DNA of 64,000 bases, from contig NC_089591.1 in assembly GCF_019320115.1 (NCBI RefSeq), positions 17,276,502-17,340,501 of the forward strand, in the 5' to 3' direction. This stretch comes from Miscanthus floridulus (Eukaryota; Streptophyta; Magnoliopsida; Poales; Poaceae). Both the position numbers and the translations under genes were made by a program. Below the pieces are notes generated by a model that was given only the letters and a program-made list of their open reading frames with translations, was not told the DNA's origin and made no database searches. Shown here one piece after another: positions 1 to 64,000 of the stretch; position 1 is the stretch's first letter; the number at the start of each line of letters is the position of its first letter.

Positions 1-304
1 ACTCACACTTACCTGGGCATAGAGGCAATCGATCCATACATTACCATTCAAGCGAATGTCATCCACACAATAGCATGCCGTATGGACGACGAAAGTAAAA
101 ACCCCCATGTTAGTACTTAGATAGCCACCTAATAGTCCTTAACTAGGCATAAAGGAGGATGTCGCTAGCACAGTTTTGCAAATAAGTTTTGACAAATTTG
201 CCTGTAGCTAAAGTTTTAGTCAAAATAGGATTTTTAAAACCAAAACTTTGTTTATAAAACTATGTACATGATAGTATTATGCTTAATCTTGCTCTGACAC
301 CAGC
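1..304 (-). mobile_element. Leader of gypsy element A (runs off left edge)
   Basis: This is the first part of the internal region of a minus-strand Ty3/gypsy element whose 5' LTR begins at 305 on the plus strand. A primer-binding site lies two bases from the LTR. The rest is AT-rich leader with no long ORF on either strand. Coding sequence, if present, lies beyond position 1. The assignment rests on the PBS next to a TG...CA-bounded LTR. The element is probably a Tekay/Del-type chromovirus, inferred from the large LTR and Met-type primer site only. Confidence 0.7.
291..302 (-). promoter_or_regulatory. Primer-binding site of element A
   Basis: Minus-strand sequence TGGTGTCAGAGC is separated from the LTR end by two bases. 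It differs by one base (G for A at position 5) from the initiator-tRNA-Met site TGGTATCAGAGC seen in E1 and E3. It fixes the LTR at 305-20706 as the 5' LTR of a minus-strand element. Confidence 0.75.
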
Positions 305-3300
305 TGTAACAGAACCGCCCAATTTATACAAGATCAAGTATGGCTGTCCCCGTTTAGCATGTTGACGTGCACGTACTTTCACTTATATAAACCCGGTAGT
401 CTATCGAGTGTCACGAAGGACCTCGGTAAATCAACATCACAACCAAGATCGCGTGATTAAGCAAATACACATCACATACGCAGAGTTGCAGCAGAAATAA
501 TATTACAAATGGGTTCACAATAATAAAACAAGTTTGGGTTTCAAAACCGCTTAGTGAAAACAACATAATAGTTTTCAAATAACTACATTAATATAAGTTT
601 CAAATACAATGCTAGCATAAGTGACATCGTCAGACAAAAGCATATAGATGAGAACTAAATATAGAGTCACCGAGCCCACCGGTGGTTAGCCACCATCTTC
701 AACAGGCCGAGAACTTCACTTGCAACATGGTGGGATAAACCCTGAGTACTCGAATGTACTCAGCTAGACTTACCTGTCATAAACCAGAAATAAAGTGACA
801 CCAAGGATTATGCTAGGCTTTATTAGTGGATCTTGCTGGACAACCTCTTTGCATAAAAGCTTGAGTAATCATTAGCATTATTAACCTGTACTAGCAGCGA
901 CTTTTGACCATTTCCTACCATCTATATTAGCACATGCACTAATCAATCACTTGATTAAGTTGCAAACAATAATAACCATATTAGGTATTTCATGGCTCAT
1001 TATCATTATCATAATCATCATCATCATCATTTAACCATATCTTTAAATTTAGTGAATCTACGTTGCTGCTACTCAGTCAAGTTCTCACTATCCGGGGGAG
1101 ACGGCGATTCGAATCGATTCCTATCTAGCTGAAGGGGTATTCCTCACACAAACCCTGCTTCCCCCGTTAGGGTCGCAATCAAGTCACCTTTTGTACAACT
1201 CAGGAAAAAAAAGAAAAGTCGTGGGTCCGGATAGCGCCGCATTCTCAAGGGTGACACTCTACGAGGAAGTGCAGGACTTTTAAACACCTGACCCCTTGGA
1301 CTCACGCCAAGCACATCCTTACTGCCTCTAGAATGCGCACGACCCCTCGGTTCTTAGCCTGAGTCAAACTACTAGGCTTCGCAGTCAGAATGACTTATCC
1401 GGCTAGTTAAGTGTTAGGCTACGTTCAACATGACATGAGGACGTATAGCGAATCGGTCCTTAAACAACATAGACGGGGATAGATTCACACCCAATTCCTC
1501 CATGCCTTGTTGCCATCATCCCATCCGGTCTCTTTTCATTATTAACACATGGTTCTTTTCCACGATAGCAAATATAGCCAACCATGACCAGAGCTCATCC
1601 TACATCTCGCAGGTGATAGGAAATCACCTGACTTCTACCGGTCTAAGCATAGCTAAGCATCATTCGATCCTACACATAATTAGGATTCATAGGATTTTAT
1701 CTAGACAAGGTAAGGATATAATACATCAGTTGGTTCCAACCAATTCCTATACTTAATGCATCATCAATAATAAAAGATACTCAAGATATTTGTTAAAACA
1801 TGGGAGACTTAGAATGCTCCGGGGCTTGCCTGGAATCCAACACTAGGTTAGTGTTTGTTGGACGACACTCGCTTGGTGAGCATCTCCGGTTCAGGCAAGT
1901 ACTCCAGGGGTCCTTCCATCTTCAGGTTTGGCACCAACAATCCCATCCTTCACATGGTTCTTCTAGTGTACCTAGATGAGATGCAAGATGCAAGTGCATG
2001 AATATGAAGAATGGTAATATGAGATGCATCACATAATAGCATTCAAGGCAAACATAAGACCATGCAAGACATAGGCACCTAGAGTTATTTAACTAAACAT
2101 CACACAACCTATTATAAAGGGATAGTAAACATATTAGGCATAGCACACAAGTGAACTTAAGTTCAGATATTGCACACATGCATTAATCAAGAACTAACCA
2201 ACATGTTTAGCCAAAACAAGAGCAAGCTAAGGCAATCACCTAGCACATGTATAGAAATCTAGACTGCAGCACAACAGTCACTTGTTTTATCCATAACTGG
2301 AGATATAAGCATCCAACAAGGGTGACCCTAGACTTTCTGGAAAGCTAATGAAATTTCCTACAACATTGTTATTACCACCAAAATCTCATTCCAAAGCTAA
2401 CCAGGTCAACCATACCAATGTTTTAGATCTTCCCAGAACTAGGACAGAAAAGTAGTAGTAATTTCAAAAATGTAAAACTAGAGTTATAGACAACAAAAAA
2501 GCATGAAACTTAACTTTATAGAAAGTTTATTAAATTATCTAAAACATGTTTATTATCACCACAAGGTGATTCTACCATTAAGAAGGTCAATCAAGCACAA
2601 TTGAGCACCTCTGTCCAGACTTGCACAGATTCTGCCATGCAACTTCGCAAGCTTATAACTGGAGCTCTACAACACCAAAAGGGATGATCTTTAACAATTT
2701 GTAAATCTCATGAAAGGAACTACACTTGTTCTATTATCTCTATGACATGATTCAAAGCGTAGCTAAGTCAAACAAGACAATCATGCAGATCTCTACAGAG
2801 AGCATGCAAAATATGACAATGAACTTACAAAATCTATAGCTCCTAAATTATCTGGCCTATGTCCATGCAATTTGAACACAAGCAAGATTATGAAATTAGC
2901 TACAACTTTGGTATTCACTACAACCACAGCAAACATCATTTCCACCACAAAAATGATTGCACAAGCAAAACTGCAAATGCAGCCCAACAACAGGGTACAA
3001 AAAACTGATAGGAACTTCAGAGAAGCATAACTGGAGTTGTAGACCTCTAACAATCATGAATCATAACTTTTTGAAAATATTATGAAGTTGCCTAAAATTT
3101 TCTTAGTATCATCATAAGATTATTCTACAGCTAACAAGGTCAATTAATCTAATGAATGCATCTCTATCCAAAATATGGTCAGAACCTAACATGTCACTTT
3201 AAACAGATATAACTAGTGTTCTACATCTACAATAAATGTGGTTCTAGACTTTTTGGAAATCTTAGAAAATTCTAAACAACTTTGTTATAAACACCTAAAG

Positions 3301-4143
3301 CTAACTCTACTACTAAAAAGTACCCACAGTACCAACAAGGCAATCCTGTCTGGGTTTATGCAGAAACAACCATAGAGATTTGAGAACTATAACGCAAGAT
3401 CTACGTAACCAAAAATCATGATATTTAACTTTTTCAAAAGACTAAGAAAAGTACTACAACTCATGTATCATTATAAAGTCATTATTCATAACTTAACTAA
3501 GCCAATTAATTCAAACATGCAGGACTATTCAGAATAGGAGCAAAGCAATATAGTAATTTGTTATTTTTATAGATCTTAAACTGTCAAGCCTAAAATACTA
3601 AAATTTTTACCAGACATCAAGAATAACCTTAGTAGCACTCCACAAAAATTTCACAATTATTTGAGCACAACAACTGCAGTTATGAAAAAGACAAGACACA
3701 ACTAGTATAAAAAACCTAACTGCATAAATCTATTTTTACAGCAAAATATTTAAACTAAAGCATGCCATATTATAGATCTACTGCATAGATAACTTCATAA
3801 GGATTCTAAAAAGTCATCATTTACTATTTTACGATTTTTCAACTAATTACTATGAATTTTCAAAGATGATAATTCAAATCTGCATAAATGAAAGAAAAAG
3901 GGATGTAGATCTTGCATCGGGGTCCCTACAGAAAATATAAATCAATGTCAGTGAACAGGTCCTGCAGGCACTATTCAAACAAGTCATATATGTGCATTTG
4001 GGCCCATACTTTCCTTCGAATTTTAACCCAAGGTCCCTGGCGGGATTTTGGAGTAGAGGAAGTTGGGGCCGGCCGTGGGGGTGCTCGTCGGTGGGGGAGA
4101 AGGGGCGGCAGAGCACAAGGGGGGCCCGCACACAATTGCTGGT
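305..4143 (-). repeat. Element A 5' LTR, left part (split by E1)
   Basis: The LTR starts with TGTAACAGAACC at 305 and continues to 4143, where E1 is inserted. It resumes after the duplicated CTGGT at 19241 and ends GGGTGTTACA at 20706, about 5.3 kb in total. A second copy of the same family lies inverted at 58750-64000. The segment is AT-rich and non-coding. Short ORFs in it (for example at 1502 and 2793) are not gene-like. The stretch 3900-4143 becomes GC-rich on approach to the promoter-proximal part. Confidence 0.85.
4139..4143. repeat. Target-site duplication of E1, left copy
   Basis: CTGGT precedes the TG of the left E1 LTR and recurs directly after the CA of the right LTR at 19236-19240. 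The 5-bp direct repeat defines the E1 ends and shows it inserted into the element A LTR. Confidence 0.95.
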
Positions 4144-6079
4144 TGAAACAACCCTGATTTCCATGAAGGGAAATCCACAATGTTGAAGTATAATAAGACC
4201 GTTGTAGATCATATTACCCAAATTCCAGCCGAATATCACATCGATACAATGATAATATCAGAGTATAAATAGTGTGGAAGTACTTAAATTATTACATTGC
4301 CGTATTGGCGGAATCAAAAGTAGCATTCATTCGGAACAGCTTGAAGATAAGATCGCCAAACTCGAGCGTAGGCATGAACCCCTCAATCGTCAAACTCCTC
4401 GGAGCTATACTCCTTAGCAGAACCTGTATGCCAAAATTTATCAGTACGATTTGTACTGGCCACTCCCAACCCTATGAGCATTGTTTTGTGGAAATTGGAT
4501 GCCAGTTGGATATAGTCAAAAGGAACCTATAAGGCTGGGGTTTCCTATGCATTAGCATATCAAGTATATATTAGTAGTTTGTCAAGTTTTAACACCATTC
4601 CCACACACATTCCACCCCATTTCCATTCTAGAGCCATGTTTCGATCCTAGGATCGATATACCTCCATCACCATCAACACCATACCATCGCTCAGTCGACA
4701 GGCCAACTCCCTCTCAGCACTGCCTCAAGGCCCGTAGCCCCTAGCTACGACCGACACTCTCTCACAGGGGAAGAAGAGAAGGACTCATCTCACTATCTAG
4801 TTTAAGCGAAACCCAGGAAAGGTCCATAGCCGACAAGTCGGCACATGTATCGATCGATCAACCATACACTCTGCAGATGTTTTACATAACCACAAGATCC
4901 GCCTTCCTCGCTGACCATCATCAACTAGGCTGATTTTGGCCACTTGCTAGCCTAGGATAATGCCACTCTACCATTCAGCCCTAGTACACCCCAGTCTAGT
5001 CAGGGGTGGCTGAAACTGTGAGTCATGAGCCAGGTCCACAAGGTCTCCATGAAGTCTCGGAAGGGTGTGGGGGAAATCCTCCACGCCCCGTACCTCCTTA
5101 CACTGTCCGCTATCAACCTAGCAGTAGTGACAATATCCTACCAAGTAGTCCGGTCGTCCCGCACCATATAGGGCGAGTGATACGTAAGGCTTCCCGGTGA
5201 ATCTAAGTACTAGTAAGTCCTTAGGGGTGACCAAGCTAGAATGTCTTCATCAGGGTTTCCATTTATTGTGCCACCACAGCACCTCCATCCCGGGCTCCTC
5301 CCATCATAGGTTCACACACAGGACCACCTCATATACCATTTACCCACCACAGGTATCCATTCCAGGGGTGCCCAGGTAGCACCTCATGGCAAGACTTGCC
5401 CTAGGCTCATCATATACTCCAACTTGGTCAACATAACCCTCACCCTCCACACACCCAAGTCACAAACGCAGCACTCTCCCCAAAGTCCAGATAACACCAG
5501 TTTCCATCACGCATGTGGTATAAGCATAGCAGAAGTATAAATAATGAAACATATATAGCAGTGAACGTGTGTCTAGCCTAATAGTAGGGTATGCACGGGT
5601 AAGGTTGCGTCAAGGTAAAGGCCTTCAAGTAAGCATACTACCATGCAATTCCTATCATGAAATGACTGTAGCAGTAAAAGTGAAGCAATAGCAGTTCTAT
5701 ATTAGCCATGCGTAATAGGTGCTACGAGATTAGGTGGGATGTGGCACCTTCAGTGTAGTCATCTCTGTTCTCCTCACAGTACTCCCAATCCTCGTCTGTC
5801 TGGTTCTCCTCCGAGTCTACAAATGATCGCATTATAGTCGCGTTAGCGATGTCTATAGAATAGCACAAAGAAGCAATGAAAATTCAAAAGAGCCAAATGC
5901 ACTCAAACATGGGTTCATTGCGTAGAGCTCAATTTTAGATGAATTTTGGTCCTAGTTTCGTATTTTTCTGAGGTCATATGAATTAGTTATGAATTTCTGA
6001 AGTTTAAATAATTTCTGAAAATGGAAAAAGGCTGAATTAATCCTAGGCTGACACATGTCATGCAGTGACTGGTCCACGT

Positions 6080-6480
6080 GGCATGCTGACGTCAACATGA
6101 CATCAGCATGATGTCAACATGACATCAGCATGACATCAGCGTCTCGGTTCTGAGCTGACAGGTGGGGTCCAGCTGACATCAGCATGACGTCAGCAACGTC
6201 ATCAGTTCTGACAGGTGGGTCCAGGGGCTCTTGGGTCACTGACATGTGGGTCCGGTCAAAGTCAACGTCAGTCAATGAGCAAGTCAATGATCAACGGTCA
6301 ATGGTCAGAGTCACCGACATGTGGGGCCTGGGCTACTGACGTCAGCAGCTGATGTCATCATGATGTCAGCATGACATCACCTCGGCTGTGTTGCTACTGA
6401 CATGTGGGTCCCACGTGATGTCATCATGACGTCAGCATCTGACATGTGGGTCTAGAGTGTCTGTGCCACTGACATGTGGG
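6080..6480. repeat. Degenerate TGACATCAGCATGA repeats with TGACGTCA palindromes
   Basis: A short unit of the form TGA(C/T)(G/A)TCA-GCA is repeated many times, interleaved with copies of CTGACATGTGGGTC. Perfect TGACGTCA palindromes occur near 6089, 6186, 6340 and 6426. The right LTR holds a shorter version of the same array (about 16830-17160). TGACG is the known core of as-1/TGA-type bZIP sites. A regulatory role here is inference. Confidence 0.7.
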
Positions 6481-7593
6481 GCCAGGTCAACGATCGACGT
6501 TGACCAGTCAACAGTCAACACGGACTGGGTCTCAAACAGGCTTCGGGTTGGGCCGGTCTGGGCCAAGCCAGGCCGGACACGTGGCAAGCTGTGACGCTGC
6601 CATGTCGTAGCCATGGGCCTCTACTAGGCTTTGTCCATAGTGCTGGCTCATGGTGCGTGGTTCATGGTGGACGCAGGTTCACGGTCCATGGACCTAAGAT
6701 AGGGTCCATGGTGGACCGAGTCCACCCTTCTTCTCTCAGGCACGGTTCATGTGCACTGGGTGCAGGCGTGGACGACCGGCGAGGGGAGTCTCCCTTGTTT
6801 CTCCCATGGCTGTGCTCCTGCCAGTGGCATGCTCATTGGTGAGCCTCCGTGGCAGCGCTGGTGTCCAATTGGGGAGGGGAAAGGCTTCCCTAGGCCATGA
6901 CGATCATGATGCTGGGGTCTAAGTGGTGGCCGGGCCCTTCCAGGGCATTGGCCACGGCGGCTGGTGGCTTGGCAGTGCTCGCCGGTGGTGAGGTCGCGCA
7001 TGCAGGCTCTCCGGTGGCTCGACTGGGCAGATAGGGGCTTCTGCGGTTCCGTGGGTGCACGGCGAAGGCGTCCAGGGCTTAAGGCGTGGCTTCGGGTTCC
7101 CAGGTGGCCAGTAGGGACTCCCCGGTGGCCATGGCGACATGGTGACGATGGCAAGGCGCGCGGGTGATCTATGGGGCTCTGGTGGGGTGGTCACAGCGTG
7201 GTCGCGGATGTGTGCGTGGGTGCGTGTGTTCCCAGCGGCCGGAGACGGCCCTAGCCTACGCGCTCCCAGTGTGGAGCGCCATGGTCGACAAGGTGAGGTT
7301 TGGTGGCGGGCAGGGAGAGACTGGAAGGGGGCTCACCGTGGGTGTCGAAGGCGATAGGGTGGCGATGCAGTGGCGGTTCGAGGCCGTGTAGCTCCGGTAG
7401 CCATGCAGTGTCGACCTGCGACCGTGATGATGACGACGGCGTTGCCCTCGGCTCTGGCGGCTTCGGCAGCACGCGGGGGCTCTGATCCTCCTCACACGAT
7501 CTCCCTCTCAGCCCTCTACTCTCGGTGTGGTGCAGCTGCTAGGCCACCAAGCGGTGGTTGTGGCTGAGGGAGAGGCTAAGGCACTGGGCGTGG

Positions 7594-7601
7594 CTTTATA
7601 G
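7594..7601 (-). promoter_or_regulatory. TATA box in E1 3' LTR
   Basis: Minus-strand CTATAAAG sits in a GC-rich context, followed downstream by pyrimidine- and CA-rich sequence like a plant transcription start. The same motif is conserved in the right LTR at 18311-18318. Confidence 0.6.
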
Positions 7602-8520
7602 CCGAGCACCATGCCTCCCATGGCGGTTGGCATCGTGCGGTGGAGGCATGTGCACTGCATCAGACGGTGGCACGGTGTTGCATGAGCACGGCACAAGGAG
7701 GATAGGGTCATGCCCCGGGCATGACCCCCTGGCCCGCCCCTGCCACTGCTGTCGGCTCTTGGTCGCACGGGCGGTTGAGCGTGGCGTGGAGAAGATGAAC
7801 AGGGAAAGGCTGACGGGTGAGGCTCGGCAGTTAGCGACAGCAGGCGAAGCGGAGGGCATGCGGGCATGCTGGGCCGGCTCATGGGCCGTGCACGTGCACT
7901 GGGAAGACAGGAAGGGGGTTGGCAGGCCGGTTGGGCTGGCTGGCTGGCGCGGGCCAAGCAGGTCGAGCCTGCGAGGCCTTCTTCTTCCTCTTTTCTTTTT
8001 CTGTTTTATTTTCCAACTTCCTTATTTGAATTCAATTTTGATTTTTAAATTTGGATTCCAAATTGGTGCACCATATTCATTGGAGTTTTTGATATGAGGC
8101 CCACAACATACTTATATATATACTAGGAATTTATTTAGCTATTTTGTATAACAAAAATAGGTGTGGTTTTTGTTATACAAAGGTAGAATTAGTTTTTCTC
8201 TTTAAACCTTTATTCCTTGGTTTGAGTTTTAATTATTTTATGGTTTATTATTTTATTGGAGTTGTTAAGCATATCATAACTCAAATGGAAATCCAAATCA
8301 CATTTTGAATTAACAATGTATGCAATACTTTATTTGTTAGAATTTAAATAAACACAATTAACTAATGACATGCCATGTTTATGTGTTAACTTGGGTTGGG
8401 GTTAGACCTAATGCATTTCTTTGGTTGGGTTCCTATTCATGACACTCATCATCACCTAGGAGTTTTGAGAAAAATTTTGTAGTTGGTATTTTTGGGCTAT
8501 GGATTTTTGGGTTGTTACAG

Positions 8521-8532
8521 TCCTACCCCCTT
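8521..8532 (-). promoter_or_regulatory. E1 polypurine tract
   Basis: Minus-strand AAGGGGGTAGGA lies directly upstream of the 3' LTR start (TGTAACAACC). It closely matches the E3 tract AAGGGGGGTAGAAT and sets the element's orientation. Confidence 0.8.
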
Positions 8533-8553
8533 AACAGAATCTCGTCCTCAAGA

Positions 8554-11500
8554 TTAAAGCGTAACGTACTCTTCGAAAAGATAAGGATAGTGTAGCCAGA
8601 GGTCAGACTCTTTCTCTCATGTTGCTTCTCTCTCTGTGTAATTGCTCCATTGGATCTTGCACATAGGAATAGTCTTGCTTTAGGTCTCTTTGGTATCTTT
8701 GCCCAGAATTTTGATTGGATGTTCTTTATACTCGAGTGTATCTTGAAGTTGGAACTACTTCATCGGGCACTCTCACACACTTGCGTAGCTATGAGACATG
8801 GAATACGGGATGTACACCCATCAATTCCTTGAGTAGCTCAAGTTTGTAAGCGAGCTTTCCAATCCTCTTGCAAATCTTGTATGGGCCAACAAATCTAGGG
8901 GCAAGCTTTCCTTTCACATGGAATCTGACGGTTCCACGTAGCGGGGATACTTTGAGATAGACAAAGTCTCCCACATTGAACTCAAGTTCTCTTCTTCTTT
9001 TGTTAGCATAGCTCTTGTATCGACTTTGGGCAATTCTCAAGTTCTCCTTTACTTGCACAACTCCTTCTGCATCTTGAATTTTAGCAGAGTCAAAGAATGA
9101 TCTTTCTCCCGGTTGGGACCACATCAAAGGTGTCTTACAAGGTCTGCCATACAGAGCTTCAAATGGCAACATCTTGATACTGGCTTGGTAGCTATTGTTG
9201 TAAGAGAACTCTGCATAGGGTAGGCATTTCTCCCAGTCAGAGCCATAATTTAGTACACTAGCGCGAAGCATGTCTTCTAAGATCTGATTTACTCGTTCAG
9301 TCTGTCCATCTGTCTGTGGGTGATAAGCGGTACCGAAGTCAAGTTTGGTTCCAATGGACTGGTGCAGAGCTTCCTAGAATTGGGACACAAACTAAGGACC
9401 ATGGTCAGATACAATACTAGAAGGTGCTCCATGCAGTCTGAGAATATGCTCAACATATAGATCTGCTAGTTTTTTGGCATTGGTCTTGGTCTTAACTGGT
9501 ACAAAGTGAGCAATCTTGGTCAAATGATCAACAATCACCTAGATGGAATTATTGCTTTTCTATGAACGGGGCAATCCAACTATGAAATCCATGGATATAC
9601 TCTCCCATTTCCACTCGGGAACATCAAGAGGTTTTAGCAAACCTGTAGGCCTTTGATGTTCAACCATGACTCTATTATAGGTGTCACATCATGCCACATG
9701 TCCTGTAATGTCTGTCTTCATGCCTTTCCACCAGAAGTGTTTCTTCAAGTCTTGATACATCTTTGAACCTCCCGGGTGGATACAGTACTTGGAATCGTGA
9801 GCTTCTGATAGAATTTCTTCTCATAGTACTGGGTCAGATGGAACACAGATTCTGTTCTTGAACCAGATGGTTCCTTGTTCATCTTCTTGGTGGTTGGTCT
9901 TGTAGCCCAGTTTTATCAGACCATGGAGATATTCGATCTCTTCACAACTTTTCTAAGCTTGACGGATGTGATCTGTGAGATCATACTGTATGCGAAGCTC
10001 ATTCAACAGGCCATGTGGTAGTATCTCTAGTTGGAAATCATCAATCTCTTCCTTGAGCTCAGGTGGTATGGATTCAGTGATCAAGGTGTGACAGTAACTC
10101 TTGCGACTAAGAGCATCTGTGACTACATTAGCTTTTCCCGAATGATAGTGAATTTCTAGGTCATAATCCTTGATCAACTCTAGCCATCGGTGTTGCCTCA
10201 TATTTAGATCTTCCTGAGTGAAAAAGTACTTCAAGCTCTTGTGATCCGTATAGATATCACACTTGTTACCTATCAAGTAGTGTCTCTAGATCTTCAAGGC
10301 ATGCACAACTGCTGCTAATTCAAGATCATGGGTTGGGTAATGGTTCTTGTGTTCTTTCAACTGTTGAGACGCATATGCTATCACTCTTCCATCTTGCATC
10401 AGTACACAACCAAGTCCTTAATGGGATGCATCACAATAGACCATGAAATCTTTGCTGATATCAGGCAATGCTAGCATAGGAGTTGTGGTAAGCTTCTGTT
10501 TCAATTCCTAGAAGCTTTGTTCACACTCGGGCGTCCATTCAAACTCCTTAGTCTTCTTCAGAAGGTTGGTCATTGGACGGGCTATCTTGGAGAAGTTCTC
10601 GATGAATCGGCGATAATATCCGGCCAATCCCAAGAAACTCTTGACTTCTGTCACATTGCAGGGTTGATCCCACTCTTTCACGGCTTCAATCTTGGCTGGA
10701 TCAACTACAACACCTTCAGCTGATAGTACATGGCCTAAGAAGGCAACTTCCTGTAGCCAAAACTCACATTTGCTGAACTTTGCATAGAGCTGATGTTGGG
10801 CTAATTTCTCAAGCACGGTTCTTAGATGATGTTCATGTTCTTCAGTGGTGAATAGACAAGGATGTCATCAATGAATACTACCACGAACTTATCCAGTTCA
10901 TCCATGAAAACCTTATTCATCATGTTCATAAAGTATGCGGGAGCATTCATGAGTCCAAAGGATACCACAGTGAACTCAAACTACCCATACCTAGTCATGA
11001 AAGTTGTCTTCGGGATGTCACTCTCTCGAATCTTCATCTGATGATAGCCAGATCTAAGATCAATCTTGGTGAAATACTTGGCACCTCTAAGCTGATCAAG
11101 CAGATCATCGATCCTTGGCAGGGGGTACTTGTTCTTGATGGTGACTGCGTTCAAGTTCCAGTAATCAATGCACATTCTCATTGAGCCATCCTTCTTCTTA
11201 ACAAACAGAATAGGGGATCCCCAGGGTGAAGCACTAGGTCTGATATATCCCTTCGAGATGAGCTCATCAAGCTGTTTCTTGAGCTCGGCCAGTTCATCAA
11301 CTGACATGCGATAGGGTCTCTTAGCAATGGGTCCTATTCCTGGCAAGAGATCAATGATGAACTCTACATCACGGTCTGGTGGCATACCCGATAATTCTTC
11401 AGGGAACACATCAGGATAGTCTCTGACCACAGGCACATCATGAACTGTCTTCTCCTCTTTTTGTGATTCTGAACTGGCTTTAAGGGCACACAGGATAGAG

Positions 11501-11784
11501 GTGGACTTTCCAAACTGGGGCTCACATCTAATGACTTGGCCTGATGGGTGGGTCACTTGGACGTATCTAGGTGAACATGATATGATACCTCGGTGAAGGG
11601 TTAACCAATCCATACCTAAGATGACATCTAGGTTTGTGGAAGGTAGTAGGGTTAGGTCGGCTTTAAAGATAAGACCCTCAATGATAAGACTCACTCCCTT
11701 ACAAATGTGGGTGCATTTTAGATCTCCTAAAGGTGAGCTGGTGATGATAGGCCTTTCACGTGGGGTTACACACAGGTCATGTTC
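8554..11784 (-). pseudogene. E1 pol: protease-RT-RNase H-integrase-chromodomain, decayed
   Basis: On the minus strand the frame continues from gag through the end of the aspartic protease (DVILGMDW, near 11600) into reverse transcriptase. The RT has an LRSGYHQ block (near 11050) and FIDDIL catalytic motif (near 10870). A frameshift follows at about 10820-10850. RT-thumb and RNase H (VLMQDG, YTDHKSL near 10240) follow in the new frame, then the integrase with its zinc-binding N-terminus, [17 protein letters not shown] and NNSYQ blocks, and a GPY/F-like end (VGPYK near 8870). A chromodomain remnant ends at the TAA 8556-8554. A conserved Trp there is a TGA stop. Several other stops make this copy non-functional. 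Most domains are still easy to recognise. Confidence 0.9.
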
Positions 11785-13176
11785 TCATGTAAACTTGGAT
11801 GATATGTAAGAACAAGTTGCTCCTGAGTCAAATAGAACTGATGCGGTATTGCCATTAACTAAAAACATACCGTACACAACGTCAGGGGCAGCCTGTGCTT
11901 CCTTGGTGTCTAGATGGTTGAGACGTCCATGAGTAGTGGATCCCTTGAACTGAGACTTCTGAGTAGCTGAGTTCTGAGGGCGTTTAGTGGCTTTGTGACC
12001 TGGTTGGCCACAAGCAAAGCAGGTGAAAGGCGTACCACCTATAGGGGTTGGTGCGGGTGCCTTCCAGTTTCCAGTGCTCGGTGCGGAGCAGTTCTGTGCT
12101 GGGCGTTCAGTCATTGAGCGAGAATGATTGAAACGATCCTGAGTGTTGCGGTCCTGAGCGTAACGGTCTCGGGTGTGACGATCCTGAGCAGGGCGGGAGT
12201 ATTTGGCAGTGTAGCCTCCACTACCCCTACTCGATCTAGGGTTGTCATCCCTATTGTGGCAAGAGCATTCCCTGGATGGTGCATCTCTATAGAACCTCTT
12301 GCGATCATGACCACGGAGAGACTCCTCAGGCTTACGCTTCCTCTCCCTGTACTCCTCTCCAGCTTTAGCACGATCTTTCTCAATCTGGATGCAGCGATCC
12401 ACCAGAGCATGTAATGTGTTACTCTCAATACCACCAAACTTCAGCTTGATGTGCGGGTTAAGTCCCTTGCGGTAATAGTACAACTTTTCCTTCTTAGAGT
12501 TCACTACATAGGGAGGTGCATAGCATAGAAGGTTGGTGAAATGAGTAGTGTACTTAGTCACCCTATCCTTTCCCATCTTGATGTTGTGGAACTCCTCAGC
12601 TTTGGCCTTGATGACACCCTTGGGAATGTGATACTCAGTGAATGCTTCGGCGAACTCAACCCACGAGATGTTGGCAGGGTCCTCATGGGAATCACTAAAA
12701 CTGTCCCACCAAGTGCGTGCTGCACCTGTGAGCTGGTGTGCGGCTGCTCCAACACTCTCATCGTTGGTGAAAGTAGTGAGGTCAAGCTTCTTCTCCATCT
12801 CCTTGAGCCAGTCATTGGCTACAAGCGGGTCAGGGTCGGTGCCATCTTAGGTCGGTGGCCTTAGTTTTAGGAATCCTTCTAGCTTCCTTTGGAAGTCATT
12901 CTGCTAACCTCCCTAGCGACGGTTTGCTCCTTCAACAAGAGCTACAAGAAGCTAGGTCTATTGTGCCATCACTTCTACCAGGTTCAGTGGTGGTGGTGGT
13001 GGTGGAATGTTCTCCTTAGGTGGCGAGGTATTCTCCAGGTGGAAGGGTATCCCTCCATGTCCATGGCCACGACTGCGGCCATGGTTGTTGCCACCACATC
13101 CCCCATTGGGTTCAACTGGTTCAGGGGTGGGCGCACGTCCTCAATTCATTAGGCGATTAGATCGGCGGTTCGGCAT
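11785..13176 (-). pseudogene. E1 gag and start of protease, decayed
   Basis: I choose the minus-strand ATG at 13176 because it follows CAG directly and opens a Pro/Gly/Arg-rich N-terminus typical of Tekay Gag. Several stops interrupt the first 125 codons. From 12798 a 337-codon open stretch carries the retrotransposon Gag core (AARTWWDSF and the conserved FTEYHIPKG region) and an Arg-rich tail. The zinc knuckle CFACGQPGHKATKR lacks its last cysteine, which is arginine here. A protease active site, LFDSGATCS, lies near the end. The frame is shared with the first part of pol, so Gag-Pol was a single polyprotein. Gag packages the element's RNA. Confidence 0.9.
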
Positions 13177-13512
13177 CTGCAACACGGATCATAGAGAATT
13201 TAGTGCTTGTGCCATAAGTGCTTATAATTCAATATGATTACATGATTTTGACAATTTAAAGAAAAACATTTATACTATCCAACACTTATTACAAAGAAGC
13301 AATAAGATCCATAAGATGCAATAAGATCCAAAACATTCATTACATGGGTTTTATTACATAGCATCATCTCTAGTAGCTACACTTGAAGACGTGCGAGAAT
13401 CATACTATGCATAATGTCTCATAATACATCTCATAAGGGGTACATCATGGGGTACAACTTATGGAAGCTACTAACATGACTCATGACCACACAGGGTCAT
13501 TCTACTCTAACT
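13177..13512 (-). other. E1 ORF0-gag intergenic region with poly(A) signal and acceptor-like site
   Basis: About 335 AT-rich bases lie between the two minus-strand reading frames. It holds an AATAAA (minus strand, 13355-13350) and ends in CCGTGTTGCAG immediately before the gag ATG at 13176, which looks like a plant 3' splice site. No ORF of interest is inside. A matching arrangement exists in E3 (45236-45910). Confidence 0.55.
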
Positions 13513-14723
13513 CATACACCGGAGCTAGGATACGACTGTTCTCGATCTTGATCTCCTCATCAGACTTGTGAAGTCAGGACACGTACTTCAGGGCCTCGGC
13601 GAGCTCCTTAGTAGGCTTGGCTCCAGGTAGGGTAGGGCAGGCATCTAGGTTAAGGTGAGTCAGGGCTAACTCAAACTTCTCTATCCTAGGCTTCGTCTTG
13701 CTACAAATCTCCTTGGGTAGCTGATCCCATATACCCTTCATCTCCCTGAGGTGCTTCCTGTTAGACTTCTGCCAAGCCTGCCATGTCCTCTCACACTTGT
13801 CCTGTAGGTACTCGGTCTGCCTAAGTGCCTCGATTAGGTGACCCTAGTTGCAAACAGCCTTCTTCCTAAACTCCTCTAGCTCCTGAGTCATGGTCTTGTC
13901 CCAAGATTGGATCTTTAGCATATCAATCCCCTTGGATCTCTCTCTGTCTCCTCTGTGGTTGAACTCGGCCTTCTTGTCATCCAACTCTCTCTACAACTCC
14001 AATACCTTGCTGTCGAGGTAGCAGTTCCTGTTGCCTAGGTCGGCTGCTTTGTCCTGTAAGTCAGCGACCTCGGCTCTGTGGATTTCTTCATGACGGTTGA
14101 GCTTGTCCTGTTCTTGGCAACTGTCTCAAGTAGACTAGTTCACTCCTATGCTCCCTGCGAGTCTTGCTCCTAGTGCTCTCATAGAAGGGCCTGGTCCTGA
14201 TGTCTCCTCTGCTCCAGCTGGGTCACGTACCTGTCCTGCTCTAGTAGGTGGATAGCTAAGACACGAAGGCATCTGTCCTCCTCGGCAAAGATAACTCTGC
14301 CGGCTGTGAAGCTCTGCTCACTAGGGGTAAGGCTAAGGTCGAGAGCCTAGGGAAGTAGACGGAACTCTGTCGTCTTCAGGTGCTCGTAGTGGTCCCTCAT
14401 CACTCTGTGAAGTGCCTTGTGTGAGATAGCTCGCAGTCCCTCCTCAACTGTGTCCTCTATAGTCAACTCGGTGAAAGCTGGGATAGAAGGTAAGGCAGTG
14501 CTAGCTGGGAACTCGACTGAGGTGACAATCGGTCCTTCGATTCCTCGTTCCTGAGCTAGCTTCCCAGTGCAGGTGACCTTGACAAGCTCGTCGGGGACAC
14601 CTAACATGACGAGAACTCAGCAGAGGGTCTGTGAAAACCCCCGAGCTCACGTAGGTCGAAGGTAAGCTTGGCGTGGTCCAGGGGTAGCAGTCCTAGAGGC
14701 GGCCAGTCGACGTTCATTGCCAT
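13513..14723 (-). pseudogene. E1 ORF0: accessory coiled-coil protein upstream of gag
   Basis: An ORF of about 400 codons lies in the leader between PBS and gag. The start is the minus-strand ATG at 14723, directly after an acceptor-like ACATGCAG. The N-terminus reads MAMNVDWPPLGLLPLDHAK. After a frameshift and a TGA, an 86-codon open stretch (14607-14347) follows, with the block SIPAFTELTIEDTVEEGL. Then comes a Glu/Gln/Arg/Leu-rich region (for example LLEQDRYVTQLEQRR) that looks like coiled coil. The C-terminal part reads LTHLNLDACPTLPGAKP and ends near 13513. Multiple stops show decay. I do not recognise a catalytic domain. Its place in the leader matches E3 ORF0, but the sequences are unlike each other and this one has no H3-like tail. 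Function unknown. Confidence 0.6.
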
Positions 14724-14873
14724 CTGCATGTTTTAAGGAACATGTGTTAGCAGGTCAATATTAGATAAGCCTTGCATAAAAGTAAATGCAGGGTCGGTAT
14801 ATAACTGAAAGAAAGGCTGTTCACGTCCTATTCTATCATCCATTTCTGAGGGTTTCGTCCTATGGTCAAGTAT

Positions 14874-14886
14874 GGCTCTGATACCA
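14874..14886 (-). promoter_or_regulatory. E1 primer-binding site (initiator tRNA-Met type)
   Basis: Minus-strand TGGTATCAGAGCC lies two bases inside the 5' LTR. It is the standard initiator-tRNA-Met complementary site of plant gypsy and copia elements. Confidence 0.9.
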
Positions 14887-14888
14887 AC

Positions 14889-17800
14889 TGAAACGACCCT
14901 AATTTTCGCGAAGGGAAATCCGCAACGTCGAAGTGTAATAACACCATTGTAGATCATATTACCCAAATTCCAGTCGAATATCACATCCATACAATGATAA
15001 TATCAAAGTACAAATAGTGTGGAAGTACTTAAATTATTACATCGCCGTATTGGTGGAATCAAAAGTAGCATTCATTCGGAACAACTTGAAGATAAGATCA
15101 CCAAACTCGAGCGTAGACACGAACTCCTCAACCGTCAAACTCCTCGGAGCTATACTCCTCAGCAGAACCTGTATGCCAAAATTTATCAGTACAATTTATA
15201 CTGGCCACTCCCAACCCTATGAGCATTGCTTTGTGAAAATTGGATGCAAGTTGGATATAGTCAAAAGGAACCTATAAGGCTGGGGTTTCCTATGCATTAG
15301 CATATCAAGTATATATTAGTAGTTTGTCGAGTTTTAACACCATTCCCACACACATTCCACCCCATTTCCATTCCAGAGCTAGGTTTCAATCCTAGGATCG
15401 ATATACCTCCATCACCATCAACACCATATCATCGCTCAGTCAACAGGCCAACTCCCTCTCGGCACTGCCTCAAGGCCCATAGCCCCTGGCTACGACTGAC
15501 ACTCTCTCACGGGGGAAGAAGAGAAGGACTCATCTCACTATCTAGTTTAAGCGAAACCCAGGAAAGGTCCATAGCCGACAAGTCGGCACATGTATTGATC
15601 GATCAACCATACACTCTGCAGAGGTTTTACATAACCACAAGATCCACCTTCCTCGCTGACCATCGTCAACTGGGCTGATTTTGGCTGCTTGCTAGCCTAG
15701 GATAATGCCACTCTACCATTTAGCCCTGGTACACCCCCAGTCTAGTCAGGGGTGGCTGAAACTGTGAGTCATGAGCCAGGTCCACAAGGTCTCCATGAAG
15801 TCTCGGAAGGGTGTGGGGGAAATCCTCCGCGCCCCGTACCTCCTTACACTATCCGCTATCAACCTAGCAGTAGTGGCAATGTCCTACCAAGTAGTCCGGC
15901 CATCCCGCACCATATAGGGCGAGTGGTATATAAGGCTTTCCGGTGAATCTGAGTACTAGTAAGTCCTTAGGGGTGACCAAGCCAGAATGTCTTCATCATG
16001 GTTTCCATTTATCGTGCCACCACAGCACCTCCATCCCGGGCTCCTCCCATCACAGGTTCACACCTAGGACCACCTCATATACCATTTACCCACCACAGGT
16101 ATCCATTCTAGGGGTGCCCAGGTAGCACCTCATGGCAAGACTTGCCCTAGGCTCGTCGTATACTCCAACTTGGTCGACACAACCCACACCCTCCACACAC
16201 CCAAGTCCCACATGCAGCACTCTCCCCAAAGTCCAGATAACACCAGTTTCCACCACGCATGTAGTATAAGCGTAGTAGAAGTATAAATAATGAAATATAT
16301 ATAGCAGTGAGCGTGTGTCTAGACTAATAGCAGGGTTTGCAGGGGTAAGGTTGCGTCAAGGTAAAGGCCTTCAAGTAAGCATACTACCATGCAATTCCTA
16401 TCATGAAATGACTGTAGCAGTAAAAGTGAAGCAATAGCAGTTCTATATTAGCCATGCATAATAGGTGCTACGAGATTGGGTGGGATGTGGCACCTTCAAT
16501 GTAGTCATCTCCGTTCTCTTCACAGTACTCCCAATCCTCGTCTATCTGGTTCTCCTCCGAGTCTGCAAACGATCGCATTATAGTCGCGTTAGCGACGTCT
16601 ATAGAATAGCACAAAGAAGCAATGAAAATTCAAAAGAGCCAAATGCACTCAAACATGGGTTCATTGCGTAGAGCTCGATTTTAGATGAATTTTGGTCCTA
16701 GTTTCGTATTTTTCTGAGGTCATATGAATTAGTTATGAATTTCCAAAGTTTAAATCATTTCTGAAAATGGAAAAAGGCTGAATTAATCCTGGGCTGACAC
16801 ATGTCACGCAGTGACTGGTCCACGTGGCATGCTGACATCAGCATTATGTCAGCATGATGTCAGCATCTCGGTTCCGAGCTGACAGGTGGGGTCCAGCTGA
16901 CATCAGCATGACGTTAGCAACGTCATCAGTTCTGACAAGTGGGTCTAGGGGCTCTTGGGTCACTGACATGTGGGTCTGGTCAAAGTCAACATCAGTCAAC
17001 AGGTGAGTCAATGGTCAACGGTCAGAGTCACCAACATGTGGGGCTTGGGTTGCTGACATCAGCAGCTGATGTCATCGTGACATCAGCATGATGTCACCTT
17101 GGCTGTGTTGCTACTGACATGTGGGTCCCGCGTGACATCATCATGACGTCAGCATCTGACGTGTGGGTCCAGAGTGTCTGTGCCACTGACATGTGGGGCT
17201 AGGTCAATGGTCAACATTGACCAGTCAACGGTCAACACGGACTGGGTCTCAAACGGGCTCCGGCAGGCTTCGGGTTAGGCCGGTCTGGGCCAGACACGTG
17301 GCAAGCTGTGACGCTGCCACATCATAGCCGTGGGCCTCTACTGGGCTTCGTCCACAGCGCTGGCTCATGGTGCGTGGTTCATGGTGGACATAGGTTCACG
17401 GTCCATGGACCTAAGACAGGGTCCATGGTGGACCGAGTCCACCCTTCTTCTCTTAGGCGTGGTTCATGTGCACCGGGTGCAGGCGTGGACGGCCGGCGAG
17501 GGGTGTCTCCCCTGTTTCTCCCATGGCTGTGCTCCCACCAGCGGTGTGCTCATTGGTGAGCCTCCATGGTAGCGCTAGTGTCCAATTGGGGAGGGGAAAG
17601 GCTTCCCCAGGCCACGGTGATCATGATGCTGGGGTCTAAGTGGTGGCCGGGGCCTTCTAGGGCGTTGGCCACGGCAGCTGGTGGCTTGGCAGTGCTCGCC
17701 GGTGGCAAGGTCACGCATGCAGGCTCTCCGGTGGCTCGACTAGGCAGATAGGGGCTTCTGCGGTTCTGTGGGTGCACGACAAAGGTGTCTAGGGCTCAAG

Positions 17801-19235
17801 GCATGGCTTCGGGTTCCTAGGTGGCCGGTAGGGACTCCTCGGTGGCCACGACGACATGGTGACGACGGCGAGGCATGCGGGTGATCTACGGGGCTCTGGT
17901 GGGGTGGTCACGGCGTGGTCGCGGATGTGTGCGTGGGTGCATGTGTTCCCAGCGGCCGGAGATAGCCCTAGCCTACGTGCTCCCGGTGTGGAGCGCCATG
18001 GTCGACAAGGTGAGGTTCGGTGGCGGGCAGGGAGAGACCAGAAGGGGGCTCACCGTGGGTGTCGAAGGCGATAGGGTGGCGATGCAGTGGCAGTTTGAGG
18101 TCGTGTAGCTCCGGTAGCCGTGCAGTGCCGACCCGCGACCGTGATGATGACGATGGCATCGCCCTCGGCTCCGGCGGCTTCGGCAGCACGTGGGGGCTCC
18201 GATCCTCCTCACACGATCTCCCTCTCAGCCCTCTACTCTTGGTGCGGTGCAGCTGCTGGGCCACCAAGCGGTGGCTGTGGCTGAGAGAGAGGCTGAGGCG
18301 CCGGGCGTGGCTTTATAGCCGAGCACCATGCCTCCCATGGCGGCTGGCATCATGTGGTGGAGGCGTGTGCACCGCATCAGACGGTGGCGTGGGGTTGCGT
18401 GAGCACGGAGCAAGGGGGACAGGGTCATGCCCTGGGTGTGACCCCCTGGCCCACCCCTGCCACCGCTGTCGGCTGTTGGTCACGCGGGTGGTTGAGCGTG
18501 GCGTGGAGAAGATGAACAGGGAAAGGCTGACGGGTGGGGCTCGGTAGGCAGCGACAGCAGGCGAAGCGGAGGCGCGCGGGCGTGCTGGGCCGGCTCGTGG
18601 GCCGCGCGCGCGCGCTGGGAAGACGGGAAGGGGGTTGGCAGGCTAGTTGGGCTGGCTGGCTGGCGCGGGCCGAGCAGGCCGAGCCTACGAGGCCTTCTTC
18701 TTCCTCTTTTCTTTTTCTGTTTTATTTTCCTCCTTCCTTATTTGAATTCAATTTTGATTTTTAAATTTGGATTCCAAATTGATGCACCATATTCATTGGA
18801 GTTTTTGATATGAGGCCCACAACATACTTATATATATATTAGGAATTTATTTAGCTATTTTGTATAACAAAAATAGGTGTGGTTTTTGTTATACAAAGGT
18901 AGAATTAGTTTTTCTCTTTAAACCTTTATTCCTTGGTTTGAGTTTTAATTTTTTTATGGTTTATTATTTTATTAGAGTTGTTAAGCATATCATAACTCAA
19001 ATGGAAATCCAAATCACATTTTGAATTAACAATGTATGCAATACTTTATTTGTTAGAATTTAAATAAAAACAATTAACTAATGACATGCCATGTTTATAT
19101 GTTAACTTGGGTTGGGGTTAGACCTAATGCATTTCTTAGGTTGGGTTCCTATACATGACACTCATCATCACCTGGGAGTTTTGAGAAAAAATTTGTAGTT
19201 GGTATTTTTGATGTATGAATTTTTGGGTTGTTACA
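14889..19235 (-). repeat. E1 5' LTR (4347 bp)
   Basis: The right-hand copy of the E1 LTR with the same TG...CA ends as the left copy, and the promoter-bearing copy for the minus-strand element. Its TGACGTCA array is shorter than in the left LTR (several tens of bases missing near 16830), so most of the length difference between the two LTRs may lie there. Confidence 0.93.
18311..18318 (-). promoter_or_regulatory. TATA box of the E1 5' LTR promoter
   Basis: Minus-strand CTATAAAG is conserved with 7594-7601. Transcription would start about 30 bases downstream (near 18280) and run left into ORF0 and gag-pol. The start position is inferred, not seen. Confidence 0.6.
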
Positions 19236-19240
19236 CTGGT
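19236..19240. repeat. Target-site duplication of E1, right copy
   Basis: CTGGT directly after the LTR terminal CA matches 4139-4143. Confidence 0.95.
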
Positions 19241-20706
19241 GGTCTCGGATGGCCGGGAGGTAGCCCGAGGTGGCTCGGCCACACGCATAGGCGGCCATAG
19301 CGGGCGACTGCACGGCGACGGCGGAGCTCCCGGCGACGGCGAGGCTGGGGTGGGTGGTACGGTTTCGGGGAAACCACGAGGAGGTGGTGGTGCTGCTGGC
19401 TAGGAGCAGGGGAAGCACATAGGCAGGGAACAGCGGCGGCGGCAAGCTTCACTGCTCGGCCATGGCGGCGGCGCACCGTTCGGCGTGCATGGCGACGATG
19501 AGAGCTTGCAGAAGAGTGAGAAGTGGCGAGCGCGAGTGAGGAGTAGAGGGCGCCGGGCGCTCGGTTTACATGCACAAAGGTGGGGGCGAGGTGGCAAGCC
19601 TCTCTATATGTCGGCCACGTTAAAAAATTCCAGGCTAGCTCAAAAATGTCTGAACACACGACTGAACCTTCATTTTCTCGCCTCTCTATCTCCTAAATCG
19701 TTTAATTTTGGCACGAGAGGTAGTAACAAATGTTGTAGATCTACGGGTAAACTCCAACATTGCCAATATCAACATCATCTAAAACTCCACGGTTTTCAAA
19801 CTATGAGGCACCAAAGTACACTACACGAAAACTGAAAAGCGTTAAAAGACTTAGAAATATTTCCATGTTTTCAAACAGCAATACAATGATCTTTGTGATC
19901 CAAATTCAAGCATGTTAGGAGCTGAACTAGCCTATGACCCAAAAATAAAAGTTGTTACACTCCTCAAGTACTACAACTTTGTTTTAGGTTGCAGATCCAT
20001 GCAAAGTTTCTAAAATGCAATTCAACTCCAGTCAAACATACCACATGCAATTGGTACTTCACACTATCGGTATGACTTAGAGACCAAACTAGCTTTAGTC
20101 ATGAATACCAAAGTAGTTCCTAGTGACATTCTAAACATGTTAGAAGCATTCTTAAGGTTCCACAATCCTTTCAAACATTGATCACATGTAAATCCTATGT
20201 CAAACCAAGCATATTATCACTTAGGAGCTTAATTAGGTGAAGTGATCCACATGATCATTGCTCCAATAGGCATTCTAAGTGTAGCTAAGGTATTTTAGTG
20301 ACCAACATCAACCACATGCACTCAATCACACATGATCATAAGCATACACATAGAGAAAACGTAAAATAACAAGTCATGTTTCACATGTTCTCATTCACCT
20401 AATAAAGCAATCCAAGAAAGATTATAACTTATCATTTCATGTGACTTCTCGATTCCAAACTTCACGAAACTTTTCCAATCATCAATGTGGGTGGAAAATT
20501 GATGTGAAGCACATGAAAGAAGCACCCTCAACATTACTTAGGTGTATATCTGAAAAGGGCCAATATGCAAGCAAAGGTGTGTTGCCCAAGTTTAAGTTGG
20601 AGCTCACTCTTGTAGATTTGATCTTGACACCTTCATCACCACTTAACATGTCATGTTTGAGCTCAAACCCATTGCTTAACTGGTGACAAACACCTGGGGT
20701 GTTACA
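19241..20706 (-). repeat. Element A 5' LTR, right part
   Basis: Continuation of the LTR interrupted at 4143. It starts in the GC-rich promoter-proximal part, with a possible minus-strand TATA-like sequence (CATATAGAG) near 19610. It then becomes AT-rich and ends GGGTGTTACA, the inverse of the TGTAACACCC start seen at 58750. ORFs on both strands at 19149-19835 are GC-bias products with no domain. Confidence 0.85.
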
Positions 20707-21189
20707 TGCCCGACTGCCCGTTCTTAGTCTCATCTACCGAAAGCCTACTCTAGAAATGCAACAAATCCAAAGACTCCCACCTTGATTGGTCTGAATCATG
20801 TCTAGTTGTTTGGTCCACACATCTTTTCTCCACAACCTTTTTGTCTTGTCTAAATCATATTTTGGTATGCCTTATTCTTATTCCATTTGGTACTGTTACA
20901 AATTCTTGGATGTTATCTCCTATATATTTTTTGTGCACACTTTATTACGACTTCACCTTCAACAAATTATCGTTTTGATCAAAGAAATTAGTCTATGAAG
21001 GAAAAGAAGAGCAAGGTGAATAAATAAGTCTACCGTATCAAGAAAGACTGGAATTCAAATAAAAATTCAGATTTCACACTAGACAATTATTGAAGAAGTA
21101 TTGGCTACTTCTTTGATCAAATTGCCTTAATAACAAGAGAGAAGATAAGTTACAAATAGATGGTAAACCTAGGTTTAACAAACACTCCC
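20707..21189. other. Unassigned AT-rich sequence
   Basis: About 480 bp to the right of the element A LTR. I see no coding domain, terminal repeat or RNA gene. It may be flanking target DNA of element A or part of an older, unrecognisable repeat. Confidence 0.4.
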
Positions 21190-21618
21190 AGTCCAAAAAT
21201 TAGTTATTGCGACGCAGACGACCCAGGTCCAAAGAGAAGCTACCCACACCGAAGACACTGGACGATAGCCAATTCCATGACAAGCATAGAACAGGTGCGC
21301 TGCGGCTGATGGAAGACGCCATCATATATTCCAAAGTTTCTAGAACGTCAACAACATCAATGAATCGAATCACTTTCTCAAGATATCTAGCTGATTCTTT
21401 TCATTGCCCCAAGCCACCAATCAACAAAAATGATGCTATTCTAGAGCTAAGTCCTGCAGATTGTGGTTGATTGATTCCACATCCACATCACACAGACCAC
21501 ACGTATTGTTGTCCTAGAGATTGTGGCACCGTTTCCACTGAGCTGTCCATCAGCAATCTTGCAAAGCAAACAACACAAAAGGCTTTACCTTTGGTAGAGC
21601 AGGCACTTCCCATAGCTC
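21190..21618 (-). pseudogene. Dead LINE tail with zf-RVT domain
   Basis: Translating the minus strand gives recognisable pieces of the zinc-binding reverse-transcriptase C-terminal domain found in plant LINEs: ELWEVPALPKVKPFV, then TCGLCDVDVESINH with the CxxC...H pattern, then after a frameshift FDSLMLLTF. In-frame stops occur every 20-40 codons. No open frame remains. This is separate from the LINE at 22311-51734, which has its own copy of the domain, so it is an older LINE or a related pseudogene. Confidence 0.65.
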
Positions 21619-22310
21619 AATGACTCCTTGTTGTTTGATGAGATTTTGTCAAAAATTTTCTCACATGTGAATGTGTGTTTATCTAGCTATGTGCTGACAA
21701 GAAACAAGATAAATAAAAAGTTAGCAGGTGTATCAAATTTTCGTATATGCAAATATGCTATGGCGTATACGCATTTTCTACATATGAAGGACGCACGTTA
21801 GCGAACTGAGATACATACACATGTTTTGTACACCATTCACACATAAATGAAAAGTTCTCTACCATTTGGCACAGGAGTGAGAATCACAACGTAATCTTAC
21901 TCATCATTGAGAAACGTTGCAACCTCCATTTGGCGAGGATATCCTAACACTTGGCACCATGTATCTGGCAATGGAGTTGTGAAGGTTCAAACAGGGGATC
22001 TTCGAGAACCCGAAGCTCCGAAAGGATATCTCTCGCTAAAATATATGGCCTTATGGGGAAGGAAGATTGCTCGGATAAAATCAGTTTGAAAAAGAAAAAC
22101 AGGGAGAGATAAAAATGAAACATTATAGCATCCGCGCTGTTAGGCTTGAGCAGCTAAAGTAGAACGGGAAGCATCCTCCAAAGGAATCACAGGAGATGGT
22201 GGCGAGTCCCTCAAACATGTCTATCGTCTTTGTGGTCCTAGATGCTTGTTCCTCACTGATTATTAAAAGCAGAGGGACAAAACTGACTAGTGCAGAGGGA
22301 AGCCGACGTT
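21619..22310. other. Unassigned sequence left of the LINE A tail
   Basis: About 690 bp with scattered short ORFs and no recognised domain. It directly abuts the poly(T) run that marks the 3' end of the minus-strand LINE, so it is the target DNA of that LINE or an older repeat. I found no convincing LINE target-site duplication. Confidence 0.4.
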
Positions 22311-22662
22311 TTTTTTTTTGAAGAATCTAGAGGGGCCCGTAATTTATTGAAAAAGGAACCAAAAGAGTTTAAGCAACAGTACAGGTTAACGAAAAAAGAA
22401 AGGGAGAACAACATCACAGAGCAGGGAGCAAACTAAGTGACAAAAAAAACTCAAAAAAAAAATCAACAACAGGAGACAATCTATTCTAGACTCTGGATCC
22501 ATGTGATCAACTGTTCTTCCTGTCCTGTCTTCACTCGATGCTGAAGAAGCAAGAGTTCTCTGAAGAAAACACGTCTGCATCCAAGCAGATCTAAACTGAC
22601 ACCTTTGAAGATAAGGTCATTTCTTGCTGTCCAGATAGTCCATCCACAAAGAGATGTTCAAC
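22311..22662 (-). other. LINE 3' UTR and A tail
   Basis: On the minus strand the sequence downstream of the zf-RVT region runs into an A tract (plus-strand poly-T at about 22311-22321). The short ORF at 22386-22580 is not gene-like. Confidence 0.7.
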
Positions 22663-23407
22663 TTATTCTTCCACCAGATGATTGCACAAGACACAATTAT
22701 AGGAATCCAGATGCATGTTCCTTCTTCTCAGAATGTTTCTGGTGCTAAGTCTGTCATTGAGTAGAAGCCAAAAGAAGACTTTATGTTTAGGCTGACATCT
22801 GCTCTTCCATAGCCATTTGAAGGTGGGGTGAATCTCTGTATGTCCAACTAGAATTTTATAGACTTTGGCCAAGGCAAAGATGTTGGATCCCCAGGAATAC
22901 AACCAACTGTCATTATTGTCACTAAGGGGCATACTTTCAATCAAGTGCTGAATGTCTTGCAATTGCAGAAAAGCAGGTTGAGACAGTGGTAACTGAAACA
23001 AATCTGAAAATACCTCCTAACTGAAAGCTTTCCGAACTAAAATCAGTTTGTTCTTTGCAAAGGAGAAAAGTTCAGGAGCTGAAGTAGCCAGGGACTGATT
23101 ATTCCAAGTGTCATACCAAAATAGTGCACTCTCTCCATTCTCCACATGAGGACTAGCAATAAGTTTAAAGTCTGGAAGAAATTTCAGGGTATCCCTCCAC
23201 CAAAAGGAGCCTTTTTGACATGGTTTGGCAGCTTCCCATTTCTGTAATGCTTCTCCCAGATCAGATTGACCCATGGGAGGTCATTTTTGTTAAAGAACTA
23301 TGAAAGTTTTTAATGAGGAGCGCCTTGTTTTGCTTCTCAATGTCAATAGTTCCCAGGTCACCTTCTTCTTTGGGTTTGCATACCATCTTCCAAGCTGCCT
23401 TTGGTGG
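22663..23407 (-). pseudogene. LINE ORF2, C-terminal piece: RT end and zf-RVT
   Basis: Three overlapping minus-strand open stretches encode the end of the LINE ORF2 protein. The segment AAWKMVCKPKEEGDLG follows directly on from the piece beyond E2. Then come GSFWWRDTLK and ALFWYDTWN, and the zinc-binding domain FKWLWKSRCQPKHKVFFWLL with NCVLCN. Frameshifts separate the stretches, so ORF2 is inactive. E2 inserted at 23407/35982. Confidence 0.88.
23403..23407. repeat. Target-site duplication of E2, left copy
   Basis: GGTGG before the left LTR matches 35982-35986 after the right LTR. Confidence 0.95.
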
Positions 23408-25349
23408 TGTCGGCGCGAAAACATGGTAGCCGCGCCGGGTGGACACGCAGCAAGCCGGAATGATCTCGAGATCTGCCTGGCTTCAACGCAGGACCAGTCG
23501 ACCCTAGGAATTCTCAAGGGCGTGCCAGTTAATTTGACCTGCAATTGACAATGAGAGAAAGTTTATCAGTAATTTAGGGTGGAACATGCCGGTTTTGCCC
23601 AGACAGTTCCAAGTGTGCCGCTTCGGGAGCAGTCAGACAGGAAAATCAACTAAAATAGCTGATACGAGAAGAAATCGACCGTTAAGGACTGTAAAGCTCG
23701 TGGGTCATGATCGATTTTATAGTAACGAATACAATGCACCCAGTTTTTATGATCCTTTCCCTTAAGCTATTAGCGTGTATGCGTCAAAGATACATCACTG
23801 GCTAAATTAGATTTTGATTAATGCGTGGTGTAGAGCCAATGAATCCGGTGAGAAGAGATATGCCACGCAAATAATCAACTGTTTAATATAGACAGATCTA
23901 CGAACCGTCTAGATCTAATCTTTTACCGTCAACAGTGAGATTCGACTGGATCAATGCAGCTATGATGATGATAATAGTCTAGAACCAGAAAGTCCAAAGA
24001 ACTGACCATACTTCAACAGCTTCATGAAAACATGCCATATCTGTGAAAGCACAGGCGAATCGACTAAAATAGCCGATTTAGATAGAAAAAGAATTACAGC
24101 ATGTGAACAATCGACTATTCAAAATAGACAAATCTAAAAACTCATCAGATCTAACCTATTATCCTTAATAGTGGGGTTCGACTGGATCGATGGCAGCCAT
24201 AATAAAGACAACAAGTCAAACCTTTAAAATAAATAGATCTATTCACATTTAATAGAGTCATGAAGACACACTATAAGCGTTAAAGTATGAGCAATTGGCT
24301 ATTTAGCCGATGCAGGCATAGCAAATAGTCAAGGTCACGTCTGGTCGAAAGCAAATCTACCAGCCAGCATACTCTGATTTAAAGTGCTAACAATGGGGAT
24401 CGACCGGATCATTACAGCCATAATAGCGAGCTATAGACCAGATTCAACTAGCTAGCACACCTTCTCAAGGTCAGACATGCCTTGACCGCGTACTGTACAC
24501 GATCAAGATTATAGTAGAATAGCCGATAAAACATAATCTGTCATTTAAAGTAAGAACCATCGCAATGTGACAAAATAAACAATGGACTAAAGGATGTGAG
24601 GCTGATCTAGATTGATCTCGATCGGGCAGATTGATATTGCTGAAACTAATGACAACAAGAGCATCATCAAAATCGGTAACTTAATGAATCTACCCGAAGG
24701 ACGCCACCCTTAGGTAGAGCCGATAACTTGACCTTAATCTAATTCGAGCAGTGGAGGTCAAACTTAACAGATGCAGCCATACCTGAACTAGATAAGGATC
24801 GATAACTAACTTATACTAGAGCTCGTAAGAGGTCGGCCGGACTGATGCAACCTTACAAACAAGAGTATAAGCCATGACAGTACTTACAGATAAGCCGGAG
24901 GTCGACCGGATCGATGCAACCCTACTTGTTGAAGAACTCACCGAGATCTACAATACTCCTACTCCGAAGGGTTGGCGTGGAGCCAAAAAAAGTAATTGAT
25001 ATTGATTGATTCGGGATCCTTTTACAATAGCCGTGGTCCAATATTTATACCCGAAACCTAAGCATGAATCCTACTCAAATACAACTCATTACAATCTTTG
25101 GAATAAAATAAAATATTCCTAACTTAAGATAACTTGGACCCCAATCTTCCCTTTTTATAGAGTCTGACATATTTTCCGACGCCAACCGTAGCTCATTGAC
25201 GTTATCTACTGATGTCATCCGAAGAGAGCCGATCCTAGTACCGCATCTGAATCAGCTGATATCGATCATTATGCAATCGATTCCTTGATAAACACAATCT
25301 TGGAAGCTTCGAGTTCCCATGTTCTTCTTCCCAAATTTTGGTGTAAACA
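23408..25349 (-). repeat. E2 3' LTR (1942 bp)
   Basis: TG...CA-bounded repeat matching 34039-35981. Minus-strand TATAAATA lies at 25042-25049. It has many copies of the hexamer GCCGAT or its complement ATCGGC. Confidence 0.93.
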
Positions 25350-25366
25350 CATGCCTCCCAATTTTG
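25350..25366 (-). promoter_or_regulatory. E2 polypurine tract
   Basis: Minus-strand AAAATTGGGAGGCATG immediately upstream of the 3' LTR start TGTTTACACC. This purine-rich sequence fixes the E2 orientation as minus. Confidence 0.75.
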
Positions 25367-25642
25367 GGATAAAAATAATTTTATTCTAAAATTTCTATTT
25401 ACCTGTTCACCATGTCACAACCGTTTACTTCGAAATATACGCGTGACTCTTGATATTCTCGGTCCCAACAGTATCATTTCTGATTTATTCGGCCCATTCG
25501 CTTTCCCCTTCTTCGAGCGAGCCTCAACAACAAAAGCCGCCACCACTAGAGCTCCAACCCTAGCAGTTTTTCCTCTGCTCGAGCTATTCGTCAAGTCATT
25601 CCTCTGCAACCATTTTTAGGATTCAGATCTATTCCCACTAAA

Positions 25643-28600
25643 ATGGTGACCAGTGACTACATCCCTGAGGTACGTCTCCAAATTTCCATCCTTCAACTAT
25701 CAGCCACTGCTCTGTATTTTTCTCTTCCTTAAGTTTATCTCATCTGGCTTTCTAGGGGATGAAAAATGAAATTTTGATCCCTTCGTCTATTGTTCCAAAT
25801 GCTTATTACCTTGGACCTATGGGAGATGCTAATCCTTTGGATTTTATCAACCAAAAAACCAATCAAATTCCTTTTAGGCAGTCCTTGGTAGATCTAACTT
25901 CTTGGATCACCAAAAATCCCTTTAGGAATTGGCCTAAAATGCCTAAGGGATGGAGAGACTAGTTCTGTAGAGTGTTAGACAAAAAGGACGAAGACTGGGA
26001 AGTTTATGATTTAAGCCAATGCCTGACCCTTTCACCATCTGGAATGGAGAGAAATGATTCACTCCTAATTGCCGCTTCTTACTTTTGGTCCAACACCTTG
26101 AATGCTTTCGTCTTTGGTCACGGCCCAATGACTATTTACCTTGGCCAATGTTTATATGTTGACTGGCCTCAGAATAACAAGACCAATGCAACCATATGAA
26201 CTGTTAGGTGCTGGGTCAAAGAAACTGGCCAAAATATCGAACTGCACAGGATAGGCAAGATACATCCAGAACCACATCAGGAATGAATTGACTATTAGCG
26301 AAAGGGAATATATGTTTTTTCTGAACATGTGGCTAGAAAGATTCATCTTCTGTGGGTCATCTTGTGGTCTGACTTACAATCATAAACTCATGACAGAGCA
26401 TCTAGCAGTAGGCATTGAGATTCCTCTTGGAAAGTACCTGTTGGGATCAGCTTACCATTTGATGCATCAGATGGCCGCTCAGCTGCTGAAGAATGAAGTA
26501 GTGCACACCATCAGTGGCCCTTGGTGGTTAATACAAATGTGGTTAAATTTGTATATGCATAAGATTGTAAAGCCAAATCTCTAGAATTTGTGCTTTCCCT
26601 CCTCCAACTTTGATGAGGAATACAGAGGTGAAGAAGGAAGAACCCGTCAGTGCATGAGCTATGGTGAAGCTACATCGGCCATAACAATTGCTATCGATGT
26701 TGGCCATCTCTTTAAGAAGTTTTATAGAGGGTTTGATGCAGATATTCTGACTTGGCTACCCTATGATGAGGATGAGAACAATGAGTTGGTCTTCCCATTC
26801 AAATTTTGATTTGAATCAGGCTGCTCAGATGAAACAACAGCTACAATCTTCAATTCGTTCATCAAACCTTGCATCCTTCCAACTAAATTTTGTCATGGCC
26901 ACGACAAAATGTCTACAGGTTCCTTCCTTCCAGGCAACCTTCCAACCTATGAGTTTTACAAGCCTTCTTTCATAGCTCATTAGTTTGGTCTTGGTCAATT
27001 GCCCTCGGGCTATTTTTCAAATATATACTAAAACTGAGAGAAGGCATCTGTGAGGCAATGGAAGCTTCTAGAGTTTTTCAGTTAGGATCAGATCTTCCTT
27101 CCCTCTATCTGCATGAATGGACTAGAGCCTCTTTCACTTTCTATTTATATGATCTCTGGTGGCAAGAATGGCACTCCCACCTCTTCTGTAGTCCAGTTTA
27201 TCCTAGCTGCATAGCTCTGGATGAAGATTTTGTTTCTGACAGTGAGGTAATTAGCTAACTCTTTTTCTTTCATTAAGATCATCTACTAAAGTCCCTTTAT
27301 CAACTTATCTAACAAAACTCCCTTGCAGGATGCTGAATTCCATCCCCCAATTGTGGACAAAAAAGGGTATGCCATAGAGTATTATCCGCCATGTCCAATC
27401 TCGAGACTGGGATCAACTACATCTCTAATGAAGAAGCTAATGAAAACCCAGGCTGCTTCTACAATTGTAACATTCCAATCTTCAAAACGCAAGGCAACCC
27501 AAGGGACAACCCAAAAACCATTACTGCGAAAAGGCTTCGCAGAATGAGACCATCAAGTGCTCATGTAAAACAATTCATCCTCTTCCCCAAATGATATTCA
27601 ATTTCTAATTCTTTACTCACAGTTATTAACCATTGTATCCCAACCTGTTTTGGGTGCTGAACTTTTGTCCCGGGTGTTTAAATTAGCACCAACCCATCCT
27701 TCATCGGTCGATCCTCAAAAGGAGCCGATTTTGGCTGAAACAATCGATGCTTCTGGGATGGCAGAAGACGAGAACCCTACCACTTTACTTCCTGATGTTG
27801 CCAAGATATCTCAAAATTCATGATTTTCCATTCAATTTTCACCCTTCTCTGACCATTTACCATGCCAGATACTCCCTGAGAAAACATTCATGCAAGGGTA
27901 GGAGTCTGGCAGTCTACGCATTGAAGGTGATCATGTTCATGTTGACACCTAGACTATCGAATCTCCAGCCTAGCAAACAATTGATGGTAAGAAAGTCATA
28001 TGCCTAGTTTATCTTTCTGCAACAAATATGAACTAAAAATCTTCTTTGATGTTTGCATATACCAATGTTTAAAGTTTAGAGCCGATTCAACTAGATACCA
28101 TTGGTGCATCATCAGCTCCTCCTTCTCCTCAGATAGAAACTACCCCAGAAAAGGTACTATATCTCCTTGTTCTTCTCATTTTCAAATAACTTGTTATTTT
28201 CTTGACAAAATTTTTCTTTCCCACCTATAGGTACTTAATTCACTAGTTCCGAGCTTCTCTTTCAATTTTGAAGAGTATATAGATGAGGGTGAAATCTGCT
28301 CATCAGCCACCTCTTCTAAAGAAGCTTTATCAGAAGAGACCAGAAATCTACTAAGGGACGTATTGCCAATGCTTGAGAAGGATATAGTCGATTAGGTCCA
28401 AGATACAGATTCAATGCAAAGAGTCTTCTTAGCCATTAAGGATAATTTATCCCTAGATCTCATCAAAGTCTTGTCACTTTTATCCATCATTGAAGATCAA
28501 GCTCCAAAGGTGAAAAAGGCCTAGAGGAATCTGTCTACCCGTGAAACTTTGATGGCCAAGAAGTATTCCAATAAACAAGAAGACAAAGAGCTAGCACAAC

Positions 28601-29159
28601 TAATCGATAATTTGAAGAACTCCTCCCTCAGGATCAAGCCAGAGCTGAACCAACTAGAAACCAAGCGTGTAGAACTTGAGAAGGAACTAGAGAACGTGAA
28701 GGCTGCCATCGATTGCCATAAGTCTAATCTGGTCGAATACTCAATGCCATTAAGTAGAAGAAATAGGAAATGCTGACCAAGGTCAAAGAAGGTAAGGCCA
28801 TCTGTAGCAGTCTTGAGAATATTCCTAGATCAGACAAAGAAGACGAGCAACAAATCACAGAAGTCGATGCTATCCGGCTAAAAGCATTGAAAGCAATCTA
28901 GGATGTACTAAACTTGCAATCTGCATACCAACATATATTTTGTGTGGATCTAATGATAACCATATTTTCTATTGATCTATTGTATTTCTTGTCTCAGCTA
29001 AAGAGCCGATTTGAAAATAGTCAATTCCAGACCTCTAACCATACTCTAATTAAGTCTAAAAACACAGCCTTCATTGAGAAAAATCCTCAATCTTCCGTCC
29101 TCAGTATGAATGCCGCATTCTCTCTGGCTTTAGTGAGGTGGCGCTTCACCTTCTATTGA
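25643..29159 (+). pseudogene. Plant mobile domain (aminotransferase-like) gene, antisense inside E2
   Basis: A multi-exon gene antisense to E2 gag. The ATG at 25643 opens a nine-codon exon, then a GT..AG intron (25670-25755). Exon 2 (25756-27246) gives the plant mobile domain: IPFRQSLVDLTSWI, LLIAASYFWSNTLNAFVF, YMFFLNMWLERFIFC, GPWWLIQMWLNLY and LTWLPYDEDENNELVF. A second GT..AG intron is 27247-27328 and a third 28154-28230. The last exon has a Lys/Glu/Leu-rich likely coiled coil (about 28549-28776) and ends near 29159. In-frame stops (TAG near 25961, TGA near 26198) and frameshifts make this copy a pseudogene. PMD proteins occur in plant genomes and transposons; some host members act in silencing and development. 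What this one did for the element is unknown. Confidence 0.8.
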
Positions 29160-29210
29160 TTGCGGTTGCCTTTTGCATGTCCCGAGATATCCATTACCTT
29201 GCTTTGTGGC

Positions 29211-29218
29211 TATAAATA
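29211..29218 (+). promoter_or_regulatory. TATA box of second antisense gene in E2
   Basis: TATAAATA, about 50 bases after the end of the PMD reading frame, followed by a pyrimidine-rich, CA-rich leader-like stretch (29230-29330). This looks like an independent promoter and not read-through from the PMD gene. Inference from sequence only. Confidence 0.55.
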
Positions 29219-29339
29219 CTAGCCAAGGACTCTAGCCTCGAACACATCCACACTTGCAACTATTTTTGTCCTCTGCACTTCTCTGCCTTCTCAAACCCTG
29301 TAGCGGTTTTCTTCCTCCTTTCCATAGATCCAACCAAAC

Positions 29340-30198
29340 CCTGTTGCTGGCAAGGACAACAGGGGCAAGTACGTGGCGAAGGAGGTTCCAAAGGAGAGCC
29401 TGCCAATGAGCCAGCACCTCCACCGTATGAGGTGAGATCGATAACTTCTGCTCATGGTAATGAACTTTTCTAACTTGTTTATAGGTTCGTCTTGAATGAC
29501 AACCTTTGTCCACTTCCTCCTAGGGCCGATGAGCCCTCCAATGCTGCATCTGATGCCGTCTCTGCACTGGATTTGTCGTCGGACTCCTCCGACTCCTATA
29601 ATGGTGATGACGCCTGGTGTTTCCTCAAGGAGTGGAGGGCAGCCCAAGACCATTATTTTGAGGCAACTCAGGAAAACAGTCAGCTTGAGATCCACCTCAG
29701 GGCCTCTTAAGCTGCCCTTTGTGCCACCGAGGAAGAGGCCAGCGCTGCTCGGGCGTGGCTGGTCAAGTCTGACACCATGGTGGCTGGTAAGATGGACTCC
29801 AAGAACACCTTTATTTTGATTTCCACTATTTTTGTCTTGATATCTTCTTTGTTTCTGTGATTGCCAGCCCTGACGGTGCAGTTGGAGAACCTCCAGTTGG
29901 CGGCGAATGTGGCTATGGTGACCATCAATGCTTAGGGCCCCTTTATCAACACTCGCCTCCACAGCATCCTGCCCCATGTCTAGGAGATTGCCCTCCATGG
30001 CGTCCATCGCGGCACATTGGTGGCGCTGGCCACGATGTAGGTTCAGACCGGGTATGAGCTTCATACCATAGAGACCGGTTTTCCAATGGCGATGGCCGCG
30101 ATGAGCACAAGGAGTTAATCATGGACTTTATTGATGTAGCAGAGGCCATCGTGGATATTACATCTGCTCAGGATGTGATAAATAATGTCTTTGATTAG
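29340..30198 (+). pseudogene. Second antisense gene in E2: acidic/coiled-coil protein
   Basis: Coding pieces on the plus strand downstream of the TATA box: GGSKGEPANEPAPPPYE, a GT..AG intron (about 29430-29483), then DEPSNAASDAVSALDLS with an acidic Ser/Asp stretch and FLKEWRAAQDHYFEATQE. After another apparent intron (29788 to about 29870), QLENLQLAANVAM follows, then a block with the pattern EIALHGVHRGTLVALA. It ends MDFIDVAEAIVDIT...VFD* at about 30198. A TAG near 29709 and a stop near 29933 break it. I know similar sequences only as accessory ORFs of grass gypsy elements, with no assigned function. The call of splice sites is approximate. Confidence 0.55.
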
Positions 30199-30440
30199 TT
30201 TGTACTTAGGGCAAACCAATCAATGGATAAAAACCTCTATTTTTCTATGATCATGTCTTAGTGTACTTTCTACAATGTCTTGTGTATACCATAATTGTTT
30301 CTATGTTGGTTTTTTGCTCTATAGGCGATACATATCGTATCGGCTTTTCCCCCTTTGGGGGTAATTTTTTAGCTAAAGGCGATAAGCTTCTGGTACCGAC
30401 TATTAGAGCCGATGACTGAACAAATCGGCTGCCAAGTATT
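30199..30440. other. E2 junction between antisense gene 3' end and truncated pol
   Basis: The likely 3' UTR of the plus-strand gene followed by a stretch rich in GCCGAT/ATCGGC. No domain is visible. The pol reading frame read from the other side stops being recognisable at about 30470, so the deletion breakpoint lies here. Confidence 0.45.
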
Positions 30441-31330
30441 AATCCAAACGCTAGGATAATATTCCTTCAAACATTTTCCATTGATCGCTTCTTGATACCA
30501 GGCATCTCATAGTATTCCCAAGCAAAACAATCTTTAAATTCCTATAATAAATCTATCAACTCTTGCTTATACTTAGGATCCAACTTAGGATCCAAAGCCA
30601 ATACCTATTTCCTCTAATTCATCGGCCGACGTAAAGCCATGTCCTAGTTTACCATCTGTACCATCTATTGGATTATCCATTAAAACAAACTCTCAAAGCT
30701 GACTGCTTGGATTAGCTGTTGGCTTTCATCATTGATCTTAATGAAGTCTCCTTCCCATAGCTTGCTAGAAAAACACTCGAAGTCTTCTAGTTCCCAATAC
30801 ATTGGATTAGCTATTACTATACTCATAGAATCATCAGCATGGACCAGCTCAACATCATCTCCATACAACTAAATCAAGCATTGATGCATAGTCGATGGTA
30901 CACAACATTTTGTATGAATCCAATCACGACCAATGAGTAAACTATATGAACCTTTTCCATCAATGACGAAGAATGTGGTGAGCAAAGTCTTACTTCCGAT
31001 TGTTAATTCAATGTTTATTACCCCCTGGTCTTGGATGCATTACCCCCAAAATCCTTAAGCATCATGTCAGTCTCAATCAAATCTCTTGGTCCCTTGCCAA
31101 GCTTGCGAAAAGTAGTATACTACATAAGATTAATAGAAGCACCTCCATCCACCAACATGTTGCTCATCGACTTCCCATCAACGAAACATTTTACATATAA
31201 AGCCTTTAAGTGCCGATGCTTGACTGGCTTATCGAATATAGCTTGCTTTATCACTGTCAACTTGGCAACTATCTCCTCATATTCCTATTTATCAAAATCT
31301 AAATAAACTTCTTGATTAGCTGGAGCTCTG
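30441..31330 (-). pseudogene. E2 protease and first RT linker, truncated
   Basis: On the minus strand an aspartic protease is readable: NMLVDGGASINLM (active-site DGGA near 31140), TDMMLKDFGG, and the second conserved block SLLIGRDWIH near 30930. After it come MYGDDVELVHADD and, after further stops, the segment EFKDCFAWEYYEMPGI that normally precedes RT in Tat-lineage elements. The frame then loses similarity: RT catalytic core, RNase H and integrase are missing. The protease would process Gag. This copy is interrupted by stops. Confidence 0.78.
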
Positions 31331-34001
31331 AATTCTGACGGCAACAGAAAAATCATTTGAATATTAGCCGATGGTTGACCCCTATCGGCTGTTTGTTTAG
31401 CAGGCCACACTTGAGGACTACCAGATGCTTGAGCCTATTCTAGCTCTCTATTCCTTAGGCGTTGTACCCTTCTTTTCTGGCTTCTTATCAAACCTCCTGG
31501 GCACCATTGCCCTTCCTGCCAAACATACTCTTCCTCATTACCTTCTTCATAATCAGCCCAATTTTGATCAACAATTTGTTCCCAAGCCGATCATGAACAC
31601 TTCTATTTTTTAAGCACTGATCCACATTATTATGATGATACTCATCTCAAGCATGGATAGACCGGCGGTTGGCTTGAGATTGCCTAAACTCCCAATATTG
31701 CTCACTGCACTCTAGGCAATTATTTCTAGTAGGCAATTTTAAACCTTCATTCCAACAATGTCTGAAGAAAGGACAATTCCAATGTGATTTAGCTTGCTTT
31801 CTTTCATACCTCTCTTCCTCTTGTTGACGCTGTTATTCTTTCTCTTCTAACCAACGCTGATAATCCTTTTCCTTCTATCGTTGCCATTTATTCAATAAAA
31901 TTCGAGATGTGACATGCAACTTTATGACCCTGTTCCTTGACGTCTCTTCCTACTCATATCAGCTCTTTTGTTGGTCATGACGCCTTTTGATATCTCTATA
32001 TTCGTTAGCCGATATTTGCATATTTGGATCAACGGTCCTGGTTTCTTTTGCCCCAGTTGATGTTAGGACTTTAGTCTTTCCTTTGAGCAACTTAACATCG
32101 ACCATATTCTGATCTCTTGGGAAAGGATTATCATCAACTTTCATCTTTCCAAGGTGCATCAAATTTAAGCTTTCCTTGCTGAATAGCCCTCTGTATATGT
32201 TGTCGGAACATTCTACACTCGTTAGTAGAATGAGAAGTAGCATTATGAAATTTGCAAAACTTTTTTTCTTCAACTGATCAAGAGGTAACATAACATGATT
32301 GGTGGGCAACTTGATCTATCCTCTCTCAAGCAAGAAATCAAAGAGCTTGTCTAATTTTGTGATGTTGAAATCATAGCTCTCCTCAACTCCTTTTCCCCAA
32401 GGATTTGACACCATCACCGTCTTCTTACCCCAATTCCATTCGGCTGCAGCAATCCCTTCTTCTTCATCGTCCTCATCACTATTATCAACTGAATATGGAT
32501 TATAGGCTTCGGCAATTGCGGCACTCTTCTAGAATCAGGTATCTCTACGCATATTTTGGAATTAGCTATTGAGTGCTACCACTTGTTGAGCCAACTGACC
32601 TAAATTGTCAAACTCTTGCCCAAGCAGCTTCTTTCTCCATGTTGGCAACATTCCTTGAATGGCTAAAGTAGCTAGCTAATCATCAGTTAGATTCAATGAG
32701 AAGCACAAATTTCTGGTTTCTCGGAACCTCTGAAGAAACTCGACACCCGATTCATTAGTTCTCTACCTTATGGTCGTCAAATCTATGATATTCTTTTCTC
32801 CTATCCTAGTATAGAAATATGTATAAAACTTCTTCTCTAGGTCAGTCCAATGGGCAATAGAATTAACTGACAACGATGAAAACCAAGTGAAGGCTGGTCC
32901 TGATAGGGACAAGGAGAAGAAACGAACTCGATGAGCCTCTTCAATGGATGCTTCGCCCAATTGTGTAAGATACCGACTGACATGTTCTATTGTACTTGTG
33001 CTATCTTGACTAGTGAACTTAACAAATTCCAAGAGCCAGTAATTTGTAGGAAGAGCGACCAAATCATACCACTCTGGATATGGACGTTTGTATGAAAAGG
33101 TCTGCCCTTTTGGTTTCAAAATGAACTGATTCTTCATCATCTCGGTCACTCTGAGCAATAACTCATCAGCATTTGAATCTAGATTTCTCTGTAATTGTTG
33201 ACCCATCTATGGATTAAAATTTTGGGTACCCTGATACCCTGGATTTGGAATCATATGAAAGGTATTGTAATCTGTGCCATAATGATATCCTTGTGGAATC
33301 TCTATTTGTTGGGTCCTTTGCTGATTTGCTGCTTGAAATCTCTAGTTGTAGATGTTAGGATCTATATCTCTATGAATCCTTTGAACTGATGGCACTATTT
33401 ATTGAGCCGATGATGGTATTTGGCCTGATGTGCTAAAATTAACCATTTGATTCAAAACTTGCTCCATCGGCTATTGCACATACTGCACTGATGATCCAGG
33501 ATTATTTTGTATTTGATTAATAGTGGTGCCTTGAACTTGCTCAGATGAGCTCTGAACTGCCTGTAAATCATCATTACTAGTTAGTGCTGCTTTTTGATGG
33601 AGAGTACCAGCTTGATTAGTCCCCTAAGTCGACGGATGTGGAATGTTGTAATAAGCCGGCCTAACCTGATCAATTGGATATCCATGAAACACCTCTTTCA
33701 TGGTATTGTGGAAGGTGTTCAAGAAAGTTGTATTATGGTTCAACATGACATCATGAAAAGACTTGTTTACAGCATCTATGAAGAAATGTCTATCATCAGC
33801 TTCGTCTGTATGCAACTGCCCATGCATCAAAACTCTTTGTAGTGGATATTTCTAAACAACTTTATTGTCACGTGTCTTGGTGTAGGACAACAAACATTTA
33901 TTCTAAAATTCTTCTATAGCTTTACTGATCACATCTATATCCTCATCAGGTAGGTCTTCATAAGGCACCATAAGAATGTCCTCATTGTTGTGAGTTGCCA
34001 T
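31331..34001 (-). pseudogene. E2 gag
   Basis: The minus-strand ATG at 34001 (38 bases inside the 5' LTR) begins MATHNNEDILMVPYEDLPDE and continues with two stops to FHGYPIDQVRPAYYNIPHP. After a low-complexity Gln/Asn-rich part, a 147-codon open stretch (33206-32763) carries the retrotransposon Gag core with YPEWYDLVALP and SLSGPAFTWFSSL. An open stretch 32309-31959 and a Lys/Glu/Gln/Arg-rich part follow. A zinc-finger-like block near 31740-31800, HWNCPFFRHCWNEGLKLP with a later CLEC pair, is typical of Tat/Retand Gag. Gag forms the particle. Several stops and frameshifts are present. Confidence 0.85.
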
Positions 34002-34038
34002 GACAATTGTGGGGTCCCATCGGGCGTGCTAGAATGCG

Positions 34039-35981
34039 TGTCGGCGCAAAAACATGGTAGCTACGCCGGGTGGACACGCAGCAAGCCAGAATGATCTAGA
34101 GATCTGCCTGGCTTCAATGTAGGACCAGTCGACCCAGCGAATTCCTAAGGGCGTCCCATTCTATTTGACCTACAATTTACAAGGAGAGAAAGTTTATCAG
34201 TAATTTAGGGTGGAACATGCCGATTTTGCCGAAATAGTTCTAAGTGTGCCGCTTCAGGAGCAGCCAGACAGGAAAATCGACTAAAACAACTGATACAAGA
34301 AGAAATCGACTATTAAGGACTGTAAAGCTCATAGGTCATGATCAATTTTATAGTAATGAATACAATGCACCTAGTTTTTATGATCCTTTCCCTTGAGCTA
34401 TTAGCGTGTATGCGTCAAAGATTCATCACTAGCTAAATTAGATTTTTATTAATACGTGGTGTAAAGCCAATGAATCCGGTGAGAAGGGACATGGCATGCA
34501 AACAATCGACTCTTTGATATAAATAGATCTATGAACCGTCTAGATCTAATCTATTACCATCAACAGTGAGGTTCGACTGGATCGATGCAGCTATGATGAT
34601 GATAATAGTCTAGAACCAGAAAATCCATAGAACCGACCATACTTCAACAGATTCATGAAAACATGCCATATCTGTGAAAGCATAGGCAAATAAGCTAAAA
34701 CAACCGATTCAGGTAGAAAAGGAATTATAGCATGTGAACAATCGACTATTCAATATGAACAAATCTATAAACTCATTAGATCTAACCTGTTATCGTTAAT
34801 AGTGGGGTTCGATCGGATCGATGGCAGCAATGATAAAGACAACAAGTCAATCCTTTAAAATAAACAGATCTATTAACATTTAATAGAGTCATGAAGACAC
34901 AATATAAGTGTTAAAGTACAGGCGATCGGCTATTTAGCCGATGCATGCATAGCAAACAGTCAAGGTCACGCCTGGTCGAAAGCAAATCTACCAACCAATA
35001 TACTCCGATTTAAAGTGCTAATAATGGGGATCGATTCGATTGTTACAGCCATAATAGCGAGCTATAGACCAGATTCAACTAGCTAGCAAACCTTCTCAAG
35101 ATCAGACATGCTTTGACCGCATACTATGCATAATCAAGATCAAAGTAGAATAGCCAATAAAACATAATCCGTCGTTTAAAGTAAGAACCATCGCAATGTG
35201 ACAAAATAAACGATGGACTAAAGGATGTGAGGCCGATCTAGATTGATCTCAATCAGGCAGGTTGATATTGCTGAAACTAATGACAACAAGAACATCAGCA
35301 AGATCGGTAACTTAATAAATCTACCTAAAGGATGCCACCCTTAGGTAGAGCTGATAACTTGACCTTAATCTAATTAAAGCAGTGGAGATCGAACTTAACC
35401 AATGTAGCCATACCTGAACTAGATAAGGATCGATAACTAACTTATACTAGAGCTCATAAGGAGTCAGCCAGACCAATGCAGCCTTACAAACAAGAATATA
35501 AGCCATGACGGTACTTACAGACAAGCTAGAGGTCGTCCGGATCGATGCAGCCTTGCTTGTTGAAGAACTCGTCGAGATCTACAGTACTCCTACTCCTAAG
35601 GGTTGGCGTGAAGCCAGAAAATGTAATTGGTATTGATTGATTTAGGATGCTTTTTACAATAGCTAGGGTCTAATATTTATAGCCAGAACCTAAGCATGAA
35701 TCCTACTCCAATACGACTCATTACATTCTTTGGAATAAAAGAAAACATTCCTAACTTAAGATAACTTGGACCCTAATCTTCCTTTTTTGTAGAGTCTGAC
35801 ATATTTTTCTGACGCCAACCATAGCTCATTGATGTTATTTGCTGATGTCATCTGAAGAGAGCTGATCCTAGCACCGCATCTAAATCAGCTGATATCGATC
35901 CTTATGCAATCTATTCCTTGATGACACAATCTTGGAAGCTTCGAGTTCCCACGTTCTTCTTCCCAAATTTTGGTGTAAACA
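34039..35981 (-). repeat. E2 5' LTR (1943 bp)
   Basis: Right-hand LTR with the same ends as 23408-25349. It holds a perfect palindrome near 34926 (arms ATCGGCTA and TAGCCGAT around TT). I could not name a tRNA for the primer site: the sequence just inside the LTR (CGCATTCTAGCACGCCC on the minus strand) does not begin with TGG. Confidence 0.93.
35674..35681 (-). promoter_or_regulatory. TATA box of the E2 5' LTR promoter
   Basis: Minus-strand TATAAATA is conserved with 25042-25049 in the other LTR. Confidence 0.6.
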
Positions 35982-35986
35982 GGTGG
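35982..35986. repeat. Target-site duplication of E2, right copy
   Basis: GGTGG, identical to 23403-23407. Confidence 0.95.
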
Positions 35987-37973
35987 TTTTCTTGCATTTA
36001 TATCTGATCCCCTCCAGAAGCAATGCTTCCTGTATTTGTCAATTTTCTTGATAACAACCTTTGGAAGAATTAGGGTACACATGAAAAAAGTGGGCAGGGA
36101 AGAGAGGACTACATTTGTTATCTGTAGACGGCCTACCTGATTCAAGAAAGAGGACATTCTTGTCAGTCTTGTTTCACACCTATCAACAATTGGGAGGAAA
36201 TCTTGAGCCCTTGGCCTGGCAATGCTTAAGGGCAAGCCAAGGTAAGTGAAGGGCAAACTACCTTTAGAGCAACCAAAAGTTCTGGCTAGAATTTCAAGCC
36301 TCTCATCTGACACATTAATATGTATCATCATTGATTTGCTGAAGTTTACCCTGAGACCAGTACTCATTGAATTAACAATGATCTGAGGAAAAAAGATACC
36401 TTGTGACATCTTCTACAATAATCAGTGTATCATCAACATACTGTACTATAGGAAAATCATTGGATGCTCTAGTTGGTATTGGAAGTTGCAAGAGGCCCAT
36501 ATCATTGGCCTTGTTTATCATTGACTGTAAGAAATCTGCTTCAAAGAACAAATAATAGGGGGATAAGAGGTCAACTTGCCTAGCCCTCCTTTTGCAGTGG
36601 AAAGTTCTCCCGAGAGCCCCATTAAGAAGCATAGATGAGGTGCCCGAAGAAAAAATGTCCTGCATCCATGTTAACCATTTCTATCCAAACCCTTTGGCCT
36701 CCATCAGAGTAAGCATGGCCTGGTGCTCAATTTTATCAAATGCCTTTTCAAAGACTAACTTAATGATGACAATCTCCTTTCTTGAATGGTGGCAAAGATG
36801 AAGATATTCATATGACCAAGACAAACAATCCTGAATTGTTCTATTTCTGATTAATCCATATTAATTCCTATGAATTAAGGAAGTATGATGGGCTGCAACC
36901 TGTTTGCAAGCAGCTTAGTGACCAACTTGACTGAGGAGTTGAGAAGAGATATTGGCCTGAACCCTAAAACTGTTCTTGGCCCATCAACTTTTGGGATAAG
37001 AGTGATGTAGGAGTTGGTACTCTTAAGGCACAATGAATTATTGTGGAAGGCCGGACAGAGATTATAGAAGTGCTGCTTGATGACATGCTAGCTTTTCTTC
37101 AAGAATTCATTATTAAACCCATTTGGACCAGGTGAATTATCTTTTAGGAGGGCCTTGATAATACTATCAAGTTCATTCTAGGTAAATGGGGCTTCCAGAA
37201 GATCAAGATGATTGCTTCTCTGAATGAAGAAGCTTGGGTTAATAGTAAACTCAGAAAATTCAGAGGTGCCCAACCTGAATTTGAAATCATCCCAAAGGAC
37301 CTGCTCTTTCCCTATGTGATCACTGACTACTACCCCTTCACTAGAAACAAGCTCAGCAATTGAGTTTCCCCTATGCCTTATAGTAGCACGGTATGAAAGA
37401 AGCTTGTACCTACACCACCAAACTTTATCCATTTGGCTTCACCTCTTTGCTTCCAGTAAATTCTTTGTTGCTCAAGGAGTTCTAACAAATGATTTTTAAG
37501 CAACTCTTTAAAGTTCCATTCCTCCACACTTAGATCTATGTAGTCCCCTAAACTTCCATGAGTTGCAGGGATGCTTTAGTGTTTTCAATCAAAGTTTTTG
37601 GACCTATTCTGGATGCTTGCCACTCTTTCAGTTTTCTTCTCAGATTCTTAAATTTTGCTATTAGAATCTTGGCATAATCACCATTTTTGACAAGAGCTGC
37701 CAAACAATTTAGACAGAATCTCAGTGAACTGATCACTAAGCAGCTAATAGTTTTCAAATCTAAAAACTTTACTCTTAGGGATAGAGGTAGCAACTAAGAC
37801 TAGGCTGGGAGTATGATCAGAAGGTGTCATGTCAAAAGCTTTGATAGTGGTGTTTAGGTATGAAATAGTCCAACTCTTAGTAGTAAAAACCCAGTCTAGC
37901 TTTTCTAACAGTGGTGAAGGTTGCATATTTGACTGGGTGTATTTTCTACCTTGCAAAGGAATTTCATTTAGGC

Positions 37974-37978
37974 CCAGC
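37974..37978. repeat. Target-site duplication of E3, left copy
   Basis: CCAGC before the left LTR matches 49434-49438. Confidence 0.95.
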
Positions 37979-40789
37979 TGTCACACCCAATTTTAAGGAT
38001 AAAATGGAGTGCAAAATCTTATGTGCGCCCAGAGATCAGTCACACACATAAGCTGACAAATTATGAATAGTATCATCACAAATATTTATTACATCACGAA
38101 TAAGACAGAGTTATCACGTAAATATAGCAGGAATAATAAAAAGATCTCTTGCGGAAGCTCCAATTCACAGGGACGTCGACTGGTTGACCACAAGTCTAGT
38201 AGTCCTCAGGGAAATCATCATTCTCAAGGTCATCTGTTACCCATCTGGGATTTTTATCCAAGTAATGAAAATAAACAAGCGTAAGTACATGTCGTACTCA
38301 ACAAGTGTAACACGGGGTTCATGAGGCTCAAAAAGCTAGACACGGTTCAACAGCGTTCAGCTTTTAGTTGTCACAATTTTAGCTTATGAGTAGCATCAAG
38401 TTGTTTCAATTCCCATTGCCAAACACATGATCAAATGTAAACATGAATAATGAATAGCATAAACAAATGTTACTTAGTGTTCATCTATTCCATAAGGGTT
38501 CCAAGGCCGCTCGTGACCGTGAGCACGGCTGATATACCAGTTTTACGCTCTGCGGAGGTTGTACACTTTCACTATGAGTCGTGATTCCCATATGCCCGGG
38601 TTTATAACTCCCAAAACACTTCCAAGGTGAGCAGGCAGGGGTCACTATGAAGCCTTTTGAAGGTTCGTCTAACAAGTTAGGGCCGCTAGGTTTCTGTGGC
38701 CTACAAATGTAGAGCTCCTCTTCCTACAGGCACAATGACGCGCAGCCTATACACTGACGGACAGAGGCCGCACTACATCCAACCCGGAACACACCCCTCT
38801 TGCGCCATAAAGGTAACCACTAACAAGCTAGAAAAGGTTCTCATACTGAGCCAAAGCCAGAGCTATGTAGCTCTCATAGCTGTACTGTAAGTCTCGGATG
38901 ATCACTTATAGATAAGTCCTTAGGGAGAGGAATCTGAAGCATTTAGAAAGTAGCTAAACACTCCAGCCCCCTGTTTCCATGTTGTTAAAAAGTCATATTT
39001 TAGCATTTATTGCATATACCATTAGTTAAGTTACAAGATCATGGTTCAATTGAGCTCTAGCAAAGCTACCCACATGCATAACCCATAGATGACAAGGTAA
39101 TAGTTCAATTCTAGGAAATCCCTATCAAGGCAACACATGCAATATGAATTTAATGAATTAAAGTGAATAGGAAACAAGGATGATCCCATGCTATACTTGC
39201 CTTGAGCAATGTACACCTGCTGGTCCTGCTCGTCAAAGTCGTACCCTTGATCCTCCGAGAACTGCTCACCGTCTATACTCGATAACAACAGCAACATACA
39301 AGCATCCAGGAGCAATCATGCAAGGCAAACAAGGCTACAGATTAGAACAGTACACCAACAGCAAAGAATCAAGACGAAAAGTTTGGAAAACGAATCTACG
39401 TCTCGCTATGAACACGCAGACGCGAAGATCACAAAAATCGGATCTAAAACGGAAAAGTTATGGTTTAAACAAGATTTCCTATAGACAAATAATAGATTAG
39501 ATCTAAGCTCGAATTATAAAAGTTGGAAACCTACTGTACAGTAGCATAAACGTGTAGATTACTTATTTACGAACCCAACACAACTTGAACGGATCTAATC
39601 GGAGTTAAAACGGAGATTTTACGGCTAAAACAAGTTGAATGGCAAAACTGTGAATAACTGAAAACGTATTTCATTAAAACCGAACCAAAATACGCTTTCG
39701 AAAGAAAGAAACGTAACTTGTGAAATGCGCAAAGGACCGTGGGTTGAATTTGGAATAGTTATAAGGGCGTATTTGAAAAATAGGCAGCGAAGGGGTATCT
39801 TCTTTTATAAGCCGTCGGATTAGAAACCGACAGATGGGAATCGATCCAGCCGAAATAAAAAAAAAAAAAACCCAGCCGGCACAGTATGCCGGCGGCTTGA
39901 CCACGACAGCGCCATGGCTGGCATGCCAGAGCTCGCGGTACACGGCTCGCAGCGCGCTACACGTCGAAAGAAAAAGACAGAGGGAGAGAGGAAGGAACGG
40001 CGAACTCACCGGACCCAAAACGGAGGACCGAGAGGCAGTTGGGGCGGTCCGGCGTGAGTTGACAGCGGAGGTCAGTGGCGGCAATGGATCGGAGGTCGGC
40101 TACGGCTGTTCGGCGAAGAAAACGGGCGCTAGATGAGATTGGGGAGAGAGGAGGGGCACGACCGCTATTTATGGGGCGCGGAAAACTTGAGCGCGACGTC
40201 AAGGAGAGCGTGGCCGAGGCGGACTCAATCGGCGACGGCACAGTGTCCGCCTGGAACACGAACAAGGGGAAGGAGATGAGTCTGACTCGCGGGCCTGGCC
40301 AGTCAGCTATGAAGGAAGGCGTTTGCATGAGCCCACAGAAGCGACTGGCACGCGATCGGGCTGGGGAAACTGGGCCTTGGCTTGCGGCGTGGGCCGACGA
40401 CGCTGGCTGCGCGAGCTGGGCTGAGGAAACTGGGCAAAGCCGAGCGGGCCTCAGCGTCGGGAAAAAAAACAAAGCGGCCAGCGGACGGGAAAAGAAAAAC
40501 AGGTCCACAGGCCGAGACTGAGCATGGAGAAGAAAGTTATTCTTTTCTTTTTCGAATTTTTCTTCATAGCAAGTTTTAAGATGAAATTCCAACTCAACTC
40601 GAAATCCAATTTCAAACCAAGCAATTCAAAATAGTATGCAGTGGCATGTATGCACATTCATGTTTGATTTTATATTTGACTTTTAGTTTTATTAAAAATG
40701 ATTATTTTTTCTAAATTCAAATGCTCACAAAATGCATAATTAAATCATATTCACCTATTTTAAAATGTTGCAAATTTTAGGGTGTTACA
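37979..40789 (-). repeat. E3 3' LTR (2811 bp)
   Basis: TG...CA-bounded copy of 46620-49433. A GC-rich promoter-proximal block at about 39880-40520 holds a minus-strand CCATAAATAG TATA-like box at 40165-40174. ORFs in this block (for example 40592-39957 and 40075-40521) are shared by both LTRs but have no domain. Confidence 0.95.
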
Positions 40790-40803
40790 ATTCTACCCCC
40801 CTT
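40790..40803 (-). promoter_or_regulatory. E3 polypurine tract
   Basis: Minus-strand AAGGGGGGTAGAAT directly upstream of the 3' LTR start TGTAACACCC. Confidence 0.85.
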
Positions 40804-40837
40804 AAAATGAATCTCGTCCTCGAGATTCGGACGATGC

Positions 40838-43072
40838 TTACTCAAATAACTGTGGGTATGTTTTCCTTAGATCATCTTCTCTTTCCCAAGTAGCCTCATC
40901 CACGGTATACCGATTCCACTGAACCTTGCACATCTTTATAACTCGGCTCCTTGTAACTCTTTCTGCTATCTCTAAAATCTTTACTGGAAACTCCTCATAA
41001 GTGAGATCTTCCTTAACTGTAAGCTCTTCTAACAGTATCTGTTCCTCAGGTACACGCAAACACTTCTTTAGCTGAGATACATGGAACACATCGTGTACAC
41101 CCGACAAACTCTTAGGCAATTCTAACTGATAAGCTACCTCTCCACGTCTCTCTAAAACCTTGAAAGGTCCAATATACCTTGGTGCTAACTTTCCCTTCAT
41201 GTTAAACCTTCTCACACTTCTCATAGGTGACACCTTTAAGTACACGTAATCACCTACTTCAAAAACCAATTCTCTTCTTCTAGTGTCGGCATAGCTCTTT
41301 TGTCGAGACTGAGCCACTCTCAAGTTATCCCTGATCATCCTTACTTGCTCTTCTGCGTCTCTCAAAACATCTGGTCCAAACACTTGAGTTTCTCCTGTTT
41401 GATTCCAAAACAACGGGGTCCTACACTTTCGTCCATACAAAGCTTCGAATGGTGCCATATTGAGACTTTTTTGATAACTATTGTTGTACGAGAACTCTGC
41501 ATAAGGCAAACTCTTATCCCAACTTGTTCCATACTGCAACACACAAGCCCTCAACATATCCTCCAATATCTGATTAATTTTCTCAGTTTGCCCATCTGTC
41601 TGAGGATGATATGCTGCACTAAAATTCAACTTGGTTCCCAACGAACTATGTACTTGCTGACAAAAATGAGATGTAGATTTGGTACCTCGATCAGACACAA
41701 TTTTCTTGGGAACCCCATGTAGACAAACTATTCTCTCCATATATAGCTGAGCTAACCTTGGTCTATTATAAGTAGTCTTGACCGGTATAAAGTGAGCAAC
41801 TTTAGTTAAACGATCCACTATTACCCAGACTGAATCATAACCTCTCTGAGTACGTGGTAACCCAACTATAAAATCCATACCAACTTCTTCCCACTTCCAC
41901 TCAGGTATCTTCATTGGTTGTAACAATCCTATAGGTCTTTGATGTTCAGCCTTGACTCTCTGACAGGTATCACACAAAGCAACATATTCAGCAACATCTC
42001 TTTTGAGTCCGTACCACCAATACTTCTCTTTTAAATCCAAATACATCTTGGTACTTCCAGGATGAATAGAATAAGCAGACTCATGGGCCTCACAAAGAAT
42101 TGCCTCTCGTAGAGCCTTATCCTCAGGCACACACAACCTTTTCCCAAACCACAAAGTTCCATTATCATCCATACTAAAACCTGGTGCCTTACCAATCACT
42201 ATGTTTTCTGCTATCTCCTTCAACTTCGCATCCTATAACTGTCCCTCATGTATTTCTTGCTCCAATTTAGGCTCCAACACCAACTCCACTGCATTGGTAA
42301 CAAAACATAAATTCAGTCGCTCAAATTCAGCACACAACTCACTTGACATCGATGTCACTTGCACCTCATTGACATAACTCTTCCTACTAAGAGCATCGGC
42401 AACAACGTTCGCCTTCCCAGGATGATAGTGTACCTCCAAATCATAATCTTTGATCAACTCTAACCATCGACGCTGTCTCATATTAAGATCTATCTGAGTG
42501 AAAATGTACTTCAGACTTTTGTGATCCGTATAGATGTCACTCTTATGTCCAATGAGATAATGCCTCCATATCTTCAAAGCATGAACCACTGCTGCTAACT
42601 CCAAGTCATGAGTAGGATAATTTAACTCATGCTTTCTCAACTGCCGAGATGCATAAGCCACTACTCTGCCTTCCTGCATAAGAACACATCCAAGTCCCTG
42701 ACGAGATGCATCACAATAGATCAAAAAACTTTTATTTAGGTCTGGCAAAGTCAACACTGGAGCTGTAGTCAACCTCTTCTTCAACTCTTCGAAGTTAGCC
42801 TGGCACTTCTCGGACCACACGAACTTAGCATTTTTCTCCAATAAGGCTGTCATTGGCTTAGCAAGCTTAGAGAAACCTTCAATGAACCTTCTGTAGTATC
42901 CGGCTAATCCCAAGAAACTACGTATCTGTCCCACATCTGTTGGTGGCTTCCAATTTAGCACATCCTTCACCTTACCGGGATCTACTGCAATTCCACCGTT
43001 GGAGACAACATGACCAAGAAAAGAAACTTCCTTCAACCAAAATTCACACTTGCTTCGCTTGGCATACAGCTT
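40838..43072 (-). pseudogene. E3 pol, second part: RT thumb, RNase H, integrase, chromodomain
   Basis: Same frame as gag. RT connection and RNase H ([24 protein letters not shown]) span 43036-42233, then a TAG at 42235-42233. Integrase follows from 42223: zinc-binding N-terminus with IHPGSTKMY and the CDTC pair, catalytic core with [16 protein letters not shown] and HPQTDGQTEKI, NNSYQ, and a GPY/F-like module (YIGPFKV). The chromodomain at the end (KMCKVQWNRYTVDEATWERE) finishes with the TAA/TAG-type stop at 40838. Chromodomains of this class direct integration to heterochromatin marked by H3K9 methylation in characterised chromoviruses. Only in-frame stops, no frameshift, disable this part. 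Confidence 0.92.
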
Positions 43073-45235
43073 CTATTCTCTGAGCTTCTGCAGCACCAAC
43101 CTCAGATGTTCAGCGTGCTCTTCTTCTATTTTAGAGAATATCAGTATATCATCGATGAACACCACCACAAACTTATCCAAAAACTCCATGAACACCTTGT
43201 TCATCATGTACATAAAGTAGGCAGGAGCATTGGTCAAACCAAATGACATAACAGTGTACTCATATAAACCATACCTCATAGTAAAAGCTGTCTTGGGTAC
43301 ATCTATTGCACGAATCCTTAATTGATGGTAGCCAGAACGAAGATCAATCTTAGAGAAAACACAAGCACCTCTCAACTGATCAAACAAATCATCAATTCTA
43401 GGCAACGGATACTTATTCTTGATAGTAACCTCGTTGAGTGACCGATAATCGACACACATCCTCTGAGTACCATCCTTCTTGTCAACAAATATAACTGGTG
43501 CTCCCCAAGGTGACGAACTAGGACGAATAAAACCTTTCTCCTGTAACTCCATAATTTGTTTCTTAAGTTCTTCTAATTCTTTAACCCCCATTCTATATGG
43601 ACGCTTAGCTATAGGTGTAGTTCCAGGTAATAATTCAATAATAAACTCAATATCACGGTCAGGCGGCATACCTGGCAAATCATCAGGGAACACATCTGGA
43701 AATTCATCCACCACTGGGTCCTCCTTGTTGTCGCTATCATCAAGCTGGTTCACTGTAGCGGTTGGCTGTGTTTGTATTACTACATCAACCTTGATTCTCT
43801 CTCCATTCGGTGCGGTCACAACAACTACCCTTTCCTTACACTGAATCACTGCTTGTTGTTTCATCATCCAATCCATACCCAGAATCACATCTATACTGGA
43901 TGCTCTCAACATAATGGGGCTCACTTTAAACTCTACCCCCCTTAAAGATAGACTAGTCGGAAGACAACGATATGCAGCTTGCATACTTCCACCCGGTGAG
44001 TTTACTAACATGGGATTTTGCATGGCACATAAGGGTATGCTGTGGTTTCTAACGAATGCTTGTGATATGAATGAATGCGAAGCTCCAGAATCAAAAAGAA
44101 TAGTGGCAGGGGTTGAGTTAATATTGAACGTACCGAGCATGACTTCTGGTTCCGCAAACGCCATCTCTGTAGACACATGATTCACCTTCCCATAATGTGT
44201 TGGCTTCTGGTTGCTGTTCTGTTTCTGGGGGGTTTGCTGATTAGGCTTCTCAGGGCAATTATAAGAGAGGTGACCTTCTTTGCCACAACGGAAACACTTG
44301 CTGGGGGTGCTAGGAGCACTAGTCTTCATAGGAGTGTTGTTGGATGCTCCCTGTCGTGGTGTTTGCTGACCACTCTACTGCTGGGGACGTTGATTGGCAT
44401 TCTGCTGCTGGTTTGGGTTGCGCTGCGGATACTGACCATAATTCCATTGACTGGGTGGTCCCTGAAACCTCTGCTGGAAGCCTTGTTGAGAGTTGGCACG
44501 TGGATGAGTATTGCTCCTAGAGGCTTGTCCCTGAAGCCTCCTCTTCTTGGCCTCCATCTCCTTGCGCTTGTTGTCAATAACAATAGCGCGATTCACCAGC
44601 GTCTGAAAGTTGGGGTAGGTGTTTGACATAAGCTGGAGCTGCAGACCATCATACAGTCCTTTGAGAAAGCGGCGTTGCTTATCAGCATCATCAGCCACTT
44701 CATTAGGAGCATAGCGTGACAACTGAGCAAACTTGTCACGGTACTCAGCGATAGACATGGATCCCTGCTTCAGAGCTCTGAACTCCTCTTGCTTAAGTTC
44801 TATCAATCCCTCTGGTATGTGATAAGATCTGAAATTGTCCTTGAACTCCTGCCAGGTAACAGGAGGTGCGTTGGCGGGACGTCCATACTCGAATGACTCC
44901 CATCAGTCCTGAGCTTCTCCCTGAAGTTGTCCTGAAGCGTACAACACCTTTTGCTGATTATCACATTGAGCTATGTTGAGCTGCCTCTCTATTGCACGAA
45001 GCCAATCATCTGCTTCTAGTGGATCAGTGGCACGAGAGAACACCGGGGGACGGCCCTTCAAGAATTCACCACGCTTATCACGTGGAGCTCCACCACCCTG
45101 TTGATTCTGCTGATTCTGCACCAACGTTTGCATGAGCTGCGTCTGTATTGCCAAGAGTTGTTCAATAGTCAGTGGTGGTGGTGGTGGATGTGGGGGAACA
45201 CCTCCACGACCTTGGCCTCTTCCTCTTCCAGACAT
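43073..45235 (-). pseudogene. E3 gag-protease-RT, near-intact with in-frame stops
   Basis: The ATG at 45235 follows an AGCAG acceptor-like site and opens a Gly/Arg- and Pro-rich N-terminus. The Gag core includes DPLEADDWLRAIERQL and FRSYHIPEGL. It is interrupted by TGA (44905-44903) in a position where Trp is expected. A Gln/Asn/Arg-rich tail with TAG at 44377-44375 precedes an intact CX2CX4HX4C knuckle ([14 protein letters not shown]). Protease follows with [11 protein letters not shown] and VILGMDWM, then RT with LRSGYHQL and the catalytic [11 protein letters not shown] (near 43150). A TAG at 43075-43073 ends this open stretch. Every stop lies in the same frame as the downstream pol, so only point changes separate this copy from an open polyprotein. 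Confidence 0.93.
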
Positions 45236-45910
45236 CTGCTTATCAAATATTCAAAATTCAGAAATCCCCAAGTTAGAATACATTCTGAAAATTTTCTGGA
45301 CGAGTCTCAACAACAGCAGCTCTGTAAAACAGTCTTATCTCGAGTTCCCGAAATCCAAATCGAGTGTACTTTATATGGTTGGAAAGCTTACGAAAGTTTC
45401 TACAACTTGTATTCAGACCACTTTCCCAGATTCTGTCGTTAGATTACTCAAAAACAGGATACAACCGAAACTGTTCCCAGATTCCAGACTGTGCAGTAAC
45501 TTTAACTTGAAGCAGAGATATCTCATGAACCAAATCAGATATGGGGGTGATTCCAGAGGCATTGGAAAGGTAATTAAGTCTAGTTATTCCCACAACAATT
45601 TCATAATTTTAGGTCGTGTATATTTTATTCGGCATTAAGATAAAGGCAGACTGCTCCGAAAAATAGATTCCGAAGGAGCGAGATGTAACAAACCCACTAT
45701 TTATTTATTGACCCAAACTTTAATATTCTTAAATATGAAACTTGCGGACATGCCCACGAAGTTCCAGCACACATTACAAAGATCCAACTCATGCATAAAC
45801 ATAAGAACGAATCAACTAAACACGCAATGTCCACACCGCACTAAAAACTCGACCCAACTCGACTCACTCGTTCTACTATCGTGCTATTACTTAAAGAGGG
45901 ACTCCAACAT
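45236..45910 (-). other. E3 ORF0-gag intergenic region
   Basis: About 675 AT-rich bases between the ORF0 stop and the gag ATG. It has two overlapping AATAAA motifs (minus strand, 45709-45700) and ends TTTGATAAGCAG right before the gag start. The layout suggests an ORF0 3' end followed by an intron 3' end for gag mRNA. Plus-strand ORFs here (45101-45442, 45132-45638) are not gene-like. Confidence 0.55.
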
Positions 45911-46426
45911 CTAGGGGCGATACTTATGAGGAAGCTCCTCATACATCTTGGGCAAATTAAGGCACACCCTTTGTTCATCTATCACTTGCTGGTGCCTCTT
46001 GATTGCTTTCTGCTGAACCTTCAATTGATCCTCCAACCGGCGAATCCTTGACACAGCCTCGTAACCAAAGTGTACCATCGCTTCCGTGGTTGGATCCATG
46101 CCCTGCGGGTCCATCATCGCCCATCCCAATTCTGGGTGTTGATGAGGAAGGAATCGATATTGATCATCCTTCATGACCTCGAATCGGCGACCACGGATCG
46201 GCTCATCCTCCTCAACAATGTCTTCATCTTTGTTTTCGGACAAGTCAACGATCTCAACTTCTTGAGGGTCATCCTGGGCTGGCTCAGGTGTGGACTCAGG
46301 CGTTGGCGGTGTTGGCGAATCCAATTCCTACTCCTGAGGTTCTTCCTCCTTAGGATCCACGGACAAACCTTGTGGCGGGTAATACCCTCCAGTGCTCATG
46401 CGGGCAGTCTTGTGGGCACGAGGCAT
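45911..46426 (-). CDS. E3 ORF0: accessory protein with histone-H3-like N-terminal tail
   Basis: A 172-codon frame (stop included) in the leader between PBS and gag. The start is the minus-strand ATG at 46426, directly after CTGTAG. It begins MPRAHKTARMSTGG. With Met removed (expected before Pro) it aligns ungapped with the H3 tail, sharing R2, T6, A7, R8, S10, T11, G12, G13, P16 and L20, with Met at the K9 position, His at K4 and Tyr at K14. Then follow an acidic Pro/Glu region, a SUMO-interaction-like VEIVDLSE with acidic residues after it, and a C-terminal coiled-coil-like helix (RIRRLEDQLKVQQKAIKR). There is no histone fold, so it is not a histone. A TAG at codon 33 (46330-46328) breaks this copy. 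Function unknown; a role in blocking or reading H3K9 methylation is inference. Confidence 0.7.
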
Positions 46427-46603
46427 CTACAGAATTAGGTTTAGTTAGGTTAGATTAGAAGCAGTAATTTTCATAATAGAATAAGGCAAAAGAAGCATAA
46501 AACTTTAGCAAATAACAAGGGTGAGATAGAAAGCATGAAATGAGTGAAGCAAAAGAAGCTAAAACGACCATTGCTAACTAGGCTTGCGTCCTACAGTCAA
46601 CAT

Positions 46604-46616
46604 GGCTCTGATACCA
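46604..46616 (-). promoter_or_regulatory. E3 primer-binding site (initiator tRNA-Met type)
   Basis: Minus-strand TGGTATCAGAGCC three bases inside the 5' LTR, identical to the E1 site. Confidence 0.92.
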
Positions 46617-46619
46617 ATC

Positions 46620-49433
46620 TGTCACACCCAATTTTAAGGATAAAATGGAGTGCAAAATCTTATGTGCGCCCAGAGATCAGTCACACACATAAGCTGACAA
46701 ATTATGAATAGTATCATCACAAATGTTTATTACATCACGAATAAGACAGAGTTATCACGTAAATATAGCGGGAATAATAAAAAGATCTCTCGTGGAAGCT
46801 CCAATTCACAGGGACGTCGACTGGTTGACCACAAGTCTAGTAGTCCTCAGGGAAATCATCATTCTCAAGGTCATCTGTTACCCATCCGGGATTTTTATCC
46901 AAGTAATGAAAATAAACAAGCGTAAGTACATGTCGTACTCAACAAGTGTAACACGGGGTTCATGAGGCTCAAAAAGCTAGACACGGTTCAACAACGTTCA
47001 GCTTTTAGTTGTCACAATTTTAGCTTATGAGTAGCATCAAGTTGTTTCAATTCCCATTGCCAAACACATGATCAAATGTAAACATGAATAATGAATAGCA
47101 TAAACAAATGTTACTTAGTGTTCATCTATTCCATAAGGGTTCCAAGGCCGCTCGTGACCGTTAGCATGGCTGATATACCAGTTTTACGCTCTGCAAAGGT
47201 TGTACACTTTCACTGTGAGTCGTGATTCCCATATGCCCGGGTTTATAACTCCCAAAACACTTCCAAGGTGAGCAGGCAGGGGTCACTATGAAGCCTTTCG
47301 AAGGTTCGTCTAACAAGTTAGGGCCGCTAGGTTTCTGTGGCCTACGAATGTAGAGCTCCTCTTCCTACAGGCACAATGACGCGCAGCCTATACACTGACG
47401 GACAGAGGCCGCACTACATCCAACCCGGAACACACCCCTCTTGCGCCATAAAGGTAACCACTAACAAGCTAGAAAAGGTCCTCATACTGAGCCAAAGCCA
47501 GAGCCATGTAGCTCTCACAGCTGTACTGTAAGTCCCGGATGATCACTTACAGATAAGTCCTTAGGGAGAGGAATCTGAAGCATTTAGAAAGTAGCTAAAC
47601 ACTCCAGCCCCCTGTTTCCATGTTGCTAAAAAGTCATATTTTAGCGTTTATTGCATATACCATTAGTCAAGTTACAAGATCATGGTTCAATTGAGCTCTA
47701 GCAAAGCTACCCACATGCATAACCCATAGGTGACAAGGTAATAGTTCAATTCTAGGAAATCCCTATCAAGGCGACACGTGCATTATGAATTTAATGAATT
47801 AAAGTGAATAGGAAACAAGGATGATCCCATGCTATACTTGCCTTGAGCAATGTACACCTGCTGGTCCTGCTCGTCAAAGTCGTACCCTTGATCCTCCGAG
47901 AACTGCTCACCGTCTATACTCGATAACCACAGCAACATACAAGCATCCAGGAGCAATCATGCAAGGCAAACAAGGCTATAGATTAGAATAGTACACCAAC
48001 AGCAAAGAATCAATATGAAAAGTTTGGAAAATGAATCTACATCTCACTATGAACACGTAGACGCGAAGATCACAAAAATCGGATCTAAAACGGAAAAGTT
48101 ATGGTTTAAACAAGATTTCCTATAGACAAATAATAGATTAGATCTAAGCTCGAATTATAAAAGTTGGAAACCTACTGTACAGTAGCATAAACGTGTAGAT
48201 TACTTATTTATGAACCCAACGCAACTTGAACGGATCTAATCGGAGTTAAAACGGAGATTTTACGGCTAAAACAAGTTGAATGGCAAAACTGTGAATAACT
48301 GAAAACGTATTTCATTAAAACCGAACCAAAATACGCTTTCGAAAGAAAGAAACGTAACCTGTGAAATGCGCAAAGGACCGCGGGTTGAATCTAGAATAGT
48401 TATAAGGGCGTATTTGAAAAATAGGCAGCGAAGGGGTATCTTCTTTTATAAGCCGTCGGATTAGAAACCGTCGATGGGAATCGATCCAGTCGAAATAAAA
48501 TAAAATAAAAACCCCAGCCGGCACAATACGCCGGCGGCTTGACCACGGCAGCGCCATGGCTGGCATGCCGGAGCTCGCGGCACATGGCTCGCAGTGCGCT
48601 ACACGTCGAAAGAAAAAGACAGAGGGAGAGAGAGGAAGGAACGGTGAACTCATCGGACCCGAAACGGAGGACCGAGAGGCAGTTGGGGCGGTCCGCCGTG
48701 AGTTGACAGCGGAGGTCGGCGGCGGCAATGGATCGGAGGTCGGCTGCGGCTGTTCGGCGAAGAAAACGGGCGCTAGATGAGATTGGGGAGAGAGGAGGGG
48801 CACGACCACTATTTATGGGGCGCGGAAAACTTGAGCGCGACGTCAAGGAGAGCGTGGCCGAGGTGGACTCAATCGGCGACGGCACAGTGTCCGCCTGGAA
48901 CACGAACAAGGGGAAGGAGATGAGTCTGACTCATGGGCCCGGCCAGTCAGCTGTGAAGGAAGGCGTTTGCGTGAGCCCACGGAAGCGGCTGGCGCGCGAC
49001 CGGGCTGGGGAAACTAGGCCTTGGCTTGCGGCGTGGGCCGACGACGCTGGCTGCGTGAGCTGGGCTAAGGAAACTGGGCAAAGCCGAGCGGGCCTCAGTG
49101 TTGAGAAAAAAAACAAAGCGGCCAGCGGACGGGAAAAGAAAAATAGGCCCACAGGCCGAGACTAAGCATGGAGAAGAAAGTTATTCTTTTCTTTTTCGAA
49201 TTTTTCTTCATAGCAAGTTTTAAGATGAAATTCCAACTCAACTCGAAATCCAATTTCAAACCAAGCAATTCAAAATAGTATGCAGTGGCATGTATGCACA
49301 TTCATGTTTGATTTTATATTTGACTTTTAGTTTTATTAAAAATGATTATTTTTTCTAAATTCAAATGCTCACAAAATGCATAATTAAATCATATTCACCT
49401 ATTTTAAAATGTTGCAAATTTTAGGGTGTTACA
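46620..49433 (-). repeat. E3 5' LTR (2814 bp)
   Basis: Promoter-bearing LTR of E3, nearly identical to 37979-40789 (four mismatches in the first 240 bases). Confidence 0.95.
48809..48818 (-). promoter_or_regulatory. TATA-like box of the E3 5' LTR promoter
   Basis: Minus-strand CCATAAATAG in GC-rich sequence, conserved at 40165-40174. Confidence 0.55.
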
Positions 49434-49438
49434 CCAGC
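49434..49438. repeat. Target-site duplication of E3, right copy
   Basis: CCAGC, identical to 37974-37978. Confidence 0.95.
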
Positions 49439-49965
49439 AAACTGATGACCTCATTGAACAAGAGCATTTCAACCATATTCCCCCTAGGTTTGTTTATATT
49501 CTCCTGCTTCCTAATTTGGTTAAAGTCTCCTAATAGAATCTAGTCAACATGGTCTGGGATCTCAAATTCTTTTAGCTAGTTATGAAAAAGCACTTTACCT
49601 TCTGTGGTATAGGGCCCATAAACACAGGTTAGGATCCAAGAAGCATCATTATGACAAGAGGTAAACTCTATGGATAGCCCAAACTGGTTACTCAAAGTTC
49701 TTTGCCCAAAAAAGACTGAGCTTTTCCAAATAACAAGGATGCCACCAGAGGCTCCAATTGAAGGGATGAACTCAAAGGTATCAAAAGCACTCAGGCATAA
49801 ATTGTTTATAAACTGTCTATCAAAGACCTCTCTTTTTGTCTCCTGTAAACACATAATGTCATAGGATGATTGCACAATTTTATCTCTCATAGCATCCCAT
49901 TTCCATATGGCATTAATGCCCCTAACATTCCAAGAAAGAACATTCCACTTTCTACAAAATGTTTG
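49439..49965 (-). pseudogene. LINE ORF2, N-terminal piece: AP-type endonuclease
   Basis: On the minus strand ORF2 starts near 49965 with KWNVLSWNVRGIN, the usual opening of LINE endonucleases. It continues DIMCLQETKREVF (catalytic Glu in the QET motif) and GASGGILVIWKSS, then ILTCVYGPY and a GDFN motif. It is cut by E3 in the middle of the domain and resumes at 37973. The domain nicks target DNA in this family. One or two stops are present. Confidence 0.88.
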
Positions 49966-50039
49966 TACTCATGACTGAACTATTTAAAACAAAAGACCGA
50001 AGACCAAAGCATAGCTAGGTTCTTAGGATTACATCTCAA

Positions 50040-51734
50040 CAATAACAAGTCAAAGGAGGATAAAAACTACTAGGATCCCACTTTAGCTTCCTTCAACTTG
50101 ATCCTTTCCTGTAGGCCCTTCATGCTTAGCCTCATCATCATCAGTCAACTGTCTATTGCTGCCTTTGTTGCTAGTATCCTTCTTCCCTTGCTTCTTGACC
50201 ACTGGATTGTGTATCTTCTTCTTCTTGACCACATCATCCTCTAGGCTCTCAGCATTCATATCATAGAACTACATACCCAAATTTCTAATAACTTTAGTGT
50301 ATAGAGTTGGTGGAGAAGGAGAACAAGCTAAGCATCTTTTATCTGGGCAACAAGAGGGTTTGGACCCTTTGTTATTCAGCTTAATTCTTGGACTTCTTCT
50401 TACCTTGTTGTCCACTAAAGGGATTCTTCCCTTGCTGGCCATCCCCTTGGGTGCACGTTTAGGGCTCAAACTTTCTTCTTGCACTTCTTCTATAGTTAGG
50501 GAAGCCATCTCTCCTTTTTCTTCCACATGTCCCATTTCTGATGCACAAAGGAGTTTAGTATCAAAGGGGTAGCATTTACGTAATGAGAAATCTATATGAC
50601 CCCACATACCTTCAAGTGATGCATGGCCTTTGAAGACAAGAACTCCTTGGCCCAACAAAAATTATCTGGAGACATCAACATGATAGTGAAAAAGTTGGAC
50701 CACTCAACTCGAATGCTGACTTGTAGGCAAGTTGGGTTACTTGGACAAAAAAAACTTGGACCAAATTTTGGTTGCTTCTACAATCCTCCTTGTTTCCTAG
50801 TCCATGAAAATAGGGTCAGGCACCTCATTTTTTATCAGAACCATACCTAGATTCAAATGCTGATTTTCGTTCCCCAACTGTTGTTGTTCCTCTAGAACCA
50901 CCTGATCATCTAGAATGTTGTTAGGTAAATTAGGATCATCTCTGAAGTTCATTAGCTGATCTAGGGGTATTTCTTCATCAATCATGTTGACATGGTTGGC
51001 TAGTAGCAGAGGCACTTGTTGTTATAGCTCATCAATAAGATTCAAAAGTTGCTGCTCATCAGGCAGAATTGGGGGTAACAGATTATTCTGAGCTTCCAGG
51101 GCAATGATCACTTCTTCCACTATTTCATTACCATCTAGCAAATCAACTCTAGAAAATCCCCTTGAGGTTGAACAGGGTTCAGGATGACCTCCTAGGGATT
51201 ATCCTCCTGCTCTGCCAGGCCATTAAGATCAATCTGCATGGGCTGTACTAGCTCCATGTTGAGATCTTGCACAAAGATTTGCTAGGCCCGCTGTTGAGGC
51301 TAGGGCCATGGGTCTCATGGACCATTCTAGGCTACATTCTGTTTAGGCTACTATTCATTCTATCCCTCACCCTATCCTTGATCCTGCTCCTCCTGATCTG
51401 GCCTAGCCCTTGGATGCCCCAATCCAAAGAAGGCAAAGGGGGCTCCATCCCCAATTGGAAGTTTAGATATAGAATCTTCATCATGGGGTCCACCACCTAG
51501 CAAATTATGCTAAAGAATCTCACACTTGACTATCCATGAGTCACTCTCAAACCCTTCATACTCAGGAAAAACAATGAAGTGAGGGATTGACCAAAGATCG
51601 ATCACCCAAGCTCTGATGATGACTCTGGTCAACCTTCTTTCCTCTTCTTGTGGCGTTAGCCTGAGAATGAGAGCCAGCAAGGGAGCTAGACACCGACTTT
51701 GGGGAAGGGGTGGGTAAGGGCCACCGGTGAAAGC
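50040..51734 (-). pseudogene. LINE ORF1 remnant (5'-truncated)
   Basis: Minus-strand pieces of the LINE first ORF: a central segment SDSWIVKCEILQ-like with GGGPHDED (near 51520), acidic linkers, GQGVLVFKGHASLEGMWGH (50658 onward), RRSPRIKLN and a Cys/Ser-rich part, then a Lys-rich tail ending near 50090. Stops and frame changes occur throughout. The usual N-terminal RNA-binding part is missing, and the coding similarity ends at about 51734 where LTR sequence begins. ORF1 proteins coat LINE RNA. Confidence 0.7.
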
Positions 51735-52386
51735 TCCAGTTTGGTTTTGGTGAATTAATGAAACCCTAAGTGCTAACCAATTTGCTCTAAGTGAATATGA
51801 GATAGGGTAGCACATTCCATGTGGTGGAGCAAATGATGATGATCAAGATGATGGTGGAGGCCATGGTGGTGATCAAGTGCTTAGGACATGGAAAAGAAGA
51901 AAGACAAAAACAAAATGGGCTCAAGGCAAAGGTGATATCTATAGGGCCCTTTTGTTTTGGTGATCAAAACACTTAGAGGGTGTGATCACATTTAGGATAG
52001 ATGGTCGTACTGTTAAGAGGGGAGCTCTTATCAGACAACTCGATCATCTAGTGCCACTAGGTGTTGGATAACTTGCATATGCATTTTAGGCCTAGTGCAA
52101 AATTGGTGAGAAGCGATTAACCTTTGGAAAATGATTATGAAAATGCTAACACACTTGCACGTGATGGTGAAACACTTGTGGTCTTAGCACATTTGCAAAG
52201 GAAGCAAAGGAGGCGAAGAAGGGGATGAGGTGCTACCGTTGGGAGCACCGCCACCCCTAGGGCGGTGACCGGCTAGACTAGGTTAAGAGGGAGGTGCTGG
52301 ATTGGCACTACCACCCTATCCAGTGGCACCACCACCCCTAGAGTGGTACCAACCTAGACTTGGCTGAGTAGTGCTGTGTGGAGGTG
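51735..52386 (+). repeat. SIRE/Maximus-type copia LTR, 5' part
   Basis: The sequence from about 51735 (GTTTTGGTGAATTAATGA) through GATCAAGATGATGGTGGAGG and the TTTTGTTTTGGTGATCAA block is the beginning of a SIRE/Maximus (Opie/Ji-like) copia LTR in plus orientation. The first bases, including the expected TG, seem lost at the LINE junction. It contains a hairpin-forming CCGCCACC...GGCGGTG segment near 52240. It is interrupted at 52386 by the CACTA element. Confidence 0.7.
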
Positions 52387-53370
52387 CACTACTATAGATT
52401 GACTTATCACTATGACCACTTTCACTGTCATAGTGATAAAAGTGTTAGTGTGATACTTCGACCATCGGTTGTACCAATAGGGAGGCCTCCTAAGGATGGA
52501 AACCGATAGTTGAAAACCATCAATGCAGTGGTGGTAGTGGGGTTGAATTCCACCATCATTTGGAATACCGAGCCAATAGGGATAGGCATTATAGCCTCTG
52601 GCCCTACACGACCGTTTGGTGTACAGATGGTAGTAAATTCAGTGTGAGTTGTTTCCCCATTTCCCAACTACCCACAACATAGTTGCATCACCATTATTTT
52701 CCTATGGAGTATTGCCTCATCTGTCCTGATGCTTATATTAACTGCTCCTTTCTTCTTCTCCATCTTCAAGATTGGCCTATTTAAGCAAGGGTTGGATATG
52801 CTTCTTGGCAATCCACACACTCCTTCCTCCATAGATATAGATAGATACAAACAAAGCTCTTGAGCCAACCATCTATATTTTCTTCATCGCCATGATGCTC
52901 CTTCTCTAACTCCTCTAGTGGCAGTAGCAGCATTGGGAGAAGCCATTCAAGATTGGGTACTATCGGCATATAGGCGCAGTAGGGGCTGCTCGACCTAGGT
53001 GCTAGTGGAAGTTTTGTGATTAAGGGGATTCACTTATTTGGGCAAGCCAAGGGGTACTGAATGCACTTTGGTGTATCCCTGGTTTGCCCTAAGCATTTCT
53101 TATGCCAATTCACCATCCTGGCACCCTGGTGATCCTACTTCCTCTAGAGCAGCAGGGACAATGGTGTCTCTTCTCTTCCACACCCTCTTTGTGGCCATGA
53201 GACGTGAGCACCACCATATCCTAATCGACAAGAAAGTTACTACACAAGAAAGGTGGACAAAAAATGGTTTTCTTCATTTTTTCCCACTACTAAACTTACA
53301 TGTTGACAATTAGTCATCATATGTAGGAATGCACATGCTCGTGACCATGAGAGGTGGAGATGCTCCTCTT

Positions 53371-53390
53371 GCTCTCTCTCTCTCTCTCGA
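53371..53390. repeat. (TC)n microsatellite inside a local duplication
   Basis: A CT/TC run sits within a roughly 65-bp segment (GATGCTCCTCTTGCTCTCTC then CGACCGTGAGAGGTGCA) that is repeated, less perfectly, about 70 bases downstream. Confidence 0.6.
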
Positions 53391-53552
53391 CCGTGAGAGG
53401 TGCAACAAGGAAGGTAGAGCACCTCACTAAGATGCTCCTCTTCTTGCTCTCTCTCGACCATGAGTGGTGCAGATGCTAGTTGAAGTTTTGCGAGGTGCTG
53501 CCTAGTCCTTAGCTTGCACTACTTGTCTCTAGACTTAACTATGGGATGTACC

Positions 53553-56500
53553 TGTAATAGAACCTTCCAATTTATAAGAGCACAAGTACAATGATAGACC
53601 ACAAGTAGTCGCACTATCATACTTGAGCCCATATAAACCCAGTAGTCCATCAAGTACCACGAAGGGTCTCAATTCATCGCCAACATACAACCAAGATTAT
53701 ACATGATTCAACATACATGTCACATGTTACATATACTTCACAAATATATTGTCATACATCAGAGTGCGATCAAAGTTATTACAAAACCAGTTCAAATAAT
53801 GCAGTAGCGGAAGCAAAGTAGTTTTAAACTAACATCTCACACAATGGTTCAAATACTTGCTAGTCTGTGATCACAACCCACAAAAGCATCATAGATTAGA
53901 TATATAAATGGAAGCGCCTTGCTCGGGCCTACTCCTCATCCATAGCGGGATAGAAGCAATTCTTACAGTAGTCGTGGTACATGGTACTATCTACAACAAG
54001 TGGGAAATAAACCCTAAGTACAAGAAGGTACCTAGCTAGACTTACCCATCATAAACCAAAAATAAAGTGACTCCAAGGATCATGCAAGACTTTATAAGTG
54101 GAGCCAGCTTGACAACATTTTGCATAAAAAGACACTAATTCAGCTATACAATTTATAATTCGGTCATCAAGTTAATTATAGCTAATTATCTCTAGATTAA
54201 CAACTAACCTATGCCAAACATGTGGTATATCATTTAGTAGCATAACAATAGTAACCATAGCCGGTGTAAGATTTTCATATTCATAAGAACCATCATATTC
54301 CATAATCCAATTACTACGATGAAAAAGCTCCGTCAAGTATCTCACTATCCGGGAGAGATGGCGATTCAAATTGGTTGCAATCAACTGGGCAGTATTCCTA
54401 ACACAAACCCTAGTAGACCCGATCAACGGTCACCTTAGGTCACCTTTGGTACAACTCATGTCCATTCCACGGGTTCGATCAGCGCCGCACAACCATGGAC
54501 AACTAGCTGCTAGGACATTCAGGCCTGGCTAGCCCTTGGGCTCACATCTGGCTCCCCGCACATCCTTACTACCATCCAGAGTGCGCACTCGAACAAAACA
54601 AGGCCCGCCCTGAGTTGAGCTACTTGGCTTTGCGATCAGAACGAGTTATCCGGCCAGCTAAGTGAGAGGCTTGCGTTCAAAATGACAAGAGGGCCTCCAA
54701 TGATGCGGTCCTTAATCGGCACAAATAGAATCACATGAGTCAACCTACACATAGACTCCACCTGGCCTCCAGTTACATTACCCCCTAGTTCTGTTCCACA
54801 ATAGCAAATATAGCCAATCGTGCTCTGGTATCCACCTATATCTCATAGGTGATAGGAAATCACTCGACTTCTACCGGTCTAAGCATTGCTAAGCATATAT
54901 TCGATCCTAAACCTATATAGGGTTAAAGGTATATATATATGGACAAGGTAGTTCTATGCATCAAGTGTTTCCAATGAACTCTTATAACCTAATGCATCAA
55001 ACATAAAGGACTCAAGTGATATTTGAAAAAACATAGGAGGCTTAGAATGCTCCGGGGTTTGGCTTTCAGGAACGAAGTGGGTTGGTGGTTAGGGCACTTT
55101 GGAAGTTCATCAGTGGCTGGCTCCTCTCCTTCGGGAGCTATGGTTTAGGGTGTCCCTTGATTGTCCTCCGCCTCTTCTTTGAATTCCAGTAGGGTTACTC
55201 CTTCGGGCGATCCTATATGTATGAACATGAAATAAGATATCATGGATGCATAGATAATGACATGGACGATATGATATGATAAAATGCATACTCATAAGTG
55301 TCCTTAATAGTAATGTATTAAAGTGATAACATGATAAATTTTATTTTACTGAGTAGGTGCATATCTCCTCTCTAGTAATTAAACAAACACCTATTTAAAC
55401 ATTTTCTAGGCTGCAAGACAGCAACCACTTGTTTTGACCATAACTGGAGTTATACACACCCAAACAATATGGTTATGGACTTTCTAGAAATCTTATCAAA
55501 TTTCCTACAACTTTCTTTTAATCATCTTAAGGTGATTCAGTATCTATACAGGTCAAACAATTCAATATTCCAGATCTGTCTAGATGACAAGCAAATCTAA
55601 CAGTAGATTTCTAACAGCTATAAATCTTAAATCATTTAGCCTATAGCTATAAAATTTTAGGACACGCAAGATGAATAAGGTTCCTACAACTTTGTTATTA
55701 ACAAGTTTAACAGGAAAAGTCACTATCATCATGAATTTGTCAACACAACAGAAACCACTCCTACAACCATCTAGTTGAATTATAAAGCAATGATTAAGTA
55801 GCTGCCTATAACCAATCAATTCTAAGCACAACTACTATTATCAAAAGATCATATGCATCACAAGCACCATAGAAAACATCATGGTTAAGCCCAAATAATT
55901 TACTTATGTGCATTTATTAATATCCTTATATAATAAGATGATTCAAATGATAAATATTTGTAGTTATCAATAAATTCTTAGAAAATTATAGTATCCTACA
56001 TGTGACCCCAGTAATCTACTATACAAATTTCATGCTATTTGGATAAGTACTGTAACCTCTACAAAAATGACAAGTTGCATAGGCTTATTTTAGCAAAAAT
56101 AGTTTAACCTAGTGGAAAGTGCCGAACAACATATTTCAATTTTTTGTACTATCATCCTAGCATAATAACACTGTGTCAAAATTTGCATGATCATAAGTTA
56201 TGTATTTTTACCCCATTTATTTTCACTAGAAACTAGCAATTATTTTAGATTAAATAGGAAGACCATATTCTAAGTATGCGTATGGTATGTTTAGTATTTT
56301 TTGTAGCTAGATCATGTCAACACAAGACCAGAAAAATTGGAATCACAATTTTTGCACTTTCCCAGCTCAAGATATGCATTTTACAAGATAGAAACTATTT
56401 TAAAAGTACTTAATTAGCTCAATTTAATTCCCCCAGAAAAATATACAAAATAGTAGGTTTCATATTTATAAAATAGTACACTTCATGATGAATCCAACAA

Positions 56501-57456
56501 AATTTGGATCACCTCATTTGGACACTCCTAACTCTAGATATGATATTTCCAAGTTTGCTACAAAATCTGGAAAACAAATAAAGGAAAATCAAATTTTAAA
56601 TCGGGCCCAGCGGCTAGGTGCACCCGGTCCGGTGCACCTAGAGGCACTAACAGTGGGGGCCCACGGTCAATGTGACCCCATGTGATAGATACACATAGCA
56701 GGGGCATGGCTTGACCGGCGACAAACTCGTCGACGGCGAGGTCACCGGCGGTGAGATCACCGGCATTGCATTCCCCACACTCTTGCGCTTCGACTGATAC
56801 CCTTGGTTAGCCTGGTGGATCACCAGAGCTACCTCACCGGCGATAATGGTGGCATGACAGAGGTGCTCTGTGGTGGGCTCATCGTTTTTGATGACGATAC
56901 GGCAAGGCGAGCGACACTACAGCATTAGGGAGTCCTAGCGGAGCTCTAGGGTTAGGTCTAGGTCATGGTGGAGCAGTGGCATGCTCTAGCCGCGTGCATG
57001 GCGGTGCGGCGGTGCACAGTGCATGATGGTGGGGTCAGCGTTCTAACAAGATAGTGGCCAAAGGTATGTCTCTATCTTCGGGGGGGGGGGATGCAGAAGT
57101 TTTAGATGACATGGTAACGGGCACTAGAGGGAGCTAAAGGTGGCCAGTGAGGTCAGCAGCGACGAGCACGTGCTTGCGGCCATAGTGGACGTGCACAGCG
57201 GTGGCGGCGGTGGTAGCAGTTAAATGGGTGATGGCCTCAACATCTAGACCCTATGGTGATGAGTAACCGAGGAAGGGGGAGGTCAGAGGAGCAATGGTGA
57301 TAGCTGGCCACGAGCGAGCTCAGAGCTTGGTGGTGCTTTGGTGATGTCGGGGTGGCAAAAACAGTAGTAGGCCATTACCTAGATGGTGATGGTGAAGGCT
57401 ATGATCATCATTGTTGACAGCTTACTATCAAGGGCAAAATTGGACTATGTTGTGGG
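53553..57456 (-). repeat. Truncated A-related gypsy LTR inside the CACTA element
   Basis: It begins TGTAATAGAACC and follows the element A LTR (305 onward) in order with clear but weaker similarity: CCCATATAAACCCAGTAGTC (53630), CTTAGAATGCTCCGGGG (about 55043), the TAACTGGAGTTATA stretches (55440), then a GC-rich part from 56600. The AT-rich last kilobase of the family LTR and its GGTGTTACA end are missing. No PBS precedes 53553. It is either a 3'-truncated or a solo LTR. The right boundary is uncertain. Confidence 0.6.
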
Positions 57457-57493
57457 TTACAACGCGGCTGTGAAAGGTGCGAGTGTAGTAGTG

Positions 57494-58749
57494 GTGGTCA
57501 CCACCGCGTCCGGTGTTCAACGCCTCTATGAGGGCGGTGCACTGCCTGGTCACCGCCACTGGTAGGGCGGTGGCACTACCATAATTATCTAGAGAGCAAG
57601 GTATTTGGGGTTGGTCACCGAATAGGGCACCGCCACCCTATGTCCGATGCCGCCGCCATTTTTATCTAGAGAGGGGGTCTCGGATGGTTTGGTCACCACC
57701 CTCCCTAGGGTGGTGCCACTGCCACCATGTTCGATGCTGCAATGGCTAGTCATACTAGCCATTGGTGACCATTGGAGGGGCACCGCCACCCTAGGGCGGT
57801 GCCACCACCACCATGTTCGGTGGCCTCACAAAAAGTGGCTCCAAGGGGTAACAGCTCTATTTGCTTGTGGGCTTATAAATAGAGGTGGTGGCTAGCCTTG
57901 GCCATTCTCTTAGCACTTCCCATATCTATGTACACCCTTTGGGAGCTGATCACACCACTCCACTCATTTGCACACTTAATTTCATCATCTTGAGTGAGAT
58001 TGGAGAGCCACTAGTGCATTGCTTAGTGGTCTAGAATTTTGTGGCACTAGTTGGTCGATTTGGGCTGGTGAAGATCTTGTTACTCTTGGTGTTTGCCGAC
58101 AGCTAGATGGCCCGATGATTGGCAGATCATCGAGCAGAGGAAGGTGATTGTCTCTGGCTCCGATCATTATGATTGTGAAGGGCTCTTGTGCCTTCCCCGG
58201 TGGAGTCCCAATGGCAACTCTAGTGGATTATGCATGGCTTGTGGATCCTCATCTTATGTTGGTTGTGTGGTACCCGGTTGTGGGTTAGGTGTATGATGCC
58301 TGTTAGCACGTGAACCTCCAAGTGAGTGTATCGCCACAATAGAGACTAGCTTGCCGACAAGCAAGTGAACCTTAGAGGAAAAATCTTTGTGTCATCATTT
58401 GTCTCCTTGGTATTTATTAGTACTCATTGATTGATCATTTGCCATGGCGGTATATCTCCTCTACCACTCTCTTGCATTACATTGTACCTTGTGTAGAGCT
58501 TGTGGTAGTTGTAGATAGTTCTGTAGCTTAGCGTCTTGGTTGTAATTAGTTCCTAGCTAGCTCAACTAGTGTAGAGAGTAGCAACATAGCCTTTGAGTGC
58601 CAAGTGATCATAATTGACTAGAATTATTGGTTGGTGGCTTGCGTTTTAGTAGGCTAGCGCAACACTTTCTTTGCCTCATAATTATCTAACCTCTTGGCTT
58701 AGTGCTATTGTAGATTTTTTATAGGCTATTCACCCCCTCCAGCCATTAG
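57494..58749 (+). repeat. SIRE/Maximus-type copia LTR, 3' part
   Basis: After the CACTA target duplication the LTR continues with repeated ACCGCCACCCT...GGGCGGTG motifs (57520-57810), a probable transcript-start region (TTATAAATAG near 57880), and the conserved end region GAGTGAGATTGGAGAGCC through TAGGCTATTCACCCCCTCC (58720-58743). It is interrupted at 58749 by the A-family LTR. No copia coding region is in the window. Confidence 0.7.
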
Positions 58750-61700
58750 TGTAACACCCTAGGTGTTAGGCTTGCATAATTGCACTTACATTGCATGAGC
58801 ATAAGCATCAAGCATCCTTATATGAGCTTTCACATATGAAACATGCAATTGAAACATGTGAAACATGACTTGTTATTTTATGTTTTCCCTATGTGTATGC
58901 TTATGATCATGTGTGATTGAGTGCAAGTGATTGATGTTGGTGACTAAAACACCTTAGCTACACTTAGGATGCCTATTGGAACAATGTTCATGTGGATCAC
59001 TTTGCCTAATTAAGCTCCTAAGTGATGATATGCTGAGTTTGACCTCGAATTTACATGTAACCAATGTATAAAATGTTTCTGGAACCCTAGGAGTACCTTA
59101 AACATGTTTAGAATATCACATGGAACAACTTTGGTATTCATGACTAAGGCTAGTTTGGTCTCTAAGTCATATCTATAGTGTAAATCATCATTTTCAAGTT
59201 GTATGTTTGACCTAAGTTGAACTATGTCATAGAGTGTGTGCATGGCAGTATACCTCTAAGCAAAGTTGTAGTACTTGATTAGATCAACAACGTTTATTTT
59301 TGGATCATGAGCTGATTCAGTGCTTCACTTGGTCATTTAGAGATCACAAGAATCATCATTGAACTATTTTTGGAACTTAGGATTTTTTTCTAGGTCAAAG
59401 CGAGTTTATAGTTTCGATGTGCCTGACTTTGTGACGATGCAACTTGCTGACCTTTGCGAATTAGACCTAGATCACTTAAACAAAGTTGGATCTGGTATGT
59501 AGATCTACAACTTGTATTAATAGAGTTTTTGCTAACTCATCGTGGTTTAGGAGTTACGGAGGGACAAAGTTTGGGTTTCAGACGTATTTTTAGGTAGTAT
59601 GGCGGCTCCTTTAGGCTTTTGAATTGGATTTCTATAGTCAACCGTTGTAGATTGCTGGCGCCGTGTGGGAGCCATACACCGGTGCTGCCCCCACACTCTG
59701 TAGTGCGTCGAAGTTAAAAGTCGAGCCAGTGTCGTCTCGCCCTCCATCTCCCTCAGTTCCTCGCTCAGCCTCCCTCATCCACCCCCATTTCTAGTTCAAG
59801 CACAGGTGACCACTGGGAGCACCACGCCGAGCACCACCACTTCGCTACTGCCACGCCTCGCTCCAATCCACCGCATCAATAGCACCACCACAACCCTCAC
59901 CACGTCCTAGACCTAGCTGTGACGCCGTTCGAACGAAGGTGAGGCCCCCAGAGCCAAGGCTGCGGCCATGGGCACCATTGCCGCTGCCTAGCACATGCTC
60001 GTTGTGGCCGTGCTACCTCAGGTTGTCTCTCTTCTTCCTTGTGCTTGCTCTGAGTACGCAGTAGGATGTCAAAGCTCCACCGATGCCTCATTTTGCTGTC
60101 GTGGCCAACTCCGGTGGGCTCATCGCTATAGCTCGCCACCAACGGCGTAGCCGTCATGGCTACAGCATGCATGCATGCCCAGGGCACCACCGGCCTTCGT
60201 AGGCCAAGCTACGTGAGCCCACAGCCATGCTCTACTGCTGTGCCCCTCCGGCGCCTCTCCATCATCGCCGATAAGCACATTATCGCCGAAACCAGTCTCC
60301 CCTGCTCCCTGCAGCGATCCTAGGAAGAAGAAGGACCGTGGGTTTGAATAAGGGAAAAGGAAGAGGCCTAAGTGCAGAAATTGTGACTCAGTTGAATAGT
60401 GCAGCAGACTATGGGTTTGATTCAGGAAAATCTTAGGGGCCTCGATGCAATTGTGTTTTTCCTTTATGCATTTAATTTGTCTAAAACTTTGGAAAATTGT
60501 AGTAAATTGTAGAAAAATCCAAAAATAGCAAATGAGGACTTTTTGGAATCCTTGTAAAATCATATATGCAATAGATCAATAATATGACATGCTTTAGTTT
60601 AAAGTTTTTGTTGTAAAAATCAATTTGTGCAGTTAGGTTCTTAATACTAGTTATGTCTTGTCTTTTTTATAACTGTTGTTGTTTGCTCAAATAAATGAGA
60701 AATTTTTATGGAGTGATAATCAGCTGATGGTTGTTCTCTGGTAAAAATTTTAGGAGTTTAGGCTTGATAGTTTAAGATCTATAAAAATAACAATTGTCTT
60801 GTGTTTCTTTGCTCCTATTCTGTATAGGCCTGCATGTTTGAATTAATTGGCTCAGTTAAGTTATGAATCATGCCTTGATGACAATAGAGGAGTTGTATTA
60901 CTTTTTCCTAATCTTTTCAAAAAGCTAAATAGCATAATTTTTGGTTAAGTAGATTTTTAGTTATTGTTACTTAAATTTTTGTGGCTGTTTCTGCCCAAAC
61001 CCAGACAGGATTGCCTTGTTGATACCATGGGGCCTTTTAATAGTAGAATTAGCTTTAGGTGTTTATAAAAAAGTTGTTTAGAATTTTTTAGTCTTTCTAA
61101 AAAGTCTAGAACCACATTTATTGGACATATAGAACTCTAGTTATAGCTTCTGAAAGTGGCATGCCAGATTCTGTCCATGTTTTGGACAGAGATGCATTAA
61201 TTGGATTAATTGACATTGTTATCTATAGAGTCATCATAAGATTATAATAATAAAGTTTTAGGTAACTTCATAAGGTTTTCAAAAAGTTATGATTCATATT
61301 TGTTGGAGGTCCAGAACTTCAGTTATGCTTCTCTGAAATTCCTATCAGTTTTCTGTACCACTGCTGTTTAGGCGGCATACGCAGTCTTGCTTGTGCAATT
61401 ATTTTCATGGTGTAAATGATGTTTGCTGTGGTTGTAGTGATACAAAAGTTGTAGCTAATTTCATAATCTAGCTTTTGATAAATTTTCATAACCATAGGCC
61501 TGATAATTTAGGAGCTATAGATTTTGCAAGTTCATTGTCAGATTTTGCATGCTCTCTGTATAGATCTGAATGATTGTGTTGTTTGACTTAGCTAAGCTTT
61601 GAATCATGTCTTAAAGATAATATAATAAGTGTAGTGAGTTTTATGAGCTTTCCAAATTGTTAAAGATCACACCTTTTGGTGGTCTAAATCTCCAGTTATA

Positions 61701-64000
61701 AGCTTGTGAAGTTGTATGGTAGAATCTGTCCAAGTCTGGACAGATGTGCTAAATTGTGCTTGATTGACCTTGTTAATTATAGAATCACCTTGTGATGATA
61801 ATAAACATGTTTTAGATAATTTAATAATATTTCTATAAAGTTAAGGTTCATGCTTGTTTGATGTCTGTAACTCCAGTTATGCCTTTTTGAAACTACTACT
61901 ATTTTTCTATCCTAGTTTGGTGCAGATCTGAAACATTGGCATGTTTGACCTGGTTAGATTTGGAATAAGCTTTTGGTGATGATGACAATGTTGTAGGCAA
62001 TTTCATTAGCTTTCCAGAAAGTCTAGGATCACCTTCTTTGGATGTCTGGATCTCTAGTTACGGGTAAAACAAGTGACTGTTGTGCTGCTGTCCAGATTTC
62101 TATACATGTGCTAGGTGATTGCTTTAGCTTGCTCTTGTTTTGGCTAAACATGTTGGTTAGTTCTTGATCAATGCATGTGTGCAATATCTGAACTTAAGTT
62201 CACTTGTGTGCCATGCCTAATATGCTTGCTATCCCTCTATAATAGGTTGTGTGATGTTTAGTTAAATAACTCTAGGTGCCTATGTCTTGCATGATCTTAT
62301 GTTTGCCCTGAATGCTATTATGTGATGCATCTCATATTACCATTCTTCATATTCATACACTTGCATCTTGCATCTCATCTAGGTACACTAGATGCACCGC
62401 GTGAAGGACATGATGTTGGAGCCAAACCCAAAGACGGTGTATGGTGGACCTATACCAAAGATGGAAGGACTAAGCTAGTGCCAAGATGGGAGATGCTCAC
62501 CAAGCGAGTGTCATCTAACAAACACTAACCTAGTGTTGGATCCCAGGCAAGCCTCAGAGCATTCTAAGTCTCCCATGTTTTACAAAATATTACTTGAGTC
62601 CTTTATGTTTGATGCATTAGGTTATAAGAGTTGATTGGAAACACTTGATGCATGGAACTACCTTGTCTAGATACATATACCTTTAACCCTATGTAGGTCC
62701 AGGATCGAATATATGGTTAGCCATGCTTAGACCGGTAGAAGTTTGGTGATTTCCTATCACCTACGAGATATAGGAGGACACCGAAGCATGGTTGGCTATA
62801 TTTGCTATCATGGAAAAGAACCATGGGGTAATGTAAATGGAGGCCTGACAGAGTCTATGTGTAGGATGACTCATGTGATTCCGTCTGTGTCGATTAAGGA
62901 CCGTACCGTTGTATGACCTTTTGACAAGATTGAACGCATGCCTATCACTCAGCTGGCCAGATAACTCAGTCCGACCACGAAGCCAAGTAGCTCAACTTAG
63001 GCCTGGCCCTGCTCTATTCGAGTGCGCACTCTGGATGGAAGTAAGGATGTGCGAGGAACTAGATGTGAGCCCAAGGGCTGGGTAGTCCTAATCGTCCTGG
63101 CAGCTGGTCGTCCCTGATTGTGCGGCGTTGGGCGAACTCGTGAAATGTGGACCTGAGTTGTACCAAAGGTGACCTAAGACTACCTTAGCGCAGGTATGTC
63201 TGGGCTTGTGTTAGGAATAAATTCCTAGCTGGTTGAAATCGATTCAAATCACCGTCTCTCTCAGATAGTGAGAAACTTGGCTAGCTCCAACATCATAGTA
63301 ATTGTATTATAGAATGTGATAGTTCGGATAAACATGGAATTACTACACCGGCTATGGTTACTATTGTATGTTATCAAATGATATACCACATGTTTGGCAC
63401 AGGATAGTTGCTAATCTAGAGATGAATAGCTATAATTAACTTGATGACCAAAGTATAATTGTATAACTGAGTTAATCGCTTTTATGCAAAAAGTTGTCAA
63501 GCTACCTCCACTTATAAAGCCTTGCATGATCGTTGGAGTCATTTTATTTCTAGTTTATGATGGGTAAGTCTATCTGAGTACATTTGAGTACTCAGGGTTT
63601 ATCCCACCATGTTGCATGTGAAGTTCTTGGCCTGCTGAAGAGAGTGGCTAACCACCGATGGGCTCAGTGACTCTATATTTATTTGTCATCTATATGCTTT
63701 TGTCTGAGGATGTCACTTATGCTAGCAATGTATTTGGAACTTATATTAATGTAATCATTTTAAAGCTATGTTGTTTTCACTAATCGTTTTTGAAACCCAA
63801 ACTTGTACTATTATTTGTGAATGCATTTGTAATATTATTTCTACTGCAACTCTATGTATGTGATGTGTATTTGCTTAATCACACGATCTTAGTTGTGATG
63901 TTGATTTACCGAGGTCCTTCGTGACCCTCGGCGGACTTCTGGGTTTATATAAGTGAAAGTATGTGCGTGTCAACATGTTAGCGGGGACAACCGTACTTGA
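58750..64000 (+). repeat. Element A-family LTR, inverted copy (cut by window end)
   Basis: It starts TGTAACACCCTAGGTG, the inverse of the 20706 end. It can be followed to 64000, where it matches the inverse of position 334 of the left copy, so about 29 bases of the LTR are missing. Read in the element's sense it is in plus orientation, opposite to the copy at 305-20706. Whether it is a 5' LTR, 3' LTR or solo cannot be told from this window. Short ORFs in it are not gene-like. Confidence 0.85.

Follow-up and report, generated by a model that had tools for sequence, protein, structure and literature searches.

Why should a plant retrotransposon encode a protein whose N-terminus reads like the tail of histone H3? 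The question is raised by a 64,000-nucleotide stretch of Miscanthus floridulus DNA (the window), in which an LTR-flanked Ty3/gypsy element on the minus strand, termed E3 in an earlier, sequence-only reading, carries an additional reading frame, ORF0, on the same strand between the primer-binding site (PBS) and gag. The element is laid out as follows.

46620..49433, minus strand: 5' LTR, its inner end reading TGTCACACCC on the plus strand (LTR alignment)
46604..46616, minus strand: primer-binding-site-like TGGTATCAGAGCC (sequence)
46427..46603, minus strand: T-rich leader separating the PBS from ORF0; contains five upstream ATGs and ends in TTCTGTAG (sequence)
46364..46426, minus strand: H3-like N-terminal tail of ORF0, MPRAHKTARMSTGGYYPPQGL (translation)
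46328..46330, minus strand: in-frame TAG at codon 33, which breaks ORF0 in the window copy (translation)
46196..46327, minus strand: acidic linker remnant rich in Pro, Glu and Asp, ending ...EEDEPI (translation, comparison with relatives)
46195..46196, minus strand: internal deletion junction, with 101 residues (44-144 of P0001) missing (comparison with the relative P0001)
45911..46195, minus strand: C-terminal part of ORF0, RGRRFE... to the stop (translation, comparison)
44378..45235, minus strand: gag, with a stop at 44903-44905 inside (PF03732)
40841..44374, minus strand: zinc knuckle and pol, comprising protease, RT, RNase H and integrase (Pfam, reading frames)
40844..40966, minus strand: chromodomain-like end of the integrase (PF00385, E 4e-5, 23.9 bits against a Pfam cut-off of 25.1)
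37979..40789, minus strand: 3' LTR (LTR alignment)

The LTR pair is 97.05% identical over a 2816-column alignment, and the LTR length of 2.8 kb with the terminus TGTCACACCC fits the ~3 kb published for the RIRE8/Retrosat2 group. The PBS-like sequence TGGTATCAGAGCC is presumably the complement of tRNA-iMet. A further stop lies at 44375-44377, ahead of the zinc-knuckle stretch, and the pol stretch is broken by stops at 43073-43075 and 42233-42235. Chromodomains of Tekay elements carry the motifs (K/R)-X-(L/T)-R-X-(k/r) and EEXTWEXE (PMC3350952); compared by eye, the window integrase end fits both, reading RVTRSR and DEATWERE with the first Glu changed to Asp. Judged by these motifs and by its layout, the element is a Tekay-type chromovirus and ORF0 its extra 5' protein.

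The window ORF0 begins MPRAHKTARMSTGG (minus strand, translated). Residues 2-21 align with H3 1-20 ungapped and in register from residue 1, with 10 of 20 positions identical (R2, T6, A7, R8, S10, T11, G12, G13, P16 and L20), an alignment which the sequence-only reading had described and which translation and comparison reproduce. Within the TARKSTGG segment, 7 of 8 residues are kept. The modifiable lysines had been described as gone; this is correct for K4 (His), K9 (Met) and K14 (Tyr), and K18 is Gln, but H3 Q5 is replaced by Lys and the tail consequently still holds a lysine. Among all Met-initiated, stop-free 20-mers of the window (968 in total) the best runner-up has 6 H3 matches, and neither 4 million 20-mers of background composition nor 1 million shuffles of the window peptide yielded one reaching 10 matches or a BLOSUM score of 42. 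The peptide scores 42 against H3 and -16, -16 and 1 against H4, H2A and H2B, respectively. In a comparison with 177,635 distinct PDB sequences, all 23 matches of the window 21-mer are H3 or Cse4; the 21-mer of a relative, P0081, gives 113 matches, the best 60 of which are H3 or H3 peptides, and a 9-row profile gives 144, the best 60 being H3, H3 peptides or Cse4, with a best E of 0.0014 and the register again starting at residue 1. Taken singly, the P0081 and window peptides have weak E-values (0.032 and 0.48, respectively), and the PDB over-represents H3, such that exclusiveness and register, not E-values, carry the weight. Alignment of the ORF0 profile with H3 1-35 by hhalign gives a probability of 94.8, with columns 1-20 placed on 1-20. 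Thus, the H3 likeness of the ORF0 start is real and, on these sequence comparisons, far outside chance. A histone-fold domain was looked for and not found, the Pfam matches of P0058 and of 38 ORF0-family members including no histone family. ORF0 would not be a member of the histone family and appears to fall under histone mimicry, of which K-to-M/I inhibitors are prior kinds.

Relatives were gathered in three protein searches, one of which contributed the best 120 of its 290 matches, giving 160 listed proteins that are mostly fragments on short contigs. The tail is present in 27 of these, making 28 rows with the window copy, while BLASTP places the first residue of each of the remaining 133 no earlier than residue 21 of the full-length protein. 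Family members with an N-terminus devoid of TAR-x-STGG, whose existence would have spoken against the sequence-only reading, were not encountered: an N-terminus without the tail motif was seen in none of the 133 tail-less rows and in none of the 160 listed relatives. P0073, P0087 and P0141 begin at residue 21, just beyond the tail, as if a stop or a lost start had removed the tail in decayed copies. All five near-full-length relatives carry it: P0058 (MARDRKTARISSGGYYPPRAL), P0072 (MVCAHKTACITTGGHYPPRAL), P0076 (MVRANKTARISTGGYHPPRYQ), P0081 (MARSRKTACKSSGGRIPPRVL) and P0155 (MTRAFKAARISSGGYYPPRGL).

Over the 28 rows, H3-like residues are retained at T6 (27), A7 (26), R8 (21), S10 (26), T11 (25, with Ser in 3), G12 (21), G13 (27) and P16 (26). 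Residues foreign to H3 are conserved as well, namely K5 (28), Y14 (26), Y15 (25) and P17 (27). Several of the 27 tails have single changes, and that of P0065 has decayed to 5 matches. Seven rows have Arg, Lys or Glu in place of G12 and seven have Cys or His in place of R8, the latter perhaps a result of CpG decay; some rows with a changed G12 or R8 may be decayed copies, but the resemblance to H3 is not rigid. Residue 1 is small (P, S, A, V or T) in every row, and removal of the initiator Met is therefore expected. When 17,893 family 20-mers were scored, all 24 with an H3 score of at least 25 start at residue 2. P0081 and P0058 have the highest BLOSUM scores against H3 among nine tails scored (51 and 45), and both begin MAR.

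At position 9 the 28 rows have Ile in 25, Met in 2 (the window copy and P0022) and Lys in 1. The Met reported previously at the K9 position is thus present in the window copy and in P0022 but is not the family residue; on these counts Ile is read as the family norm and Met as the state of a subfamily. P0022 has the same Met9 tail without the codon-33 stop and continues into the region deleted in the window copy, indicating that the Met9 form is not confined to a dead copy. P0081, a deep relative with Lys9 and Cys8 (MARSRKTACKSSGG), outscores the other eight tails examined in its likeness to H3; a tail bearing K9 could itself be methylated and not act as an inhibitor. Lys9 was considered as the ancestral state and rejected, as it occurs only in P0081 while the most distant member, P0155, has Ile. 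From the residue of P0155, and apart from any tree, Ile is the likelier old state.

The tail is retained where the remainder of ORF0 has diverged. Identity to P0155 over residues 1-21 is 76% for P0058, 67% for P0076 and 57% for both P0081 and P0072, compared with 34-37% outside the tail for all four partners and 31-40% for linker and core. The binomial P for this tail excess is 0.0003 for P0058, 0.003 for P0076 and a marginal 0.05 for P0081. When near-full-length members are paired and four regions compared, the tail ranks first in identity in 7 of the 10 pairs, the exceptions being P0058-P0072 (tail 0.62, core 0.77), P0076-P0081 and P0081-P0072; the excess is not significant in P0058-P0076 (P 0.15) and marginal in P0058-P0081 (P 0.04). 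Mean identities of tail, linker and core start are 0.82, 0.69 and 0.63 over the 22 closest rows and 0.62, 0.41 and 0.46 over the five near-full-length relatives. Combined, these sequence comparisons identify the tail as a family trait retained across deep relatives. For the whole protein, Ka of 0.2574 and Ks of 1.6471 are published for Oryza ORF0 (PMC3485330), a ratio of ~0.16 by our own arithmetic, which implies constraint. Searches of viral contigs returned no ORF0 DNA relatives, and degenerate DNA patterns gave 0 matches, whether built on the N-terminus (run on viral contigs) or on THPLEDTYWK (run on viral and genome contigs).

The tail is followed by a strongly acidic linker, with 22-28 acidic and 0-2 basic residues over positions 22-100 in four proteins. 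Structure prediction suggests a disordered tail (one model) and, beyond the linker, a domain resembling the double-stranded RNA-binding domain (dsRBD), whose closest counterparts are plant DRB proteins, with a long helix behind it (two models). The modelled ORF0 has the alpha-beta-beta-beta-alpha fold of a dsRBD, and no dsRBD family is found among the Pfam matches of 38 ORF0-family members. A hallmark of dsRBDs is a basic KKxAK at the start of helix 2; P0058 lacks this motif and has TIEDSIEDAAF at that point, making RNA binding by the domain doubtful. The P0001 counterpart of 45911..46195 is predicted to be mostly long helix and is probably a coiled coil. The window copy of ORF0 is dead, as it has the codon-33 stop and lacks 101 residues that take in almost the entire dsRBD-like domain.

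The ATG of ORF0 at 46426 is directly preceded by an in-frame TAG, and the open frame starts at this Met. Translation of the frame from this Met would thus make the tail the true N-terminus. The sequence TTCTGTAG directly before this ATG resembles a 3' splice acceptor, possible use of which would bypass the five upstream ATGs; splicing there to an in-frame upstream exon would mean that the tail is no longer N-terminal. The leader (46427-46603, minus strand) also has CTAAC-like stretches.

What might such a tail do? By sequence, the parts of H3 needed by H3K9 methyltransferases appear mostly kept in ORF0 and the target lysine replaced. The G9a recognition motif is XAR-K-SXX (PMC6261651), and in the G9a-H3K9M crystal the peptide is ordered over residues 3-12 (PMC5030085). 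The earlier statement that the residues contacted by H3K9 enzymes remain is largely borne out, most of them being kept across deep relatives, and the sequence-only interpretation thus gains partial support. DIM-5 tolerates K4L, K14R and A15M in vitro and some ORF0 differences from H3 fall at these positions (4, 14 and 15); overlap of the matching positions with the DIM-5-required set is only weakly non-random (P 0.04). Inhibition of PRC2 in the H3K27M/EZHIP system is reported for both Ile and Met, and in EZHIP Met or Ile works while Lys, Arg and Glu do not (PMC6513997). Our literature search found no report of Ile at the K9 position tried on an H3K9 enzyme. Retention of the residues that the enzymes need, with Ile or Met in place of the lysine, makes a pseudosubstrate of SUVH-type enzymes the best reading of the tail, and we place its acting as a decoy for SUVH/KYP-type H3K9 methyltransferases only slightly short of an even chance. 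Counting against it are the conserved Tyr14-Tyr15, Pro17 and Lys5, which point to constraints that H3 mimicry does not explain, and the Lys9 with Cys8 of P0081. KYP is a target worth hitting, as its inhibition in plants by a parasite protein, geminivirus TrAP, illustrates (PMC4606454).

As a methyltransferase decoy, the tail would act through its first ~14 residues, free and disordered, entering the substrate groove of a SUVH/KYP-type enzyme, where A7-R8 and S10-T11-G12 would make the usual contacts and Ile or Met at position 9 would occupy the lysine channel, the placement seen for H3K9M in G9a and presumed for Met406 of EZHIP in PRC2. H3K9me2, and hence non-CG DNA methylation, would be blunted at the element during its expression, and the dsRBD-like domain with the long C-terminal helix could bring about dimerisation or recruitment to small-RNA/RdDM sites. 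The analysis itself establishes the sequence, its register, family conservation and a predicted fold; translation from the ORF0 ATG, Met removal, binding, inhibition, targeting and benefit to the element are all steps that we infer. The complete proposal, in which ORF0 is a natural counterpart of the H3K9M/K9I oncohistones mounted on a dsRBD-like domain that traps or inhibits host H3K9 methyltransferases and so escapes silencing, possibly at both arms of RdDM (chromatin and small-RNA), is more tentative and we regard it as possible rather than probable.

The tail could instead be a genuine H3 mimic directed at another partner, such as a reader, a demethylase, an Aurora-type kinase (R-x-S), 14-3-3, an importin or a histone chaperone, and would then serve nuclear import, chromatin tethering or particle assembly, not methyltransferase inhibition. 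R8-x-S10 is kept in most rows and an R-x-S context fits a kinase site, and the strongly acidic linker behind the tail is of a kind seen in histone-binding proteins. PHD-type readers require H3 residues 1-4, however, and the tails mostly depart from H3 at residues 3-4; of the 28 rows, 26 have Tyr in place of K14 and 27 have Ile or Met at position 9, the residues reported to block a SET enzyme. Nuclear localisation, predicted for sunflower and grass Tekay 5'aORF proteins (PMC11728184), adds to the case for such a partner, which we nonetheless consider unlikely while giving it real weight. Accidental convergence, with the tail being a short motif conserved for an unrelated job (e.g. nucleic-acid binding or localisation), draws on the same conserved non-H3 residues K5, Y14, Y15 and P17 and on the many chances that a genome scan for anything notable offers. 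It has to contend with the register from residue 1, with a match equalled by none of 5 million random or shuffled 20-mers, with H3 and Cse4 as the sole PDB matches among those listed, and with position 9, where 27 of the 28 rows have one or other of the inhibitory residues; we judge it rather improbable.

Two further explanations are very improbable. Binding of the tail to the chromodomain of the element's own integrase, for integration targeting or self-assembly, had been offered in the sequence-only reading, and the same element does possess a chromodomain-like integrase end. The suggestion is disfavoured because an H3K9M peptide is unbound by the fission-yeast chromodomains of Clr4, Swi6, Chp2 and Chp1 (PMC5030085) and because chromodomains of type II plant retrotransposons lack the conserved aromatic Y24 and usually Y48 (PMC3350952); Ile would probably substitute poorly for methyl-lysine inside an aromatic cage. 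Capture of the tail from a host H3 gene, followed by drift without function, would suit the MAR beginnings and high H3 scores of P0081 and P0058 (51 and 45, the most H3-like of nine tails) but not the tail's lead in identity over the three other regions in 7 of 10 deep pairs, nor the whole-protein constraint evident from Ka 0.2574 against Ks 1.6471 in Oryza ORF0 (PMC3485330).

Extra 5' ORFs of Tekay elements are already known (PMC3485330, PMC11728184, PMC6317226). The ORF0s of Retrosat2, RIRE3 and RIRE8 resemble that of the window in lying 5' of gag-pol in elements with LTRs of ~3 kb, the LTR terminus of RIRE8 and Retrosat2 being TGTCACACCC as in the window element; they share faster divergence than ORF1 and a function described as not settled, but the same study models them as hydrolases, an acyltransferase and a transporter (PMC3485330). 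The sunflower Tekay 5'aORF is similar to ORF0 in its 5' position and long disordered region and its protein is predicted to be nuclear, although its authors found no amino-acid similarity between sunflower and grass 5'aORF proteins; maize and sorghum 5'aORFs gave a weak Foldseek match (TM 0.35-0.37) to a DRBM protein (PMC11728184), in agreement with the dsRBD-like fold of ORF0. Neither PMC3485330 nor PMC11728184 uses the word "histone" anywhere in its main text, and among the top-ranked papers of searches of the open full-text literature no title or abstract opening describes an H3-like tail in a retrotransposon protein.

One close parallel is EZHIP, which is likewise not a histone but has a disordered segment resembling H3, with Met (or a working Ile) at the target lysine. 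It differs in having a K27 context inside a mammalian protein and PRC2 inhibition demonstrated experimentally (PMC6513997), whereas ORF0 has a K9 context at a free N-terminus and a proposed activity. The H3K9M peptide co-crystallised with G9a reads TARMSTG at residues 6-12, exactly as the window ORF0 does, but H3K9M mutants are true histones in nucleosomes and ORF0 is a non-histone protein (PMC5030085). Geminivirus TrAP is a parasite protein aimed at plant KYP, as proposed for ORF0, but binds the KYP catalytic domain, with no H3-like tail mentioned in the abstract (PMC4606454). VANC of VANDAL elements is likewise plant transposon-encoded counter-silencing; VANC proteins differ in being sequence-specific anti-silencing proteins, and the opening parts of the abstracts mention no H3 mimicry (PMC10398659, PMC5735166).

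ORF0 of Tekay/Retrosat2-type elements has had no settled function since its first description, and the conserved H3K9I/M-like tail poses a concrete and cheap question: does the 21-residue peptide inhibit plant SUVH enzymes? If so, ORF0 would counter H3K9 methylation as a histone-tail decoy encoded by a retrotransposon, oncohistone-like K-to-M/I inhibition would have arisen as a counter-silencing strategy, and the amplification of silenced chromoviruses in plant genomes would be explained in part.

The window also contains a second, degraded Ty3/gypsy element at 8789-12846 (minus strand), with further frames up to 15002. Frame remnants upstream of its gag (13574-13843, 14347-14616 and 14733-15002, all minus strand) are unlike ORF0 by eye, and five ORF0-family queries found no match upstream of this gag, the nearest being at 16114-16260 (plus strand, E 0.43). 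Pieces resembling LINE-type (non-LTR) reverse transcriptase/endonuclease, recognised by eye only, lie on the minus strand at 35885-36412 and 49576-49890.
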